Shown piece by piece: positions 1 to 64,000 of a stretch of DNA of 64,000 nucleotides (position 1 is its first letter; each line of letters opens with the position of its first letter). Made by a program: the position numbers and the translations under genes. The stretch lies in the NCBI GenBank assembly GCA_030753015.1, contig JASMDC010000021.1:1-64000 (forward strand), written 5' to 3'. The DNA is from Candidatus Undinarchaeales archaeon (GTDB lineage Archaea; SpSt-1190; JASMDC01). The notes beneath the pieces were generated by a model. The model was not told where the DNA came from and did not search any database. It saw only the letters and a program-made list of their open reading frames with translations.

Positions 1-1072
1 ACCCCTCGTCCTTGGATGCCAGCTCAGCGAACCTGTCCAGCGGGCTCGTGATGCGTGAGAGGTCTCTCTTGCTCACGTGGGTGTAGATCTCGGTTGTCTT
101 GCTGCTGGAGTGTCCCAGAAGCTCCTGGATGTGTCTGAGGCCCACTCCGTCCTCGAGGAGGTGTGTGGCGAAGCTGTGCCGCAAGCTATGGACCGTGACA
201 TCCTTGGTGATGCCAGCACGTCGCTTCGCACGCTCGAACACGTGCTGTACGCTGCGCACGTGTAGGTGGGGCTTTCCGTTCCCACCGGGGAAGAGGTAGC
301 GTCGTGGCCGGGTCTCCTCGAGGTACTTCTCGAGAGCTGAAATGGCCACCTGGGACAACAGGGTGTATCGGTCCTTGCGCCCCTTACCGCCGCGGATGTG
401 GACGAGTGCGCGCTTGACATCGATGTCGTCCACCTTCAGGTGGACCACCTCTCCGATCCGCAATCCCGACGAGTAGGTGAGCGTCAGGGCGGCCACGTGC
501 TTCGGATTGCTAATGGAGCTGAGCAGACGGGCTACCTCCGCCCGGTTCATGACCACGGGGAGCCGGCGCTCCTTGCGGGGCCTGAGGTCATCGAATCCTA
601 ACTTGCGCCCCAGCAGCTTGACATAGAGGAACCTGATGGCGTTCACGGCCTGGTTCAGCGTGGACGCGGACACCTTGCGGTTCTCCACCAGATGCGTTAG
701 ATAGCGTCGCACGTCCTCGTTGTCGACGTCCTCGGCCTGCTTGTCGGTGAACTTCAGCAGCTCCTCGTTGAATCGCATGTAGGCCTTGACGGTCTTGGGG
801 CTGTACCGCTTCATGACTAGCTTGCGCCGCATGCGCTCCAGCGGGGTCACGATGCCCATGAGGGCGGGGTCCACCTCGACGGTGATGTCAGGGAAGAGCG
901 CCTGCAGACACTCCACCATGCCCTTGTCATTGGGGACGGTCCAGACCTTCTCGTCCACGTGCCACGCCCTGCCCGTGACGGTCCGGATGCGCGCGATGAG
1001 GTCCCTGTCATATGGGAGCGCCAGCGATATGCGGTCATCGTCGGTCTTCTGGAGCCTGATACGGGTTGTCAT
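1..1072 (-). CDS. Tyrosine recombinase/integrase, C-terminus cut by window edge
   Basis: Site-specific DNA recombinase that cuts and rejoins DNA through a Tyr-phosphate intermediate. The frame is open from an ATG at 1072 to the window edge (357 codons). Residues 1-70 form a small domain with the pattern GRAWHVDEKVWTVPND, as seen in a subset of Xer-like integrases. A SAM-like DNA-binding domain follows (KRYSPKTVKAYMRF, about 88-165), then the catalytic domain. The catalytic residues are visible: Arg in SSGLRIGEVV, HSLRHSFATHLLEDG, and GHSSSKTTEIYTHVS with the nucleophilic Tyr. It looks intact and ends near the usual C-terminus. It is a clear paralogue of the next gene downstream on the same strand. 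The target site is unknown. It could be a chromosomal XerA-like enzyme or an element integrase. Confidence 0.9.
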   Translation of the reverse strand, partial: MTTRIRLQKTDDDRISLALPYDRDLIARIRTVTGRAWHVDEKVWTVPNDKGMVECLQALFPDITVEVDPALMGIVTPLERMRRKLVMKRYSPKTVKAYMRFNEELLKFTDKQAEDVDNEDVRRYLTHLVENRKVSASTLNQAVNAIRFLYVKLLGRKLGFDDLRPRKERRLPVVMNRAEVARLLSSISNPKHVAALTLTYSSGLRIGEVVHLKVDDIDVKRALVHIRGGKGRKDRYTLLSQVAISALEKYLEETRPRRYLFPGGNGKPHLHVRSVQHVFERAKRRAGITKDVTVHSLRHSFATHLLEDGVGLRHIQELLGHSSSKTTEIYTHVSKRDLSRITSPLDRFAELASKDEG

Positions 1073-1437
1073 CTCGTTCACCTTGAGGATACTATGTCCT
1101 GCGTAGATGAAAAAGCACTGTTACCCCCTGAAGGGGGGACCTCGAGCACGCGTCACCCCTGCGGAAAGTGTCGCGTTCCCGCTGGTTGCCGGGATCATAC
1201 GTGAAATGGTATGTCGTCCTTCGCCCGCGTGCTGGTCCGATGACGAGGTTCGTTAGAACGCGTTGTGCCGGACGGAAGACGACAAGGCCCCCGCGGTATT
1301 CTCCGATTACTGACATTGGGTCCGATAAAGCGTCCACCGTTCGTTGTCGGTTATCGCCCCTAAAGCCACAGGAAGGTCCTATCGAGGTCATGTACCGATT
1401 GTCGGATATCCCCCGCAGCGCATGTTTTCGCGACTTG
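1073..1437. other. Intergenic gap between two integrase genes
   Basis: I see no supportable gene here; the open frames have no family resemblance. A short GC-rich hairpin, CCCCCTGAAGGGGG, lies at about 1124-1137, just upstream of the first recombinase. It could be a terminator for the upstream recombinase gene or a recombinase binding site. Confidence 0.4.
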
Positions 1438-2499
1438 TCACGTATGTCCTCCAATACCGGCCGCAGGCTCTCGGCCAGCGTTGAGCCGGTCCAGCGGGCT
1501 TCGGATCCGAGCGACATCCTTCGTCGTCATGTGGGTGTACTTGAGCGTTGTCTGGATGTGCTTGTGCCCAAGAAGCTTCTTGATGTGGAAGAGGTTCGCC
1601 CCGTCCTCGAGGAGATGGGTGGCGAAGCTGTGACGTAGCGTATGGGTCGTGACACGCTTGTCGATGCCCGCCCTGCGTCGGGCGCGCACGATGGCATGCT
1701 GGACCGTCCGCTCGTGAACATGACCTTTCCGTTCCCCCACTTCGAAGATCCATGTCCTCGGCCGATGCTCGCTGCAGTACTGCGTGAGATAATCGCGGGT
1801 GATGCTGGAGAGTACGGTGTACCTGTCCTTCTTTCCCTTCCCGTTCCTCACGAAGATGACCCCCCTCTCGTGGTCGATATCTTCAGGACGGAGACGGACG
1901 GCCTCGCCCACACGAAGACCTGAGCCGTAGAGGAGCATGATGATAAGCTTGTTCCTCATGATCGGGATCGCATCGAGCAGGCGGGCCATCTCATCCCTCC
2001 TCAGAACTATGGGGAGCCGCTTGGCCTTCTTGGGCCTACAGTACGTGTAGTCGAAACGTTTGTCGTACACCCGCCAGTAGAGGAACCGGATGGCGTTCGC
2101 CGCCTGGTTCAACGTGGAATCGGAAAGACACCTCTTCTCGGAGAGATAGGCAAGGAACCGTCGGATGTCCGAGTTGTCGATGTCCCCGGCAGGCTTGTTG
2201 GCAAACCCCAGGAACTCTCTGACGAACCGGAGGTACGCCTTGGCGGTCCTGGGACTGTACCTGCGCGCGACCAGCTCCCTGCGCATCTCCTCGAGCGGTG
2301 CGACACGGCCCGGTAGCGATGGATCTACCACGACTACGTAGCCATCGAACAGCTCCTGGAGGTCCTCAACGGTCCCAGTTGAGTCCGGGACGCTCCAGTG
2401 GCCGCCGTCCCTGTGCCAGCGCAGTCCGTTAAGGGACATCAGCCTGTCGACGATCCCTTCTCCGTCCGGGACCGTGATGCCGATCCTTCGGTCATTCAT
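1438..2499 (-). CDS. Tyrosine recombinase/integrase (second paralogue)
   Basis: Full-length Xer-like tyrosine recombinase of 353 aa from the ATG at 2499. A longer frame begins at 2571, but the paralogue aligns from the MNDRRIGITVP start, so I prefer the shorter one. Domain order matches its neighbour: a GLRWHRDGGHWSVPD N-terminal module, a SAM-like core-binding domain (RRYSPRTAKAYLRFV), then the catalytic domain with YGSGLRVGEAVRL, THTLRHSFATHLLEDG and GHKHIQTTLKYTHM. All catalytic positions (R, K-region, H-xx-R, H, Y) are present. Two tandem recombinases of one subfamily suggest duplication, or a pair acting on two sites. No attachment site is recognisable next to them. Confidence 0.9.
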   Translation of the reverse strand: MNDRRIGITVPDGEGIVDRLMSLNGLRWHRDGGHWSVPDSTGTVEDLQELFDGYVVVVDPSLPGRVAPLEEMRRELVARRYSPRTAKAYLRFVREFLGFANKPAGDIDNSDIRRFLAYLSEKRCLSDSTLNQAANAIRFLYWRVYDKRFDYTYCRPKKAKRLPIVLRRDEMARLLDAIPIMRNKLIIMLLYGSGLRVGEAVRLRPEDIDHERGVIFVRNGKGKKDRYTVLSSITRDYLTQYCSEHRPRTWIFEVGERKGHVHERTVQHAIVRARRRAGIDKRVTTHTLRHSFATHLLEDGANLFHIKKLLGHKHIQTTLKYTHMTTKDVARIRSPLDRLNAGREPAAGIGGHT

Positions 2500-2669
2500 C
2501 CTCTCGAGCCAGACCTGCCCGCGGGGCCGGTGTACGGGACAAAGGGACCCTATCATCTGCTTGACAGCCATGAGATCGTGGCATTAGTGCATGGAATATA
2601 CGTGCCAGCATAGCGGGATGCCGCTATTCCACCTTCGCTCGGTGCTGATCCCGGATGGGACGAAAGCCA

Positions 2670-2677
2670 CTTAATAC
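2670..2677 (+). promoter_or_regulatory. TATA box of the 2698 gene
   Basis: CTTAATAC stands 21-28 nt before the GTG at 2698 in otherwise GC-rich DNA, the archaeal spacing for a leaderless transcript. This spacing supports GTG as the start. Confidence 0.55.
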
Positions 2678-2697
2678 CTGACGACCACAGGAACGAC

Positions 2698-3954
2698 GTG
2701 GACGGGCCGTACCAGGACTACACGAGCTACTATGCCAATTACATACAGGAATGGCTGAACCAGGGCTACACGCTCTACCAGGTGCGCGCCTATATGATCC
2801 AATCAGGGCACGATCCCGCCACCGTGGACGCTGCAATCCAATCGCTCCAGTACCAGGCCACCCACGAAGAGGCGGTGGCCGCTCCGGCGGAAGCGGTCGC
2901 TGCTGAGGAGGTCGCTGCCAGCAGTCTCCCGGTCCTATTGAGCATGATCGTCGTGCTCGTTCTTGGTGTTACGCTCATCGGATACCAGGGCGGCTACCTG
3001 GACGGGCTCACAGAGACCAGTGGGGGCGAGGGTGCTACACCGACGTCCGTCCCCTGGGAGACGCTGATGAACGGCACCGAGCCAGCACCTGCCGTCGACG
3101 AAGGGCCGACGCCCGCACCGACCGCAGGCCCGACCGTAACCGATATCGGCCCGACACCCACCTCCACACCAACGGGGACGCCGGCCCCCGGCCGCACCGA
3201 TTGTTCTCTCATCGGATCGTGGGTCCAGACCGGGCACACCGACCTGGAGGGCCGCGACATGCCGAGCCCCTCCCCCCTCACCTACGCCATGGTGGTGCTC
3301 ACCTACACCGGTGGGGGTACGGGGACCTTCGGATGCCGTGGCAGCTTCTGCAACAGGGACGAAGCGTTCACGGGCAAGGTCGTTGGCGGGAACCAGCTCT
3401 GCATGGAGATAGGGGGGAAAGAGACCTGCGTCCCCTTCACATTCATCGACTGTGATTCGCTCTACTACTGCTCGGCGGACGACGAGACCCTCGAGGAGGG
3501 CGAGCCGCCCTGCGCCAAGCTCGAGCGGGGAGAGGTACCCCCGGCAGCCACTCCCGGGCCCACAGCCGATCCCAATCCCCTGGGATGCTCCCTGGACGGC
3601 ATGTGGAAGCAGACCGGGTGCGCTACCTCTGCGAACGAGGCCCTACCGTGCATGATCCCGGTGACCCAGTACGCCCGGATGCTCACGTTCACGGGCGACA
3701 CGGTGAACTCCAACTGCGAGGGCGAGACGCCCTACTGCGACGGCCAGCCCTTGAAGCCGTCGAAGGTGAAGGGCAACAAGATCTGCATCGACATGCCAAA
3801 GCCCGACGAGGGCGAGCTCCCCGCAGAAGGGCTCTGCTTTCCGGTGATCTTCACGGACTGCGACACGATCATCTACTGCCTGGCGCCCCCCACGGTACAG
3901 CCCATGCCCGAGGGCATCAAGTATCCGTGCGAGAAGCTGGTGAGGGTGGGGTAG
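2698..3954 (+). CDS. Single-TM Cys-rich exported protein with two repeats
   Basis: Protein of 418 aa that I do not recognise. Residues 1-53 are a small helical module (LNQGYTLYQVRAYMIQSG...DPATVDAAI) of the kind found at the cytosolic N-termini of archaeal membrane proteins. An Ala/Glu linker follows, then one transmembrane helix at about 77-96. Next comes a Thr/Pro-rich stalk (about 110-165) and two homologous Cys-rich domains beginning CSLIGSWVQTGHT and CSLDGMWKQTGCAT, each with about six cysteines and each ending in a CDS/T-x-YYC or IYC motif. The likely topology is N-in with the repeats outside and disulfide-bonded. The neighbour on the opposite strand is a CcdA/Rieske-thioredoxin pair, which would suit disulfide handling. 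Start is GTG, placed by the TATA spacing. Confidence 0.7.
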   Translation: MDGPYQDYTSYYANYIQEWLNQGYTLYQVRAYMIQSGHDPATVDAAIQSLQYQATHEEAVAAPAEAVAAEEVAASSLPVLLSMIVVLVLGVTLIGYQGGYLDGLTETSGGEGATPTSVPWETLMNGTEPAPAVDEGPTPAPTAGPTVTDIGPTPTSTPTGTPAPGRTDCSLIGSWVQTGHTDLEGRDMPSPSPLTYAMVVLTYTGGGTGTFGCRGSFCNRDEAFTGKVVGGNQLCMEIGGKETCVPFTFIDCDSLYYCSADDETLEEGEPPCAKLERGEVPPAATPGPTADPNPLGCSLDGMWKQTGCATSANEALPCMIPVTQYARMLTFTGDTVNSNCEGETPYCDGQPLKPSKVKGNKICIDMPKPDEGELPAEGLCFPVIFTDCDTIIYCLAPPTVQPMPEGIKYPCEKLVRVG

Positions 3955-3963
3955 ATTGCAGCC

Positions 3964-4677
3964 TTACAATCCTTCGAGCCGTGCGAGTAGCCCCTCGATG
4001 CCGATTGACGCGAAGCGGTTGAGGTTGTTGGTGAGCACGAGGAGACCGAGAACGAGGAGCATGAGCCCTACGACCTTCTCGAAGTACTTGAGCATCCACT
4101 CTGAGCGGTTGATGAAGCCGACCGCCTCGTTGGTGAAGGCACCCACGAGAAGGATAGGCAGGCCCATCCCCAGGGCGTAGGCCATGAGCAGGAGGAAGGC
4201 CATCCCCGGCTGGGTGATGGACAGGGCAAGGACGCTGATGAGGATGGCCCCTGCACACGGGCTCCACCCCACGGCGAATGCCGCCCCGAACACGAACGAC
4301 GTGATATAGGTGATCGAGAACCGGTGCTTCACCGTCAGACGGTATTCCTGCTGGAGGAACCCTATTCTTAGAACCTTCAGGACGTGGAGGGCAAAGCCGA
4401 TGATGATGAGCCCGCCGAGCCGCCCTAGCCAGATCTGGAGGTCGTACGAGATACTCTTGAGCGTGGTGTTGAGCAGCACTCCAACTAGGGCGAACACCAG
4501 CGAGAACCCAGCCACGAACGCCACGCTGTTGAGGAAGGTCTTCCGTCGTTCAAGTTTCTCCCCCAGAGACGTCCCGGAAAGATACGCGATGAAGCCCGGG
4601 AGGAGAGGGAGGACGCAGGGACTGAGGAATGAGATGAGCCCGGCAGCGAATGCGATCAATACACTGGGAGCGGCCAT
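3964..4677 (-). CDS. ccdA: CcdA/DsbD-type transmembrane thiol transporter
   Basis: Six-TM protein of 237 aa of the CcdA family, which passes electrons from cytosolic thioredoxin across the membrane to extracytoplasmic thiol proteins. The N-terminus FLSPCVLPLLPGFIAYLSG carries the Pro-flanked Cys of TM1. The internal repeat GWSPCAGAILISVL carries the partner Cys of TM4. Length is typical of stand-alone CcdA. Its start lies 6 nt after the stop of the lipoprotein gene at 4684-5730, so the two are almost certainly co-transcribed. The lipoprotein with its WCPTC thioredoxin domain is the obvious electron acceptor (inference from adjacency). Confidence 0.9.
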   Translation of the reverse strand: MAAPSVLIAFAAGLISFLSPCVLPLLPGFIAYLSGTSLGEKLERRKTFLNSVAFVAGFSLVFALVGVLLNTTLKSISYDLQIWLGRLGGLIIIGFALHVLKVLRIGFLQQEYRLTVKHRFSITYITSFVFGAAFAVGWSPCAGAILISVLALSITQPGMAFLLLMAYALGMGLPILLVGAFTNEAVGFINRSEWMLKYFEKVVGLMLLVLGLLVLTNNLNRFASIGIEGLLARLEGL

Positions 4678-4683
4678 CGTCCA

Positions 4684-5730
4684 TCATATCTTGGCGAGCT
4701 CTTTTGCATAATCGTCCGTTTTCCAGGGCGCTGGCTGGTTGAACACCGGTTGTCCGTCCACGAGGATGACCTTCGTGAAGCGACTGCTGACACCGAGCTC
4801 GCGGGCGAGGTCCTCTTCATCAGTATCGGTGTCGCTGTCCTGGTAATTGATCCGGAACGCGACGACATCAGGATCGTCCATCACGCCGAAGGCCGCCCGG
4901 GCGTAATTATCATCGGCCGCGCAGGTCGGGCACCAGTTGGAATAGAACTGGAGAAGGACCTTCTTCTTCATGCGCAATGCTAAGTCGTAGTCCGCCTTGG
5001 TGAACACCAGGTATTTCGTGGTGGTCCCGGCGAGCACCTCGCCGGTGAACGATACGGCCTCTGCGGTCGTGTCCCCGGCGGCCGCGCCGGGCAGGTAGAT
5101 GCCGTCGTCCCGGACCTCGATCGCGATGGCCTCGAGCGGTGCTGCGGCAGGACCCTGTTCCACGGCGCCATCGTTCGGATCGAACTTGGAGTCGTGCCAT
5201 TGGCATACGATGGCCTCGCCCTGGAGCTCGTTCGGTCCGCCCTTGTGGGTGCAGCGGTTCATGTAGGCGCGGTAATCGCCGTTGAAGTTGACCAGGATGG
5301 CCTTCTCGCCCTCGAGATCGAACTCGAACGTGGCACCAGAAGGTACATCGGCGAGGGTGGCGATGAGGACGCCGGAGGGTTCCGTCGGTGTGGGCGTGGA
5401 CTCTGGCGTCGGGACCGGTGTAGGTTCTGGTGTAGGCTCGGTCGTTGCCGTGGGTGCCGTCGACGGCGCTGGCGTCAGTGTGGGTTCTGACGTCGGCATT
5501 GGATCGGGTGTCGGTGTTGCCGTTGGCTCAGGCGTCGGGACCGGTGTGGGCTCGGCAGTTGACTTGGGTGCCGATGTCGGTACGGGTGTCGGCGTATCGT
5601 CCCCCGCGGGCATAGGGGCGGACGACGTCGGCGCTGGCCCGGTCGATGGGTCAGTGCCCGTGCATCCGGACAGGAACAGGCAGCATACGAGCAGTGTCAT
5701 GATCCGTACTATGTACTTCTCTTTGAGCAT
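4684..5730 (-). CDS. Lipoprotein fusing a Rieske [2Fe-2S] domain to a thioredoxin domain
   Basis: Protein of 348 aa. The N-terminus is a lipoprotein signal ending LFLSGC (Cys23). Residues 30-118 are a long Pro/Thr linker. A Rieske-type ferredoxin domain (about 120-217) has Cys160-T-His162 and Cys176-x-x-His179 as cluster ligands. A thioredoxin-like domain (about 235-348) has the active-site pair WCPTC at 267/270. Each half is familiar, but I know of no standard family that joins them. The predicted role is an outer-face redox carrier anchored by lipid and reduced by the CcdA encoded just downstream. A start at Met11 is also possible and keeps the signal peptide. A TATA-like TTATATTA lies upstream at about 5767-5774. 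Confidence 0.82.
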   Translation of the reverse strand: MLKEKYIVRIMTLLVCCLFLSGCTGTDPSTGPAPTSSAPMPAGDDTPTPVPTSAPKSTAEPTPVPTPEPTATPTPDPMPTSEPTLTPAPSTAPTATTEPTPEPTPVPTPESTPTPTEPSGVLIATLADVPSGATFEFDLEGEKAILVNFNGDYRAYMNRCTHKGGPNELQGEAIVCQWHDSKFDPNDGAVEQGPAAAPLEAIAIEVRDDGIYLPGAAAGDTTAEAVSFTGEVLAGTTTKYLVFTKADYDLALRMKKKVLLQFYSNWCPTCAADDNYARAAFGVMDDPDVVAFRINYQDSDTDTDEEDLARELGVSSRFTKVILVDGQPVFNQPAPWKTDDYAKELAKI

Positions 5731-5807
5731 GGAGCATCAACCCTTCTACATACTATCCACGAGCCGATAATATAACTCTTCTAGTATACAAAAGGAAAGT
5801 ACGGGAA

Positions 5808-7562
5808 CTAGCCGTAGATGTAGTTCCACACCGCGATCATGGTGCGTCTGCCATCGGCGTTCCGCTCCCCCGTCTCGTCACGGAGGGCAGCGCCCAGACC
5901 GCTCACCCGCTCACTGGGGACGTTGCGTATCGAGGGGAGGACGTTCCCGGCCGTGAACCGCTGGCGCTGGCGTGTAAGCTCCTCGTCGTTCTCCGGCAGA
6001 TGGAAGAAGAACTGGGTGTCCCGCAGCCCGTCGGGCAGCTCCCTGCCCGCGTTGTCCACGGAATGGGGGAACCGCTCGGGCCACCGCGGATCGGGCGGGT
6101 ACTCACTGGTCGCAGCGATCCGGACGAGCACGACCAGCAGGAGGAGCGCCACGGCGATATGCAGCGGGCGTGATCCGCGCACACCGGCCAGGACCAAGAG
6201 CGCCATGGCAGGGTAGATGGGAAGGAGGAAGGTCATCTTCAGCTCGGACCAGTTCTCCTGCGGAAGGAAGAACACGAAGTAGGGGAGGACCCATAGAAGG
6301 AGAAGGACGGTGGCGGCGCGGTCGTCCCGCCAGAGGAAGGCGATGCCCGCGAGCCCCAGCGCAGAGAGGACGAGGCCGAAGGAGCGGATGACGGTGAGCG
6401 GCAGGAGGAGGAACACCGGGAGGGGGAAGTGGGGTGTCCGGACCACCTCGTCGTAGAACGGCCAGTTGAGCATCCCGTTGAACTTGAACGGTGTCCCCAG
6501 GAGCGGAAGCTTGTGATCGAACTGGGGGCGCCATCCATCGTACCCCGTGTACATCGCGGCGTGGGTGAACATGCTGCCGAACGCGTAGTGGTTCCACGCG
6601 AGGAAGGGGGCGTTGAGGATGAAAGCCGTTGCCAGGAGCAGCACCAGCCGGCGCCGGTCCCAGGGCCGGGTCGCCCATATCACTGCCGGGACGAAGAGCA
6701 GTGCGATGTTACGTACACCGCCCAGTGTGCCCAGGAGCAGGCCTATTACCGCCCACTGCCTCCCCCGGGGCCGGTGGAGCAACAGCATGGTCATCACCGC
6801 GCTCATTGACATGGCGATGGCGTTGGGATTGAGGGTGTCCGCGGTGAGCACGAACCCGTTGAACCCCAGGAGCGTAGCGGCGGCGATGCCCATCCACGGT
6901 GAACCGAAGAGCAGCCGGGCCGCCAGATAGACCGCGGCTACGCTCAGAGCGTGGTAGCAGGCGAAGGCCAGCCTGAACCCCACGTCGCCCAGGAGAAGAG
7001 CATGGACCGAGACCAGCACGCCCGCGCCCAGGCGCTGGTCCTTTGTGATGATTCCGTAGGTGGTATCGTCCCTGAGGTTATCGAACAGCTTTCCGGCCAG
7101 GGTGGCGTTCAGTAGGAGATTGCCGTTCATGTCCACGAAAGCGATGGGCTCGTCGATGATGAACAGGGCGGGGGCCACGATGTAGGTGTCCCAGTAGCCA
7201 AGGGCGGTCCCCTCGTAGAGCGTACCCATCAGGAGAAGGAGCGCCAGCGTCAGAGCTGCGGCCCCGCCGTCCCCGGAATCGCCCCAAGAAGGTGCCTTCG
7301 GCCGACGGACGACAAGGGCCAGCGGGGAGAGGAGGGTGGCGAGAGAGAGCACCAGCGGCACCGACACGACCGTACCGGTCAGCCAGGCGAACAGGAAGGC
7401 GCCCACCGGCATCGCGAAGAGACCGATGGACAGGCCCGTCACGAGGGTGAAGAGGAGCGTTCGGCCGGGATAGAGGGCGAGCGCCCACAGCATCCCCGGT
7501 ACGAGGAGGGCGTAGGTCCAGGTCAGGAATCCGGCCAAAAGACCCCCTGCCTGTCCGAGCAT
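5808..7562 (-). CDS. Polytopic membrane protein, GT-C glycosyltransferase-like
   Basis: A 584-aa protein with about a dozen hydrophobic segments in the N-terminal 480 residues and a soluble C-terminal tail of about 90 residues. The first large external loop contains LGYWDTYIVAPALF. An Asp in this position is where GT-C enzymes of the PMT/ArnT type place their catalytic acid, followed by TM helices with small residues. On that basis I infer a lipid-linked sugar transferase or related surface-glycan enzyme; no family signature is certain. It is divergent from the radical SAM gene at 7839, with a TATA-like ATTATAAAC at about 7583-7591 on its strand. Confidence 0.55.
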   Translation of the reverse strand: MLGQAGGLLAGFLTWTYALLVPGMLWALALYPGRTLLFTLVTGLSIGLFAMPVGAFLFAWLTGTVVSVPLVLSLATLLSPLALVVRRPKAPSWGDSGDGGAAALTLALLLLMGTLYEGTALGYWDTYIVAPALFIIDEPIAFVDMNGNLLLNATLAGKLFDNLRDDTTYGIITKDQRLGAGVLVSVHALLLGDVGFRLAFACYHALSVAAVYLAARLLFGSPWMGIAAATLLGFNGFVLTADTLNPNAIAMSMSAVMTMLLLHRPRGRQWAVIGLLLGTLGGVRNIALLFVPAVIWATRPWDRRRLVLLLATAFILNAPFLAWNHYAFGSMFTHAAMYTGYDGWRPQFDHKLPLLGTPFKFNGMLNWPFYDEVVRTPHFPLPVFLLLPLTVIRSFGLVLSALGLAGIAFLWRDDRAATVLLLLWVLPYFVFFLPQENWSELKMTFLLPIYPAMALLVLAGVRGSRPLHIAVALLLLVVLVRIAATSEYPPDPRWPERFPHSVDNAGRELPDGLRDTQFFFHLPENDEELTRQRQRFTAGNVLPSIRNVPSERVSGLGAALRDETGERNADGRRTMIAVWNYIYG

Positions 7563-7696
7563 GAGGTGAACTACCCCTGAAACGTTTATAATGATATGGC
7601 GCGAAGGTATCTGGATTGCCAGGAGGCTGATTTGTTACTACTCTCAGTAGGAGGAGAATAATATAATGCATCCCAACCTACATATCCTTGTGGTGG

Positions 7697-7816
7697 ATGG
7701 CGGACATGAAAGTTCTCCATCTACTATCAGGGCGGGGACCGCCCGCAGTGCCCGTGGAGCCGGGAACGGCGTGGAAGCGGGAAGCTCCTGTTCAAGTAAG
7801 TGGGGCAGTTCACTAA
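7697..7816 (+). CDS. Possible 39-aa leader ORF before the radical SAM gene
   Basis: Short frame starting MADMKVLHLLSGRG and ending 23 nt before the radical SAM start, downstream of an AATAATATAAT promoter at 7657-7667. The first residues resemble the start of a GT4 glycosyltransferase (MKVLHLLSG), so it could be a leader peptide, a remnant of a lost gene or chance. Another short frame (7666-7821) overlaps it. No ribosome binding site is evident. Confidence 0.2.
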   Translation: MADMKVLHLLSGRGPPAVPVEPGTAWKREAPVQVSGAVH

Positions 7817-7838
7817 GGTGACAGGCCCCATCCCGACC

Positions 7839-9254
7839 ATGGCACCCTCCATACTGCTGGTGAATCCGCCATACCAGTCGCGGACCGAGGCCATCGCCCA
7901 GATCTCGGTAGGGCCCCCGCTCGGGCTTGCTTACCTCGCCGCGTCCCTTGAAGTGGCCGGTGTACCGGTGGACATCCTCGACGCCAACGCGCTCCAGCTC
8001 TCCGAGGAGGAGACGCTCCGTCGGGTGCTGGACGCCGAACCGGACGTGGTGGGGCTCACCGCCGTCACGCCCACAGCGGACCTGTGCGCCCGCATCGCCC
8101 ATGGCGTCAAGACACTGCGGCCAGAGGCGACCACCGTGCTGGGCGGCATCCATGCCAGTATGGTCCCCGACCAGACCCTCGCTCGGCTCCCGTCGATCGA
8201 CCTGCTGGTGCGGGGCGAGGGCGAGCGCACCCTCCCCGAGCTTGTGGACTCGCTCCCGGGAGGTGCCGGCAAGCTCTCCCGGGTGGCCGGGGTGTCACTC
8301 CGCAAAGGCAAGAGGATCGTGCACGGGCCTCGACGGCCGCTGGTAGATCCCCTGGACGACCTGCCCTTCCCAGCCCTCCATCTCCTGCCCATGGAACGGT
8401 ACAGGGCGCCTGAATCTGATCATTTCTCCACGGTCATCGCCGTCCGCGGCTGCCCGGGCCGGTGCATCTACTGCTCATGTCCCTGGGTGTTCGGCGGGAC
8501 GCTGCGCACACGCTCCCCGCAAAACGTCGCCGAGGAGATAGAGCGGGATCGGCGGGAGTTCGGTGTCAAGCTGATCTCCTTCCTGGACGACACGTTCGCC
8601 GTGAACAGATCATGGGCTCTCGAGCTGTGTCATGAGCTCGTGGACCGCGGTCTGCCCGACGATCTGCGCTGGAAGGCCCTCACGCGGGCCGATACCGTGG
8701 ACAAGGAAGTGCTGGCCGCCATGCACGAGGCGGGGTGCGATCTCATCGAGTTCGGTATCGAGTCGGGCTCCCAAAAGCTCCTGGACGCCATGCGCAAGGG
8801 CATCACCGTGGAGCAGATCAAGAACGCATTCACCCTGGCGCACGACGAGGGTATCAAGACCATGGGATTCCTGATGCTGGGGCTCCCGGGGGAGACCCAA
8901 GAGACCCTGGAGGAGACGCTCCAGCTCGTCCAGGAGGTCGACTGCGACTATCTCCAAGTATCCTTCGCTACGCCCTACCCGGGCACCGGATTGCACGCGT
9001 GGGCCGAGAAGAACGACCTCCTGCAGACAGATGACTGGGAGCGGTACGTGTTCCTCAACGAGACTGTGATGGAGAACCCCACCGCACCACCCGAGTTGCT
9101 CCGGGAGTACTGGCAGCGCATCAACCGGGCGTTCTACCTGCGCCCAGGGTACGTAGTCCGGCAGACGCTCGCCGCTCTGAAGGGTGACGCCCAGGTCCGC
9201 ACCATGGCGTGGGCCGGCGCCAAGACCGCCCGCCGGCTCCTCGACCGCGGGTGA
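7839..9254 (+). CDS. B12-binding-type radical SAM protein
   Basis: A 471-aa protein starting at the ATG at 7839, chosen because MAPSILLVNPPYQ is the usual start of this class. Residues 1-150 form a cobalamin-binding-like Rossmann domain (VNPPY..., GPPLGLAYLAASLE, VVGLTAVTP, VLGGIHAS). The radical SAM core starts at about 195 with VRGCPGRCIYCSCPW, which holds the CxxxCxxC triad for the 4Fe-4S cluster. FGIESGSQKLLDAMRKG and LMLGLPGETQETLEET are the typical downstream barrel motifs. The family includes BchE-like cyclases and many methyltransferases acting on lipids or natural products; the substrate is unknown. It is followed after 4 nt by a YdjM-type membrane protein. Confidence 0.88.
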   Translation: MAPSILLVNPPYQSRTEAIAQISVGPPLGLAYLAASLEVAGVPVDILDANALQLSEEETLRRVLDAEPDVVGLTAVTPTADLCARIAHGVKTLRPEATTVLGGIHASMVPDQTLARLPSIDLLVRGEGERTLPELVDSLPGGAGKLSRVAGVSLRKGKRIVHGPRRPLVDPLDDLPFPALHLLPMERYRAPESDHFSTVIAVRGCPGRCIYCSCPWVFGGTLRTRSPQNVAEEIERDRREFGVKLISFLDDTFAVNRSWALELCHELVDRGLPDDLRWKALTRADTVDKEVLAAMHEAGCDLIEFGIESGSQKLLDAMRKGITVEQIKNAFTLAHDEGIKTMGFLMLGLPGETQETLEETLQLVQEVDCDYLQVSFATPYPGTGLHAWAEKNDLLQTDDWERYVFLNETVMENPTAPPELLREYWQRINRAFYLRPGYVVRQTLAALKGDAQVRTMAWAGAKTARRLLDRG

Positions 9255-9258
9255 GACC

Positions 9259-9777
9259 ATGGACCCCCTCACACACTACATGCTCGCCCTCCTCGTTGCA
9301 TCTCGACAGGGACTGGACCGGGAGCGCACCCGCGCGTTCCTGGTGGCCAGCTTGGTACCGGACATCGATCTGGTGATGGTGGTGTTCGGATGGAGTGTAC
9401 TGACACGCACCCATGCCACAGTTCTCGGCAACCTCACCGTGCTCCCCGTGCTCGCGGTAGTGGTCGCCTGGCTGCTCTCGCGGAATCCGGGGCGGTTCCG
9501 TCGCGTCCTGCCCGTGTGCCTCGCAGGTGTGCTGCTCCACACCGCCATCGACCTTGGCGTGGGCCTTCCCATCCTCTGGGAGGGCAACGCCCGTTGCCTG
9601 CGCCCGTTCTCGGAGGCAGTGTGCCTGGTGTCGACGTGGGGGCTGTTACCACGGGAGATGTTCATCGCCGCCCAAATCCTGCTGCTTGCTGTCGGGTGGG
9701 GCGGTTTCGCGGTTATGGTCTCTAGGGGCGTACGGCCCTGGGCAGCGCTGCGCGCCCCGCCGGAGGATGGGAATTAA
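9259..9777 (+). CDS. YdjM/DUF457-type membrane-bound metal-dependent hydrolase
   Basis: A 172-aa membrane protein with four to five TM segments. MDPLTHYMLALLVA, ASLVPDIDLVMVV and RTHATVLGNL are the metal-ligand pattern (His, Asp-x-Asp, His) of the YdjM/LexA-regulated membrane hydrolase group. Its start at 9259 is placed 4 nt after the stop of the radical SAM gene, although the frame is open further upstream, so it is probably translated from the same message. Its 3' end overlaps the next gene by 11 nt. The physiological substrate of this group is not established. Confidence 0.75.
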   Translation: MDPLTHYMLALLVASRQGLDRERTRAFLVASLVPDIDLVMVVFGWSVLTRTHATVLGNLTVLPVLAVVVAWLLSRNPGRFRRVLPVCLAGVLLHTAIDLGVGLPILWEGNARCLRPFSEAVCLVSTWGLLPREMFIAAQILLLAVGWGGFAVMVSRGVRPWAALRAPPEDGN

Positions 9778-10528
9778 AACGTTTGCCCCCCTTCCCGTGA
9801 CCGTGGTGGACGTCACCTTCGTCCGGACCTCGACGCTCCTGCTGCGGTTCGAGGAGCTCACCGTCCTCACCGACCCCTGGTTCTGCATGCAGCTGCGGGG
9901 ACTGCCCTGCTACCAGCGCCCCGGTATCGAGCTCGAGGACCTGCCTACGATCGACCTGATCATCGCCTCCCACCTCCATCCCGACCACTTCGACCGTCGC
10001 TCCCTGAGCCGTATGGACCTGGGTGGCACCAACATCCTCGGGCCGGAGGGGACGGCGCGGTTCGCTCGCGACCTGGGGGCGAAGGCGGTCGTGGACATGG
10101 TCCCTGGCGAGGTCCACAAGCAGAGCGGAGTGACCATAACCGCCACCGAGGCGGACCATCCCGACGGCGAGGTGAACTTCGTCCTCCAGGACGGGTCCAC
10201 GACCATGTTCTTCGGCGGCGACACGAAGTACCATCACGGGTTCACCGATATCGGCCGACGCTTTGCCATCGATGTGGCCATGCTCCCCATGGGAGGCTCC
10301 CGGGTGCTCGGCCGTCGCATCGTCATGACACCCGCCCAGGCCCTCCAGGCGGCGGTGGAGCTGGGCGCGCGCATTGTCGTTCCCATTCATGAGGGCGGCG
10401 CCTGGATGAGCCTACCGCCCCTCTCCTTCCATTCGGGACGGCCCCAGGAGCTGGAGCAGCTGGCGCGGGAGCGGGAGCCCGGCATCGAAGTGCGCACCCT
10501 GCGACCGGGGGAGATGGCTAGGTTCTGA
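9767..10528 (+). CDS. MBL-fold metallohydrolase, UlaG/RNase-like
   Basis: A 253-aa metallo-beta-lactamase-fold protein. Zn-binding signatures are visible: SHLHPDHFD (the HxHxDH motif), the later Asp in FGGDTKYH, and the terminal His in VPIHEGG. The overall plan (LLLRFEELTVLTDPWF at the start, HxHxDH at about residue 65) matches the UlaG-like L-ascorbate-6-phosphate lactonase / MBL-hydrolase group. The ATG at 9767 is preceded directly by GGAGG and overlaps the end of the YdjM gene; a GTG a few codons downstream is an alternative. It probably forms an operon with 7839-9777. Substrate unknown. Confidence 0.85.
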   Translation: MGIKTFAPLPVTVVDVTFVRTSTLLLRFEELTVLTDPWFCMQLRGLPCYQRPGIELEDLPTIDLIIASHLHPDHFDRRSLSRMDLGGTNILGPEGTARFARDLGAKAVVDMVPGEVHKQSGVTITATEADHPDGEVNFVLQDGSTTMFFGGDTKYHHGFTDIGRRFAIDVAMLPMGGSRVLGRRIVMTPAQALQAAVELGARIVVPIHEGGAWMSLPPLSFHSGRPQELEQLAREREPGIEVRTLRPGEMARF

Positions 10529-10554
10529 CGTCCCGGGAAAAAGTAGCGTAGATG

Positions 10555-10576
10555 GTACTAAAGCATGCTTTAGTAC
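10555..10576. repeat. Perfect 22-bp palindrome, copy 1
   Basis: Core TACTAAAGCATGCTTTAGTA flanked by G and C gives a perfect 22-bp inverted repeat without a loop. It lies in the 85-bp gap between two convergent genes. The same 20-bp core recurs at 49229-49252. It may be a bidirectional transcription terminator or a dyad bound by a regulator. Confidence 0.8.
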
Positions 10577-10613
10577 TATCCGGACAACACTTCATCGCAT
10601 TTCGTTCGTCCGG

Positions 10614-11672
10614 CTATTCTTCCTCGCCCTCATCGTCCGCAGGGCAGGTGGCCGTCTCCTCGTCGGCCATATCCGGCATCTCACCCGAGGATATGTCGAA
10701 CAGCAGCACGTCCGCTTTGTAGGAGAGGGACATCACCCCGACCACAACTGCGGTCCAGTAGGCGCACAGCCGGTCGATGACCACACCCACCTTAGCTATG
10801 TCGCTCGGCACACCGTGCACCACGAGCAGTCCGACCATGGTGCCCTCGGTGACAACGAGCCCGCCGGGAATGTAGGACACGACGCCCAGTAGGAGGCCGA
10901 GGCAGTAGGTCAGGCCAACGGCCATCGGCGTCACATCTGCACCTATGGCGACGCAGATGAACCACATCCGTGCGACCTGACTCGCCCAGATCAGTACCGT
11001 AATCCCTAACACAGTTGGGACGCTCACACGACGCGCCACCGAGAGGAACGCGGGGATGCTCTCTTCAATCTTCTGTGCCCCGCGCGCGCACCCGGGAACC
11101 CCGCACCTCCCTCCAAAGGAGATCACCCGGACCACAAGCACCATCACCGCCCGGTGGCGCACCGAGAGCACGAGCACGGCAACAAGGAGGAGGGTGAACC
11201 CGACCGTTATCCGGGCAGCGTCCCCGAAAGCGCCCAACTGCGTACCCATACCGGTCACGAGCCCCAGGAGGATGAGGGAGGCCATCACGGACAGGTCGCA
11301 CGCGCGCTCGATGAGGAGCGCGGCGCCGGAGTGGGATGCGTCGATATGACTGATACGCTTGGAGAGGTACAACCGGAACACCTCGCCGGCACGGCCGGGA
11401 GTGAGGGTCGAGAGCAGGAACGCACCACTGATCTGGAAGAAAGCATCTGCGAAAGAGAGCTCGTACCCCAGGGACGACATGAGCAGCTGCCAGCGGTAGG
11501 TGGATATCACGTTGAGGAACACGATGGTGAGCGCTGCGGCGACGAGATGGCCGGGCTGCGCTCCGGACACGAGCTCAATCAGGCGATCGGGGCCGACCGA
11601 CCACAGCATGACGGCGATGACGGCGGCACCCAGGGCACAGGTTAGCAGGAGCTTTGTGTTCAGGCGGTCCAC
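10614..11672 (-). CDS. AglD/LPG-synthase-type flippase-like membrane protein
   Basis: A 352-aa protein with about eight TM helices, of the UPF0104 / lysylphosphatidylglycerol synthase TM-domain family, which includes archaeal AglD. Diagnostic stretches are STYRWQLLMSSLGY, FLLSTLTPGRAGEVFRLYLSKR and YIPGGLVVTEGTM. The family works in lipid-linked saccharide handling or lipid translocation. The C-terminus is a cytosolic acidic tail ending DDEGEEE. The neighbour at 11734-12765 is a close paralogue with the same tail motif (ETATCPAD), evidence for tandem duplication. Start ATG at 11672, with a TATA-like TTATAAG at about 11698 on the same strand. Confidence 0.85.
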   Translation of the reverse strand: MDRLNTKLLLTCALGAAVIAVMLWSVGPDRLIELVSGAQPGHLVAAALTIVFLNVISTYRWQLLMSSLGYELSFADAFFQISGAFLLSTLTPGRAGEVFRLYLSKRISHIDASHSGAALLIERACDLSVMASLILLGLVTGMGTQLGAFGDAARITVGFTLLLVAVLVLSVRHRAVMVLVVRVISFGGRCGVPGCARGAQKIEESIPAFLSVARRVSVPTVLGITVLIWASQVARMWFICVAIGADVTPMAVGLTYCLGLLLGVVSYIPGGLVVTEGTMVGLLVVHGVPSDIAKVGVVIDRLCAYWTAVVVGVMSLSYKADVLLFDISSGEMPDMADEETATCPADDEGEEE

Positions 11673-11733
11673 CTGTCCAAGTGACAGGCGTCGTTCCTAT
11701 AAGAAGTTACTCTCATCCTCTGTCTGCCACTGC

Positions 11734-12765
11734 TCACGGCTCGTCATCCTCGTCCGCCGGACAGGTGGCGGTCTCGGCGTCCGACAGGTCCGGCAGCTCG
11801 CCAGAAGACAGGTCGAACAGCAGCACGTCCGCCTTGTAGGATAGGGCCATACTCCCGACGAAGAGGGCCAGCCAGAACGAGAACACCCGCTCGATGAGCA
11901 CGGCGATCTTGGCCTGCATGCCGGGCACACCGAACAGCCCGAACAGCATGACCATGGAGCCCTCGGTGACACCCAGCCCGCCCGGGACATAGGACACGAT
12001 GCCCAGCAGGAGGGAGAGACAGTACACGAACCCGATGGTCACCAGATGGACGTTGACGTCCAGGGCCTTGAAGAGGACCCACATGCGCGCAGCATCGAGC
12101 ACCCACACGCACGCCGTGAGGCCGAGGATGAGGGGGAGGTTGATCCTGCCGGCGACCGAGTGGAAGGCGGGAGCGCACTCATCGATCTTCTTGGCGCCAC
12201 GTTCACACCCGGGCAGCCCGATCCGGCCTCCCAGTTCGAGCACGCGGACCACCATCGCCAGCACGCCCGGGTGGCGGACCGAGAGCACGATTACCGCGAT
12301 GACCGTCATCGTGAAGGCCACGGTGGCATACGCTGCGGATGCGTAGTCGCCAAGCTGTGACTCGAGGCCGGTCACCAGCCCCAGGAGGATGAAGGAGGTC
12401 ATCACGGACAGGTCGCACGCGCGCTCGATGAGGAGCGCGGCGCTTGAGTGGGAGACGTCGATACAGCTTATGCGCTTGGCGGCGTAGAGCTTGAACACCT
12501 CGCCGGCACGGCCGGGAGTGAGGGAGGAGACCACGAAAGGTCCGCTAACCTGGCAGAATACGTCGACGAACCCCGCGTCATAGCCGAGCTGACGGAGGAG
12601 CGTGTACCATCGGACGGTGTTGATGATGAGGGTGATGACTACGAGGATCACACCGGCCAGCAGGTAGTCGTTCCGGGCCGTCGACCACACACGTGACAGT
12701 TCCGCCGGATCCTCCGTCCAGAACATAGCTATAGCAACGGCTAGTCCCAGGACGACGGTGAACAC
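11734..12765 (-). CDS. AglD/LPG-synthase-type flippase-like membrane protein, paralogue
   Basis: A 343-aa paralogue of the preceding gene, with the same landmarks: NTVRWYTLLRQLGY, FVVSSLTPGRAGEVFKLYAAKR, SYVPGGLGVTEGSM and a tail with ELPDLSDAETATCPAD. The annotated start is a GTG at 12765. Five in-frame codons upstream (L-N-K-K-L) align with LNTKLL of the paralogue, and a TGA stops the frame just before that CTG. Translation may therefore begin at a non-canonical CTG near 12780, or the first codons were lost by mutation. It is divergent from the carbamoyltransferase gene. Confidence 0.83.
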   Translation of the reverse strand: MFTVVLGLAVAIAMFWTEDPAELSRVWSTARNDYLLAGVILVVITLIINTVRWYTLLRQLGYDAGFVDVFCQVSGPFVVSSLTPGRAGEVFKLYAAKRISCIDVSHSSAALLIERACDLSVMTSFILLGLVTGLESQLGDYASAAYATVAFTMTVIAVIVLSVRHPGVLAMVVRVLELGGRIGLPGCERGAKKIDECAPAFHSVAGRINLPLILGLTACVWVLDAARMWVLFKALDVNVHLVTIGFVYCLSLLLGIVSYVPGGLGVTEGSMVMLFGLFGVPGMQAKIAVLIERVFSFWLALFVGSMALSYKADVLLFDLSSGELPDLSDAETATCPADEDDEP

Positions 12766-12812
12766 GAGCTTTTTGTTCAGTCACTTCACCAGTCTAGGCA
12801 CCCACGATAATG

Positions 12813-12823
12813 GTTATATAAAC
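12813..12823 (+). promoter_or_regulatory. TATA box of the carbamoyltransferase gene
   Basis: GTTATATAAAC is centred about 26 nt before the ATG at 12844, indicating a leaderless transcript. It is one of the clearest promoters in the window. Confidence 0.7.
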
Positions 12824-12843
12824 TTGCCCTGAACACTCGCGCC

Positions 12844-14541
12844 ATGGACATCCTGGGCGTGTGGGACGGTCATGACACCGGTGCCTGCGTGGTCCGCGAC
12901 GGACGGGTGATCGCCGCCGCCAACGAGGAGCGGTTCACACGGCGCAAGCTCGAGGTCCAGTTCCCCCACAAGGCCCTGTCCTGGTGTCTTGGGGCCGCCG
13001 ACCTCAGACCGGCGGACGTCGAGGTCGTGGCCGGGTGCACATCCGACTTCTCGGTCACCCTGGGTCGCGTGTGGCCCAAGGTGAAGGAGGACTACTATCC
13101 GGTCCGCCGTCACAAGGTCGACCCGCCCTGGAACGTCGAGATCAACCGGCTCATCCAGAACGCCACCGGAAAGCTACGGTCGAACAGGATGTTCCACGCC
13201 CTGTCGAAACGGGCGCTGCGCAAGGAACTGGCACGGGCCGGGTTCGACCACGATTACATCCTCCACATCGTCGACCATCACGAGGCCCATGCTGCTGCTG
13301 CGGCCCTCTGCTCGGGATTCCGTAAGAGCCTGGTCGTCACCATGGACGCCCTGGGCGACGGGATCTCCACCACGATTGGCATCGGCGAGGACGGCGATGT
13401 CAGGAATCTGGAGACTATGGCGACCCGCGACTCACTGGGTCTGTTCTACCAGGAGATCACCCACCTCATCGGCATGCGCATCCTCGAGGACGAGGGGAAG
13501 GTCATGTCGCTTGCGGACTTCGCCTACGGGGTGCCCGATGAGAAGAACCCCTTCCTCGACCTCTACGAGGTCAACGGGATGCGGATCCGGGCACGGCTCT
13601 CCCCCGGCGCCCGATACAAGCTGCTCCAGCGGACGCTGTGGCGCAATTCCCGCGAGCAGTTCGCGCATATGGCCCAGCGTGCCTTCGAGCACTTCACGAG
13701 CCAGCTGTTCGCCAACGCCGTGAAGGAGACGGGGCTGTCCTCGGTGGTATGGAACGGGGGCATCGCCTCAAACATCAAGATGAACATGCACATCCGCCTG
13801 CTCCCCGACGTCAAGGAATGGTTCGTGTTCCCGCACATGGGCGACGGGGGTCTTGCCATCGGCGCCGCACTCAAGGTGGCAAAGGAGGTGGACGTGGTCC
13901 ACCCGGAGCGCATCCCCCACATATTCCTGGGACCGGAGTACGGCGAGGACGATGTGCTCACGGCCCTCAAGGGGTTTGCGGGGAAGGTGCGCTGGGAGCG
14001 GTCCGATGACGCGGCCGGGACCGCTGCAGAGCGCATAGCCGCCGGCGACATCGTGTTCTGGTACAACGGCCGCATGGAGCTGGGACCGAGGGCGTTGGGG
14101 AACCGCAGCATCCTGGCCCGCGCCGACTCGCCAACGGCCAAGCACGACCTGAACCTGCGGGTAAAGAAGCGGGTGTGGTTCCAGCCGTTCTGTCCCTCGG
14201 TGCTGGAGGAGGACTGCAAGCGGTTCTTCGAGGACGTGGACTCCTACGACCGGTTCATGACCATGGGCTACGTGATCCAGGACGGGTTGAAGGATCAGCT
14301 CCGTGCCGTCATCAACGTAGACGGCTCCTCCCGCCCCCAGATGCTCGGACAGGAGAACCCGGACTACCGACGGGTCATCGAGGGCGTTCGGAAGGAGACG
14401 GGGGACGGTATCGTGCTCAACACCTCGTTCAACGTCCACGGCCAGCCCATCGTGTGCACGCCCGAGGACGCGCTGCAGACGTTCGTGGACACCGGCGTCC
14501 CCCTCATGGCCCTGGGTGACGTGCTCGTCGAGCAGGCCTGA
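12844..14541 (+). CDS. Carbamoyltransferase, NodU/TobZ family
   Basis: A 565-aa O-carbamoyltransferase that would move a carbamoyl group from carbamoyl phosphate through carbamoyl-AMP to a hydroxyl of a sugar or natural product. The N-terminal Kae1-like domain begins MDILGVWDGHDTGACVVRDG and has AAANEERFTRRK and DHHEAHAAAA; the His residues are the metal/nucleotide ligands of the family. VVWNGGIASN and the conserved GRMELGPRALGNRSILA mark the start of the C-terminal domain, followed by NTSFNVHGQPIVCTPEDAL. Length is standard. The neighbouring flippase-like genes suggest a glycan or glycolipid substrate, which is an inference. The next gene starts 44 nt downstream with its own TATA. Confidence 0.92.
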   Translation: MDILGVWDGHDTGACVVRDGRVIAAANEERFTRRKLEVQFPHKALSWCLGAADLRPADVEVVAGCTSDFSVTLGRVWPKVKEDYYPVRRHKVDPPWNVEINRLIQNATGKLRSNRMFHALSKRALRKELARAGFDHDYILHIVDHHEAHAAAAALCSGFRKSLVVTMDALGDGISTTIGIGEDGDVRNLETMATRDSLGLFYQEITHLIGMRILEDEGKVMSLADFAYGVPDEKNPFLDLYEVNGMRIRARLSPGARYKLLQRTLWRNSREQFAHMAQRAFEHFTSQLFANAVKETGLSSVVWNGGIASNIKMNMHIRLLPDVKEWFVFPHMGDGGLAIGAALKVAKEVDVVHPERIPHIFLGPEYGEDDVLTALKGFAGKVRWERSDDAAGTAAERIAAGDIVFWYNGRMELGPRALGNRSILARADSPTAKHDLNLRVKKRVWFQPFCPSVLEEDCKRFFEDVDSYDRFMTMGYVIQDGLKDQLRAVINVDGSSRPQMLGQENPDYRRVIEGVRKETGDGIVLNTSFNVHGQPIVCTPEDALQTFVDTGVPLMALGDVLVEQA

Positions 14542-14584
14542 CGCCACCATCAGACCTATATGTCTTGGGCTTCCTCTTCCCACC

Positions 14585-15607
14585 ATGGTCCACTTGGTGC
14601 TCGAGGACGGACGCCATACACTTCCTCGTGAGGTCGTCCGGCTCATGGCCGGCGCCCGACGCTCACTGGACATCATCGCACCCATCTTCCTGGAGGAGCC
14701 GCGGCTCAGGTCCGAGCGGTCGACGGTACGACTCCGAGTGGTGGCCAACCTGGCCAAGGGCACCCTGGACCCCCTGGCCCTCCGACGGTTCGAGAACAGG
14801 TTCCTCGGGGCCCGGAGCCGGTTCGCCGAAGGACTGGACGGATGCCTGGTGATCGCGGACGGCGAGCGTGCGTACGTCGGCGCCAATCCCTTCGCGGGAC
14901 TGACCGGTGCGGGCGCTGTGGTCTCGGGCAAGGGACGAGTAGCATCACGGTTCTTCGAGGGCGTGTGGAAGAATGCGAAGGGCGGCGGACGACGCCTGCT
15001 GGAGCTTGCTGCTTCGTGCACTCCTGCGCCCGACGGCCCGGTCTCCGGTCAGATAAGGGGCAGGGACGGGACCTTCCTCGACACAGGCGATGGCGTGCTC
15101 CCACTGGACGCCAAGGGCTGGCCCAGCCTCGTGAAGGCCTGCGCCCGTGCTCCCATCGCCACACTCACCGCTAAAGTGGAGGACGGACACGTGGTGCTCG
15201 ACCGTGACGCACGGTTCAGGATCACCGACCACCTGAAGCGGGACGCAAAGGTGGACCCCCCGCGAGGGACCACCGCCTACACGCTCGCCTGCGGCGTCAC
15301 CGCCGTTCAGGACGAACGGCACGGGATGAACCGAGGCACCCTCATCACCGTGGAAGGGAACCCCAGCAAGGGCGCTGCGATGAAGGCCGAGGTAGCGCGG
15401 AAGGCATGGGCTCTCCCCAAGGCACGGTTCCCTCTCGATACAGAGATCACAGATGACGAGGAGAGGCTGACCGTAGTAGAGCTGTGTGACGGCACCCGGG
15501 ACATGGTCGAGGTCGAGGCAGCCGTGCGCGAGCGGCTCGGGAACGCGGCCGTGGACATGGTGCTGAACAAGCTCATCACCCTGGGCGCCATCTCGTACGA
15601 GCGGTGA
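14585..15607 (+). CDS. Unknown protein with weak phospholipase D-like N-terminal half
   Basis: A 340-aa protein from the ATG at 14585, preceded by CCTATATGT at 14555-14563 as the TATA box. Residues 10-115 have the pattern of a PLD-superfamily regulatory or nuclease fold (ARRSLDIIAPIFLEE, then CLVIADGERAYVGANPFAG), but no complete HKD motif is present, so catalysis is doubtful. The middle is unassigned. The last 60 residues (TVVELCDGTRDMVEVEAAVRERLG...LITLGAI) resemble the PqqD-like or winged-helix modules that follow radical SAM or surface enzymes. No signal peptide. Function unknown. Confidence 0.55.
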   Translation: MVHLVLEDGRHTLPREVVRLMAGARRSLDIIAPIFLEEPRLRSERSTVRLRVVANLAKGTLDPLALRRFENRFLGARSRFAEGLDGCLVIADGERAYVGANPFAGLTGAGAVVSGKGRVASRFFEGVWKNAKGGGRRLLELAASCTPAPDGPVSGQIRGRDGTFLDTGDGVLPLDAKGWPSLVKACARAPIATLTAKVEDGHVVLDRDARFRITDHLKRDAKVDPPRGTTAYTLACGVTAVQDERHGMNRGTLITVEGNPSKGAAMKAEVARKAWALPKARFPLDTEITDDEERLTVVELCDGTRDMVEVEAAVRERLGNAAVDMVLNKLITLGAISYER

Positions 15608-15665
15608 GGGAGCGCCGACCGTCCGAAATGTTTAATAACGATCCGGGGAGCGGAGAGCGACCACG

Positions 15666-17234
15666 ATGATAGTCGGTGGAACGGAGCGTGGCGGAGCGGT
15701 CATCGCGCTCCTCCTTGCCGCGCTGGTGCTCCTTGCTGGATGCAATGCGAACCGCGGTGCGGAGACGTGCACGGGGCTCAAGAGCGTCGATGCTGACGGC
15801 TACCAATCTGAGAACGTGGAGGATTCGTGCGACATCTGCACCGACCTCCTGTCGGCCACCGGCCAGGAGACGACATGCTTCGAGGGCAAGGTAGTCGGTA
15901 CCTCGGTACAGGGCAAGAAAACGAAGCACTATCCGCAGCTCTACGGTCGGATCGACAACTGGCTGGATTGCGACATCATCGGGGACGACGGCCTGCGGCT
16001 GGGTTGCGCGTGCTGTCTGGTCGGCAGCCCGACCAACCGGTTCGAGACCGGTGAGTGCTACTCGGTCGCCGACCGCGGTTTCCAGCGTGTCGAGGAGCGC
16101 ACGTACATCGCGAATGGACGGTGCCTGCTCGGCTCCCCTCCGGCCGATACGGCCCCGGCGGATACGACGGCCGACATATCGATGGGCAAGCTCATCTCCC
16201 GGAAGGCGCTGCGGACCCATTCCGAGCATAGGCTCGCCCTCGACGAGCAGCACGGGCACGGCGTCAGCACCCACTACGGCGACGACTCGGAGTACGCTGA
16301 GCTCCTCACCACCCGGTTCGGCGGGAGCCATCCCAAGGCCCTCCTCTACGCCCTGCTGAAACGGGGTGATCTCAGCAAGCTGAACTTCGACCTCTACGGG
16401 CAGCTCGTCCTCCAACCGAAATCCCGGGAGCGCATCATGGCCCAGTTCGAGCAGCGGGTCGGAAAGGAGGTCGAGCAGGTCGTGCCCCGACTGCCGACCA
16501 CTGACGGTGTCTACCGGTACTACCAGCTGAGGATGGATGGGAAGGATCCGGCCGAGGCCCTCTCCCTCGCTGCGGCCTCCACGGCAGGTGACATGGACCG
16601 TGTCCCGCGTGAGAGCTCGTGCATCGGCATCGTGCTGGACGTTCTGAAAGGGGCGCACAACGAGGCGGGGCTGGGCTCCCGGTACCAGCAGCTATTCAGT
16701 GCGTACACACGGACCGGGAAGCGCGGCATAGGCATCGCACGAGAGCTTGTGCGGCAGGGATGGCAGGTCATCTTCGTCGCCCCGGACTCGCAGCATCCCC
16801 ACTGGAACAAGAAGAACGAGCACGGGTACGCCATCCAGGTGGCGCAAGGCCAGCGCACCTATTACGACCTGCCCATCGACCTCTTCCTGCTCGACTTCCG
16901 TCCGTCCACGACGACGGTCACCGACGCAGGCGAGACGACCATAGAAGTGCACGACCGGACGAGGAAGGACAGCACGGTCATCGACCTGCTCCATGACGAT
17001 CCACGGGTGAACGGTGGCTACGTCCTCGCTCGCGGGGGGGACCACATCTCGCTCCTGGTCCGCGACAAGAGCATGGACTGGCTGTCGGTGTTCGAGAACC
17101 ACCAGGACAGGGGACCGACCGACGAGGACCTCTTCGAGGTCACCATCCTGGACACCTGGGACTGGGGCTCCTACGTAGTTCTAGTACCCCCCGGCACGCT
17201 CGACCCAGCACGCTACGAGTTGACCGGGCACTGA
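15666..17234 (+). CDS. Lipoprotein with possible NlpC/P60-like catalytic region
   Basis: A 522-aa protein. The lipoprotein signal ends LVLLAGC at residues 20-26. Residues 27-170 are Cys-rich (about a dozen Cys) and probably disulfide-bonded outside the cell. Residues 175-310 are helical and charged. The C-terminal 200 residues contain SSCIGIVLDVLKGA, later GGYVLARGGDHISLLV and VFENH. A buried Cys followed by a GDHxSLLV His resembles the papain-like NlpC/P60 arrangement, so a peptidase or amidase is possible, but this is weak. TATA TTTAATAAC at 15631-15639 fits a short-leader mRNA. It ends 55 nt before tRNA-Leu. Confidence 0.55.
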   Translation: MIVGGTERGGAVIALLLAALVLLAGCNANRGAETCTGLKSVDADGYQSENVEDSCDICTDLLSATGQETTCFEGKVVGTSVQGKKTKHYPQLYGRIDNWLDCDIIGDDGLRLGCACCLVGSPTNRFETGECYSVADRGFQRVEERTYIANGRCLLGSPPADTAPADTTADISMGKLISRKALRTHSEHRLALDEQHGHGVSTHYGDDSEYAELLTTRFGGSHPKALLYALLKRGDLSKLNFDLYGQLVLQPKSRERIMAQFEQRVGKEVEQVVPRLPTTDGVYRYYQLRMDGKDPAEALSLAAASTAGDMDRVPRESSCIGIVLDVLKGAHNEAGLGSRYQQLFSAYTRTGKRGIGIARELVRQGWQVIFVAPDSQHPHWNKKNEHGYAIQVAQGQRTYYDLPIDLFLLDFRPSTTTVTDAGETTIEVHDRTRKDSTVIDLLHDDPRVNGGYVLARGGDHISLLVRDKSMDWLSVFENHQDRGPTDEDLFEVTILDTWDWGSYVVLVPPGTLDPARYELTGH

Positions 17235-17289
17235 GCCGGCGCGACCTCCCGTCACGTTTAAATTCCTTCCCTCTGCCTCAGAACGCAGT

Positions 17290-17374
17290 GCGGGGGTACC
17301 CTAGTTGGCCAATGGGGCAGGGCTTAGGACCCTGTGGCTTAGTGCCTTCACGGGTTCGAATCCCGTCCCCCGCA
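17290..17374 (+). tRNA. tRNA-Leu (anticodon UAG)
   Basis: An 85-nt class II tRNA. The acceptor stem GCGGGGG pairs with CCCCCGC and the discriminator base is A. The D arm is CCC/GGG. The anticodon stem CAGGG/CCCTG encloses loop CTTAGGA, giving anticodon TAG. A long variable arm precedes the T arm ACGGG-TTCGAAT-CCCGT. TATA-like GTTTAAATT lies at 17255-17263. The last 18 bases plus 2 nt are duplicated at 20101-20120 and nearly so at 28423-28441, so this gene is the insertion target for the two islands to its right. Confidence 0.95.
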
Positions 17375-17457
17375 CTCTTCCTTCGTTTGGTTAATAAGCA
17401 GCGATACGACCTAATCAGTGTAATTCCTCATGATATGTGAGAGCGTGTGAGATAAAC

Positions 17458-17598
17458 CTATCCGGGAGTCTTGTATTCCAAGCCCTCGTGTGGCCTTTCA
17501 TGGTTGTAGTATTGAATGAACTTCTCCAAATCCTTGAATCTTGGATACTGCTCCTTGAAGGTCCGATCTACTCTACGTCCTGAGCCTTTCCAGATATC
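17458..17598 (-). pseudogene. C-terminal fragment of an rve-type transposase
   Basis: On the minus strand, one frame reads SGRRVDRTFKEQYPRF, then FIQYYNHERPHEGLEYKTP and a stop at 17458-17460. This is the well-known C-terminal end of IS3/IS481-like DDE integrases, where the last catalytic Glu neighbourhood is followed by YNxxRPH. Only about 46 codons remain. The fragment abuts the stop codon of the antiporter gene, so the rest was lost. It marks former IS activity in island A. Confidence 0.8.
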
Positions 17599-19414
17599 AA
17601 TAGATCTCGAACCTGTCTATGTCCTCCTTTTCGATCAAGATCTCAGAGCTTATCAAGAGCGACTCCACAACGTTCTCGCTGCAGTCTGCAATCGCTTCAA
17701 GGCTTTCTGACAGTTCGTTCAGGATATGAAACGTAATGCGTGTTATCTTTACCTTATGAAGCCTTGAAACCAATATCTTGTACAATTCGTCTGTCCTATT
17801 CTCCAAGTCACCCACTTCATTCAAGATCGGATTGAGCTTTACTGGCTCATTGTAGAACAGCTCGAACGCTGAGCAAGCCGCCTCAAAGCTTTTCATGCTG
17901 TTCTCACAGAGTTCTTCCAGGCAATCCCTTATTGGCGCTGGAGGCGCATCTTCCAACATTGACAACTCTTCAGAAAGCACTTCCAGATTATCTACGGCTC
18001 TTTTAAGATGAACAATACCCCTCAACGGACCGCCGCCTTCATACACCAAAGAACTGGGTGATTTCAGGAGGGACCTGACCTTTTCATCGGTTTTTCTCTT
18101 CAGGGAAAAAACAGATTCTGCCCGTACAATATTATCCTCGGATTTACCACCAATCACTTCGGAAAAGAACTCATTTGCTCTTCTGCTGACGACCAGACAA
18201 TCTTTCAAATAATCCTGGATGAGCTCTTCTGTTGTTTTTTTCTTTTCTGTTTTTTGCATGAACCATGAATATCCGGCCTTAAGACCGAAGGATGTGAAGA
18301 CTGAACTGGCAAAGCTGATGAATATCAGGATCGTGAACAGTTCATTATCCAGAACGCCCATCTGCCGCCCGACCTCCGCAATTATCAATTCGACAGCGCC
18401 CCTTCCATTCATGCCGAGTCCGACAACGAGGCTTTCATTCTTGCTGCATCCACCCAGATACGCACCCAAGGACGTCCCCATCAGCTTGGAGATTATTGCT
18501 ACGATCAGCAGGCTCATTGTCAAAGAGAACGACGTGTACAGAACGGTCAGATCGATTGGGAACGCTATCCACACAAAGAAGATCGGCGCCAAGAATCCCA
18601 TCGTTATTGAAGAAAATGCGCTCTCCACCTTATGAAAGATCTTGGTGCCGGAGACGCCTTCACTGATGAACAGCCCCGCAATAAACGCGCCTATCGTGAA
18701 ATGTATGCCCAACAATTCAGCCAGTTCTGCGAGCAGGAACGCAAAGAGGATAAAGAACGTGAAAAAGATCGCAGTGCCTCTTGATTTCTTCATTAACGGA
18801 CCAATCCTTGGAAGTAAATGATTTCCCAGGACAAGTGCCAGAGAAAAGAACAGGACTACTTTAAGAATGATCTCTATTATTTGGAAACCAGAGGGAAGAG
18901 TGCCAAGTGTAGCTATATTAACAATTACTGCAAATACGACCAAAGAGATCAGGTTGTCAACGATCGCGGTACCGACGATTATCCTCCCGATTCGTGATTT
19001 CAAAGCCCCGAGGTCCATCAGTATCCTGCTTTTAACCGCTATCGCGGTCATTGAAAGAGCGATGCCAACGAACAAGGACTGCATTACTGCATAATTAAAA
19101 TGTCGGGCGGCCAGATACCCAAAGCCAAGAGGAAAAATGGTTCCTGCCAGTCCAGTAAGAAGAGTTATCCTAAAAAGTCCCTTAAGCTCCATCGGATTGG
19201 TCTTTAAACCCACGAGGAACATGAGAAAGAATATCCCAAGATCTGCCAGGACCTCAAGTGATTCGTGATACTCGATCCAGCCCAGAATTGGCGGACCAAG
19301 CAAGATCCCTGCACCGAGCTCTCCCAAAACAGCAGGCTGTCCTAACCGTTGAGCGAGCTCACCGCCCATCCTTGCTGCAGCCAAGATCAGAACCAGTTCA
19401 ATTATTAGCTCCAT
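17597..19414 (-). CDS. CPA2-family cation/H+ antiporter with C-terminal PhoU/DUF47-like domain
   Basis: A 605-aa protein starting at the ATG at 19414 (TATA-like TTTTATAAAGG at 19438-19448). Residues 1-385 form the 12-TM exchanger domain (LGELGAGILLGPPILG, FLVGLKTNPMELK, ALSMTAIAVKSRILMDLGAL, TIGAFIAGLFISEG, GMNGRGAVELIIAE). Residues 395-605 are a soluble helical domain with repeated heptad-like segments resembling PhoU/DUF47, a putative regulatory part. This tail replaces the usual TrkA-N/USP regulator of CPA2 exchangers. Ion (K+ or Na+) unknown. The gene uses many A/T-ending codons (ata, aaa, ttt), unlike its neighbours, so it was probably acquired with island A. Confidence 0.87.
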   Translation of the reverse strand: MELIIELVLILAAARMGGELAQRLGQPAVLGELGAGILLGPPILGWIEYHESLEVLADLGIFFLMFLVGLKTNPMELKGLFRITLLTGLAGTIFPLGFGYLAARHFNYAVMQSLFVGIALSMTAIAVKSRILMDLGALKSRIGRIIVGTAIVDNLISLVVFAVIVNIATLGTLPSGFQIIEIILKVVLFFSLALVLGNHLLPRIGPLMKKSRGTAIFFTFFILFAFLLAELAELLGIHFTIGAFIAGLFISEGVSGTKIFHKVESAFSSITMGFLAPIFFVWIAFPIDLTVLYTSFSLTMSLLIVAIISKLMGTSLGAYLGGCSKNESLVVGLGMNGRGAVELIIAEVGRQMGVLDNELFTILIFISFASSVFTSFGLKAGYSWFMQKTEKKKTTEELIQDYLKDCLVVSRRANEFFSEVIGGKSEDNIVRAESVFSLKRKTDEKVRSLLKSPSSLVYEGGGPLRGIVHLKRAVDNLEVLSEELSMLEDAPPAPIRDCLEELCENSMKSFEAACSAFELFYNEPVKLNPILNEVGDLENRTDELYKILVSRLHKVKITRITFHILNELSESLEAIADCSENVVESLLISSEILIEKEDIDRFEIY

Positions 19415-19448
19415 GTACACCTACAAATGCAAAAGGGCCTTTATAAAA

Positions 19449-20002
19449 TTGATTGACACGATCGGTTAATGTTCACCCCGCCACTGGCATGAATTGTTTG
19501 TATCTCGCCATTGATATTGCTTATTGATTCACGCCTCATGATCTTGGCTTTGAACTCCTCGTATCGGGCCTCGTTCGTGTACCTCAGCAGGATGATCGAG
19601 CCGCTTGAACTTGAGACTGATGCGTACACGGGAATGGTGAAGCTGAGGTCCGTCTGCTATCTCAGGAACACCGGAGGACCTTCCTCCTGGATAGGATCGT
19701 CAATACAATCCCCGTGGATACCAACATGACTGTCGTGGCCTGAACGGGAACGATAGCCTAATTAAGGTTAGTACCGTGGGCGAGAGGCATGGCCGAGGAG
19801 ATTGCACCCGGGTCCATGGAGGGAGGGGCCGAACTGATCACGCCGGGTTGACGTTCTGAAACAGGAGTATGTATAAAACCCGATTTCGCAAGGAGGGATT
19901 TGAACTAGCTATTCGGCCCCCGTCCCAAGCTTGATGCAGCTGTTTTGATCGCCTGCGCAGCCTTTCCAAGCATTCCCCAATCCGGGTGCGAACCTCCCTG
20001 AT
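19449..20002. other. Gene-poor part of island A
   Basis: No gene can be supported in these 554 bases. Open frames of about 60-72 codons exist on both strands between 19441 and 19729, but none has a recognisable motif, promoter spacing or start. A decayed coding region is possible because AT content is raised as in the antiporter. Confidence 0.4.
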
Positions 20003-20120
20003 TTCCGAAAAGCTCAAGTAGAGCATGGACCATGAGGTAACCAAGCAAGGGTGCCCACTTGGATAGGATTAAAACGCCGATTTGCTAGCAAATTGGTGCG
20101 CGAATCCCGTCCCCCGCACT
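20003..20120 (+). repeat. Island attachment arm plus tRNA-Leu 3' core, copy 1
   Basis: Bases 20003-20119 align without gaps to 28325-28441. The last 20 bases are identical to the tRNA-Leu 3' end. The preceding 97 bases are not tRNA sequence. They carry a stem-loop GCTCAAGTAGAGC and a second hairpin around GATTTGCTAGCAAATT that persists, with a bulge, in copy 2. The break falls in the T-loop, where tRNA-targeting integrases usually cross over, so I read it as an att core with an element-derived arm. Confidence 0.75.
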
Positions 20121-20173
20121 AGTATTATTACTTAGCAAAGAGGATAATGGGCTGCACCGGCCGTGGTCAGAAG

Positions 20174-20182
20174 GTTTAAATA
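20174..20182 (+). promoter_or_regulatory. TATA box upstream of the 20239 gene
   Basis: GTTTAAATA, followed by a purine-rich leader of about 30 nt. Its distance to the ATG (57 nt) implies a leader transcript, unlike many genes here. Confidence 0.5.
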
Positions 20183-20238
20183 GGAAATAACCTACGGGAG
20201 AAGGAGACGGGGGAGTCTCTTCCTATTATGAGGTACGG

Positions 20239-20988
20239 ATGGAAGGTAACGACGGGGAACTGAACGTACGGGTGCTCGGTATGAGCGCCGCCGAGCCCTG
20301 GAACGGTTGGGACAACCATGCCATCGAGATCACCGATGGCGAGCACTCCTACCTCATCGACGCGGGGAGCGGGAAGGTGGCCGGACGGGAGTACGACGCA
20401 GTATTCATCACCCACTACCACATCGACCATACCCAGTACCTCTTCGACATCAAGGCCCGCCAGTACGTCGGGCCCGACCTCATGCCCCACGATGAGTTCC
20501 CCGAGGCCGGTGTCCATGATGCCTGGGAGCGACCCGATCACCGTCTTGAGGGCCTTATCGAGAGGGACGGCACGGTCCTCGATACCTTCGACGCCACAGG
20601 AGATCCGGTCCACGTGTACGAGGACGACCGCATCTCGGTGCACGCCCTCCCCACCTACCACAGCCCCCTGGTCCAGAGCGCCAGCTACCTGATCGAGAAC
20701 AAGGCCACCGGCAACTCCCTCTGGGTCTCCGGGGACTTCCACCACTTCCGTACCGGGGCCTGTGAGGACTACCTCCGGTCGGCGGCACCCTCCTTCTCCC
20801 TGGTGGAGGCCACCTTCTACGACGGTGGTCAACCGCCCGACCACCAGAACCTCGCCACGGCGACGGCACTGGCCGGGGAGCTCGGTTTGGAGGACTACCG
20901 CCTGGTCCACCTCAGCTTCAGGTGGGATGGGTACGTGGACGAGCATGAGGACGTCATCGCCTCGCCGGACGAGCTGTACTCATTCTAG
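20239..20988 (+). CDS. MBL-fold metallohydrolase of island B
   Basis: A 249-aa metallo-beta-lactamase-fold protein. ITHYHIDHTQYLFD is the HxHxDH metal motif at about residue 56. The Asp at VSGDFHHF and the terminal His in LVHLSFRW complete a plausible dinuclear site. The order resembles RNase Z-like or lactonase-like members. Encoded convergently with the Lrp gene next to the inositol operon, it could act on an inositol-pathway lactone, but the sequence does not show this. Confidence 0.8.
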   Translation: MEGNDGELNVRVLGMSAAEPWNGWDNHAIEITDGEHSYLIDAGSGKVAGREYDAVFITHYHIDHTQYLFDIKARQYVGPDLMPHDEFPEAGVHDAWERPDHRLEGLIERDGTVLDTFDATGDPVHVYEDDRISVHALPTYHSPLVQSASYLIENKATGNSLWVSGDFHHFRTGACEDYLRSAAPSFSLVEATFYDGGQPPDHQNLATATALAGELGLEDYRLVHLSFRWDGYVDEHEDVIASPDELYSF

Positions 20989-20996
20989 CCCGAGGC

Positions 20997-21518
20997 CTAC
21001 CGTATCTTCTCGACGATGTCCAGGTAGGTCACAGTGCTCCCCGTCGCCTCGCTGTCCGCGCCGTCAGGGATCGGGATGTCCAGGTCCATCATATTCTCTA
21101 TGACGTCCCCCAGCTCGGTCTTGATGACGTTGAGCACGCGCCGTTTCTCCTCGAAGTCCTTGAACACGGCGATGAACAATCCGTCGTACTTTGTGGAGTT
21201 GAGGGAGCTCATGAACACCAGATTATCCTTGATGCGCTCGATACAGCCGAACATCCGCTCCTCGTTCGCCACGTGGTCGCGCCAGTAGTCGGCGTTCCAG
21301 AGGATGAAGATGAGGCTGCCGAACCGGTAGCCCAGTCCGTGGAGGTCCACGAGGCAGGTGTAGCCGCTAATGAGGCCCTCAGATTCCAGCTGGTTGCGTA
21401 TCTTGCTCACCGTCACCTGGGAGAGCCCCACCCTTCTCGCAATGTCGTTGTCCGACGAGCGGGCGTTCGCGGCCAGCTCCCTGAGCACACGTCGGGGATT
21501 TTCCTTCACACACATCAC
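20997..21518 (-). CDS. Lrp/AsnC-family transcription regulator
   Basis: A 173-aa protein. The N-terminal winged HTH is clear: LRELAANARSSDNDIARRVGLSQVTVSKIRNQLESEG is its extent, with recognition helix VTVSKIRNQL. The C-terminal part (LGYRFGSLIFILWNAD...) is an effector or oligomerisation domain of unusual sequence for the family. The gene is divergent from the dehydrogenase that opens the inositol operon, with 106 AT-rich bases between them, so it is the natural local regulator. The start is ambiguous between adjacent ATGs at 21518 and 21515. Confidence 0.88.
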   Translation of the reverse strand: MMCVKENPRRVLRELAANARSSDNDIARRVGLSQVTVSKIRNQLESEGLISGYTCLVDLHGLGYRFGSLIFILWNADYWRDHVANEERMFGCIERIKDNLVFMSSLNSTKYDGLFIAVFKDFEEKRRVLNVIKTELGDVIENMMDLDIPIPDGADSEATGSTVTYLDIVEKIR

Positions 21519-21624
21519 CTAAAGTTATTGAATTAAAGTGTTTTCTTAATTTATCCTATTAATCAATAGCTTTTTATTTGTTTCTCAGCTTGAAATCTTT
21601 GACATCTGCCAAGAGGCGATCACC
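21519..21624. promoter_or_regulatory. Divergent promoter region of the inositol operon
   Basis: AT-rich spacer between the Lrp gene and the dehydrogenase. It has several TATA-like runs (TTTTCTTAATTTATCC, CTATTAATCAATAG, TTTTTATTTG). CTATTAATCAATAG (about 21557-21570) is a near-palindrome with arms CTATT/AATAG and would suit an Lrp dimer. This is where operator binding should be sought. Confidence 0.45.
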
Positions 21625-22671
21625 ATGGACATCATGAACGCATTGCTCTTCCGCGACAAGGGTCGGTTCGACCTGACCGAGACCGATGGACCGGGCGCCA
21701 TCGGCCCCAAGGATGTGCTCATCGAGGTGAAGAGGGCGGGGATCTGCGGTACGGACCTGCACATCTTCCGCGGCACACACCCCGCCAATCCCGACATCAT
21801 CCTCGGGCACGAGTACGCCGGGGTAGTGGCGCAGGCCGGTGATAGCGTCACCCACCTACAAGAGGGCGACGCCGTCGTCATCGATCCCAACGTCACCTGC
21901 GGTACATGCTTCTTCTGCCGCAACGGGATGAGCAACCAGTGCGATGCCCTCGACACGGGCACCACCCTGGGCATATTCCGCCACGGCGGGTTCGCCCGGT
22001 TCAACGTGGCCCCCTCCCACATGGTGTACAAGGCGCCCAAGGACATGGACATGACCGCAGCAGCCCTGGTCGAGCCGCTGTCATGCGTACTGAACGGAGT
22101 AAAGAATGCCGCCATCCAGCCCGAGGACACGGTGGTCGTGCTCGGCGCCGGCCCCATCGGCCTCCTCTTCACTAACGTCCTCTCGCACTTGGCAAGCCTC
22201 CTCATCGTGTCCGAGGTGGACGATCTGCGGGCCGGAAAGGCCCGGCAGTTCACGCCCCACGTGCTCGACCCCAAGGAGACGGACATAGGCAAGGAGGTGC
22301 GGTCGCTCACCGACGGCCGCGGCGCTAACGTGGTGGTGGACGCCACCGGCGTGCTCATGGGCGACGCTCTGGGCCTGGTCGCCAAGGGCGGGAAGGTGGT
22401 GCTCTTCGGCATGAACTCGGCCCACACGGCTGCTATCCGGCCGTACGACATCACCCGTAACGAGATCCAGGTCATCGGCACCTACATCGCCAATCGCACC
22501 GTCGTCCCGGCCATGACCATGCTCCACCAGGGGCGGATCGACGTGGAGCACTACGTGGACACTGTGCTCCCCCTGGACGACATCTACGACGGCTTCCGCC
22601 GGCTGGGTCTCGACCCGGAGACGGGCGAGCGAACACCTATGGACGCCGTCAAGGTGCTCGTGAAGCCGTAG
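21625..22671 (+). CDS. Zinc-dependent medium-chain dehydrogenase, candidate inositol dehydrogenase
   Basis: A 348-aa MDR-superfamily NAD(P)-dependent alcohol/polyol dehydrogenase. GICGTDLHIF and GHEYAGVVAQAGDSV carry the catalytic Zn ligands. CGTCFFCRNGMSNQC is the four-Cys structural Zn lobe. VVLGAGPIGLLF is the Rossmann nucleotide site. It opens the operon with kinase, IolB, IolD and IolE. In Bacillus the first step uses IolG of the GFO/IDH/MocA type, which is absent here, so this enzyme probably oxidises myo-inositol or a downstream keto-acid (inference). Start could be Met1 (21625) or Met4. The stop is 11 nt before the kinase. Confidence 0.85.
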   Translation: MDIMNALLFRDKGRFDLTETDGPGAIGPKDVLIEVKRAGICGTDLHIFRGTHPANPDIILGHEYAGVVAQAGDSVTHLQEGDAVVIDPNVTCGTCFFCRNGMSNQCDALDTGTTLGIFRHGGFARFNVAPSHMVYKAPKDMDMTAAALVEPLSCVLNGVKNAAIQPEDTVVVLGAGPIGLLFTNVLSHLASLLIVSEVDDLRAGKARQFTPHVLDPKETDIGKEVRSLTDGRGANVVVDATGVLMGDALGLVAKGGKVVLFGMNSAHTAAIRPYDITRNEIQVIGTYIANRTVVPAMTMLHQGRIDVEHYVDTVLPLDDIYDGFRRLGLDPETGERTPMDAVKVLVKP

Positions 22672-22682
22672 GGTGCCCTGCG

Positions 22683-23696
22683 ATGGCCGAGGACACGACC
22701 GAAAAAAACCTCGACGTCCTCACCACCGGGATGGTGGTGACGGACGTCATTACCGCGGACCTGCCCCGGTTCGCCGACCCTAGCGAGATGATGTTCGTTC
22801 CCCGCGGGGTGGAGGTTCACGTGGGGGGGCACCCGGCCAACGTGGCCATCGACCTCGCCGCCGTGGGCGTGAACCCGGCCACCATCGGCGTGGTCGCAGC
22901 GGTAGGGGAGGACGTGTTCGGTGATTTCATCGAGGGCACCCTCACGAGGCACGGCATCATTCCCCTCCTACAGCGGAAGCCCGTCGGGACGAGCAAGAAC
23001 ATGATTCTTGTGCTCACCGGCGAGGACAGGCGGTTCCACCTGGACCCAGGGGCCAACATGGAGCTCGAGGCGGACCATGTGATCGATGCCCTGCGGGAGC
23101 ATCACCCCCGTGTGCTCTGCTGTCGGCCCGGCTACTCGGGGATCGACTTGGAGATGGAGCGGGTGGTGCGGGCCGCCCGGGAGGTCGGCACCACCGTCTT
23201 CCTCGACATCTGCAGGCCGTACGCGAAGCCCTGGGACTACATCGCCCCGGCCCTCCCCCATGTGGACATCTTCCACTCCAACGAGGGCGAGGCCATGGGC
23301 GTCACCCGCACCACCACCGTGGATGACGCCCTGGACGCCCTCCTGGACACCGGCATCGGCGCAGTGTTCATCACCGGCGGCGGGAGCGGGGCGAGGGTCA
23401 GGACCAGGCGATGGGATCTGGCCCAGCCGGGGCTCGCGGTGGATGCCATCGACCCCACTGGAGCGGGGGATGCCTTCTGTGCGGGGGTGGTCCGCACGCT
23501 CCTGGACAGGAACGAGCTGGACTGCGACGTACTGGGGCGGGAGGGGCTCGCCCGGCTCCTTGCCTATGCCCAGGCCATGGGCGCCGCCGCGGCGTCGGCA
23601 GTAGGAACGACGACGGGTGTTACTGCCGAGCGTGTACGGTCCCTGGTAGAGGCCCAGGGAGAGCGTCTGGTCACAGAAACCCACTCCCCGGAATAG
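22683..23696 (+). CDS. iolC: PfkB-family sugar kinase, candidate IolC
   Basis: A 337-aa ribokinase-fold kinase. The N-terminal signature is GGHPANVAIDLAAVGVNP and the C-terminal catalytic signature is DPTGAGDAFCAGVVRT with the base Asp. Length is normal. Family members phosphorylate many sugars. The position between a polyol dehydrogenase and IolB/D/E makes 2-deoxy-5-keto-D-gluconate (the IolC substrate) the best guess, but sequence alone does not separate it from 2-keto-3-deoxygluconate kinases. It starts 11 nt after the dehydrogenase stop; a purine-rich leader is not obvious. Confidence 0.82.
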   Translation: MAEDTTEKNLDVLTTGMVVTDVITADLPRFADPSEMMFVPRGVEVHVGGHPANVAIDLAAVGVNPATIGVVAAVGEDVFGDFIEGTLTRHGIIPLLQRKPVGTSKNMILVLTGEDRRFHLDPGANMELEADHVIDALREHHPRVLCCRPGYSGIDLEMERVVRAAREVGTTVFLDICRPYAKPWDYIAPALPHVDIFHSNEGEAMGVTRTTTVDDALDALLDTGIGAVFITGGGSGARVRTRRWDLAQPGLAVDAIDPTGAGDAFCAGVVRTLLDRNELDCDVLGREGLARLLAYAQAMGAAAASAVGTTTGVTAERVRSLVEAQGERLVTETHSPE

Positions 23697-23707
23697 AGGT
23701 GCTGCTC

Positions 23708-24505
23708 ATGGTACGAACCAACGACGTCCACATCCGGGCCCCCGCCGCCCTGGCGGAGGGCGAGAACGAGTATATCGGCCCGGCCGATCCCCACGGGATG
23801 GGGTTCTCGGTCCTCAGACTTACTAGAGCGCTCACCGGGCGCACCGACCACGAGACCTGCCTCGTGCTCCTCTCGGGAAAGGGGAGGGTGCGCGTGGGAG
23901 GCGAGGATCACGACGTTGAGCGCTCCTCCCTGCTGGACGAGGAGCCGTGGACCTTCCTCCTCCCGGCGGGCGAGGATTTCGCCGTCCTCCCGGAACCCGA
24001 AATGGAGCTCGCGGTCATACGAACGGAGAACGAGCGACGCTTTTCGCCGCGGGTGTTCGCACCGGACGCGGTCGACGTGGAGCGACGGGGCGAGGACCTG
24101 GTCGACGGGGCGTGCTTCCGTCTGGTAAAGACCGTGTTCGATCATTCCACCATGGCGGAGAGCAATCTCGTCGTGGGCGAGGTGGTGAACCAGCCGGGAC
24201 GCTGGTCGAGCTATCCTCCGCATCACCACCCCCAACCAGAGCTATACTACTACCGCTTCGTCCCCGGGCAGGGTTACGGCTTCTCCCAGCTCGGTGACAG
24301 GGCGATCAAGGTGTCCGAGGGGAGCCTGGTGTGCATCCCGCCGGACACAGATCACCCGCAGGTGGCCGCACCAGGATACGCCATGTGGTACCTGTGGGTG
24401 GTGCGCCACCTGCCCGACGACCCCTACACGGGATTCACGTTCGATCCACGACATGAATGGACCCTGGACCCCGGAGCGGATGTATGGAGGATAGGAAAGG
24501 GATAG
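23708..24505 (+). CDS. iolB: 5-deoxy-glucuronate isomerase IolB
   Basis: A 265-aa double-cupin protein starting at ATG 23708; the frame is open upstream but overlaps the kinase. The hallmark SSYPPHHHPQPELYYYRF, with the metal-binding His cluster, is characteristic of IolB/KduI-like isomerases, followed by GSLVCIPPDTDHPQ and YLWVVRHL. It converts 5-deoxy-D-glucuronate to 2-deoxy-5-keto-D-gluconate in inositol catabolism. Its neighbours encode the enzymes before and after this step. The stop is 3 nt before iolD, so tight co-translation is likely. Confidence 0.92.
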   Translation: MVRTNDVHIRAPAALAEGENEYIGPADPHGMGFSVLRLTRALTGRTDHETCLVLLSGKGRVRVGGEDHDVERSSLLDEEPWTFLLPAGEDFAVLPEPEMELAVIRTENERRFSPRVFAPDAVDVERRGEDLVDGACFRLVKTVFDHSTMAESNLVVGEVVNQPGRWSSYPPHHHPQPELYYYRFVPGQGYGFSQLGDRAIKVSEGSLVCIPPDTDHPQVAAPGYAMWYLWVVRHLPDDPYTGFTFDPRHEWTLDPGADVWRIGKG

Positions 24506-24508
24506 ATC

Positions 24509-26365
24509 ATGGCTTCAAAGGAACGGAACCGACAGGAGATGACGGCCTCCCAGGCCATCGTCCGCTACCTAATCCACGAGGGTTTGCCGTACGTGTTCGG
24601 CATCTTCGGTCACGGCAACGTGCAGCTGGGCGAGGCCCTGAAGGAGCACGAGGACGAGATCACGTATATCCAGCTGAAGAACGAGCAGAACGGCGTCCAC
24701 ATGGCCATCGGCTATGCCAAGATGACCGGACGGCCGCTCGCCGTGACCACGTCCATCGGGCCCGGGTGCACCAATCTCGTCACCGGCGCTGGGGCGGCGC
24801 GGGTGAACCGCCTGCCTGTGCTTCTGCTTCCCGGTGACGCCTTCGCAGACGCCGCGGGGCCGTTGCTCCAGCAGGTGGAGGGGAACGCGTGCCCGGAGGA
24901 CATGGCCTCGGACACCCTCCGGCCCGTCTCCCGGTACTGGACGCGGATCACCCGGCCAGAGCAGCTCGCACGCCGCCTTCCACAGGCGTTCGACGCCATG
25001 CTGGAGCCCGGTAACGAGGGCCCGGCCACCCTCGCACTGCCCATGGACACCCAGACATTCTCCCACCCCTTCGACGTGGATATGCTCTTCAAACCGCGTG
25101 ACCGGGAGTGGGAGCGCACACGGCCCGACGAGCGGGCCGTAAGGAGGGCGGCGGAGCGTATCTCCAAGGCCACCCGACCCCTCATCATTGCCGGAGGGGG
25201 CGTCATCCGTTCGGAAGCGTGGGAAGAGGTCATTCGGCTCGCCGAGCGCATCTGCGCCCCCGTGGTCTCCACCCAGGCCGGGAACGGTACCATGCTGTGG
25301 GACCACCACATGAACGCCTTCACGGTCGGCCCGGACGGCAGTTCATGCGGCAACCGCCTATGCAAGAAGGCCGACCTGGTCATCGGCATCGGTACGCGGT
25401 ACGGGGACTTCACCACCTGCTCGGACACACTGTTCGGTCCCGACGTGGAGTTCGTCAACCTCAACATCTGCAACTTCGACGTGGGCAAGCAGCGGGCCGT
25501 GAAGCTCCTGGGTGACGCGAGGGAGTCCCTGCGGCTGCTCCTGGAGGAGCTCACCGGGCTCGGCGTGGAGCGGGAGCTTGACGGTAGCCCGTACTACGAG
25601 GAGCTCCAGCGAGAGCGCCGGGAGTGGATGGCCGAGGTGGACCGCGTCACCGGCGAGGATGCCTCGCCCATGACCCAGAACCGCGTCATCGGCGTGCTCA
25701 ACGAGGTCACCGACGACCGGGCGGTGATCGTTTCGGCCGCCGGCAGCCTGCCGGGCCACCTCCTGCGCTTGTGGAAGACCAAGGACCCCACACGGAAGGG
25801 CTACCACTGCGAGTACGCCTTCTCCACCATGGGGTACGAGGTGGCCGGCGGCATGGGTGTGAAGCTCGCCGATCCCTCCCGCGACGTGTACGTCATGGTG
25901 GGGGACGCCTCCTTCCTCATGGCCCCCCAGGAGCTGGTCACCGCCGTCCAGGAGGGTATCGCCGTGACCGTCGTCCTCGTGGACAACCACGGCCCCCAGG
26001 TCATCCGTAACCTCCAGGCCTCCTGCGGCTTCGAGGAGTTCGGGTGCGAGTTCAAGGCCCGCAATGGGAAGGGCCTTGACGGCGGCTACCTCAATCTGGA
26101 CTTCGCCGGGATGGCAGAGTCCATGGGGTGCGTGGGCCTGCGGGCCGCCAACCCCGAAGAGCTCAAGGACGCACTGGCCACAGCAAGGGAGGTCACCGAC
26201 CGACCCACCCTCATCCACGTGCTGGTGGAGCCCGGGCGCAGGTTCCTCGGGTGCTACGACGGCTGGTGGGACGTGCCCCGACCCGTGTTATCGGACCGGG
26301 AGGAGATGCGCCGGCACCGCGCGGAGTACGAGCGGGTGAAGCGCGAGGAGCAGGTGGTGAGGTGA
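24509..26365 (+). CDS. iolD: 3D-(3,5/4)-trihydroxycyclohexane-1,2-dione hydrolase IolD
   Basis: A 618-aa ThDP-dependent enzyme, the length expected for IolD. The N-terminal PYR domain has LKNEQNGVHMAIGYAKMTG with the catalytic Glu and SIGPGCTNLVTGA. The middle domain has RPLIIAGGGVI. The C-terminal PP domain has the ThDP motif GDASFLMAPQELVTAVQEG ending in DN. It cleaves the cyclic dione to 5-deoxy-glucuronate, substrate of the IolB encoded just upstream. The alternative of another acetolactate-synthase-like enzyme is made unlikely by the context. It ends in a GTGA overlap with iolE. Confidence 0.9.
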   Translation: MASKERNRQEMTASQAIVRYLIHEGLPYVFGIFGHGNVQLGEALKEHEDEITYIQLKNEQNGVHMAIGYAKMTGRPLAVTTSIGPGCTNLVTGAGAARVNRLPVLLLPGDAFADAAGPLLQQVEGNACPEDMASDTLRPVSRYWTRITRPEQLARRLPQAFDAMLEPGNEGPATLALPMDTQTFSHPFDVDMLFKPRDREWERTRPDERAVRRAAERISKATRPLIIAGGGVIRSEAWEEVIRLAERICAPVVSTQAGNGTMLWDHHMNAFTVGPDGSSCGNRLCKKADLVIGIGTRYGDFTTCSDTLFGPDVEFVNLNICNFDVGKQRAVKLLGDARESLRLLLEELTGLGVERELDGSPYYEELQRERREWMAEVDRVTGEDASPMTQNRVIGVLNEVTDDRAVIVSAAGSLPGHLLRLWKTKDPTRKGYHCEYAFSTMGYEVAGGMGVKLADPSRDVYVMVGDASFLMAPQELVTAVQEGIAVTVVLVDNHGPQVIRNLQASCGFEEFGCEFKARNGKGLDGGYLNLDFAGMAESMGCVGLRAANPEELKDALATAREVTDRPTLIHVLVEPGRRFLGCYDGWWDVPRPVLSDREEMRRHRAEYERVKREEQVVR

Positions 26366-27264
26366 CGGACCGGATGAGGGTGCGGCTTGGAGTATCACCC
26401 ATCGCCTGGAGCAACGACGACATGCACGACCTCGGGGGCGAAATACCCCTCGAGCGGTGCCTGGGCGAGGCCAGCACGGCCGGGTACGTCGGCGTCGAGC
26501 TGGGGCACAAGTTCCCCCGCGACCCCGCCGTGCTCATGCCGCTCCTGGTCGGCCACGGGCTGGACCTCGTCTCGGGCTGGCACTCCACGTTCTTCACCAG
26601 GGAGAAGGGCCACGATCGTGAGCGTGCGAACTTCAAGAGCCACCTGTCCTTCCTAAAGTCCATGGGGTGTAGCGTCATCATCTGCGCCGAGTGCAACCGG
26701 ACCAGGCACTCTACCATCGACGCCGCTCCACGGGAGAAAGGAGTACCGCTCTTCACCGACGAGGAGTGGGCACGTCTTGCCACCCGGCTCGACGAGGCGG
26801 GACACGTCGCCGCCAATGCCGGGCTGAGGCTCGTGTACCACCACCACATGGGCACGGGCGTGGAGTCTCCGGAGGAGATCCACCGGCTCATGGACACCAC
26901 GGATCCGGACCTGGTGCACCTGCTGGGCGACACGGGCCACATGCTCTATGGCGGAGGTGATCCTGCGACGCTGTTCTCCCGGTACGCCGAGCGCATCGGG
27001 CACGTTCACTTGAAGGACATCCGACGCGACGTGCTGGAGGAGGTCAAGCGGAACCGCCTCTCCTTCCTCGCCTCGGTGCGCATGGGGGTGTTCACCGTCC
27101 CAGGGGACGGGTGCATCGACTACGGGCCGGTCATCGGCTCGCTGGACCGCTCCGGGTATGAGGGCTGGCTGGTGGTAGAGGCCGAGCAGGATCCTGCGAT
27201 CGCCGAGCCCCTGGCATACGCCCGGAAGGCGCGAGGTTTCATCAGGAATAAGGCCGGGATATGA
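26362..27264 (+). CDS. iolE: myo-inosose-2 dehydratase IolE
   Basis: A 300-aa TIM-barrel sugar-phosphate isomerase-like protein starting at GTG 26362, which overlaps the iolD stop (GTGA); ATG 26374 is an alternative. Typical parts are LGVSPIAWSNDDMHDLG at the start, LGHKFPRD, LRLVYHHHMGTGVESPEEI, LLGDTGHMLYGGGD, HVHLKDIRRDV and WLVVEAEQDPAIAEP, which provide the Glu/Asp/His metal ligands. It dehydrates scyllo-inosose to the trihydroxycyclohexanedione used by IolD. Its stop overlaps a 32-codon reading frame in an ATGA arrangement. Confidence 0.9.
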   Translation: MTDRMRVRLGVSPIAWSNDDMHDLGGEIPLERCLGEASTAGYVGVELGHKFPRDPAVLMPLLVGHGLDLVSGWHSTFFTREKGHDRERANFKSHLSFLKSMGCSVIICAECNRTRHSTIDAAPREKGVPLFTDEEWARLATRLDEAGHVAANAGLRLVYHHHMGTGVESPEEIHRLMDTTDPDLVHLLGDTGHMLYGGGDPATLFSRYAERIGHVHLKDIRRDVLEEVKRNRLSFLASVRMGVFTVPGDGCIDYGPVIGSLDRSGYEGWLVVEAEQDPAIAEPLAYARKARGFIRNKAGI

Positions 27265-27359
27265 TGGACGACATGTTCTCCGTCGAGGACGCCGTAGCCT
27301 CAAGAGAGTACCTCGAGCGCTTCCTTCGTCCGGCTAGGGATGGGTCCGGGTCCGTTTGA
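27261..27359 (+). CDS. 32-aa ORF coupled to iolE
   Basis: Small frame beginning ATGATG at 27261 in a 4-base overlap with the iolE stop and ending 2 nt before the transporter ATG. The peptide starts MMDDMFSVEDAVASREYLER. Its fit into the operon without gaps suggests real translation. It could also be the remnant N-terminus of a lost gene such as an aldolase, which this operon lacks. No domain is recognisable in 32 residues. Confidence 0.4.
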   Translation: MMDDMFSVEDAVASREYLERFLRPARDGSGSV

Positions 27360-27361
27360 CC

Positions 27362-28255
27362 ATGGATCGGTTCGTCGTTGCCCTGATCCTGGGCTCCACC
27401 TTCATGCACGCCGGATGGAACCTGCTCGCCCGCCGGCAGCGGTGCGAGACCTCGTTCTTCGAGCGGATGCTCCTCGTGACCGTCCTCGCCGGGCTCGTTC
27501 CGGCGGCGATGAGCGAGGCGGCGATGAGCGAGGCGGCGACCCGGTCTCTTACCCCAATTGCGTGGGCGTGCGTGGTCGGCTCTGGGCTCTGCTGCGGGAT
27601 GTATTACTTCTTCCTTGCCCGGGCGTACGAGTCCGCGGACTTCACCGTGGTCTATCCTGTAGCTCGCTCCCTGCCAGTGGTGCTCGTCGCCCTCGGCGAC
27701 ATGGTGCGGGGGAGGTATCCCAGCCCCGCCGGCTGGTCCGGTATGCTCCTCGTGGTGTCCGGATGCTTCCTCGTCTCGCTCCGCTCGAGCCGGGACGTGA
27801 ACGTTCGGCGCTATCTCGACCGGGCCCACCTGTGGATGCTGTTCACCGCCCTTGGAACGGTGGGCTACACCCTGCTCGACAAGGTAGCCGCTGAGACCAT
27901 GCAACAGGGGCCGACGACAGCCGCCCGGTACGGCTACGTGTTCTTCCTCGTCTCCTACCTGGCCTTCTCGGTGCTCCTGAGGGTGCTTGGACGCGGGGAG
28001 CAGCGCCCGGCGTCCATCGGATGGCGGGACCCGGCCATCGCCGCCGCCCTCAACTTCGGCGCCTACTGGCTCGTGCTCTGGGCATACCAGCTGAGCACGT
28101 TCGCCAGCTACATCGTCGCCCTGCGGCAGTTCAGCATCGTCATCGGCGTCGTGCTGGCCCTCGCCATCTTCAAGGAGAAGGAACCGGGCATCCGTCTCGC
28201 GGGCACCCTGGTGATCACCGTCGGACTCGTGGTCGTCAGTCTCTTTAGCGGGTGA
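27362..28255 (+). CDS. EamA/DMT-family transporter
   Basis: A 297-aa membrane protein with ten predicted TM segments in two homologous halves (EamA repeats). TVVYPVARSLPVVLVALGD is the usual loop motif, and the second half ends with LAIFKEKEPGIRLAGTLVI. The family moves small metabolites, often outward. As the last gene of the inositol operon it may carry an inositol-related compound; the direction is unknown. It starts at ATG 27362. The attachment repeat copy 2 begins 69 nt after its stop. Confidence 0.82.
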   Translation: MDRFVVALILGSTFMHAGWNLLARRQRCETSFFERMLLVTVLAGLVPAAMSEAAMSEAATRSLTPIAWACVVGSGLCCGMYYFFLARAYESADFTVVYPVARSLPVVLVALGDMVRGRYPSPAGWSGMLLVVSGCFLVSLRSSRDVNVRRYLDRAHLWMLFTALGTVGYTLLDKVAAETMQQGPTTAARYGYVFFLVSYLAFSVLLRVLGRGEQRPASIGWRDPAIAAALNFGAYWLVLWAYQLSTFASYIVALRQFSIVIGVVLALAIFKEKEPGIRLAGTLVITVGLVVVSLFSG

Positions 28256-28324
28256 TCGACGGCCCAGGACGGCCACCGCGATCCGACAGCGCGGCTTTCA
28301 CTAGAGGGCTCTATTGGGATTGGC

Positions 28325-28441
28325 TTCCGAAAAGCTCAAGTAGAGCATAGGCTACGAGGTAACCAGACAAGGGTGTCGACTGGGATAGGATGAGCCTGCC
28401 GATTTGTAAGCAAGATCGTGCGCGGATCCCGTCCCCCGCAC
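28325..28441 (+). repeat. Island attachment arm plus tRNA-Leu 3' core, copy 2
   Basis: Ungapped 117-bp counterpart of 20003-20119. It starts with the same TTCCGAAAAGCTCAAGTAGA and ends CGGATCCCGTCCCCCGCAC, one mismatch from the tRNA-Leu core. The arm shows about 80-85 % identity by eye, with its hairpin partly kept. It closes island B. Confidence 0.75.
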
Positions 28442-28454
28442 CACCCCATGATCA

Positions 28455-29207
28455 ATGGTGGACCACATGGACCCACAGACCATCGCGACCGTGACCCTCG
28501 TGCTCGGCGTCCTTACCCTCCTGACCGGCTGCCAACGGAGCTCGTCGGGCAGCGATGCCGAGGCCCCCGCAGCACAGTTCGAGATATCGGATGGCCAGGG
28601 TCTGGTCGGGGTCGACACAAGCACACTCAAGGAGGACGCGAACGCGACCATCACCATCGTCGGCCGTATCGAGGACACGGGCGCCCTCAACCTCTTCCGC
28701 ACCTATAGTCTGGCCGATGGTCATGCTCTCTCCCGTCAGTACTACCTCACTGAGCGCGTGTACGAGGATCTGCACGGTTCGACCTGGGTACGCCTGACCT
28801 GCCAGCCAGCGGGCACTCTGTACGGCGGGCCCGCCCTCCGCGTGTCGTCCTTCGAGCCTGTGCCTGGACTGAACGCCTCGCTCGAGCGTGCAGTGCTGGA
28901 TGCCTGTGGGCATGTGGAAGCTAGCCGGAATAACTTCGACCTGAACCTGTACAAGGGGACCGAGCGGTTCAAGGCAGCCCTGGCCGAGCACGCCGATAAG
29001 GACCTCAACACACTGCCCTTCGAGCCGAGGGACGAGGTGGTGTTCGTTGACCGTGACGTTCGCAAGGCAGGTATCGACTGCGGCCGAGTGGTGCTCCGCA
29101 ACGGTCCCGTGCGGGGCGACTTCCTCAGCTTCCTGGCCGTGTACGACCTTGAGGCCAAGAGAGTAGAACGGGTGCTCGTCAGGAACACGGGCTACTTCAT
29201 GGAGTGA
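28455..29207 (+). CDS. Lipoprotein of unknown function
   Basis: A 250-aa protein with a lipobox LTLLTGC at residues 20-26 after a hydrophobic stretch; a Ser/Ala linker follows. The mature part (about 40-250) is a single predicted soluble domain with alternating beta strands (ATITIVGRIEDTG, VRLTCQPAGTLYGG) and a Cys-containing C-terminal half (DAGRV is not a motif; KAGIDCGRVVLRNG holds a Cys). No recognised family. It starts immediately to the right of island B, at ATG 28455 (or 28467). Confidence 0.6.
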   Translation: MVDHMDPQTIATVTLVLGVLTLLTGCQRSSSGSDAEAPAAQFEISDGQGLVGVDTSTLKEDANATITIVGRIEDTGALNLFRTYSLADGHALSRQYYLTERVYEDLHGSTWVRLTCQPAGTLYGGPALRVSSFEPVPGLNASLERAVLDACGHVEASRNNFDLNLYKGTERFKAALAEHADKDLNTLPFEPRDEVVFVDRDVRKAGIDCGRVVLRNGPVRGDFLSFLAVYDLEAKRVERVLVRNTGYFME

Positions 29208-29264
29208 GCAGGCCGGGGGGGCTCGCTGAAAGGAAAGACATAAGTAGGCCGTTCCCAGGCGACC

Positions 29265-30248
29265 ATGTCATTATTAGACACGGTCGTGAACATCATGGCA
29301 TCAACGAACGCTCATTCCACGAAAGGGCTGCTGTCGCAGCTGGACGATGCGGTCACCAACTGGCTGGCCAAGGACGGGTACCTGGACACCACCAGCGTGA
29401 AGCGAGCGGTGGACCTGTCCAAGTTCGAGCTGCAGAAGGACATCGACACTGAGATGCAGCAGTACATCGATGACCACCGGCCCGAGCTGGAGCAGGACCT
29501 CACTGAGCGGGCCCAGGCCTATGCTTCCGGTGGTGGTTGCCCGGGCGCTGCGAAGATGCGTGCTCAAAAGGAGATCGTGTTCGAGGTGCGCCAGACCGTC
29601 CTCGAGGAGCGCGATCCTCCAAGCTACCAGGCCATCCACGAGCTGGAGCACGGCCACCTCGACTTCAAGCTCAGCCAGGACAAGGTGCCGTTGGGCTTCC
29701 TGGATAAGCTGCCCGATCTCGTGGGAAAGAACGTACACCGTCTGGGTGACGATGCCTACGCCACGGCCGACGCCCTCTCGCTGGAGCTACGGGACGAGCT
29801 TGACCTCGACAACGGCTTCGACGACTACTCCATGACCGTGGTAGCCAAGGCATGCGGTGCAAACCTCAAGAACCCCGCGGCCAAGATCTACGAGTCCACG
29901 ATCGTCATGAAGTTCGACCACAAGCTCGACGATACAGACCGCGACGCCTTTGAGGGACGTCTGAAGAGCGAGGGCTATGCTGCCTTCGAGCCCGAGGTGA
30001 CTCAGTACGCCAAGGGCTTCGCCCTCACCACGTCCTACGAGCTGGACAAGGGCGAGGTCATCCAGCACAAGGTCGTCAAGATGGGCGAGTTCAAGGGCCA
30101 GTACGAGCACACCGACCTCCTGGGCCTCTGTCCGAGCCTTTCCTGCGCCGGTGCGGGATACGATGCCCATGCTCCGCTCACCATGGAGGCCCCGCCGGCC
30201 TATGGCGCCGGGGACGGTCCGTGCGGCGGTTGTGGCGGCTGCGGCTGA
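29265..30248 (+). CDS. Orphan 327-aa protein with Gly-Cys-rich tail
   Basis: Not recognised. Strong TATA-like GACATAAGT at 29237-29245 gives a near-leaderless mRNA starting at ATG 29265. The N-terminal 100 residues are acidic and helical (KGLLSQLDDAVTNWLAKDGYL) and contain GGGCPGAAK. The centre (about 100-270) is mixed alpha/beta with two similar stretches, ELRDELDLDNGFDDYSMTVV and TYELDKGEVIQH-like. The C-terminus after residue 300 is a linker ending CGGCGGCG with several Cys, a possible metal or cluster binding or redox tail. No signal peptide or TM segment, so it is cytosolic. A 2[4Fe-4S] ferredoxin gene lies next to it on the other strand. Confidence 0.6.
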   Translation: MSLLDTVVNIMASTNAHSTKGLLSQLDDAVTNWLAKDGYLDTTSVKRAVDLSKFELQKDIDTEMQQYIDDHRPELEQDLTERAQAYASGGGCPGAAKMRAQKEIVFEVRQTVLEERDPPSYQAIHELEHGHLDFKLSQDKVPLGFLDKLPDLVGKNVHRLGDDAYATADALSLELRDELDLDNGFDDYSMTVVAKACGANLKNPAAKIYESTIVMKFDHKLDDTDRDAFEGRLKSEGYAAFEPEVTQYAKGFALTTSYELDKGEVIQHKVVKMGEFKGQYEHTDLLGLCPSLSCAGAGYDAHAPLTMEAPPAYGAGDGPCGGCGGCG

Positions 30249-30387
30249 TCCGCGTCCGAAGGAACGCACGTACCTCGTACACGCAGGTCCATCGCGATAT
30301 CCCTAGACGTTAGGCTCAGGAAGAAGAAGGGCAGGACCGAAGACCACGTACGATCTTCGACCCAACAACTCTGATGATTATCTGGTC

Positions 30388-30564
30388 TTACTCGGGCTCG
30401 GAGATGGCGTCCACGGGACAGGAGTCGATGCAGGCAAGGCAGTCGATGCATGTCTCCGGGTTAACAACGGCCTTGTCATCGTTCATCTCAAGGGCCTCGC
30501 TGGGGCACGTGCCCACACAGGAGCCGCACCCGATGCACTCTTCCTCGTCGATCTTAACAGCCAT
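30388..30564 (-). CDS. 2[4Fe-4S] ferredoxin
   Basis: A 58-aa protein starting ATG at 30564. The two cluster motifs are CIGCGSCVGTCP and CIDCLACIDSCP, each with the CxxCxxCxxxCP spacing of clostridial-type ferredoxins. It carries electrons for oxidoreductases in the cytosol. A TATA-like GGTTAAAAACG at 30597-30607 lies upstream. It is divergent from feoB, so the two genes share one short promoter region and may both respond to iron. Confidence 0.93.
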   Translation of the reverse strand: MAVKIDEEECIGCGSCVGTCPSEALEMNDDKAVVNPETCIDCLACIDSCPVDAISEPE

Positions 30565-30635
30565 GATGATTACCTGCGGGTGTCGACGGGAGAGCAGGTT
30601 AAAAACGTTTGCTTTGGCACGCCTCCATAGGAAAC

Positions 30636-30649
30636 CCTAAAAAGTTAGG
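30636..30649. promoter_or_regulatory. Candidate iron-regulator operator before feoB
   Basis: Inverted repeat CCTAA-AAAG-TTAGG about 20 nt before the feoB ATG and about 75 nt before the ferredoxin. TTAGG/CCTAA half sites are the kind recognised by DtxR-family regulators, two of which are encoded just downstream. Confidence 0.4.
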
Positions 30650-30667
30650 TGACCCCAAGCAGACCTG

Positions 30668-32848
30668 ATGGGATTGTCGCTCGTCGAGCTCAGTGCGGGG
30701 CGGAGCGGTACCGTCGAGTCCATCGACGGCCGTAGCAACCTCGCACGGTGGCTCGATGAAAAGGGCGTCCGCAAGGGTACCCTCGTCAAGGTGGTCTCCG
30801 TGCCCTCCGACAGCGGGCCCATGACCGTCGAAGTGGACGGGAAGGAGGTCGAGCTGGGACGGGGGATGGCCGACAAGGTCATCGTGAGTACATCCCCCCG
30901 GCGCCTGGTGCTGGTGGGCAATCCCAACGTGGGCAAGAGCGTCATATTCTCCCATCTTACCGGCCAGTACGCAGTGGCCTCCAACTACCCCGGCACCACC
31001 GTGGAGATGCTGTGCGGTAACGGCACCATCGGTGGAGAGGAGTTCGAGGTGATGGATACCCCGGGCACCAACAGCCTCGTGCCCATGAGCGAGGACGAGG
31101 CGGTCACCCGTGACATCCTCCTCGAGGGCGCTGATATCGTCCTCCAGGTGGTCGACGCCAAGAACCTCCGCCGGTCGCTGGTCCTCACCCTCCAGCTCCT
31201 CTCCATGCGACAGCCGGTGGTGCTCGCACTCAACATGTGGGACGAAGCGCTGGCAAAGGGAGTCTCGATCGACACCGAGCGCCTATCCCAACTGCTGGGC
31301 ATCCCGGTAGTCATCACCGTTGCCCCGGAGAGCAAGGGCATCTTCACGCTCCGCCGCCGTCTCGCAGAAGTGGCCGCGAGCGACGTGCTGCCCCCGACGC
31401 CCGACATCTACCGGGGCGCTGCCGGCAAGGCCGTGGAGGAACTGTCCGAGCTCCTGAGCAGTCCCCAGGAGGCCGTCATGGCGCTCTCCGGTGACGCCAC
31501 CCTCAACGAGCATCTCAGGAAGGTCCACGGGAAGGATACCATGCTCCAGTTGAAGAATGTGCGTGCGCGGCTCGAGGAGGAGTACACGCGACCGCTCGCC
31601 CAGGTGTTCGATACCTCTCTCCAGAGGAAGGTGTCCGCCGTCCACGACCAGGTCTACCGCCAGGAGCTCCCTTCGACCACGAGCGTTGAGGAGCAGTTCT
31701 CTCAGCTGACCTTCTCCCCGGTCACCGCCATCCCCATCCTGCTCGCGGTGATGTTCCTGGTCTATCAGTTCGTCGGGATAGTGGGTGCGGGTTTCTTGGT
31801 GGACTTCCTCGAGACCGATGTGTTCGACGCTCATATCATCCCCTGGCTCCAGAACACTGCATTGTTGTTCGTCCCGGAGACGAACATCGTGTACGACTTC
31901 TTCCTTGGTGATTTCGGCATCATCAGCATGGGCCTTACCTATGCCATCGCCATCGTGCTCCCCATCGTCGGCACGTTCTTCATCACCTTTGGCATCCTGG
32001 AGGATTCGGGCTACCTCCCACGGCTCACCATCATGGTGAACCGCGTGTTCCGCGAGATAGGGCTGTCGGGCAAGGCCATCCTGCCTATCGTGCTCGGGTT
32101 CGGGTGCGGGACCATGGCCGTGCTAACCGCACGCATCCTCGAGACGCGGAAGGAGCGGCTCATCGCAACCCTGCTCATCGCCCTGGCCATCCCCTGCTCC
32201 GCCCAGCTGGGTGTGATGATGGGGCTGCTCGCCGGGCTCTCAACGGCCGCCTTGACCGTGGCCTTCGTGACCGTGCTCCTTCAGCTGATCATCGTCGGCC
32301 GGCTCGCCGCCATCGTCATCCCCGGCGAGGACTCGGACTTCATCATGGAGCTACCGCCCATCCGCCGGCCGTTCCTCCGCAACATCGCCCTGAAAACCTG
32401 GATGCGTACCAAGTGGTTCCTCATGGAGGCCATCCCCCTCTTCATCCTCGGGACGGCCCTCCTCTTCGTGCTTCACCATACCGGAGGGCTCGAGATCCTC
32501 GAGAACGCCCTCCAGCCCGTGGTGAGCTCCATGCTCGGGCTGCCCAAGGAGACCGCCCGGTTCTTCCTCATGGGCTTCATCCGCCGGGACTACGGGGCCG
32601 CAGGCTTCCTGGACATGGCCCGTACCATCGATCCTGTCACCGGCCTGTCCCTCCTCTCCAACAACCAGATCGTGGTGGCCATCGTCACCCTGAACCTCTT
32701 CGTCCCGTGCATCGCCGCCTTCTTCGTCATCCTCAAGGAGCAGGGGCGGTGGATCGGTCTTGCGATATTCGCGTTCGTCATAATCTACTCGGTGCTCGTG
32801 GGCTCTGTGCTCAACGCGCTGCTGACCCTTACGGGGGTGAGCCTCTAG
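30668..32848 (+). CDS. feoB: FeoA-FeoB fusion, ferrous iron transporter
   Basis: A 726-aa protein. Residues 1-75 are a FeoA/SH3-like domain (LVELSAGRSGTVESIDG). The G domain follows, with G1 GNPNVGKS, G3 MDTPGTNSL and G4 LNMWDEA. The C-terminal membrane part (about residue 360 on) has the two gate regions LPIVLGFGCGTMAVLTARIL and FLMGFIRRDYGAAGF. This drives Fe(II) uptake coupled to GTP hydrolysis. Fusion of FeoA to FeoB in one chain is known in some archaea and bacteria. A second FeoA-like domain is at the C-terminus of the next gene. Confidence 0.95.
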   Translation: MGLSLVELSAGRSGTVESIDGRSNLARWLDEKGVRKGTLVKVVSVPSDSGPMTVEVDGKEVELGRGMADKVIVSTSPRRLVLVGNPNVGKSVIFSHLTGQYAVASNYPGTTVEMLCGNGTIGGEEFEVMDTPGTNSLVPMSEDEAVTRDILLEGADIVLQVVDAKNLRRSLVLTLQLLSMRQPVVLALNMWDEALAKGVSIDTERLSQLLGIPVVITVAPESKGIFTLRRRLAEVAASDVLPPTPDIYRGAAGKAVEELSELLSSPQEAVMALSGDATLNEHLRKVHGKDTMLQLKNVRARLEEEYTRPLAQVFDTSLQRKVSAVHDQVYRQELPSTTSVEEQFSQLTFSPVTAIPILLAVMFLVYQFVGIVGAGFLVDFLETDVFDAHIIPWLQNTALLFVPETNIVYDFFLGDFGIISMGLTYAIAIVLPIVGTFFITFGILEDSGYLPRLTIMVNRVFREIGLSGKAILPIVLGFGCGTMAVLTARILETRKERLIATLLIALAIPCSAQLGVMMGLLAGLSTAALTVAFVTVLLQLIIVGRLAAIVIPGEDSDFIMELPPIRRPFLRNIALKTWMRTKWFLMEAIPLFILGTALLFVLHHTGGLEILENALQPVVSSMLGLPKETARFFLMGFIRRDYGAAGFLDMARTIDPVTGLSLLSNNQIVVAIVTLNLFVPCIAAFFVILKEQGRWIGLAIFAFVIIYSVLVGSVLNALLTLTGVSL

Positions 32849-32882
32849 CCCGGGCAAGTACCGGTGAACGGGGGATACTACC

Positions 32883-33527
32883 ATGATCGAACAACTGGAG
32901 GAGGTGCTCGAGCACCTATGGATCAAGAAGGACAAGGGGGCCGAGGTCAAGATGAAGAGCGTGAGGGACGAGGACCTGAGCGCTCTCATGGACCAGGGCC
33001 TGGCCGAGGTCGTCAACGACCGCGTGGTCCTCACGACCAAGGGCGATGAGGGCGGCCGGGGCATCGTGCGCCGGCACCGGCTCGCCGAGCGGCTGCTCCA
33101 CGACGTACTGGAGATGAACGACACGGAGATCCATGACCAGGCGTGCAGGTTCGAGCACATCCTCTCCCCCGGCGTCGAGGAGAACATCTGCACGCTCCTG
33201 GGCCATCCGAAGGTATGCCCCCACGGCACGCCCATCCCCCCAGGACCCTGCTGCGAGGAACGGCGCATCAAGGCCAAGAGCATCGTGGTCCCGCTCACCG
33301 ATCTAGGGGTCGGCGAGAAGGGGATCGTGTCCTACCTCCACACCAAGCGTCATCCCCGACTCCACAAGCTCATGTCCTTCGGTATCGTGCCGGGGCTTAC
33401 GATACACGTGCACCGGACGTCGCCCTCCCTGGTCATCCAGGTAGGGGAGACGACCATTGCCCTCGAGAGGGGGATAGGTGAGGATATCTTCGTTAGGAGG
33501 AAGGGAAGGAAGACAGGGGAGGAATGA
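32883..33527 (+). CDS. DtxR-family iron-dependent regulator with FeoA domain
   Basis: A 214-aa protein. The N-terminal winged HTH is degenerate (EVLEHLWIKKDKGAEVKMKSV). The DtxR dimerisation/metal domain is clear from RRHRLAERLLHDVLEMNDTE and ACRFEHILSPGVEENICTLLGHPKVCPHG. A C-terminal FeoA/SH3-like domain follows (about 140-205). The weak HTH suggests DNA binding is altered, or that this is a partner of the next gene. CPHGTPIPPGPCCE holds an extra Cys cluster. It lies 34 nt after feoB and is followed by a second DtxR-like gene. Confidence 0.88.
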   Translation: MIEQLEEVLEHLWIKKDKGAEVKMKSVRDEDLSALMDQGLAEVVNDRVVLTTKGDEGGRGIVRRHRLAERLLHDVLEMNDTEIHDQACRFEHILSPGVEENICTLLGHPKVCPHGTPIPPGPCCEERRIKAKSIVVPLTDLGVGEKGIVSYLHTKRHPRLHKLMSFGIVPGLTIHVHRTSPSLVIQVGETTIALERGIGEDIFVRRKGRKTGEE

Positions 33528-33531
33528 TCGT

Positions 33532-33990
33532 ATGCGGAAACAGACCAAGGAAGACTACATCGAGGCGATATTCGTGCTGGAGAAGCAGGACGGGCGTGCC
33601 CGGACCGGCAAGCTCGCCGTGCGCCTTGGGGTCAAACCCCCCTCCATCACCGAGATGCTCGGCAAGCTCAAGGACGAGGAGCTGGTCAACTACCAGAGCT
33701 ACGCGGGGGTCACTCTGACACCCAAGGGGATGAAGCTTGCAAAGAAGTGCATGCACCGGCACCGGCTGCTCGCGGCCCTCTTCGAGATGATCGGTGTGGA
33801 GGAGGAGCAGGCAGAGGTGGACGCCGCCCAGGTCGGGCACCACATCTCTCCTGCCACCACGGCACAGTTGGAGAAGCTATTGCAGTTCGTGCAGGCGAAT
33901 CCGAACGATCCCCCGTGGATCGACTGCTTCCGGTACTACTGCGAGACGGGGGAGCGCGTGCACTGCCCGGGTCTCAAGGGGAAAGGCTGA
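33532..33990 (+). CDS. DtxR/MntR-family regulator, short form
   Basis: A 152-aa protein starting at ATG 33532, 4 nt after the previous stop. The N-terminal winged HTH is intact (EDYIEAIFVLEKQDGRARTGKLAVRLGVKPPSITEMLGKLKDE). The metal/dimer domain is MHRHRLLAALFEMIGVEEEQAEVDAAQVGHHISPAT. No SH3-like domain, so it is MntR-sized. The operon FeoAB, DtxR-like, DtxR/MntR-like suggests that this one supplies the strong DNA-binding domain the preceding gene lacks (inference). The end WIDCFRYYC...HCPGLKGKG adds Cys near the C-terminus, unusual for MntR. Confidence 0.88.
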   Translation: MRKQTKEDYIEAIFVLEKQDGRARTGKLAVRLGVKPPSITEMLGKLKDEELVNYQSYAGVTLTPKGMKLAKKCMHRHRLLAALFEMIGVEEEQAEVDAAQVGHHISPATTAQLEKLLQFVQANPNDPPWIDCFRYYCETGERVHCPGLKGKG

Positions 33991-34040
33991 GCTTTGTTCC
34001 TGACGAATAGAACCCGTTATGGAGGCCGTTTTTCAAAACC

Positions 34041-34050
34041 TACTTAAATC
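34041..34050 (+). promoter_or_regulatory. TATA box of the giant Cys-rich protein gene
   Basis: TACTTAAATC lies about 40 nt before the ATG at 34088. A GGAAGGGGA motif just before the ATG may act as a ribosome binding site. This favours a start at 34088 over the longer frame from 34019. Confidence 0.5.
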
Positions 34051-34087
34051 GTCCTTTCCTCCAACTTCTCTAGTAGAAGGAAGGGGA

Positions 34088-37000
34088 ATGCACATGAGGC
34101 GGAAATCACTACTGTTTGTGCTCGTATTATTCACCGGTCTGGCGCTCAGCGCAGCCATCTGCGGTGACTGTGTCTGCCAAGAACCCGAAGATACGACCGA
34201 GTGCCCGCACGAGTGCGGCTCGAAATGCAACAGGGACAGCACTTGTCAGAAAGAGCTGTGTGAGGATTCTAATACCTGCCCCAATGACTGTCCGGACGGC
34301 GGCGGATGCCTTCCGGGTAAGGATTGCAGGAGCGATCCCGCGTGCGAATGCACCGACCCGGCATTCCCAATTTGCGACCCTGGCCATCCCGCCGCGAATA
34401 CCTGGGGCTGCGTGCCCGATGGTGGCGGAGGGGAGTGTAGCTGTCAGGACGGCCCTACCTGCCCCTGTGACCGACCCGATGCTCCAATGTGCGACCCGGA
34501 TATGTCTTCAGCAGACGAACGGGGCTGCTGGGGCTGCATGAACCCGGACCAGTGCGAGGACGACGATCCATGCACCGAGAACTTTTGCGACACCGGCGCC
34601 TTCAAGTGCCAGTTCACTAAATTAATGGACGGCCCCAGCGAGGACGGGAAGGGTAGGTGCTGTGACAACAATTACTACCCGGGCGGAGAGTGCTGCGCTG
34701 CCGCTGACTGCCCCAACGGCCAGTGCGATATGGAAACGCGCAAGTGCATCGTGGAGGAGCAGAAGTGCAGCGACGGCACGCTGGTCGATAAGTGCGTAGA
34801 CGGCCGACCGCCCAGTTACTGCGATCGCCAGTTGTCCATCGTGGAGATGCCCAGCAAGTGCGGCTGCCCTGAAGGGCACGGAGATTGTGACAGCTCCGAC
34901 ACTACGGGCTGCGAGACCGAGCTTTACAAGGACAAGTACAACTGCGGCGGGTGCGGGAGGAAGTGCGACGCCAACGAGTTCGACATCTGCGAGAACAGCG
35001 AGTGCAAGACTCCCACGTGCGACGACGGTACAGCGTTTGGCAGCTGCACAAAGACACCACCCGCTTACTGCAACGCCGACGGGAGCATCTCCACTGACCC
35101 AGAGACGTGCCCCTGCACTGATGGCTACGAGCTCGTGGGGAAGGAGTGCGTGAAGCCCAAGACCGCGTGCGACGATGGTACCCCCTTTGGTGAATGCTCG
35201 ACTGTCACTGCATTAACGTTCTGTGCCGATGATGGGACCCTCATCCCGGACGCCGGGAAATGCCCATGCCCGGACGGGACCAAGCTATCAGGTACCCAGT
35301 GCGTCAAGGAGACCACTACAGGGGGCGGGACCGGGGATGGGACGACCGTGTGCGACATGGACAAGCATTGCGAGGATTCTATGGGGGAGAACTGCGGGAC
35401 CTGCCCCATCGACTGTCCCTGCTCGGATGCCGATCCATGTACCCTCGACACGTGTTCGGGCGGCCAGTGCGCGTTCACCGCCGATAGTTCCAAGTACGGG
35501 AACAAGGTCACGATCAGCAGAACCCCCGCTATCTGCTGCGAGAACGGGCATATCAAGTATGGCGAGTGCTGCGACGACGACCAGTGCAACGATGGTTACG
35601 AGTGCATCAACAACAAGTGCGAACAGAAAGCGACCTCTGTTGTCAGCACAACTCCCGCTCCGGAGTGCATGGCCGCCACCCAGTGCACGGAAGCGACATA
35701 CGGTACCTGCACACTCACCACGTGCAAGGACGGTAACTGCCAGTACAACAAGGACTGTTCCGCCTGCGGCGAGGGGACCTCTTACTGGTGCAGATACTGT
35801 GCGACCTTTGGCGAGCCCGGCTGGTGCAAGTACTGCAGGGGCGATGGGCAGTGCTGCGTATCGGAGGACTGCCCTGACGATGGGAACGAGTATGACTGTT
35901 TCCAGAACAAGTGTCGCGAGAAGACCGGGGGGCAGGTCACGGTCACTCCTATACCCGCGGAACCCACTTTGATTCCACCGATCGGGACCGGACACGAGGA
36001 GTTCTTCAGCCTCGGTATGGACGATCCGGTGGTATTCTGTGAATACAAGATCATCTATTCGGGGCTCGCAGAGGGCGACATTGGTTTCTTCGAGATCATC
36101 ACTCCCGATGGTCAGACCGAGAGCATCACGCTCAACTACAACGATGCGAGCGGAGTGACGGAGGCGTCCGTGGGCGCGCTCACGCTGCAGGTCCAGAAGG
36201 ACATGGCGCTCTCTGATTACCTTGCCGAGATCCGGATTATCAAGACCGGGGACTGCCCCGAGGTTACAGAGGAACCTCCTGCGGAAGTAACGTACGAGGA
36301 CAAGGTGAAGCTCTTCAAGGACGAGACCTTCGAGCTCTGTGGATACAAGCTGATCCTCTTTGACATCGACACGCTCGGGACAGCCTCGATCGAGGTCGTC
36401 ACCCCAGACGGCAGCACCGATACCTTCTCAGGCAACTACATCGAGGCCCTCCTCGACGGGAAGGAGATCTCAGGCTCCTATGATGATCTCACCGTGCTCA
36501 TAAACGATGACACATGGGCCTCCGGCGACACCGCCGAGGTCGTGCTCACGTTGGATGGCGATTGTCCCGGTGAACCGACCGAGACGCCTGACGAGTCCGG
36601 CCCGAAGGATGAGCCCACGCTCACCATATTCTGTCGCGAGCTCTCCGTTCGTGGCGGGGATGCTGTGAGCTTACCCTGCCGGTTCGAGGTCGAGGGCACG
36701 CTCCCGGATGTGGAGGTCGAAGTGGGTACTGAAGAGGGTATCAGCTCCGAACCCTCCATGTTCTCGCTCGGCGAGTTCCCTTGGTACGACGAGGACGAAC
36801 AGGAGGAGTCCGGTGTCAGGACCGTTGATCTCATCATCTCAGCGGACCACACCTGCGAGGAGTGGTCCACCTCGGTCAGCCTCACAGGAAGATATCTCTT
36901 CGAGGAAGAGGAGCGAGCGGTCGATGGCGGTACCGCTATGACCATCCTTCCCGCAGAGGACTGCTTCAAGTGCGGCGACGCCCAGTGCGAGATGGGCGAG

Positions 37001-39406
37001 GACTTCAAGACATGCTGCAATGATTGCCCCTGCCCTGAACAATATTCGTGCCAGGACAACTCGTGCATACTCGAGGTCAAGCTCAGTGAACCCGGAGATT
37101 CCTGTAGCTCGAACGAGAAGTGCACGACAGGCAACTGCCAGAACGCAGTGTGCTGTGCCGACGGCGAGAAGTGCTGCGAGTCCGACGCCCACTGCGGCCG
37201 CACGGAGACGTGCGACACGGGACGGTTCTACTGTGTCCCCGCCGGACCCGCCCCAGGCCCTGCGGGCGGGAAGCCCGACGGCACTCCCTGCTTCAAGCCG
37301 GACGAGTGTGGCAGTGGCAACTGCCAGAACATGCGCTGCTGCGAGGCGGGACGGGGCTGTTGCGCGTTCGACGACCAGTGCGGCGATAACGAGATGTGCG
37401 ACCAGGGGCCCGCGCTCTGCGTGCCCGTGGAGCTCAATGAGGAGGACAAGGAGCAGATACAGCAGGAGATGCTCCAGCTCCAGACGGATGTTGCCGAGAC
37501 GTCCCAGAATTTCGTGGAGCTTTCCGATGCCATGGACCAGAAGTACGAGGAGAACAAGGAGGTCATCGAGAAGCTCGGCGGCGAGGAGCGCATCCAGCGG
37601 GAGATCGAACGCATCGACCGGTTACTGGAGGAGCTGAGGGTGCTGGAATCTGACCTTGACGCAAATCCCGGCAAGGCCATGAAGACCATGAAGAAGCTGG
37701 AGCGGACCATGGAGCGGGCCAAGGACAAGGTCACCGTGGACGTTAATCCCTTGCATGACATCGAGGAGCGGGAGGCCGAGGTCCACGAGGAGAAAATCGA
37801 TCACGTGCTCGCGCAGGCCTTGACACCCACAGAGGATTCGCCTCCGCCGCCGGAGACGGTCGAATCGGTCAGGGAGTCGGCCAGGCGGCTGCGGGAGACG
37901 GTGAAGCAGCGCGTAAAAGCGGAGGTCATCGAGGCCACCTATCAGTCCGGTGCGAAGCGTATGCGCACCGTCGTGACCCGGACAATCGAGAACACCGCCG
38001 CCGAGGCCGTGGAGGGCGCCGTGCTCATCATGGAGATCCCCAAGAGCGCGGCCGCGTCAGCGCTCGAGCTGCATTACACCTGCCAGCGCACGTCCGGACA
38101 ACCATGCCCCGTGCCCAGGGTGCTGCGCGACGACCCTCTCGTGGCCTGGGACCTCTCCGCGCTCGAGCCGGGGGAGAGCGTGACCACATCCTACACCGCC
38201 GATGGTGAGATCGGCGAGGAAGAGGTACAGGCCAGCACCACCGTTGTGGCCACCGATGTCGACCTAGGCGCGTACCACACGGTGGACGAGGAGCGCGATG
38301 CCCTGCAGAGCGAGGAGATCCAGATGGAGCTCCGGGCCGCGATCGAGGAGGCCGGAGGTATCGAGGACGAGGGCATGCGCCAGCGCATCGAGGTACTGAC
38401 CATGGAGACGCAGGCCAGCCTCGAGGCCGAGGACCTGGTGGACGCGCACACAGCCGTGGCGCGCATCAAGACCGAGCTGGAGTCCGCCAAGCAACCGCCC
38501 CCGGGAGTAGAACAACCACCGATCGATAAGCCAGAGCCTACCGCCACGGCCAAAGATGATAAGGGCGAGGGCCTGCTGTTCGGCATCATCCCCACCGACA
38601 AGGACGGCCTCGTCAAGTTCGTCAAGGAGTACTGGGAGATCGTGGCCGCCTTCATCGGCTCCCTGAGCATCATCGCGTACTACCTCAAGGTGCTCAAGCG
38701 CAAGACCATCGGCGAGGAGGCGGTCGTGATCCGGCGCGGCAAGACCATGGAGGGCAACGCCGTGAAGCTGGGCATCAAGGTGAAGAACGACTCCACCTTC
38801 AAGATCACCGAGGTGAAGGTCACCATCGACTATCCAAAGGCCTTCAAGGTGCAGGGAGGTTCGCCCACTGTTGAGCTGGGCAACATCCGGCCTGACGAGT
38901 TCCAGAGCGCTATCTTCCACCTGGTCCCTACACGATGCGTGAAGGGCACCGTCACCGGGTACGCCACCTACGAGAACAACAAGGGACAGACCAAGGTCGT
39001 CCAGATCGATCCCGTGGACGTGGGGAGCGTGTGCCCCTTCCTCGAGCGTGTCCGTCTCACTCAGGATGAGTTCGCCAAGCGGCGGCAGTACCTGCAGAGC
39101 GGGACCAAGAGCATGAGCATCCGGACAGATCCCACACAGATCTTCCAAGTGATCAAGAACCGGTTCAACAACATACACACCGTTCATGAGGAAGTGGCCC
39201 CTGACCGAACGAGCATGCTCGGAGAGTACGCAGGGCAGGGTGCATACAGTAAGGCCTTCATCGGCGCCAGTATCAAGGTCATCTACGGCGCCCAGGGCCA
39301 GGTCGAGCTCTCGGTGTACGGCGAGGACGAAGCGATGGTCACCGGTCTGCTGAGCGAGCTGGTGGAGCTCATCGAGAATGCGGAGGGCGGTGGCCAGCAG
39401 GTCTAG
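34088..39406 (+). CDS. Giant Cys-rich exported protein with C-terminal membrane anchor
   Basis: About 1772 aa. It starts MHMRRKSLLFVLVLFTGLAL, a signal peptide with likely cleavage after ALSAA. Residues 25-630 hold many EGF/TIL/granulin-like Cys-rich modules, for example CPHECGSKC, DPCTENFC, DPCTLDTCSGGQC and CCEAGRGCC further on. About 640-1000 has two or three beta-sandwich-like domains (SLGMDDPVVFCEYKIIYSG and KLFKDETFELCGYKLILFD are homologous). A coiled coil runs about 1120-1230, then a helical beta domain. A TM helix (EYWEIVAAFIGSLSIIAYYL) sits near 1530. A cytosolic domain of about 230 residues follows. It is a cell-surface receptor or adhesin candidate; partners unknown. No neighbouring gene shares its domains. 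Confidence 0.75.
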   Translation: MHMRRKSLLFVLVLFTGLALSAAICGDCVCQEPEDTTECPHECGSKCNRDSTCQKELCEDSNTCPNDCPDGGGCLPGKDCRSDPACECTDPAFPICDPGHPAANTWGCVPDGGGGECSCQDGPTCPCDRPDAPMCDPDMSSADERGCWGCMNPDQCEDDDPCTENFCDTGAFKCQFTKLMDGPSEDGKGRCCDNNYYPGGECCAAADCPNGQCDMETRKCIVEEQKCSDGTLVDKCVDGRPPSYCDRQLSIVEMPSKCGCPEGHGDCDSSDTTGCETELYKDKYNCGGCGRKCDANEFDICENSECKTPTCDDGTAFGSCTKTPPAYCNADGSISTDPETCPCTDGYELVGKECVKPKTACDDGTPFGECSTVTALTFCADDGTLIPDAGKCPCPDGTKLSGTQCVKETTTGGGTGDGTTVCDMDKHCEDSMGENCGTCPIDCPCSDADPCTLDTCSGGQCAFTADSSKYGNKVTISRTPAICCENGHIKYGECCDDDQCNDGYECINNKCEQKATSVVSTTPAPECMAATQCTEATYGTCTLTTCKDGNCQYNKDCSACGEGTSYWCRYCATFGEPGWCKYCRGDGQCCVSEDCPDDGNEYDCFQNKCREKTGGQVTVTPIPAEPTLIPPIGTGHEEFFSLGMDDPVVFCEYKIIYSGLAEGDIGFFEIITPDGQTESITLNYNDASGVTEASVGALTLQVQKDMALSDYLAEIRIIKTGDCPEVTEEPPAEVTYEDKVKLFKDETFELCGYKLILFDIDTLGTASIEVVTPDGSTDTFSGNYIEALLDGKEISGSYDDLTVLINDDTWASGDTAEVVLTLDGDCPGEPTETPDESGPKDEPTLTIFCRELSVRGGDAVSLPCRFEVEGTLPDVEVEVGTEEGISSEPSMFSLGEFPWYDEDEQEESGVRTVDLIISADHTCEEWSTSVSLTGRYLFEEEERAVDGGTAMTILPAEDCFKCGDAQCEMGEDFKTCCNDCPCPEQYSCQDNSCILEVKLSEPGDSCSSNEKCTTGNCQNAVCCADGEKCCESDAHCGRTETCDTGRFYCVPAGPAPGPAGGKPDGTPCFKPDECGSGNCQNMRCCEAGRGCCAFDDQCGDNEMCDQGPALCVPVELNEEDKEQIQQEMLQLQTDVAETSQNFVELSDAMDQKYEENKEVIEKLGGEERIQREIERIDRLLEELRVLESDLDANPGKAMKTMKKLERTMERAKDKVTVDVNPLHDIEEREAEVHEEKIDHVLAQALTPTEDSPPPPETVESVRESARRLRETVKQRVKAEVIEATYQSGAKRMRTVVTRTIENTAAEAVEGAVLIMEIPKSAAASALELHYTCQRTSGQPCPVPRVLRDDPLVAWDLSALEPGESVTTSYTADGEIGEEEVQASTTVVATDVDLGAYHTVDEERDALQSEEIQMELRAAIEEAGGIEDEGMRQRIEVLTMETQASLEAEDLVDAHTAVARIKTELESAKQPPPGVEQPPIDKPEPTATAKDDKGEGLLFGIIPTDKDGLVKFVKEYWEIVAAFIGSLSIIAYYLKVLKRKTIGEEAVVIRRGKTMEGNAVKLGIKVKNDSTFKITEVKVTIDYPKAFKVQGGSPTVELGNIRPDEFQSAIFHLVPTRCVKGTVTGYATYENNKGQTKVVQIDPVDVGSVCPFLERVRLTQDEFAKRRQYLQSGTKSMSIRTDPTQIFQVIKNRFNNIHTVHEEVAPDRTSMLGEYAGQGAYSKAFIGASIKVIYGAQGQVELSVYGEDEAMVTGLLSELVELIENAEGGGQQV

Positions 39407-39412
39407 AGCCCA

Positions 39413-39655
39413 CTATTCCTCGTCCGCATAGGTGCCCATGTGCATGTAGCGCAGGAGCACACCGACGCCGCGATAGTATACATAGCATGCGATGACCACC
39501 GCGACGTACCCTATCATGGCGGTCCGGAAGGTGACACCCATGCCAGAATCGAGGGATCGGACCACCGCGCGGTATACCGGGAACGCCAGCAGCACCATCC
39601 CTGCCAGCACGGCCAGTTCTAGACCGGTCGAATCCCCGGAGCCCTCTTCCGACAC
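39413..39655 (-). CDS. Small two-TM membrane protein
   Basis: An 80-aa protein from a GTG at 39655, with two hydrophobic segments (ELAVLAGMVLLAFPVYRAVV and MIGYVAVVIACYVYYRGVGV) and an acidic tail. A longer frame begins at ATG 39679, but the TATA CGATATAAAC at 39683-39692 would place the transcript start inside it, so the internal GTG is the more likely start for a leaderless mRNA. It is divergent from nreA. No family recognised. Confidence 0.6.
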   Translation of the reverse strand: MSEEGSGDSTGLELAVLAGMVLLAFPVYRAVVRSLDSGMGVTFRTAMIGYVAVVIACYVYYRGVGVLLRYMHMGTYADEE

Positions 39656-39682
39656 GACAGATGGACTGATGGTCCACATCGT

Positions 39683-39732
39683 TTATATCGGTTCATTCGG
39701 GCGCGGGACACGTCGTACCAAGAGATATAAAC
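39683..39732. promoter_or_regulatory. Divergent TATA pair for the small membrane gene and nreA
   Basis: Two GATATAAAC boxes face opposite ways: minus strand at 39683-39692 and plus strand at 39724-39732. Each is followed about 25 nt later by a start codon (39655 minus, 39749 plus). These spacings favour starts that differ from the longest frames. Confidence 0.6.
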
Positions 39733-39748
39733 GTCCATGAAGCGTTCA

Positions 39749-41047
39749 ATGATCGTGGACCGACAGGACGACCTCCGTTCCATAGGCAAGGATCTGAAGG
39801 TCGATGGACAGGGCACTGAGGTGCGGCGAGAGCTGTGCCTGCGCTGCAAGGGGGGCAAGCTCCTTTGCGGGAAGAGCCGGTGCCCCATCACCGCCCAGGC
39901 CTCGGCCCAATCGGACATCGCTCGCAAGCTGAGCAAGGACATCGCCTCGCCCAGCCCACCGGGGTTCTTCGTCGGTTGGAAGGGCTATCCCAAGGTGTCC
40001 CTGGGGCCCATGGGCCTGGCCGTTCCCCACGAGGACCCCTCGTTCCTGGACGATCCCGCCCGGTGGTACGGCGCCACCATCCAGGAGGTGGTCGGATTCC
40101 GGTCCCTGCTGGTCCGCTCACGTGAGTCGGTCGACATCCATGCCGCCCGCGATCCTCCGGCCACACTCCGCGATTATCAGGACCTGGTGCTCTCGTCACG
40201 GCCCGTTGATGTGGAGCTCCACCTGCGTCAAGTGCCAAGGTTCCACATCGCCTTCTCTGCCATCGCCCAGCCCATGGGGCCGTCGGCCGAGCTCAAGAGC
40301 TTCGACCTTGTGGGGAACCCCGCCGTCCCCCGGGCCGCCGACAAGGTGACCGGTGACACGGACCTCCGGGCCGAGGAGGGCGTTGCCAACCTCTTTGACG
40401 CTGGGATGGACGTGTACCATGTCCAGAAGGTGCTGTCGGCCGGGCTCTTGGGCCGCGGGAAGGACCGTACCCTCGTGCCCACCCGCTGGGCCATCACCGC
40501 GACAGACGACATCGTTGGCCGGGACCTCGCCGACCGCTTGCGTGACCTGCCGGAGCTCGACGAGGTGCTGCTCTTCTCCAACGAGTACATGGGCAACCAC
40601 TACGAGATAATCCTCATGCCCGGGCCACTGGAGTTCGAGCATCTGGAGTCGTGGGAGGGCGGAAGCGTGTGGGGCGCGGGCGACGGCTGGACGGTAGTAC
40701 AGGAGTACGAGCCCACCGAGGGCCGTACCAGTTATGCTGCCAAGCAGGGGGGCGGGTACTACGCGGCCCGCCTGGCGGTGTACGAGGCGCTGGTCCGCAT
40801 GGGACGCCAGGCGGTAGCCGTGGCCCTGCGGGAGATCGACAAGACCTACTACCTTCCCGTGGGAGTGTGGGAGGTGCGGGAGAACGTGCGGCGCGCCATG
40901 CAGGACGAGCCCGAACGGTTCCCTGACCTGAAGGCGGCCCTGGCCGCGGCGGCGCCGCGCACCGGTACCGGCCTTAAGCGCTGGGTGAGCGAATCCTCGA
41001 TCCTCAAGAACCGCCTGTACCAGCGGAGACTGACGTCTTTCTTCTAG
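39749..41047 (+). CDS. nreA: NreA-type archaeal DNA repair protein
   Basis: A 432-aa archaeal Nre-family protein, which is linked to repair of mitomycin-C damage with PCNA. The N-terminus has LCLRCKGGKLLCGKSRCPI, a CxxC..CxxxxC zinc motif diagnostic of the family. The C-terminus ends YQRRLTSFF, a textbook PIP box for PCNA binding. The leaderless spacing from the TATA supports ATG 39749 (MIVDRQDD) over ATG 39737. Its stop overlaps by 4 nt with the convergent Yip1-type gene (CTAG). Length is normal for the family. Confidence 0.9.
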   Translation: MIVDRQDDLRSIGKDLKVDGQGTEVRRELCLRCKGGKLLCGKSRCPITAQASAQSDIARKLSKDIASPSPPGFFVGWKGYPKVSLGPMGLAVPHEDPSFLDDPARWYGATIQEVVGFRSLLVRSRESVDIHAARDPPATLRDYQDLVLSSRPVDVELHLRQVPRFHIAFSAIAQPMGPSAELKSFDLVGNPAVPRAADKVTGDTDLRAEEGVANLFDAGMDVYHVQKVLSAGLLGRGKDRTLVPTRWAITATDDIVGRDLADRLRDLPELDEVLLFSNEYMGNHYEIILMPGPLEFEHLESWEGGSVWGAGDGWTVVQEYEPTEGRTSYAAKQGGGYYAARLAVYEALVRMGRQAVAVALREIDKTYYLPVGVWEVRENVRRAMQDEPERFPDLKAALAAAAPRTGTGLKRWVSESSILKNRLYQRRLTSFF

Positions 41048-41691
41048 CCCGGCGGCGGTGCCGCTCCCGGCGGGACCAGCACGATGTAGAGCCAGCTGAT
41101 CCACCAGTAGGGCGCTCCCGTGGCAATTAGGTTCGCCAGGAGGAGGAGGATGGCGGGCGCTGCCATGACAAGAGCTCGGACCGTCGAGATGGTGTGCACC
41201 TCCCGTAATCCTATCACGATCAGGACCACGAACCAGAGGGAGACGAGCACCTCCACCCCATCCGTCGGTGTCAGGCCCGGAGCAAGGACCCAAGGGACTG
41301 CGATACCGGCGACGGTCAGAAGGAGGGGGAAGAGGAGCGGTGTGGAGCCGTACATGTAGACCTTCATGCTCTCGGGGATGTCGGCGCCAGCGCCCACGAT
41401 GGCCCCGATCGCCTGGGAGAGACCGGCCAGCACGCCGTTGACGATGATGCCAACGAGGGGGGCGATGAAGATCAGCAGGACTACCTCGGGACGGTTCTCC
41501 AATCGGCCTGTGATATGAAGGCGGAGCAGGGTCATGACAAGGGCCAGGATGGCATAATACGGCACCACCCGGGTTATGGGCGTACCCAGCCCTATCTTGC
41601 GGAAGAACGGGACCGGTTTGAGCAGGACACCCATCAACCGGCCGTCCAGACCTAAGTCCTCGCTATCGAACACCTCCGACTGGTGCGACAT
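41044..41691 (-). CDS. Yip1-domain membrane protein
   Basis: A 215-aa protein with five TM segments. The N-terminus DGRLMGVLLKPVPFFRKIGLGTPITRVVPYYA is characteristic of the archaeal/bacterial Yip1 (PF04893-type) group: a short cytosolic helix (LLKPVPFF) then TMs with Pro-rich turns. Function is not known; some members bind small GTPases in eukaryotes. A close paralogue is next to it on the same strand with a gap of 51 nt. Confidence 0.72.
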   Translation of the reverse strand: MSHQSEVFDSEDLGLDGRLMGVLLKPVPFFRKIGLGTPITRVVPYYAILALVMTLLRLHITGRLENRPEVVLLIFIAPLVGIIVNGVLAGLSQAIGAIVGAGADIPESMKVYMYGSTPLLFPLLLTVAGIAVPWVLAPGLTPTDGVEVLVSLWFVVLIVIGLREVHTISTVRALVMAAPAILLLLANLIATGAPYWWISWLYIVLVPPGAAPPPG

Positions 41692-41742
41692 GGGGCGGGG
41701 ATGAGGGTGAACCTTTTTGAAAGTGATGCCGAGGGCGCCAGG

Positions 41743-42363
41743 TCACACCCAGCCGAGCCAGAGGGTGGCAAGGGCCACGGGATCGGCGGTGATGATGACG
41801 AACAGCACGGCCGGCAGGGCCATGATAAGTGCGCGATAGGTAGGTATGGTGTGGACCTCTTTAAGCCCGATCAGGACGAGGACGGCCCACCACGCGGAGA
41901 AGAAGGCGGCGACCGCGTCCACGGTGAGCAGGTTCCCCGCCACGAAATCCCCCGGAGCGATGGGGAGGACAGCGCCCCCGGTGGCGTGGACCACAAAGAG
42001 GTAGGGGAGTGCGGGAGTGAATGCGTACAGATACACCTTGAGCGTCTCGCGCAGCCCCGCACCGGCACCCTGGATCGAGCCCAGCGCCTGGGAGAGGCAC
42101 GCGAGGAGTGCGTTGGCCGCCAGCGCGCCCACGGGTGCAAGGAGCATGGACAGAGCGGCCGAGTTTCCAGACATCCCAAGGACTCCCTGGGGATGGAACA
42201 CCGCTATGGCCCATACCAGGAGGGCATGGTAGGGCAGTACCCGCTTGAACGGAGTGTCGAGCCCGAGCCGATCGAAGAAGGCCACGGGCTGGAGAATGAG
42301 CCGCAGGAACCGCCGCTCCATGGACAGTTCCTCGGCGTCCCGCCTCCTCAGGTCACCCGTCAT
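41743..42363 (-). CDS. Yip1-domain membrane protein, paralogue
   Basis: A 206-aa paralogue of the preceding gene (ILQPVAFFDRLGLDTPFKRVLPYHA parallels LLKPVPFFRKIGLGTPITRVVPYYA). Five TM segments, C-terminal GLKEVHTIPTYRALIMALPAVLF versus GLREVHTISTVRALVMAAPAILL. TATA-like AGATATTTATGC at 42384-42395 upstream. The pair is likely to be one operon from that promoter; tandem duplication is evident. No enzymatic motif. Confidence 0.72.
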   Translation of the reverse strand: MTGDLRRRDAEELSMERRFLRLILQPVAFFDRLGLDTPFKRVLPYHALLVWAIAVFHPQGVLGMSGNSAALSMLLAPVGALAANALLACLSQALGSIQGAGAGLRETLKVYLYAFTPALPYLFVVHATGGAVLPIAPGDFVAGNLLTVDAVAAFFSAWWAVLVLIGLKEVHTIPTYRALIMALPAVLFVIITADPVALATLWLGWV

Positions 42364-42416
42364 CGGGCTTTCCTAAGGCCTCAAGATATTTATGCGACGC
42401 GTTGGCCGCAGAGGCT

Positions 42417-42527
42417 TCAGAGGCAGGATGCGGCCATGGCGGCCGATAACACCGTGATCACCAGCAACGGTGTGAGCTCGATGATCGTCATGTCCATCTC
42501 GTCCACGGGCATCGCCTGGGATTCCAT
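42417..42527 (-). CDS. 36-aa putative small membrane peptide
   Basis: Frame of 37 codons including TGA, from ATG 42527 to 42417. The peptide begins MESQAMPVDEMDMTIIEL and continues with a single hydrophobic helix (LLVITVLSAAMAASC). A TATA-like CGATATATCG at 42557-42566 lies about 30 nt upstream of the ATG, the spacing of leaderless genes in this window. No homologue can be named; size and position only make it a candidate. Confidence 0.45.
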   Translation of the reverse strand: MESQAMPVDEMDMTIIELTPLLVITVLSAAMAASCL

Positions 42528-42675
42528 CAGTAAGTATTGCTCATTGTCGTTCGCGCGATATATCGTTCTGCAGGGCGGCGTGCCGGTATCCTTGGCAGGC
42601 CCGTACGGCGTTCAGCCCTGTACGGACCACTTCTGAATCCTCCCTGCTCTCCACGTCGGGGACATCCTCGATGGT

Positions 42676-42695
42676 AGAAAGAAAAGGGGGGGGGG
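42676..42695 (-). terminator. Pyrimidine-rich termination tract of the Kazal gene
   Basis: On the minus strand, downstream of the stop at 42749, a GC-rich stretch is followed by ten C and then TTTTCTTTCT. U-rich tails after a GC stem are the usual archaeal terminator. The run of ten G on the plus strand is unusual in this genome. Confidence 0.4.
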
Positions 42696-42748
42696 ACGGC
42701 GGGTGGGGGCCGCCGCCCCGGGGAAGTGGTGGTTGAGGCAAAGGCAGT

Positions 42749-43567
42749 TCAGGGTGCGATGGTTTCTATGGCCACCGTCTCCACGACGACCGGTGCGTCC
42801 TCGGCACAGGCGCCGTCAGTGTATTGGGCCACCGCGTCGTTCGCACACGCGGTGCACCAGTTGGGATAGGTGCTCCCGTCAGAGGCGCACACGGGGCGGT
42901 ACTCGCGGGTGCACGCCAAGCGGCGGGGTTCGGCGCAGACCGTTACGCTAGTGACCTCGATCTCCTCGGTGAAGGTCCGCCCGCCAGCGCTGCGGCACTG
43001 GCGCGGGTAGCTCTCCATCGCGGGATTGCCTGCGGCTATGCACTCCTCGAACGAGTCGATCTCCTCCTGGCACTCGCCGGGGAGGTACCACTCGGTGGTC
43101 GCGCTCGCGCACGCACCGCACTTGTTGCCGTAGGTCACACCGTCAGAGCCGCAAACGGGAGTGTAGTCCGCGGTGCAGGCAACTGGGCCGGTGGGCTTGG
43201 GGCCTATGCAATTCACGGCTTCGGCCTTGTCCTCGACGCATTCGCCGGGGATGTGCCACTCGACGGACTCGCTGCCGCAGGCCCCGCAGGCGTTGCCGTA
43301 GGTCTTCCCGTCGGAACCGCACACGGGGCGGTAGTCAGCTGTGCAGATCAGGGAGCGCGGCTCCTCGCAGTACTCTTTGTCGGAATCGCCCTCGTCCGGA
43401 GCGGGTGTCGGTTTCTCCAGCCCGATGGCCGGTTCCTCCGGCCCGTCGGCAGGTAGTTGTGGTCTCAGGCCCTCTCGGGCCATGGTCGCTGTGGCCGCGG
43501 CTATAAGTAGCACCGCTACGATACCGATGGCCAGTCGGTAGGTTCCCTTCTCGCTTTCATGTAGCAT
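42749..43567 (-). CDS. Membrane-anchored protein with three Kazal-type domains
   Basis: A 272-aa protein starting ATG 43567. Residues 12-32 are a signal-anchor helix (RLAIGIVAVLLIAAATATMA). Three Kazal-like domains follow, with PVCGSDGKTYGNAC (about 80-120), PVCGSDGVTYGNKC (about 135-170) and PVCASDGSTYPNWC (about 225-255); each ends with a GEC or GAC cysteine. The spacing C-x6-C-x7-PVCGSDG-x-TY-x-N-x-C matches Kazal/follistatin inhibitors of serine proteases. Such domains are more usual in eukaryotes and some bacteria; this is an unusual archaeal instance. TATA GCTTTTTAACC at 43601-43611. Confidence 0.8.
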   Translation of the reverse strand: MLHESEKGTYRLAIGIVAVLLIAAATATMAREGLRPQLPADGPEEPAIGLEKPTPAPDEGDSDKEYCEEPRSLICTADYRPVCGSDGKTYGNACGACGSESVEWHIPGECVEDKAEAVNCIGPKPTGPVACTADYTPVCGSDGVTYGNKCGACASATTEWYLPGECQEEIDSFEECIAAGNPAMESYPRQCRSAGGRTFTEEIEVTSVTVCAEPRRLACTREYRPVCASDGSTYPNWCTACANDAVAQYTDGACAEDAPVVVETVAIETIAP

Positions 43568-43739
43568 CTCGCTTCACCTACAAGTACGAAGTCGTTCGGA
43601 GCTTTTTAACCGGACAGTTTTTTTATGGTCACTTCCCAAGAAAAAAAACGCCATACCATAATCCCGTCTCTATTGTATATGTTGTATAGTCAGAACGTAT
43701 TTGAACCGTCGGTCGCTCCTTTTCTACAGGGATAGGGGT

Positions 43740-43952
43740 ATGTCCACCCTCCATGAGCTTCTGGAACTTGTCACAAGACGGGCGACCATCGTCCGGATGG
43801 CAAAACCGATCAGCGACTTCATCCAGCTCGAGATCGACCGACAGAAAGCTATTGCGTTCTACGCCGTGCTCGCGCGTCGGTGCGGTGTCGGGTACGCGTG
43901 GATCGCAGCCCACGTGAGTGCCGGAGAAGCCTTCACCGGTCCGGATGTGTGA
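43740..43952 (+). CDS. Hypothetical 70-aa protein
   Basis: Frame from ATG 43740 to 43952 with a plausible helical content (KPISDFIQLEIDRQKAIAFYAVLARRCGVGY). AT-rich DNA with a TATATGTTGTATAG element at 43676-43689 lies upstream. The opposite strand is also open here, and I cannot decide with certainty. No family recognised. Confidence 0.35.
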   Translation: MSTLHELLELVTRRATIVRMAKPISDFIQLEIDRQKAIAFYAVLARRCGVGYAWIAAHVSAGEAFTGPDV

Positions 43953-43958
43953 GACCGC

Positions 43959-44201
43959 TCACGCTTTGCGTGGCCGGATGGGGATGGCGCCCCCGGTGAA
44001 CCGGGCCGCCTCGAATGCGTCAACGATCTCGCCCGACAGCACCTCGTGGACCTCCTTATCGGTGAGCGGCCGCTCGTTGTGCTTGAGGTCGATGTCCCCG
44101 GTGTTGAGCCCCCGGAGGATGCGATACACCAGCTCCTGCATGTCCGGCGGGTCACCCCACCGCTCACCGTCGGGCCAGCCGATCATGTCATCGTCGGTCA
44201 T
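43959..44201 (-). CDS. Hypothetical 80-aa acidic protein
   Basis: Starts at ATG 44201 (MTDDDMIGWPDGERWGD) and ends at 43959 with IPIRPRKA. Mixed helical content with LVYRILRGLNTGDIDLKHN. Near-universal third-position G/C and the upstream TATA CTATATATACC, read in reverse, support it as real. It shares the divergent promoter region with the 575-aa orphan at 44295. No family recognised. Confidence 0.5.
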   Translation of the reverse strand: MTDDDMIGWPDGERWGDPPDMQELVYRILRGLNTGDIDLKHNERPLTDKEVHEVLSGEIVDAFEAARFTGGAIPIRPRKA

Positions 44202-44236
44202 CCGTTGTTCCCCTCACACATAATCCTAACCATAAC

Positions 44237-44247
44237 CTATATATACC
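44237..44247. promoter_or_regulatory. TATA box between the 44201 and 44295 genes
   Basis: CTATATATACC is near-palindromic and could serve both directions: 48 nt to ATG 44295 and 36 nt to ATG 44201. Confidence 0.45.
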
Positions 44248-44294
44248 GCCTCTCGTGCCGAACTCCCTCACCCACAGTAGGGACAGTGCGAACA

Positions 44295-46022
44295 ATGGCC
44301 TATTCATTGGACACTATCGAGATCACCCAGGACAACCAGGAGTGGGCGGAGCGCCTGGGAATGGACCCGGCCTTCGAGGAGCTCCTGTACTCGTCCGGGG
44401 GTCTGAAGGGTGATGTCCACTTCAACGTCCTCTACTCCACCGACGGCCCGCGCTCCGATCCTACCATCCGCGGCTACCTGGCCACGTTCTCCAGTGAGAA
44501 CGGAAAGGAGAGCATCAGTCTCTACAAGCCTATGAGCGTCGAAGAGGGCGAGGACGCCTACAGCAAAGGGGACATCGAGAGCATCCGCGTCGGGAAGAAC
44601 AAGGCCGCATTCTACGGTACTTCCCAAGAAACGGTCCCCCTGAACGTCATGGAACTGAACGCTCCCAAGGTGTACACGGCCACAAAGGAACAGGGTGTCG
44701 AGGACCGGCTGCTCGACCTCCTCTACAAGCCCATGGAAGGTGAGCAGAGCCTAGGCGAGGTCATGAGCGGCATGGGAGCGTCCGACCGCTACATGGAGTC
44801 GCTGTCGACGTTCTTCGAGATGGATGGTAACACCACCGTCCATGCATACGAGCAGAAAGAGCTCAAGTTCTTCCAGAAACTCGGGCACTACGTTGACATC
44901 CTCAAGAGGGACGACGAGTACCGCACCCTCCAGATCTCCGAGTTCATCGGCGAGGGGGCCGAGGGCATGCTCAACGGGCTCGTCACCGGTCTCATCTTCT
45001 CACAGGGCGCCATCTACGGCCTGGCCGGTGCCATGGGCATCATGAGCAAGTTCGTCCCCAAGGTCACCATGAGCCTCGTTGCTCCCATCTGGGGCAGCAA
45101 GGTCGATGAGGCGCGACAGAAGGAGAACAGCCTCGAGGAGTTGCGCGCGGTGGAGCGCGTGCGCGAGGTCGGGTTCTCATGCGCCAACGGGACCTTGAAG
45201 GTGCTCATGCAGCCAGAGGTCATCAAGCCCCTGAGCAAGTTCGTGCCTGCCGCCGGGGCCTTGGGCACCATCTTCGCTGCCGAGCAACTCACCCTTGCGG
45301 TCAAGGACGCCGGGTCCCCCAAGACCCAGGTGGCCATCCGCGAGGAGCTCATCCAGAACAATCCCGAGTACCAGAAGGAGGGATATGACCGCGAGCTCTT
45401 CCAGATGATAGGTACCGAGGAGACAGTCTCCTACGCCACCCACATGGTGGCCGCCGGTGCCGGACTGGCCATCTCGGCCATGTTCCCTGAGGTCGTGTTC
45501 CCCCTCTCGCTCGGAGCGCTTGGCGCATGGTACGTGGGCAAGAGCCTGTGGACCTGCTACAAGCACAATCCCGACGTGCAGTTCGAGGTCAACGCCAACG
45601 AGCACCTGCCCACCGCCAATGGCATCGAGCTCGACAATGGGTACATGCTCGACTTTGAGAAGGTGGGCGAGGAAGGGCTCGAACCCATGGAGGACCTTCT
45701 GCAGGTGAACGAGGTAGCCTCTAGAGCGAAGGTCAAGCTGACCATCGACAAGGCAGAGGGCGACTGGGGCGTGCACATCTCGCCGCGCGAAGGTGAGGAG
45801 CACGAGCTGGGGCACAAGCGCAAGCTGTTCGACCGAGGGTTCCTCAAGCACCTGCTGGGTAACCGCACCATGAAGGAGCAGTACAACCTCGACAACGAGA
45901 TGTTCGTGCAGCGGTTCAACAAGAAGGTCGACCTGAAGTCACTGGAGCTTGCGGACGGCACGTACCTATTCGGTACCGAGGGATATCTCAAGGCCTACCA
46001 GGACCGCGAAGAAATCGCCTGA
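44295..46022 (+). CDS. Orphan 575-aa protein with two hydrophobic hairpins
   Basis: No family recognised. Starts MAYSLDTIEITQDNQEW at ATG 44295. Residues 1-200 are soluble and mixed. About 225-275 has a Gly/Ala/Met-rich hydrophobic stretch (GMLNGLVTGLIFSQGAIYGLAGAMGIMSKF). About 385-430 has a second one (VSYATHMVAAGAGLAISAMFPEVVFPLSLGALGAWYVGKSLW). No signal peptide precedes them. Such paired hydrophobic hairpins in an otherwise soluble chain recall pore-forming or membrane-inserting proteins, but that is only inference. The C-terminal 150 residues (DLLQVNEVASRAKVKLTID) are polar. It is followed convergently by the DHH gene with 1 nt between stops. Confidence 0.65.
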   Translation: MAYSLDTIEITQDNQEWAERLGMDPAFEELLYSSGGLKGDVHFNVLYSTDGPRSDPTIRGYLATFSSENGKESISLYKPMSVEEGEDAYSKGDIESIRVGKNKAAFYGTSQETVPLNVMELNAPKVYTATKEQGVEDRLLDLLYKPMEGEQSLGEVMSGMGASDRYMESLSTFFEMDGNTTVHAYEQKELKFFQKLGHYVDILKRDDEYRTLQISEFIGEGAEGMLNGLVTGLIFSQGAIYGLAGAMGIMSKFVPKVTMSLVAPIWGSKVDEARQKENSLEELRAVERVREVGFSCANGTLKVLMQPEVIKPLSKFVPAAGALGTIFAAEQLTLAVKDAGSPKTQVAIREELIQNNPEYQKEGYDRELFQMIGTEETVSYATHMVAAGAGLAISAMFPEVVFPLSLGALGAWYVGKSLWTCYKHNPDVQFEVNANEHLPTANGIELDNGYMLDFEKVGEEGLEPMEDLLQVNEVASRAKVKLTIDKAEGDWGVHISPREGEEHELGHKRKLFDRGFLKHLLGNRTMKEQYNLDNEMFVQRFNKKVDLKSLELADGTYLFGTEGYLKAYQDREEIA

Positions 46023-46023
46023 G

Positions 46024-46992
46024 CTACTTAGTCAGCAGCTCGGTCAACCGCTTCGTCACCACGTCGAGCTCTTCTGTCGACGTTATACCACCAACGGCAT
46101 CGGGGTGGCCGCCGCATGACGAGAATCCTGCCTCGGTCAGCAGCTCAACGAGATTTATGTCCTTGCGGGTGGTGCGTGCCGAGAGGGGGACGGGTTCGAG
46201 CGAGGTGTTGTACACGAGGATGATCCACCCCTTCATCCGCCAGCGTAGGATGCTGGACACACGGCTACTGAGGTTGAGGTCGGAGTGGATATCATAGAAC
46301 ATGAGTCGCTGGTCCTCGTGCTTGTCCCCGTTCTTCTTGACGTCCGAGATGAGCCTCCGCGTCTCCTGCTCGATGGTGCGATCGTAGCCTTTAAGGGTGC
46401 GTGCACCAGGGGTCCGGCCCTCGGCCATCTCCCGGGGCGAGCTGGCCGACCTCAGCGCGTCCAATGCCACCCGAGCACCATCCCTTCCCTTAAGGTTCTT
46501 GCCGGAGTTGAGCATACCCATGATGCTCCGCGCCAGTCGCAGATCGCCCCTGGGGAACGCCCTGCGGCAGTAATCCTCGCCCTTGTCACCTCGTGTACCC
46601 GCGCAGGCGATCCATGCAGGACCACCAAGCAGCCGATGGACGGCCAGGCTGACAGGTTCCTTCCGCTGGATGAAGGCGATGCCGTCGGGCGGTGCATCGC
46701 GCTGGTGGTGGTCGACGACCAGCACATCGGCGGAGCAGGCAAGGTAGGCCATGGCGCCGGGCTGCAGCCCTCCCACGTCGACCACGAGCACACGGTCGGG
46801 ATTGGCCTCAAGGACCTCCTCGGCCACCTCGTCGTCCAGCTGGTTGCCGCAGGGTACGAACAAGTCCACGTCGGTTTCATGCCCCACCAGGGCAGCGGCA
46901 CAGATGCCGTCTGCGTCCCAGTGGTACACCACGACCAGCGGACCGCCCGCATCGAGGAATGACCGCAGCTCGTCCTTGTCGCTCACGACCAT
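46024..46992 (-). CDS. DHH-superfamily phosphoesterase
   Basis: A 322-aa protein. Motif I is VVVYHWDADGICAAAL, then DVGG, and motif III VVDHHQRD (the DHH Asp-His-His). The C-terminal DHHA1 domain is seen as SCGGHPDAVGGI. The family acts on short oligonucleotides, c-di-AMP or as RecJ/GAN-like nucleases; the archaeal context with Taw3 and Dcd gives no choice among these. Its start overlaps the Taw3 stop by about 10 nt, so it is translationally coupled. Length is that of single-domain archaeal DHH proteins. Confidence 0.87.
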   Translation of the reverse strand: MVVSDKDELRSFLDAGGPLVVVYHWDADGICAAALVGHETDVDLFVPCGNQLDDEVAEEVLEANPDRVLVVDVGGLQPGAMAYLACSADVLVVDHHQRDAPPDGIAFIQRKEPVSLAVHRLLGGPAWIACAGTRGDKGEDYCRRAFPRGDLRLARSIMGMLNSGKNLKGRDGARVALDALRSASSPREMAEGRTPGARTLKGYDRTIEQETRRLISDVKKNGDKHEDQRLMFYDIHSDLNLSSRVSSILRWRMKGWIILVYNTSLEPVPLSARTTRKDINLVELLTEAGFSSCGGHPDAVGGITSTEELDVVTKRLTELLTK

Positions 46993-47555
46993 CCCTCCAG
47001 TTCACGCTCGAGCCGACCGAGTCGGAGTTCCGCCCGTTCACGTAACCGGTTCGCCTCCTCGGTCACGGCGCGGACGTAGCCCTCGTCGGCCAGTGGCGTC
47101 CCGTTACGGATCAGGGGCAGCGCCATGGTCTCGGTGGAGCGTACCTCTACAACCGGGTGATGCCCGAGCCCCTTCACGCCGCTCGACTTGTGGCCCGCGG
47201 ACAGCGCCCGGTCGAGCAGGCGCTTGGCCACTTCCAGGTCACGGCAGGTCACGTGGAGGATGGCCCCCTGGACGAACAGCCAGACGGGGCCTGCGGGTGG
47301 CGGAGAGAGGACGATAGTAAGCTCATCTGTGCCCACGGGACCATGCCACTTACCCAGCCACCGGGAAGAGCGCTTACGGTCCTCATCAGGCACCTCCATG
47401 AGCGCGATGCGCCCGGCGCACGAGCTGGTGGTGAACGTGCCGGTCCCGGTGTTGACGAGGTCGACGACAGCCATGGCACCGGGATCGGTCGATCCCTCCT
47501 GTTTCGCGACCGCGAGCTTGCGCAGCGCGGCCTCCTTCTCTTGTGCGAAGCTCAC
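46983..47555 (-). CDS. taw3: tRNA wybutosine/wyosine methyltransferase Taw3
   Basis: A 190-aa protein of the TYW3/Taw3 family, which methylates the wyosine base at position 37 of tRNA-Phe in archaea. The conserved signatures are DLVNTGTGTFTTSSCAGRI near residue 35, then WHGP and SAGHKSSGVKGLG with the central Ser-Gly-Lys-like core. TSSCAGR is diagnostic. Length fits the family. Lies between Dcd and the DHH gene in an apparent three-gene operon on the minus strand. Confidence 0.9.
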   Translation of the reverse strand: MSFAQEKEAALRKLAVAKQEGSTDPGAMAVVDLVNTGTGTFTTSSCAGRIALMEVPDEDRKRSSRWLGKWHGPVGTDELTIVLSPPPAGPVWLFVQGAILHVTCRDLEVAKRLLDRALSAGHKSSGVKGLGHHPVVEVRSTETMALPLIRNGTPLADEGYVRAVTEEANRLRERAELRLGRLERELEGWS

Positions 47556-47565
47556 GACAGCACCG

Positions 47566-48096
47566 TTACTCGTCCTTCTTCACGCCTTCGTCAAGGAAGA
47601 TGCCCGAGTACGCTTGTGACTCTTTCGTGTGGTGGAACACGATCTGGACTATACGGGCGTCATCCTCCAGGAACAGGTCACGGTGGGCCACGAGCCCGAA
47701 CTGGAGCCGGCCGCGGTAGCCGGGATCCACCCAGGCGTTTGTGGCGGTGCCACCCATACGGATGAGCGAGGATCGGGGCTTGAACTGGGCCACGAGGTCG
47801 CGGGGCATGTTGATGATCTCGGCGACGCGCACGAGGTAGTAGCCGCCCTTCTCGAGCTTCCATCCGCTACCCGCCCGCTTGAGGGGCCGAGTACCGGGGA
47901 TGCGCCGCTTGTTGTTGGTGAAATCTAGATGGCCCATGGAGAGCACGTCAGCGAACTCCTCCACCTCGGACAGTCTCAGGTCGAACCCAGCGCTCTGGAG
48001 CTGGACATCGATGTCCCGATAGTCAATGATGAGTTCGTTCGCCTCGATGAGGTCGCGAATCTCCTGGCCCGAGAGGGCGCCGATATGATGGGTCAT
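47566..48096 (-). CDS. dcd: dCTP deaminase / dUTPase-superfamily enzyme
   Basis: A 176-aa protein from the ATG at 48096. An upstream extension to 48129 lacks the family N-terminus; MTHHIGALSGQEIRDLIEANELI is the usual start of archaeal Dcd. FKPRSSLIRMGGTATNAWVDPGYRGRLQFGLV covers the dUTPase/Dcd motifs: PRSSL for phosphates, and the A-W-x-D-x-G-Y-x-G loop for the substrate. Whether it deaminates dCTP or is a bifunctional dCTP deaminase-dUTPase cannot be decided by eye. Starts about 32 nt from the bidirectional TATA at 48128. Confidence 0.87.
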   Translation of the reverse strand: MTHHIGALSGQEIRDLIEANELIIDYRDIDVQLQSAGFDLRLSEVEEFADVLSMGHLDFTNNKRRIPGTRPLKRAGSGWKLEKGGYYLVRVAEIINMPRDLVAQFKPRSSLIRMGGTATNAWVDPGYRGRLQFGLVAHRDLFLEDDARIVQIVFHHTKESQAYSGIFLDEGVKKDE

Positions 48097-48127
48097 GGGT
48101 GCTCTCGCACGGGGGAAGGGGCAGAAC

Positions 48128-48135
48128 ATTTAAAT
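48128..48135. promoter_or_regulatory. Palindromic TATA box shared by dcd and the 48167 gene
   Basis: ATTTAAAT is its own reverse complement and lies about 32 nt from each divergent start (dcd 48096, plus-strand ATG 48167). It can thus direct transcription both ways. Confidence 0.6.
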
Positions 48136-48166
48136 CTCTCCGCCACCGGTTCCGCCGTTGAGGGCG

Positions 48167-48598
48167 ATGGACAGCGAGCATCACTACTGGACCTACTGGG
48201 TGCACAGGATACAGGAGCTCTGGCGCAGCCACGAGACGCTGGAGAAGCGCGTGGCTGAGCTGGAGAAGCTGGTCGCCGGACAGAGCGGCGTCAAGCTGCA
48301 GACACCGTCGCCCGCCACGGCAGGCGCAGACCAGCCCACTGAGAGCGGTGCGCCACCGGAGCCTTCCGGTGAGCCCTTGAAGGAGATGGAGCTGACCGCG
48401 TGCATGGGCCTCAGGGAACTGGGCGGTGATGCATCCATCCACGAGATCAACGCCCAGCTCGCTAAGAGCCGCTCAATCAAGGAGGATGCGAAGACGACCC
48501 TTATGCGACTCCGTGGCGCCGTCCAGAAGGGCTACATCGCCATGGACCCCGAGTCCAAGCGGTTCAAGCTCCTCAGGGACACCTTCGTGGTGGGCTGA
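48167..48598 (+). CDS. Coiled-coil plus winged-helix protein upstream of endA
   Basis: A 143-aa protein. Residues 8-40 are amphipathic helix with heptads (RIQELWRSHETLEKRVAELEKLV). A Pro/Ala linker follows. The last 70 residues (ELTACMGLRELGGDASIHEINAQLAKSRSIKEDAKTTLMRLRGAVQKGYI) look like a winged helix. It may bind nucleic acid. It ends 2 nt before the EndA start, so the two are one operon. No named family. Confidence 0.6.
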   Translation: MDSEHHYWTYWVHRIQELWRSHETLEKRVAELEKLVAGQSGVKLQTPSPATAGADQPTESGAPPEPSGEPLKEMELTACMGLRELGGDASIHEINAQLAKSRSIKEDAKTTLMRLRGAVQKGYIAMDPESKRFKLLRDTFVVG

Positions 48599-48600
48599 TC

Positions 48601-49182
48601 GTGGGTACTTCCGCGGACAAATCCGTACAGGACGGGCCCGCGGACCTGACGGCGGTCGTCCACGGTGCAACGGTCACAGTGCGCGACGCAGCCCTCTCCG
48701 AGGAACTCCACGGGAAGGGCTCCTTCGGTTGGTTCCAGGACTCGCCGTCGCTGGTGCTCTCCCTCTCGGAGGCCCACTTCCTCCTGGAGCGTGAGCGCAT
48801 CGAGGTGGTGGACGAGAAGGGGGAAAAGCTCGATATCGACGGGCTCGTGCGTCACGCATCGACGGTAGAGGAGGACTTCTTTCTGCGCTACCGCGTATAC
48901 CGTGACCTCAGGGTCCGCGGGTACGTGGTGAAGTCCGGGCTGAAGTATGGCACCCATTTCCGTGTTTACGAGCGAGGGATCCGCCCGCGCAAGGGCCGCC
49001 GATCGGTCCAAGAGCACGCCAAGTTCCTTGTGCACGCCACATCGGAGAGCTATCAGTGCTCGGTGCCCGAGCTCACCCGCCTTGTGCGCCTGGCCCACTC
49101 GGTAAAGAAGCGAATCTGGATGGGTGTGGTCGACTCCGAGGGGGACGTCACCTACCTCCAGGTCATCCGGGTGACGCCGTAA
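48601..49182 (+). CDS. endA: tRNA-intron endonuclease EndA
   Basis: A 193-aa tRNA-splicing endonuclease, starting at GTG 48601. The C-terminal catalytic domain shows YVVKSGLKYGTHFRVYERG, the conserved Tyr, then HAKFLVHATSES with the catalytic His, and SVKKRIWMGVVD with the Lys: the Tyr/His/Lys triad. The size fits an alpha-type homomeric or homotetrameric enzyme. It cuts the bulge-helix-bulge at introns of pre-tRNA; neither tRNA in this window has an evident intron. The C-terminus is VTYLQVIRVTP, the typical beta strand used in dimerisation. Confidence 0.93.
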   Translation: MGTSADKSVQDGPADLTAVVHGATVTVRDAALSEELHGKGSFGWFQDSPSLVLSLSEAHFLLERERIEVVDEKGEKLDIDGLVRHASTVEEDFFLRYRVYRDLRVRGYVVKSGLKYGTHFRVYERGIRPRKGRRSVQEHAKFLVHATSESYQCSVPELTRLVRLAHSVKKRIWMGVVDSEGDVTYLQVIRVTP

Positions 49183-49228
49183 CGTCCAGTGTTTAAGATA
49201 CTGCGACTGGGGTCATGGATGGCGGGAG

Positions 49229-49252
49229 GGTACTAAAGCATGCTTTAGTACC
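49229..49252. repeat. Perfect 24-bp palindrome, copy 2
   Basis: GG plus TACTAAAGCATGCTTTAGTA plus CC reads the same on both strands. It lies between convergent endA and tnpB, as copy 1 (10555-10576) lies between two convergent genes. The 20-bp core is identical in both. Confidence 0.8.
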
Positions 49253-49330
49253 TTCTACACACCTTCCCCCACGGGAAAGCTCCCCTGCCTAGAACGCCGT
49301 GAGGGCCGGTGGCAGGCAGCGGGGAAACGT

Positions 49331-49480
49331 TCGTGGACTACCCCTCTACGACTAGAGGAGCTTCCCGATTCGACGCTGTCTCCAGCTCCACGGGCGCATC
49401 GGGTGGTCCCCACCCTGAGCGGTTAAGGATGTTCAAGGCAGCGTTCAGGTCACGGTCAATTGCAAGGCCACAGTTCCAGC
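49331..49480 (-). ncRNA. Putative omega-RNA 3' end of the TnpB element
   Basis: On the minus strand the last codons of tnpB form the stem CTCCTCTA-GTCG-TAGAGGGG (49341-49360), followed by GTAGTCCACG. GAAGC-stem-GGGGTAGT is the common terminal hairpin of archaeal IS1341/IS605 elements where the guide RNA scaffold ends and the element right end lies. The 5' limit is a guess; the guide would start near 49333 on the minus strand. Confidence 0.45.
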
Positions 49481-50483
49481 AGCTATGTACTCGAACCGAC
49501 AGGTCCTTCTTGACCAGCATACCACACCGGCTGCACATCTGAGAGGTGTTCTTCGGATCAACCAGTACTACCTTCCCACCAGCCTCTTCCGCTTTGTAGG
49601 TGGTGTACTGGATGAGTGTGTTCCAGGAAGCATCAACGATGGACTTTGCGAGATGGTGGTTCTGCACCATGTTGAGGATGTTGAGTTTCTCGAAGGTGAT
49701 AGTGGAGTAATTGTCAGCGAGCTGACGGGAGAGCTTGTGGGCGAAGTCAGTGCGCTGGTTGCGGACCTTGCGGTGCGCCCTGGCAAGCTCCTTCTTTGCC
49801 TTCTTCCTGCGGTTCGAGCCTTTATTCCTCCTTGAGACCCGACGCTGGCGCTTCTTGATCTTCCTCTCCGACTCGCGGAGAAAGCGGGGATTCTCGATGA
49901 CGGTACCGTCGGAGAGGGTAGCGAACTTCTCGAGGCCGACATCAACACCGACAGCGGTCCCGCCATGTGATCTGGCCTCTACCTCTACCTCGCAGGAGAA
50001 CACGACGTACCACTGATCAACATCTCGCTTGATGGTGCACGTCTTGACCCTGCCTTCGAGCGGACGATGGAGCTCGATGCGAATGGAACCGATCTTCGAG
50101 AGCGTGAGGCGCCGTTCATCCGGAGAAAGTGAGAAGCCGCTCTGCGGATAGGTCAATGAGTCGTACCTCCCCTTGCCTTTGAACCGAGGATATCCGGGCG
50201 TTTCACCGTTCCTGACACGGCGGAAGAACGCATCGAACGCCTTCCTCAACCTCCGGAGGACATCCTGAAGTACTTGGGAGTGGACTTGTTGCTGATACTC
50301 GTCCTTGTTTCCCGGAAGGGCGTCCTGCTGCTCTCTGTAGATGACGCATCGTAGCTCGTCTTTCCAGGCATCCCTGCGTTCCACAAGAGCGTTGTTGTAG
50401 AGTCGACGGCAGGTCTCGAGCGTGGAGATCAGAACCGTTTCCTGAGTCCTGTTCGGAAACAGACGATATCTGTAGCTACGCAT
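49338..50483 (-). CDS. tnpB: TnpB, IS200/IS605-family RNA-guided nuclease
   Basis: A 381-aa protein from the ATG at 50483 (MRSYRYRLFPN, the usual start; a frame 24 nt longer exists). RuvC-like catalytic residues are VGVDVGLEKFATLSDG (Asp), STITFEKLN (Glu) and CGLAIDRDLNAALNIL (Asp). A zinc finger is CSRCGMLVK...CWNCG. All three acidic sites and all four Cys are present, so it appears active. No tnpA is nearby, the state of IS1341-type elements. Its stop codon lies in the omega-RNA hairpin. Inserted between endA and the FtcD gene. Confidence 0.93.
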   Translation of the reverse strand: MRSYRYRLFPNRTQETVLISTLETCRRLYNNALVERRDAWKDELRCVIYREQQDALPGNKDEYQQQVHSQVLQDVLRRLRKAFDAFFRRVRNGETPGYPRFKGKGRYDSLTYPQSGFSLSPDERRLTLSKIGSIRIELHRPLEGRVKTCTIKRDVDQWYVVFSCEVEVEARSHGGTAVGVDVGLEKFATLSDGTVIENPRFLRESERKIKKRQRRVSRRNKGSNRRKKAKKELARAHRKVRNQRTDFAHKLSRQLADNYSTITFEKLNILNMVQNHHLAKSIVDASWNTLIQYTTYKAEEAGGKVVLVDPKNTSQMCSRCGMLVKKDLSVRVHSCWNCGLAIDRDLNAALNILNRSGWGPPDAPVELETASNREAPLVVEG

Positions 50484-50677
50484 CGCTCGTTCCCTGTCCC
50501 CCACCATATCTCTTATTGGATGTAATGGTATTGCGATGAATAAATAGAACAGGAGGGTGGCGTGCCGGTACTCGTCCGGATTGTATCTTTCGAATCCGCC
50601 CCTCCCTCGGAAGGGAACTTCCCGCAGAAAACGATAAAGAATTAAACCTCGTACGGGTGTGTCGCGCTGGGATGCTC

Positions 50678-52351
50678 ATGGACAAGGTCGTCGAATGTGT
50701 ACCGAACTTCAGCGAGGGACGGGACAAGGCCAAAATCAAGCATATCGCCGATGCCATCGCCGCGGTCGAGGGCGCGGTCCTGCTGGACGTTGATCCGGGA
50801 GCGGACACCAACCGCACCGTTATCACGCTCGTCGGATCGCCCGAGGCCGTCGCTGAGGCCGCATTCCAGGGTATCAGGGCTGCTAGCGGGGTCATCGACA
50901 TGGCCCATCACTCGGGAGCTCACCCCCGCATGGGGGCCTGTGACGTGTGCCCGTTCGTCCCCGTCCGGGGCGTCACCATGGAGGAGTGCGCGGCCATCGC
51001 CCGTCGTGTCGGCGAGCGCGTGGGCACGGAGCTGGACATCCCCGTGTACCTCTACGAAGAGGCGGCCGCAAGCCCCCAGCGCAAGAACCTGGCCGACATC
51101 CGCGCTGGCGAGTACGAGGGGCTGGCAGAGAAGCTCAAGGACACGGCGTGGAAGCCTGACTTCGGTCCGGCGACATTCAACGCCAGGAGCGGCGTCACGA
51201 TCATCGGAGCCAGGACCTTCCTTATCGCCTACAACGTAAACCTCAACACCACCAACGCCAAGCTCGCCCGCCGTATCGGGGGCGCCGTCCGCGAGAAAGG
51301 TCTTCCCGAGTACAACGAGTTCCACGAGCCGCAGCGCAACGAGGACGGCAGCTACGTCTGGACCAAGGGCCGGCTGAAGGGCGTGAAGACCATCGGGTGG
51401 TACATCGAGGAGTACGGGTGCGCCCAGGTGTCCATCAACATCACCGATCATCGGGCAACGCTGGTCCACGTTGTGTACGAGGTGTGCAGGGAGGAGGCCG
51501 AGAAGCTCGGCGTCGTGGTCACCGGCTCGGAAGTAGTAGGGCTCGTGCCCGAGGACGCTCTCCTAGCCGCGGGACGGTACTATCTGGAGCGACAGGGCAG
51601 GTCCACGTCGGTTCCCCGGCGCGACCTGGTCTCCACCGCCCGCCAGTCACTGGGGCTCGACTCGGTGGCGCCCTTCGACCCGGACATGAAGGTCGTGGAG
51701 TACCGCCTGCCTCGCAGCTCGCCGCTCATGGACCTGTCGGCCGCCTGCCTCGTGGAGGAGGTCTCGAGGGACACGGTGGCCCCCGGCGGCGGCTCCGTGG
51801 CCGCGCTGGCGGGAGCCCTGGGCGCCGGGCTGGCCTCCATGGTGGACGCCATCACCGCCGGTAAGCCCCGGCTCCGGGACAAGCGCAAGGCCATGCTCGA
51901 GCACGGCGCTGCGGCCCACGCGCTACGAGAGCGGCTCACGGACGCCGTGGACCGGGACACCGAGGCGTTCAACGGTGTCATCACCGCCATGCGGATGCCC
52001 AAGGCAACAGAGGAGGAGCTGACGGTACGCTCACAGGCTATCCAGGACGCCTACAAGGAAGCTGCCAACGTGCCGCTGACGACCCTTCGCGACTGTCGGA
52101 GAGCCTTGGCCGAAGCACGGTTCGCTGCAGAGAAGGGTCACGCTGCATCCATCACCGACGCCGGTGTGGGAGCTCACGCGGCCTTCGCTGGTGTGGAGGG
52201 CGCGGCCATGAACGTTCTCATCAACCTCAAAGACATCACCGACGAGGCCTATGTGAAGGACCTTCGTACCGAGGTGGAGCAGCTGCGTGTCGAGTCTCGC
52301 GAGGACGTGGATGCTGTCACCGATCTAGTGTTCGCAGAGATCGGAGCGTAG
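50678..52351 (+). CDS. ftcD: FtcD, formiminotransferase-cyclodeaminase fusion
   Basis: A bifunctional 557-aa enzyme. Residues 1-325 are glutamate formiminotransferase (MDKVVECVPNFSEGRD; HHSGAHPRMGACDVCPFVP). Residues 355-557 are formiminotetrahydrofolate cyclodeaminase (AAPGGGSVAALAGALGAGLASMV). It transfers a formimino group from formimino-glutamate to tetrahydrofolate and then forms methenyl-THF and ammonia. Histidine-degradation partners are not in this window. ATTAAACC at 50641-50648 is the TATA box; ATG 50672 or 50678 gives a leaderless start and I prefer 50678, where the conserved N-terminus begins. Confidence 0.93.
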   Translation: MDKVVECVPNFSEGRDKAKIKHIADAIAAVEGAVLLDVDPGADTNRTVITLVGSPEAVAEAAFQGIRAASGVIDMAHHSGAHPRMGACDVCPFVPVRGVTMEECAAIARRVGERVGTELDIPVYLYEEAAASPQRKNLADIRAGEYEGLAEKLKDTAWKPDFGPATFNARSGVTIIGARTFLIAYNVNLNTTNAKLARRIGGAVREKGLPEYNEFHEPQRNEDGSYVWTKGRLKGVKTIGWYIEEYGCAQVSINITDHRATLVHVVYEVCREEAEKLGVVVTGSEVVGLVPEDALLAAGRYYLERQGRSTSVPRRDLVSTARQSLGLDSVAPFDPDMKVVEYRLPRSSPLMDLSAACLVEEVSRDTVAPGGGSVAALAGALGAGLASMVDAITAGKPRLRDKRKAMLEHGAAAHALRERLTDAVDRDTEAFNGVITAMRMPKATEEELTVRSQAIQDAYKEAANVPLTTLRDCRRALAEARFAAEKGHAASITDAGVGAHAAFAGVEGAAMNVLINLKDITDEAYVKDLRTEVEQLRVESREDVDAVTDLVFAEIGA

Positions 52352-52354
52352 GCC

Positions 52355-53671
52355 TCAGAACTGTAGCAGGTCGACCTTGTCGTTGATCTTGTTGATGTGG
52401 TCCGACAGTTCCTTGATCATCTCGAGGGTCTTGTCCATCTTGGTCTCGAGCTTCTTGAGGCGTCCGTGGTCACGCTCCTGGCGCTCGGACGTCTGCTTCA
52501 GCTCCTTCGCCTGCCCCTTCTCCATCTTCGACACGGAGGTGTTCAGGGCGCTCACGGTCCCCTTCAGGGTCTCGAACTCGCCCTCCTTCACCACGCCGAG
52601 GCGGGCCAGACCGGAATCAATCTCCTTCTCCTTGGCGGCCATGCGCTTGCTCCACTCCTCGAGGGTGGCGGCTCGGGCCTCCACCTGCTTGGCCTCCTCG
52701 TCGATGCGGGCCGTGAACGTCTTGATACGCTCGTCGACCATACCGCTCAGGTCCTTCTCAAGTGCAGTCAGGCGCTTCTTGGACTCGCGCTCCAGCACAT
52801 CCTTGACCGTCTCCTCCTCGGCCTGTAGGCGTGAGATTATCTGGGTGCTCACGCGCTGGAGGTCCTTGATACGGTCACGGTGCTCTTCCAGCTCGCGCGT
52901 GTTCCGGTTCGCCTCATCCTTGACCAGGAAAGCAGTGGACACGTTCTCCTCCACACCGTCGAGGCGTGACGTCAGCTCCTTCACGTCCCCGGCGAGACCA
53001 TTGCGCTCGGACGAGGCATTGTCCAGCCGGGAGCCCAGCTCCGCGAACTTCCCGTTGAGCCGAGATATGTCATTTGTGAAGCCGGCGAGCGACTGCTTGA
53101 GGATGCCCACTTCTTTGGCCGTCTCCAGGGCGGACGTCGTCGCTTTGACCAGGGCCTCCTGGACCTCGTCCAGCTGTTCATGGGCAAGCTCGATGCGAGT
53201 CTTGTGACCCTCTGAATCGTTCTCGTGATAGTCGAGCACGTTCTCCATGTGCTCGATTGTGAGATGGATCTTTGAAAGCTCGGCGGACACCGCGTCGATA
53301 TGCGCCAGGCGAGATAGGAAGCTCGACTCGGCCTCGTTGAGCCTTGTTTCCATGTCGACTACCTTGCCGATGAGCTCGGATACCTTGGCGCGAATGGTCG
53401 TCTCGTCCTTGAGGGTGGTCTCGATGGTGTCGTCGGACTGGACGAGCTTGGTCTTGAGTTTGCTCAGCTCGGCCTCCATGATCTCGAGCTTGAACTCCAT
53501 GTTCTTGATGTTCTGCTTCTCCTTCGTGAACTGGACGAGCTCGCCTCGCACGTCCTTGAGCTGCCTGGAGATGTCGGAGCTGATGGTGGTGAGCTTGGTG
53601 ACCACGGTATCTTGAGTGGTCTTGAACTGGCTGAGCTTTTCGCTGAGCTGGAAGATATCCTCCGAGGCCAT
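52355..53671 (-). CDS. Long coiled-coil protein
   Basis: A 438-aa almost wholly helical, coiled-coil protein (MASEDIFQLSEKLSQFKTTQ at the start, heptads through to the C-terminus IKELSDHINKINDKVDLLQF). TATA-like AGTTAAAATCTT at 53695-53706 places the leaderless start at ATG 53671; the longer frame back to 53773 would run into the M24 gene. Low complexity in Lys/Glu/Leu, no Walker motif, so not SMC/Rad50. It may be a cytoskeletal or chromosome-associated filament; not otherwise identifiable. It converges on ftcD with 3 nt between stops. Confidence 0.7.
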   Translation of the reverse strand: MASEDIFQLSEKLSQFKTTQDTVVTKLTTISSDISRQLKDVRGELVQFTKEKQNIKNMEFKLEIMEAELSKLKTKLVQSDDTIETTLKDETTIRAKVSELIGKVVDMETRLNEAESSFLSRLAHIDAVSAELSKIHLTIEHMENVLDYHENDSEGHKTRIELAHEQLDEVQEALVKATTSALETAKEVGILKQSLAGFTNDISRLNGKFAELGSRLDNASSERNGLAGDVKELTSRLDGVEENVSTAFLVKDEANRNTRELEEHRDRIKDLQRVSTQIISRLQAEEETVKDVLERESKKRLTALEKDLSGMVDERIKTFTARIDEEAKQVEARAATLEEWSKRMAAKEKEIDSGLARLGVVKEGEFETLKGTVSALNTSVSKMEKGQAKELKQTSERQERDHGRLKKLETKMDKTLEMIKELSDHINKINDKVDLLQF

Positions 53672-53711
53672 GGGGTGTGCAAAAGGGGCCAAGTAGTTAA
53701 AATCTTCCGTT

Positions 53712-54728
53712 TTAGAGCGACCGAGCCCGGTCGGTGACGTGGACGCAGTCCTCCCATCGGACGCCCCAGTCATCCAGGTAGACGCCCGGCTCGACGGTGA
53801 ACACCATCCCCCGTTCCACGGTGTCCTTCGATTTCGAGCTCACCGTTGGCATTTCATGCACTGCGATGCCCACGCCGTGGCCCAGGCTGTGAGTGAAGCG
53901 TTCGGCGAGCTCGCCCAGAGCCTCGCGGGCCGCCGCGTCGACGTCCACCAGGGGAACCCCTGGCCTGATCGCGCGCAGGGCGGCCTGCTGCGCCTCCTTG
54001 ACGCGGGCAAGCACGACCTCCTGCTCCTCGGTCCGTGGGATGGTACGGGTCATGTCCCCGCAGTAGCCGGCATACCGCGCCCCGCAGTCCACAAGAACGA
54101 TCCCATCGAGAGGGGCCGTGGTCGTGCTGGCGTGGGGAAGTCGGCTGTTGCGTCCCGCGGCCACGATCGACGGGAATGCCACATCGCAGCCCTCGCGGAG
54201 AAATGCGCCCTCCACCTCGGCCCGCAGCTCGCCCTCGGTGGCAGCGTCCCCCAGGCCCTCCTTCATCAGGCGGTCGAGCACTCCCCGGGTCACCTCGCAG
54301 GCGCGGCGGAGGCGGGCCACCTCGTCGTCGGTCTTGCACGAGCGCAGGCCTTCCAGCACGACCGTGGCATCGGTCCAGCGCACTGAGCGCAGGCGGCGGC
54401 GGAGGGTCCGGGCGGTATGATGCGTGGTGAGCTTGTGGGGGAACGCGATCCTCGGATGGGGCTGACCGGGGATAAGTGCCCTTGCGGCCTTGTAGAGCTT
54501 GGTATCGAAGTCCTCGTACCGCAACACCTCAACCCCTTCACGGGCATCCTCCTCGGCACGCGTGCGCTCGAACTCCGGGACCACCACAGCGATTCGCTCG
54601 GGAGTGACCACCGCCAGCGCCGACTCCTGGCGCAGGCAGCCGGTGAGATAGAACACTGTGTCCTGATCGACGGCGAGGAGCGCGTCCAGGTGCTTCTTCT
54701 GGATGGCGTCGGCGAGGCGCGGGTCCAC
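53712..54728 (-). CDS. M24-family metallopeptidase, Xaa-Pro aminopeptidase-like
   Basis: A 338-aa protein starting at GTG 54728 (MDPRLADAIQKKHLDALL). Creatinase-like N-domain to about 120, then the pita-bread catalytic domain. Metal ligands: Asp in VDCGARYAGYCGDMTRTIP (two Asp), His in HSLGHGVGIAVHEMP, Glu in VEPGVYLDDWGVRWEDCVHV (two Glu). It removes N-terminal residues next to proline. The stop lies about 40 nt from the coiled-coil start. The promoter and first 18 codons are duplicated 6,015 bp away in front of the gene at 60743. Confidence 0.9.
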   Translation of the reverse strand: MDPRLADAIQKKHLDALLAVDQDTVFYLTGCLRQESALAVVTPERIAVVVPEFERTRAEEDAREGVEVLRYEDFDTKLYKAARALIPGQPHPRIAFPHKLTTHHTARTLRRRLRSVRWTDATVVLEGLRSCKTDDEVARLRRACEVTRGVLDRLMKEGLGDAATEGELRAEVEGAFLREGCDVAFPSIVAAGRNSRLPHASTTTAPLDGIVLVDCGARYAGYCGDMTRTIPRTEEQEVVLARVKEAQQAALRAIRPGVPLVDVDAAAREALGELAERFTHSLGHGVGIAVHEMPTVSSKSKDTVERGMVFTVEPGVYLDDWGVRWEDCVHVTDRARSL

Positions 54729-54775
54729 GGGGGAGAAAGGGGACGCTCAAGGTTTAAGGGCTTTTACTATGCCCA
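54718..54775 (-). repeat. 58-bp direct repeat, left copy, with M24 promoter and exoD ghost
   Basis: Identical to 60733-60790 except one base (AAGG here, AATG there). On the minus strand it holds the last codons of an exoD-like reading frame (stop 54767-54769), the TATA CCCTTAAACC and GTG GAC of the M24 gene. Beyond the 58 bp, similarity continues weakly on both sides: the first 18 residues of the two proteins share 11 identities, and upstream both copies encode GPAPWA-stop. Confidence 0.85.
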
Positions 54776-54863
54776 CGGCGCCGGCCCTCGGGCCTGCCAC
54801 GTAAACCTTAAATAGCGATAGAAGGGTGCGTGTTCCCACGGAACGGAAGATCCGTGATGGACC

Positions 54864-55598
54864 ATGCCCCTGCTCTACGATCTCGACCAGATGCGCCGGC
54901 ACTATCGCGAGCTGCTCGACCAGAAGCCCGCAGACTACTTCGAGCGCCTCGATCCGTTCCTCCTGGACAAGCGCCCCCTTGTCGTGGATGTCATGGAGAG
55001 GGCTTTCGAGCGGCTCTTCCCCGAGCCGGTCCGCGACCTGCTGGACGTGGGATGCGGGACATGCTTCTACTTCCCGCTGCTCTCGCGCCACGCCGAGCGA
55101 CTCGTGGGCATCGATCCCTGCATCCCGATGCTCGACCTGGCCCGCGAACTGATCGCGGAGAAAGGGCTTTCCAACTGCGATGTGAGGGAGAGCTCCGCTC
55201 TGGATCTACCCTTCGACGACGAGAGCTTTGACATGGTCCACTCCTGGGACTTCCTGCACCACGTGCCGAACCCCCGGCGGGCTGCCTCCGAGATCGCCCG
55301 CGTGCTAAGGCCGGGCGGCCGCTACCTCGCGGTGGAGCCGAACCTCATGAATCCGGCCATGGTGTACTACCACGCGACCCGTCGCTCGGAGTGGGGTCTC
55401 TTCAGCAAGAACCAGTTCTCGAACGTCCGCATCTTCCGGCGGCACTTCGACGTGTCGGTCCACTTCGACAACGCGATCATCAGCCACGTGAACGAGCGCA
55501 CCAAGGGACTGTTGCGCGCCATCGACGCCTTCACGTCGGTATGGCCCACGCGTTATCTCTCCTTCCGCTACGTGATGGAATGCACGAAGAAGGGCTAG
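54864..55598 (+). CDS. SAM-dependent class I methyltransferase
   Basis: A 244-aa enzyme. Motif I LLDVGCGTCFYFPLL with acidic motif II GIDPCIPMLDLARE, then DLPFDDESFDMVHSWDFLHHV and RVLRPGGRYLAVEPN; the layout of a UbiE/Methyltransf_11 enzyme. Substrate unknown; as first gene of a cassette with radical SAM, UGM-like and GT-C-like genes it may methylate a sugar or lipid carrier. TATA CCTTAAATAGCG at 54806-54816; ATG 54864 or 54856. Its arginine codons are mostly CGC/CGG, like the host rather than the next two genes. Confidence 0.85.
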   Translation: MPLLYDLDQMRRHYRELLDQKPADYFERLDPFLLDKRPLVVDVMERAFERLFPEPVRDLLDVGCGTCFYFPLLSRHAERLVGIDPCIPMLDLARELIAEKGLSNCDVRESSALDLPFDDESFDMVHSWDFLHHVPNPRRAASEIARVLRPGGRYLAVEPNLMNPAMVYYHATRRSEWGLFSKNQFSNVRIFRRHFDVSVHFDNAIISHVNERTKGLLRAIDAFTSVWPTRYLSFRYVMECTKKG

Positions 55599-55678
55599 GT
55601 GTGGTGAGCTGAGGCAGGCCTGCACCGTCCACTTGGACCCTTGGTTTAAAAGATTGGGCCGATTATAAGAGCGGGAAG

Positions 55679-57133
55679 ATGCGGTTCTTGTTCGTGTTCA
55701 GGAGCGTCGAGTGGATAGGCGTTGAATACATCTCGGCATCATTGAAGAGGGCCGGGCACGAGACGGACATGGCATTCGAGGCGGACCTTGGAGGGACCTT
55801 CTATTTCGGCTCACGGAGCAGGACGCACGGATCCATCATCGAGAAGGTCAGGGAGTTCGGACCGGACATGGTCCTGTTCTCGTCCACCACACAACTCTTC
55901 CCGTGGGTAAAGGAGGTCTCACGGGATATCAAGGAACACTTTGATATCCCCATCCTGGTGGGAGGTATCCATGCCACAATCCAACCAGAGGAGGTCCTCT
56001 CCGACGACCATATCGACATGGTCTGTGTCGGGGAGGGAGAAGAGGCGATCGTGGAGCTCGCCGACAGGATGCAGGAAGAACAGGACTACAGCGATACAAG
56101 GAACATCTGGCTCAAGTCCGAGAACGGATTGATCAAGAACCCGGTACGGCCCCTGATAAGGGACCTCGACGAACTGCCGTTCCCGGACAAGGACCTCTTC
56201 TATAAATACGGTTGCTTCAGGAAGAGGGCCTACGTCATGGCCACCAGGGGGTGCCCCTACAATTGCCCCTATTGCTTCAACCATCAGCTGAAGAGGATCT
56301 ACAAGGACACGCGCTCACTCTACGTCAGGAGGAGGAGCGTGGGCTCCGTCATCGAGGAGCTGAATGGATACCGGAAAAGATATGGGATCAACAGCGTCCA
56401 TTTCTATGACGACACCTTCACGCTCGACGAGGGATGGGTCATGGAGTTCGCCGAAAGGTACGGGAAGGAGATCGGGCTGCCGTTCTATTGCCTCGTCAGG
56501 CCGGACCATGTCAACGAGAGGATGATCGAGGCCCTCAGGAAGGCGGGTTGCGTGAGCATGGGGATGGGTATCGAGAGCGGTAACGACCATGTCAGGAACC
56601 AGGTCCTGAAAAGGAACATGTCGAACGAGCAGATACTCGAGGCTGCGAGGATCATCAAGGCGCAGGGCATCAAGCTCGTAACGTTCAACATGTTCGGGTT
56701 CCCGGGAGAGGACACCGACCAGATGCTCGACACCATGAGGATCAACCTGGACCTGAGGCCCGATTCCCTGTTCACGTTCATCTTCTATCCGTTCCCGGGG
56801 ACCGATGCATTGAGGATGGCGGTGGAACAGGGCTGCATAGACGACAAGAGCATGGAGATGATAATGAACGGGGAAGGCGGTTTCCAACGCGAATCCGTAC
56901 TGGACCATCCATACAAGGGAATCGCGTACAACATGAAGGTCATACTGCCGCTACTGAACAAGATGCCCAGGTCCACTCACGACTACTTCCTCAAGAAGTG
57001 GGTCTTCAGGGAGCACTCGGGTTCCCTGCTATCGATCATCAGTCTGGTCTCTCTACCCTTCTATTCTTCCTGGGAGTCCTGGGAGAGGGCGAGGGAGCAG
57101 ATCTCCATGTTCAAGGTCCGGTTCACTTCGTGA
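55679..57133 (+). CDS. B12-binding-type radical SAM protein of the glycan cassette
   Basis: A 484-aa protein with a cobalamin-binding-like N-domain (residues 1-140; VGGIHATIQPEEVL) and a radical SAM core with ATRGCPYNCPYCFNHQ (CxxxCxxC). FGIESGNDHVRN-like sequence appears as MGMGIESGNDHVRNQVLKRN, then FGFPGEDTDQML. It could methylate, cyclise or rearrange a sugar or polyprenyl intermediate. Arginines are frequently AGG, unlike most of the window, which suggests transfer. TATA GTTTAAAAG at about 55644 and start ATG 55679. Confidence 0.87.
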   Translation: MRFLFVFRSVEWIGVEYISASLKRAGHETDMAFEADLGGTFYFGSRSRTHGSIIEKVREFGPDMVLFSSTTQLFPWVKEVSRDIKEHFDIPILVGGIHATIQPEEVLSDDHIDMVCVGEGEEAIVELADRMQEEQDYSDTRNIWLKSENGLIKNPVRPLIRDLDELPFPDKDLFYKYGCFRKRAYVMATRGCPYNCPYCFNHQLKRIYKDTRSLYVRRRSVGSVIEELNGYRKRYGINSVHFYDDTFTLDEGWVMEFAERYGKEIGLPFYCLVRPDHVNERMIEALRKAGCVSMGMGIESGNDHVRNQVLKRNMSNEQILEAARIIKAQGIKLVTFNMFGFPGEDTDQMLDTMRINLDLRPDSLFTFIFYPFPGTDALRMAVEQGCIDDKSMEMIMNGEGGFQRESVLDHPYKGIAYNMKVILPLLNKMPRSTHDYFLKKWVFREHSGSLLSIISLVSLPFYSSWESWERAREQISMFKVRFTS

Positions 57134-57224
57134 AGCGGTCCGTGCGAAACCCCGGAGCACAAGGCCATTACTCTGCGTCGCCCATTCAAAAAGGATATTA
57201 AGCATTGTCTTGATTTCCTGAGGT

Positions 57225-58661
57225 GTGAACCAGTCCGAGGTTCTCATTCTGGGTGCAGGCCCCGCCGGAATGGCCGCCGCGTTCGAACTGTCCAAGGCAC
57301 AAAGGACCAGCACGGTCATCGAAAGGAACGAGTGCGTGGGGGGATTGGCGAGGACCATTCAGCACGGCGATTTCCGGACGGATATCGGACCCCACCGGTT
57401 CATCAGCCAGGACCGGAAGCTGTACGAGCTGATCGAAGGCCTGCTCGGTCGAAGATGGGCGAAGGTCGACCGCATAACGCATTTCATCATCGGGGGAAGG
57501 TTCTTTCGGTATCCCATAGACGTCAGGAACGCCCTCGTCAACGTGGGACCGTTCAAGGCGATCCGGTTCCTCCTTGATTACCTCTACGAGGGGATCAAGC
57601 CATTGTTCGTGGAACGGGAGTGCCGTTCCTTCGAGGACTACGCGGTCTCCAATTTCGGGAGGGGCCTGGCAGAACTGAACATCCTCAACTACACAGAGAA
57701 GACGTGGGGGCTGCCATGTTCCGAGATATCCCCTGACTGGGCAAGACAGCGGATCAAGGGCCTTTCCATACCATCGATAGTGAAGAAAGCGATAATGGGA
57801 TCGGGCAGCGGACCAAAGACCCTGGTAGATCAGTTCCACTATCCCGACACCGGAACGGGAGCGATCTATGAAGCGATGAAGGAACGGGTTCTGGGCGAAG
57901 GGCATTGCGAGATCCTCACAAACGCTCACCCTATCGAGATCTCGTACGACGGCCATGGGCTTGTTGGGATCGCCGTCGATGTCAACGGCACTATCAAGCG
58001 TTTTCGCCCCGACCACGTGATATCCTCGATCCCCCTCCCGGAACTGATAGGGCTGCTCGAACCTGAACCGCCGGCCAATGTCGTGGAGGCCGCCGGGAAA
58101 CTGAGGTTCCGCTCCCATGTATCCCTCTTCATCACGCTGGATAAATCATCCGTGTTCCCGGACCAGTGGATCTACTTCCCCGACAAGAACATCCCCTTCG
58201 GCAGGATCATGGAGCCAAGGAACTTCAGTGGAAAGATGGCCCCGCCGAACAAGACCTCCTTGCTCATCGAGTTCTTCTGTTGGGAGGACGACGAGATCTG
58301 GAACGCAGACAGCGAAAGGCTGTTGGAGCTTAGCGCCAAGTGGCTGGAGGAGCTGACATCCATCCGGATGGACGAGGTCATCGACAGCTTCGTCCACAAG
58401 GAGCGCCATGCCTACCCGGTCTACGACCTGGGGTACAGGAAGCACCTGGATACGGTCAATGAGTATCTCGGGAGGTTCAAGAACCTGCAATCCATCGGCA
58501 GGGGGGGCTGTTTCAGGTACAATAACCAGGACCACGCACTGGCAATGGGAGCTTTGGCTGCGAGGAGCATAATCGAGGGAAGGCGGTTCAATATCGAGGA
58601 CGTCGGAACGGAGGACGAATACCTCGAAGCGGATCCCGTACCCGGCCGTACGGACCCATGA
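57225..58661 (+). CDS. FAD-dependent amine-oxidase/UGM-like flavoprotein
   Basis: A 478-aa flavoprotein beginning VLILGAGPAGMAAAFELSKA, the dinucleotide-binding fold, then GGLARTIQHGDFRTDIGPHRF, as seen in UDP-galactopyranose mutase and protoporphyrinogen oxidase-like enzymes. The C-terminal YNNQDHALAMGALAARSIIEG is the FAD-binding closing motif. Position in a surface-glycan cassette favours a UGM-like sugar-nucleotide mutase. TATA GATATTAAG at 57194-57202 and GTG start at 57225, leaderless. Ends 16 nt before the convergent GT-C-like gene. Confidence 0.8.
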   Translation: MNQSEVLILGAGPAGMAAAFELSKAQRTSTVIERNECVGGLARTIQHGDFRTDIGPHRFISQDRKLYELIEGLLGRRWAKVDRITHFIIGGRFFRYPIDVRNALVNVGPFKAIRFLLDYLYEGIKPLFVERECRSFEDYAVSNFGRGLAELNILNYTEKTWGLPCSEISPDWARQRIKGLSIPSIVKKAIMGSGSGPKTLVDQFHYPDTGTGAIYEAMKERVLGEGHCEILTNAHPIEISYDGHGLVGIAVDVNGTIKRFRPDHVISSIPLPELIGLLEPEPPANVVEAAGKLRFRSHVSLFITLDKSSVFPDQWIYFPDKNIPFGRIMEPRNFSGKMAPPNKTSLLIEFFCWEDDEIWNADSERLLELSAKWLEELTSIRMDEVIDSFVHKERHAYPVYDLGYRKHLDTVNEYLGRFKNLQSIGRGGCFRYNNQDHALAMGALAARSIIEGRRFNIEDVGTEDEYLEADPVPGRTDP

Positions 58662-58676
58662 ACGGCTCTGTCAGCT

Positions 58677-60743
58677 CTACTCCAGAGTATCTGTGGACCG
58701 AGGGACGCCCCCCCTGTACGATCTGGAGAGGTACAGGATGACCAAGCCCAAGCCGCACAAGGAGGCCAACCCCGGGATGATTTCCGTACCAGACTGCCGG
58801 AACGCGAACTCGACGACCGTGTGTTCCTGCCCTTCCAAGGGAACCGTCATGAAGTGGTCCCGTGGCGTGATCTGGGCCAATTTCCCGTTCACGTACGCCT
58901 CCCAATTGGGGAAGGAGGTGATCTTCAAGAGCAAGGCTCCCCGGGCCACGTCATCCAGTTCGATCCGAACGTGCTCCGGACCGAGCTCAACGGAGGTGAC
59001 GGTGCCTGGGGCCTCGACGATGCCCGTGGCATCCTTCATCTCGAAGATAGCGATCCTCGGGCTCCTGTAGACCTGGGCGAACCTGTCCGAGCGGTAGAAG
59101 TTGTCGGTGGAATCGGGCATCCAGGTAAGAACGTGGGTCACGCCGAACCTCTGGTATTCGGAGTAGAGTGCATCGAGATCCTTGCTCCCGAGGTCCGTGA
59201 TGAGGTCCAACGTCTCCAGGGACACGGGCGACAGCTCGTGGTTGAGCCCCGAGACCTCCTGGCGAGGGATGAGCGGGACGGTGCTGTGCAGGTAGTGCGG
59301 CGAGCCGAGGCTCCACCTCATGTCCCAGTGGAACTCCGCTGCGATCCTATCTTCGGGCCTGATGTTATCCTCGATCCATTCCAGGGCAGGTCCCAGCTCC
59401 CCGGTGGAATCGCTGTAGTCGCCGTCCGATCTCACGTACTCCTCGCTATCGACCAGCACCTTGGGGGCCGCGAACAGGAGGAAGAGGATGACGAGAAGGA
59501 CGGATGTCGCGGCCTTCGTCCCCTTGCGTGATGGGATGCCACATAGCCCACCTGCGAAGAGGCAGCACACTATCCCCAGGTACGTTGGGGCCCTCACGTA
59601 CTGATGCTGGATGGCGTTCCTGAACGGCATGTATATCATCGCCCCCGGGGCGCCGAGCGAGAGGTAGAGAAGTAGGAAGAAGAGTGCCAGGAGGACAACG
59701 TTCCTGCGAGCCCGGATCGAGAGCAGGATCCCGGATAGCGCAAGTGCTCCCAGGAGGGGGCTCCCCACGCCCGCAGGTTCCCCAATATCGGAGTTCGGGC
59801 TGAAGAAGGTCCGTGTCAATGTGGTCACGGTGGTCGGCAGGTCCACTACAGGGCTGACCCCCCATTCGGGTGCATGGTCCCTGCTGATCGACATGTAACC
59901 GTAATTGGAGTACATGGGGATCGTCCAGAACAACGTCAACACGCCAGAGGTCAACAATGCCAGGAGAAGATATCCTCCACGTTCCCCGTCCCTCGTCAAC
60001 AGGGCCTCGAGGCCCAAGATGAGAACAACGAACATCACCAGGAAGTATGCCGATAGGAGATGAGTCAGCACGATCGCGCCCAGGCAGGTCCCGGCGAGGA
60101 CCGCGTTCCTCGTTCCCGGGTCCCTGCGGAGACGGATGAACGAGGCGAGCACGAGCGGGAACAGGCTCACGCCGAGCGAGCTCGGATACAGGCCCATCCA
60201 GAAATTACCCACCAGTCCTCCGGAATAGGGTGAGCCGATGGTCAGGGATAACAACGCCGAGACGAGAGCGCTCTCCCTTGAAAGGTCCAGCGTTCTCGCC
60301 AGTATGAACACTCCGATGGGTAAGAAGACATGACCCATGGCCACACTGATCTGGTATGCCGAGAGAAGGGAGAGCATTCCGAAAGATACTCGGTGGATGA
60401 GCACGGGCAGCAGGAAGGCCAATGGCGGATAGAAATAGAACATCGGGAAGCCGCAGTACCAGTAGGGGTACCACCCGCTGAGCCTCAAGCGCGGGAGCAG
60501 GTAGGAGTCGAGGAACGAGATACGGTTGAACTGGGGGGGGTGGTCGATCCCCACGGGCATCCCGGAGAAGATGTTCCGGATCGTATAGAGGTTGAACAGC
60601 ACGATCAGGCCGAGTAATGCGTATCCAGGGTGGCCTCTCAGCATGTCATAAGCACGTTCGAGATACCCGCGGTCCCGAGGCGTTCTCATGTTCACAGCGT
60701 CCAGGGACTTCTCCGGGATTGCTATGGCGGGTCGCGGGTCCAC
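58677..60743 (-). CDS. Polytopic GT-C/PTPS-related membrane protein with captured N-terminus
   Basis: A 688-aa membrane protein with about 12 TM helices, then a soluble tail (residues 500-640, beta-rich). The start region (GMPVGIDHPPQFNRISFLD, WYPYWYCGFPMFYFYPPL) has the acidic first loop of the 6-pyruvoyl-tetrahydropterin-synthase-related/GT-C membrane group. It begins GTG at 60743, but residues 1-18 match the M24 peptidase N-terminus in 11 of 18 positions, and the natural start may be Met19 (MRTPRDRGYLERAYDML, 60689). I infer a glycan-assembly membrane enzyme. Confidence 0.72.
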   Translation of the reverse strand: MDPRPAIAIPEKSLDAVNMRTPRDRGYLERAYDMLRGHPGYALLGLIVLFNLYTIRNIFSGMPVGIDHPPQFNRISFLDSYLLPRLRLSGWYPYWYCGFPMFYFYPPLAFLLPVLIHRVSFGMLSLLSAYQISVAMGHVFLPIGVFILARTLDLSRESALVSALLSLTIGSPYSGGLVGNFWMGLYPSSLGVSLFPLVLASFIRLRRDPGTRNAVLAGTCLGAIVLTHLLSAYFLVMFVVLILGLEALLTRDGERGGYLLLALLTSGVLTLFWTIPMYSNYGYMSISRDHAPEWGVSPVVDLPTTVTTLTRTFFSPNSDIGEPAGVGSPLLGALALSGILLSIRARRNVVLLALFFLLLYLSLGAPGAMIYMPFRNAIQHQYVRAPTYLGIVCCLFAGGLCGIPSRKGTKAATSVLLVILFLLFAAPKVLVDSEEYVRSDGDYSDSTGELGPALEWIEDNIRPEDRIAAEFHWDMRWSLGSPHYLHSTVPLIPRQEVSGLNHELSPVSLETLDLITDLGSKDLDALYSEYQRFGVTHVLTWMPDSTDNFYRSDRFAQVYRSPRIAIFEMKDATGIVEAPGTVTSVELGPEHVRIELDDVARGALLLKITSFPNWEAYVNGKLAQITPRDHFMTVPLEGQEHTVVEFAFRQSGTEIIPGLASLCGLGLVILYLSRSYRGGVPRSTDTLE

Positions 60744-60790
60744 GGGGGAGAAAGGGGACGCTCAATGTTTAAGGGCTTTTACTATGCCCA
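60733..60790 (-). repeat. 58-bp direct repeat, right copy, with promoter and start of 60743
   Basis: Right copy of 54718-54775 (one mismatch; offset 6,015 bp). It contains the exoD 3' end (stop 60782-60784), TATA CCCTTAAACA and GTG start of the GT-C-like gene. Confidence 0.85.
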
Positions 60791-61453
60791 GGGGGCCGGA
60801 CCGAGGCCCAGTATGTAGCGTACGAACCCCACAAGAGAATGGCCTACCTTGAGCCCGGCGTAGTAGGTGAAGTAGAGCACCGAGACGGAGATGGTGCCCG
60901 CTATCAGCGATAAGCAGAACCCCAGCGCCATCACCAGGCCGTCGGCGTAGAGCAGCCCGAGCCCCATGACGAATACCGAGAAGGCCGGGGCGGTGTTGGT
61001 GAGCGGGACGGGGATGAGCATGCTCGTGCCCATGAGCATGATGAACAGTGAGAAGAACGACCGGAAAAGGCGGTTGGTCGTGAGGACGGAGAAGCGGGGG
61101 CGGGTGAACCTTTCTGTGAAGCGGAGCACGCCGATCCCCTTCTCCAGGAAGGAGGTGACGAACGAGTGCGGGATGCTCTTCTTGCGCAGGAAGGCCGGCA
61201 GCCATGGCACGTGGCGCCCGCTGATTAGCTGGAAGCCCAGAAGGATTATCACGAGGCCGAAGGGGATGGAGTAGCCTGCGGCGGGGATGGGCAGACCCGA
61301 GGGCAGCGCCACCAGCATGAGGATGAACCCGAACCCCCTATCCTCGATGCGCTCTAGGAGCGCCGACACCGGGATGTCCTTATCACCGAAGGAATTGAGC
61401 AGCTCCCGGACGTCCTCGGACAGGGGCCTGTGCGCGACGTTGATGTCGGTCAT
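60782..61453 (-). CDS. exoD: ExoD-family membrane protein
   Basis: A 223-aa protein with four or five TM segments. ERIEDRGFGFILMLVALPSGLPIP then LVIILLGFQLISGRHVPWLP is the ExoD (exopolysaccharide synthesis) signature. In rhizobia this family affects exopolysaccharide production; here the role is likely envelope-related. TATA TTTTTTTAAACC at 61481-61495; this AT-rich stretch may also serve tRNA-Asn on the other strand. The 3' end is duplicated as a ghost at 54767-54790, evidence that it once preceded the M24 gene directly. Confidence 0.82.
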   Translation of the reverse strand: MTDINVAHRPLSEDVRELLNSFGDKDIPVSALLERIEDRGFGFILMLVALPSGLPIPAAGYSIPFGLVIILLGFQLISGRHVPWLPAFLRKKSIPHSFVTSFLEKGIGVLRFTERFTRPRFSVLTTNRLFRSFFSLFIMLMGTSMLIPVPLTNTAPAFSVFVMGLGLLYADGLVMALGFCLSLIAGTISVSVLYFTYYAGLKVGHSLVGFVRYILGLGPAPWA

Positions 61454-61515
61454 AAGAGGACAGTAGAACGGGTGTCGAAAGGTTTAAAAAAAGAAAAGCG
61501 GCCAGCGATGAACGA

Positions 61516-61588
61516 GCCCTGGTAGCTTAGTAGGTAGAGCGGCAGACTGTTAATCTGCAGGTCGCAGGTTCAAATCCTGTCCAGGGCG
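61516..61588 (+). tRNA. tRNA-Asn (anticodon GUU)
   Basis: A 73-nt tRNA. Acceptor stem GCCCTGG/CCAGGGC with discriminator G. Anticodon stem GCAGA/TCTGC with loop CTGTTAA gives GTT. T-arm GCAGG-TTCAAAT-CCTGT. CA follows the discriminator in the genome, not a full CCA. A TATA-like TTTAAAAA at 61484 is about 30 nt upstream. Part of its T-arm/3' half recurs at 63353-63371. Confidence 0.96.
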
Positions 61589-61752
61589 CATTTATTAACT
61601 TAATATTAGTAATGCCGTTCCTTTTCCGGATAACGTCATGCCGGGAATCCGGGTGCCACCACCGTTGCGAATCCGTGCAGTGCTGGCCGCAACCGTTATC
61701 GACCTCCATGGACGGGACCATCCCTGACAGTGACCAGACATCGGGATCGGTC

Positions 61753-62784
61753 CTAATCGACGCACTGGCCGGGGTAACCGATCCCGATCTGGTCGCAGCT
61801 CTTGCCGCCCGTGCAATCGCTGTCGCTCAGGCAGCAGTCGAGGGCCGTCGCGCAATCGGACCAAGTCGCGCAGCACTCCACTCCACCACCACCGCCGATG
61901 ACGAGGTACCCCGCAGGGCACGTACCACCGGTCGGGATACCGTACTGGTTCGTGATGGGGTGAGAGCCGATGCTCGCGCCGATGGAGGGACTGCACATAC
62001 CGCCGCCGCTCATGCCGCAGAGGCCGAGGATCGTGTTGCAGTACGTGCTGCCACCACAGTTCGCATCAGAGTTGCACGAATCGCCGAAGCCGCCCACGAG
62101 GACGCATCGGCCAGGGTAACCGATCCCGATCTGGTCGCAGCTCTTGCCGCCCGTGCAATCGCCGTCGCTCAGGCAGCAGTCGAGGGCCGTCGCGCAATCG
62201 GACCATGTCGCGCAGCACTCCACTCCGCCACCGCCGCCGATAACGAGGTAGCCAGCAGGGCACGTACCGCCCGTGGGGATCCCGTACTGGTTCGTGATGG
62301 GGTGGGAGCCGATGCTCGCGCCGATGGAGGGACTGCACATGCCACCACCGCTCATGCCGCAGAGGCCGAGGACCGTGTTGCAGTACGTGCCCGTGCCACA
62401 GTCAGTGTTAGATGTGCATGCGTCGCCGAAGCCGCCCACGAGGACGCACCGGCCGGGGTAACCGATCCCGATCTGGTCGCAGCTCTTGCCGCCCGTGCAG
62501 TCGCTGTCGCTCAGGCAGCAGTCAAGGGCAGTGGTGCAGTTGGACCATGTCGCGCAGCACTCCACTCCGCCACCGCCGCCGATGACGAGGTAGCCAGCAG
62601 GGCACGTGCCACCGGTCGGAACCCCGTACTGGTTCGTGATGGGGTGGGAGCCGATGCTCGCGCCGATGGAGGGATTGCACATGCCGCCGCCGCTCATGCC
62701 GCAGAGGCCGAGGATCGTGTTGCAGTACGTGCCCGCGCCACAGTTAGCATCGGACGTGCATGCGTCGCCGAAGCTGCCGGTGCT
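61753..62784 (-). repeat. Three tandem 342-bp repeats inside the Cys-rich gene
   Basis: The start of the block GGGTAACCGATCCCGATCTG recurs at spacings of exactly 342 bp (61773, 62115, 62457), and most of each unit matches. Units in coding order run about 62784-62443, 62442-62101 and 62100-61759. Confidence 0.85.
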
Positions 62785-63192
62785 GACGGGCGTCGCCGTC
62801 ACCACGCACACGTTGTCCACCAGGGTGGTACCCTCACCGCACGTGACGGGTGGAGGGCACACAGGACAAGGCTCGGGAGGCGCGCAGGTGGGGCAAGGCA
62901 CCGGCTCGGGACAGGTAGGACACCTCTTCTCGGGGCATTCCGGAGGGGGACATTCGGGGCACTCCTCCTTCCTCTGGAGACCTATGGCGCGCGCCGTCTC
63001 AGGCTTCATCATCCTCCGGAAGGTCTTCGGTCGGGCGTCGGGATTGAACCGCTTCCATCGCTTCGCCTTGCCCCTCTTTCGAGCCCTTGCGTCGGCGGCG
63101 GCCGCTGCGTCCGCGAACAGGACGCAGGCTATGACCAGCAGCACGATCGAGCGGAGAACAAGCTTCCTGGAAAGGACGTTCTTGGATGACAT
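61753..63192 (-). CDS. Secreted protein with three 114-aa Cys-rich tandem repeats
   Basis: A 479-aa protein starting ATG 63192. Signal peptide (LVLRSIVLLVIACVLFADAAAAA). A basic region, then a CPECPPPECPEKRCPTC-type Cys-Pro stretch (about 76-118). Three near-identical 114-residue repeats (342 bp each) follow: FGDACTSDANCGAGTYCNT, CGMSGGGMC, IGASIGSHPITNQYG and YLVIGGGGGVECCATW. Each repeat holds about 16 Cys, a knot-like disulfide domain. Sequence identity among repeats is so high that recent duplication or gene conversion is likely. TATA-like GTTATATATC at about 63268-63277 upstream. Confidence 0.85.
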   Translation of the reverse strand: MSSKNVLSRKLVLRSIVLLVIACVLFADAAAAADARARKRGKAKRWKRFNPDARPKTFRRMMKPETARAIGLQRKEECPECPPPECPEKRCPTCPEPVPCPTCAPPEPCPVCPPPVTCGEGTTLVDNVCVVTATPVSTGSFGDACTSDANCGAGTYCNTILGLCGMSGGGMCNPSIGASIGSHPITNQYGVPTGGTCPAGYLVIGGGGGVECCATWSNCTTALDCCLSDSDCTGGKSCDQIGIGYPGRCVLVGGFGDACTSNTDCGTGTYCNTVLGLCGMSGGGMCSPSIGASIGSHPITNQYGIPTGGTCPAGYLVIGGGGGVECCATWSDCATALDCCLSDGDCTGGKSCDQIGIGYPGRCVLVGGFGDSCNSDANCGGSTYCNTILGLCGMSGGGMCSPSIGASIGSHPITNQYGIPTGGTCPAGYLVIGGGGGVECCATWSDCATALDCCLSDSDCTGGKSCDQIGIGYPGQCVD

Positions 63193-63468
63193 GGGGATAC
63201 CACCTTTGCGCGAGGATCAAGGCCAGAGGAGGCCGGACTCGTCCGTACTGAATTAGTAAATAGGGATGATATATAACACTATCAGGCTCCCCGGGAGGGA
63301 TTACCGGACGGCCGTGGTCCGCCAGCGATGTTGCCCATCTTCCTCCTCATTAGTTCAGATCCTGTCCAGAGTTCTTGTGTTAGCTAATAATATTTAGTAT
63401 ACTCTTAGAATCCTAATAGCATAGCGATTCTTCTAATTTAATTGGAGATAAAACGCTGACATTAGATC
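63193..63468. other. Promoter and gap between the Cys-rich gene and the DsrE gene
   Basis: Contains the TATA-like element of the Cys-rich gene (about 63268-63277) and a tRNA-Asn-like fragment (63353-63371), plus an AT-rich stretch (63376-63440). No coding frame can be supported. Confidence 0.4.
63353..63371 (+). repeat. Fragment resembling the tRNA-Asn 3' half
   Basis: GTTCAGATCCTGTCCAGAG matches the tRNA-Asn T-loop and 3' stem (61568-61586) at 17 of 19 positions. It could be the far attachment site of a small insertion holding the Cys-rich gene. Confidence 0.45.
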
Positions 63469-63822
63469 TCAGAACGTCAGCACCTTCTCCGATCCGACCA
63501 CCCACTGGGCCAGCTGGGCCATGGTGCTTGCCTCGACACCCTCTATCAGGGCGAGCTCCTTGATACCGCGGGCCGCGGCGCAGGTGCCGCACGCCTTGAC
63601 CTCCCCCCCTCTGTTGATGACCACCTTGAGCATCCGTTCTATGTTGTAGTAGCCCTGCGGCGTCGATTGGCCAGGCAGGGCACAGGTCACGGCATCCCCC
63701 AGCAGGAAGATCCGCACCGGGGAATCGGCGTGCTCCTTCTGGAGCGTCGTCGCCAGACGCAGTGCGTTGAACGCCTTCTCGGTGCCGTAGGGCGCATCGT
63801 TGATTACTAGCAGTATCTTCAT
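63469..63822 (-). CDS. DsrE/DsrF-like sulfur-relay family protein
   Basis: A 117-aa DsrE-fold protein starting at ATG 63822 (MKILLVINDAPYGTEKAFNALR), with GAGGTGA just upstream as ribosome binding site; an in-frame GTG lies 9 nt earlier. The central motif KACGTCAAARG has the conserved Cys used as a sulfur carrier, and ALPGQSTPQGYYNIERMLKVVINRGGEV is the family core. Such proteins take part in sulfur transfer or persulfide handling. Partner genes are not in the window. Confidence 0.87.
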   Translation of the reverse strand: MKILLVINDAPYGTEKAFNALRLATTLQKEHADSPVRIFLLGDAVTCALPGQSTPQGYYNIERMLKVVINRGGEVKACGTCAAARGIKELALIEGVEASTMAQLAQWVVGSEKVLTF

Positions 63823-64000
63823 TTCTTTCACCTCGTTCCATGTAAAGACGATAAGAGCGAGTCCGAGAAGTGCCCGTCCATGCCGGGTGTTGAGCGCACC
63901 CCACCCTCTCTTGTCCTCTCCCTGGACATCGCATCCGATAATTCAATGACCGTCCAGATTTATTAACCGTTCGGACATCCCGCTGCTGCTAGCCTTGGCA
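63823..64000. other. Terminal gap with a TATA-like element
   Basis: No gene can be supported. A strong TATA-like element AGATTTATTAACCG at 63956-63969 may drive the DsrE gene to the left or a gene beyond the window edge to the right. Confidence 0.4.

Follow-up and report, generated by a model that had tools for sequence, protein, structure and literature searches.

In a Candidatus Undinarchaeales archaeon, two copies of the junction between exoD and an M24 metallopeptidase gene frame a cassette of four main genes, of which at least three are probably foreign, and exoD and the peptidase gene, now 6 kb apart, were once direct neighbors. The window analyzed here is a stretch of 64,000 nt at the start of contig JASMDC010000021.1 (assembly GCA_030753015.1). 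With moderate confidence, we interpret the arrangement as foreign DNA that was inserted at the exoD/M24 junction and duplicated it, after which the promoters in both copies were kept by use. Most foreign genes in microbial genomes show no visible mechanism of entry, and the scars of entry are still readable here.

Anatomy of the repeated junction

A 58-nt core occurs at 54718-54775 and again at 60733-60790 with a single mismatch (57/58), at a spacing of exactly 6,015 nt, as the initial annotation had reported with identical coordinates. This core is the inner part of a direct repeat of 113 nt (54682-54794 and 60697-60809, unstranded) that is 85% identical and is recovered by BLAST over 106 nt at 86.8% (E = 5e-30). 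The edges of the repeat are sharp, since beyond them only 7 of the next 36 nt and 10 of the previous 42 nt match, and identity is uneven along its length: 57/58 in the core, 26/35 on the M24 side, and 14/20 on the exoD side.

The host assembly is a draft of 3.85 Mb in 117 contigs with an estimated contamination of 5%, and its gene set (ABCE1/RLI and leaderless TATA promoters) and nearest kin point to an archaeon. When the repeat was searched by BLAST against this genome, only the same two sites were found, with a third-best match of 24 nt (E = 0.011); the search for the 58-bp sequence elsewhere in the genome, proposed in the initial annotation, thus yielded no third copy in 3.85 Mb. We therefore rejected both a dispersed repeat, given just two copies, and a chance match, given the E-value between them. 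Because the copies differ outside the core and each lies beside its own neighbor, the arrangement also differs from what a simple collapse or mis-join would leave where a repeat is identical.

Each copy contains the last ~9 codons of exoD, a spacer, and the first ~17 codons of the M24 gene. In minus-strand orientation, the right copy comprises the genuine exoD tail (GPAPWA followed by a stop), the spacer, a GTG, and ~17 codons resembling the M24 start. This relic head reads MDPR-A-AI--K-LDA against MDPRLADAIQKKHLDAL in M24 and is in frame as the start of the open reading frame (ORF) of a GT-C-like protein. The left copy, on the same strand, holds a relic exoD tail, the identical spacer, and the real M24 start; its GPAPWA-stop lies in the exoD frame, which confirms the earlier observation that the stop and last codons of exoD persist there. 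Since the exoD tail and the M24 head are present in each copy, the former adjacency of the two genes, also claimed earlier, is shown twice and independently. The peptidase gene (53712-54728, minus strand; Xaa-Pro peptidase type, PF00557, E = 5e-59, and PF01321) was the original downstream neighbor of exoD, and exoD (60782-61453, minus strand; PF06055, E = 2e-51) the original upstream neighbor. Among the 297 genomes searched, exoD was present in 2; the nearest genomes compared share only the class with the host, and a scan of named genomes recovered only distant M24 proteins.

Genes of the cassette and their codon usage

The first gene of the cassette encodes a class I SAM methyltransferase (54864-55598, plus strand; PF08241, E = 1e-26) and has a TATA-like CTTAAATA just upstream. 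It is followed on the same strand by a gene for a B12-binding radical SAM protein (55679-57133), whose B12-binding and radical SAM domains both score above cut-off (PF02310 and PF04055) and whose CPYNCPYC motif conforms to CxxxCxxC, and by a gene for a UDP-galactopyranose mutase (UGM)-like FAD protein (57225-58661). The fourth gene (58677-60743, minus strand) encodes a polytopic membrane protein of the PTPS_related/DUF6541 type, the first ~17 codons of which are derived from M24. This protein is a member of a GT-C-related family by Pfam, exceeding the gathering scores of PF10131 (40.0 bits over 26.4) and PF20176 (41.8 over 29), and is predicted to act as a glycosyltransferase; it had no PDB match by sequence.

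The flavoprotein resembles UDP-galactopyranose mutases in belonging to an FAD-binding family and in having these enzymes as its best PDB matches (E = 3e-23). However, it falls far below the cut-off of the UGM equivalog TIGR00031 (34.8 versus 303.75 bits) and instead passes that of NF005548 (426 versus 389 bits), which places it in the unnamed PRK07208.1-4 group. Its best relatives (57% and 50%) come from different groups within the same domain and have nucleotide-sugar epimerase-like genes as neighbors, and one of them also has a glycosyltransferase gene. The radical SAM and flavoprotein genes are adjacent in G010, G052, G072, and G092, four genomes from a single family, which indicates a conserved pair rather than one assembled by chance. 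B12-radical SAM proteins, UGM-like flavoproteins, GT-C proteins, and methyltransferases are families that fit the synthesis or decoration of envelope glycans or glycolipids, and the gene content suggests such a role for the cassette. Pfam identified no integrase, recombinase, or transposase among the four main genes. A virus-borne origin was considered and rejected, as both the exact core pattern and relatives of the flavoprotein were absent from viral contigs.

Codon usage sets most of the cassette apart from the host. We calculated the share of AGG among arginine codons for 1,275 genes with at least 10 arginines, called with our own procedure in 2.07 Mb of the host genome (54%), and obtained a mean of 0.144 (standard deviation = 0.106). 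The radical SAM gene, at 0.76, ranks first among all 1,275 genes; the flavoprotein gene (0.44) ranks 22nd and the GT-C gene (0.39) 42nd, which places these two in about the top 2-3%. The AGG richness that the initial annotation attributed to the radical SAM and flavoprotein genes is thereby supported, whereas a foreign composition of the whole cassette is not, because the methyltransferase gene (0.12) is ordinary and host-like. At least the radical SAM, flavoprotein, and GT-C genes are thus probably foreign, and because of the host-like codon usage of the methyltransferase gene, the cassette may be composite.

A predicted promoter in both junction copies

A TATA peak at -28 to -30 of the start codon is characteristic of leaderless promoters in archaea. 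In the upstream regions of 1,538 called host genes, the hexamers TTTAAA, TTTATA, and CTTAAA are most frequent at -28 to -30, and the genome-wide mode of CTTAAA, -30, is exactly its position before both M24 and GT-C. In the left core (minus strand), which carries the relic exoD stop, CTTAAA at 54753-54758 precedes the M24 GTG start at 54726-54728; in the right core (minus strand), CTTAAA at 60768-60773 precedes the GTG at 60741-60743 that now opens the GT-C ORF. Both copies therefore have the leaderless arrangement, a TATA element ~26-30 nt before a start codon at +1, and the core is predicted to be an archaeal leaderless promoter upstream of both genes. A scan of the junction for a sigma-70 promoter and a terminator found neither. 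While the GT-C ORF starts at the duplicated GTG, a second ATG (60689-60687) lies 7 bp into the non-repeated DNA, and the inserted DNA at this end leaves hardly any space for its own promoter.

The conserved core covers -47 to +11, so that the part which has stayed identical consists of the promoter and the start codon. It contains 1 mismatch in 58 positions, compared with 15 in 55 in the flanks (Fisher's exact test, p = 7e-5), and at the flank rate the probability of at most one mismatch in 58 positions is 2e-7. We favor promoter use as the cause of this conservation, because an unused relic promoter at a parallel locus, described below, has lost its TATA box. Gene conversion has possibly also acted in the core. 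The 24-nt spacer from TATA to start is perfect in both copies, and selection alone need not keep it so. The diverged flanks (73% identical) argue against a recent event; the recent insertion assumed in the initial annotation is therefore not borne out, and only the promoter core looks young.

Similar arrangements elsewhere in the genome

We surveyed 2.07 Mb (54% of the genome), again with our own gene calls, for isolated direct repeats 0.7-15 kb apart and found 16 direct and 3 inverted pairs. Besides the window, seven cases consist of an insert between direct repeats, and six of these repeat the 3' end of a gene. The short C53, C41, C24 (48870), and C40 pairs were excluded from the main count.

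The clearest parallel is located on contig C29 at 127858-128040 and 130357-130541 (L161 7858-8040 and 10357-10541), where a 185-bp repeat of 83% identity encloses radical SAM/SPASM and GT2 genes; the insert has a GC content of 0.48, and the AGG share of the GT2 gene is 0.67. This repeat contains the tail and stop of a GT2 gene, a spacer, and the beginning of the following gene (ATG and ~20 codons). No gene lies at the start of its relic promoter, which has 8 mismatches in 58 positions, five of them in the TATA stretch (ATAAAAACA), and has lost the TATA box.

In five further cases, an intact gene 3' end lies on one side of the insert and a relic of the same end beyond it. On contig C95 (L121 4486-6141), an AGG-rich pyruvate kinase gene follows directly behind MutL, and a diverged copy of the MutL end is found on its far side. 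On contig C22 (L221 17281-17319 and L222 5483-5519), 37 bp of the ABCE1 3' end recur with 97% identity 8.2 kb apart, enclosing a transposase-like gene and an ORF of 2,366 aa. The remaining repeats derive from the 3' ends of a DUF2249/hemerythrin gene flanking an Mrp ATPase gene, a PEPCK-like gene flanking an IS21-like element, and an AsnC-type regulator gene flanking an ABC transporter set. Four of these five pairs are short (37-60 bp), and each of the four is weaker evidence when taken alone. The seventh case is an intergenic pair near tRNA-Thr (C29:157903 and 164504). The repeats at L046 were set aside as a small family of related repeats by appearance, unrelated to the junction pattern.

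The anatomy of the repeats was the basis for choosing the pairs; codon usage played no part. The eight inserts, including the window cassette, have a mean AGG share of 0.34, compared with 0.145 (standard deviation = 0.03) for random placement; none of 2,000 random placements reached the value of the inserts, and the result was again 0 of 2,000 without the window cassette. All 16 pairs, unselected, gave p = 8e-7 for AGG. In control loci from other species, raw direct repeats numbered 22 per Mb, compared with 6.7 in the host, and several of the six control repeats checked proved to be pairs of paralogue type, each copy lying within a gene. The frequency of raw repeats is thus not unusual, and the evidence rests on the gene-end anatomy and on the codon usage between the copies.

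This mode of insertion has apparently operated repeatedly in the genome. We tentatively suggest, as a possibility short of an even chance, that this archaeon repeatedly took in foreign genes through a process in which 40-300 bp of target are duplicated, usually the 3' end of a gene and sometimes a whole junction with promoter and start codon, with no element-borne integrase and with both old and new genes expressed. The scars suggest a repeatable insertion beside core genes, such as those for MutL and ABCE1, and others like exoD that leaves all of these genes unbroken; in one case the newcomer gene appears to have received a promoter already in place. Long repeats of a junction on either side of genes with odd composition would be a simple signature to seek in other genomes.

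How the cassette may have entered

According to the insertion model that we favor, a repair or recombination event would have introduced the block and left a ~113-bp copy of the junction on each side, giving a D-X-D layout. In the left copy, M24 would have kept a complete leaderless promoter; the GT-C gene, with its own ATG 7 bp inside the insert, would have adopted its promoter and start codon from the right copy. With both promoters in use, the 58-bp core would have been held near-identical by selection, possibly aided by gene conversion, as the unused flanks drifted to about 73%. The mismatches between gene ends and their relics number 31, 37, and 53 at the first, second, and third codon positions (53 of 121 at the third), which would fit duplication followed by drift and possibly also donor-derived copies; the counts appear nearer to those expected if one copy decayed after duplication than if both had long remained functional. 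A partial precedent is provided by merodiploids formed by transformation in Streptococcus pneumoniae, in which foreign donor DNA is likewise accompanied by a duplicated chromosomal segment (PMC3784515). Those duplications span 3.3 to 936 kb and are unstable, whereas the duplicated piece here is ~0.1-0.3 kb and old.

We favor insertion with junction duplication because no recombinase was recognized among the four main genes, the site is new each time, the repeats exceed the reported att length, and the inserts look foreign. The alternative of a decayed integrative element we regard as unlikely, but as the most serious competitor. The repeats would then be attL and attR and the 58-bp core the recombination site, the integrase having been lost or supplied in trans, and the diverged flanks would represent the form of the host junction that the element itself carried; a cross of attB with attP does give an identical core with diverged arms. 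Archaeal elements do enter the 3' ends of protein genes and intergenic sites: of 68 thaumarchaeal elements, 14 lie in the former and 15 in the latter (PMC6563490). As in these iMGEs, direct repeats of a host gene 3' end frame foreign DNA here and leave the host gene intact. However, the four main genes of the cassette include no integrase or other recombinase, each case lies at a different site with no shared sequence where related elements would reuse an att sequence, and the repeat at exoD reaches the promoter and start of the next gene. Repeats of 106-300 bp, the window's own measuring 113 nt, are also longer than reported archaeal att sites (29-69 bp in crenarchaea and a median of 17 bp in thaumarchaea; PMC6563490), and the core matches a promoter and not a symmetric site. 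We continue to give att-type integration some weight because of the 3'-end bias, seen in 6 of the 7 other cases, and because of a tRNA-Leu island tract in the window, where the 19-nt 3' end of the tRNA recurs twice behind a shared 98-nt arm. The same bias is nevertheless expected from selection, since a duplication that covers the end of a gene leaves the gene intact.

Tandem duplication of a larger exoD-M24 segment, in which all but two junctions were lost or replaced and the cassette arrived later or was built there, we consider improbable. The excess of direct over inverted pairs (16 versus 3) and a duplicated and deleted glycan segment on contig C84 speak for such a history, but it requires two deletions to have ended no more than 9 and 17 codons from one junction, with ends close to the junction again on C29, and it leaves the foreign codon usage between the copies unexplained. 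More improbable still is a single crossover (pop-in) with a circle that bore the cassette together with a related copy of the junction, excised for example from another strain through recombination between repeats there. The C29 copies, roughly evenly 83% identical, and the stop-free relic frames in the tails of the C24, AsnC-type, and MutL cases would suit it; against it, the mismatches lack the third-position concentration expected for two long-functional copies (53/121), and the DUF2249 relic holds stops and a frameshift. The initial annotation had proposed that the block entered with duplication of the junction, which agrees with our reading, but target duplication by a DDE-type transposon, despite likewise leaving host sequence on both sides of an insert, is unlikely, as 113 bp is ~10 times too long for a duplication of a few to ~15 bp and no transposase is found among the four main genes.

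Other repeats in the window and genome

An Rfam scan of the window identified two tRNAs only. In the tRNA-Leu island tract (17290-28441), the 3'-terminal 19 nt of tRNA-Leu (17290-17375) are found again at 20101-20119 and 28423-28441, and each such end with its arm forms a unit of 117 nt that is 83% identical; no integrase was noticed. The second segment of this tract carries what appears from the translations to be an inositol-catabolism-like set (IolB/C/D/E-like proteins, a dehydrogenase, and a transporter). An inverted 93-bp match (76%) links 7727-7819 with 49327-49418, the second site being the 3' end of a TnpB gene. On contig C84 (L123 2879-7479), a glycan locus includes a relic of the tails of a nucleotide-sugar dehydrogenase gene and a nucleotidyltransferase gene (96% over 192 bp). 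Finally, a Cys-rich protein composed of 342-nt tandem repeats that are about 90% identical is encoded at 61753-63192 and adjoins tRNA-Asn.
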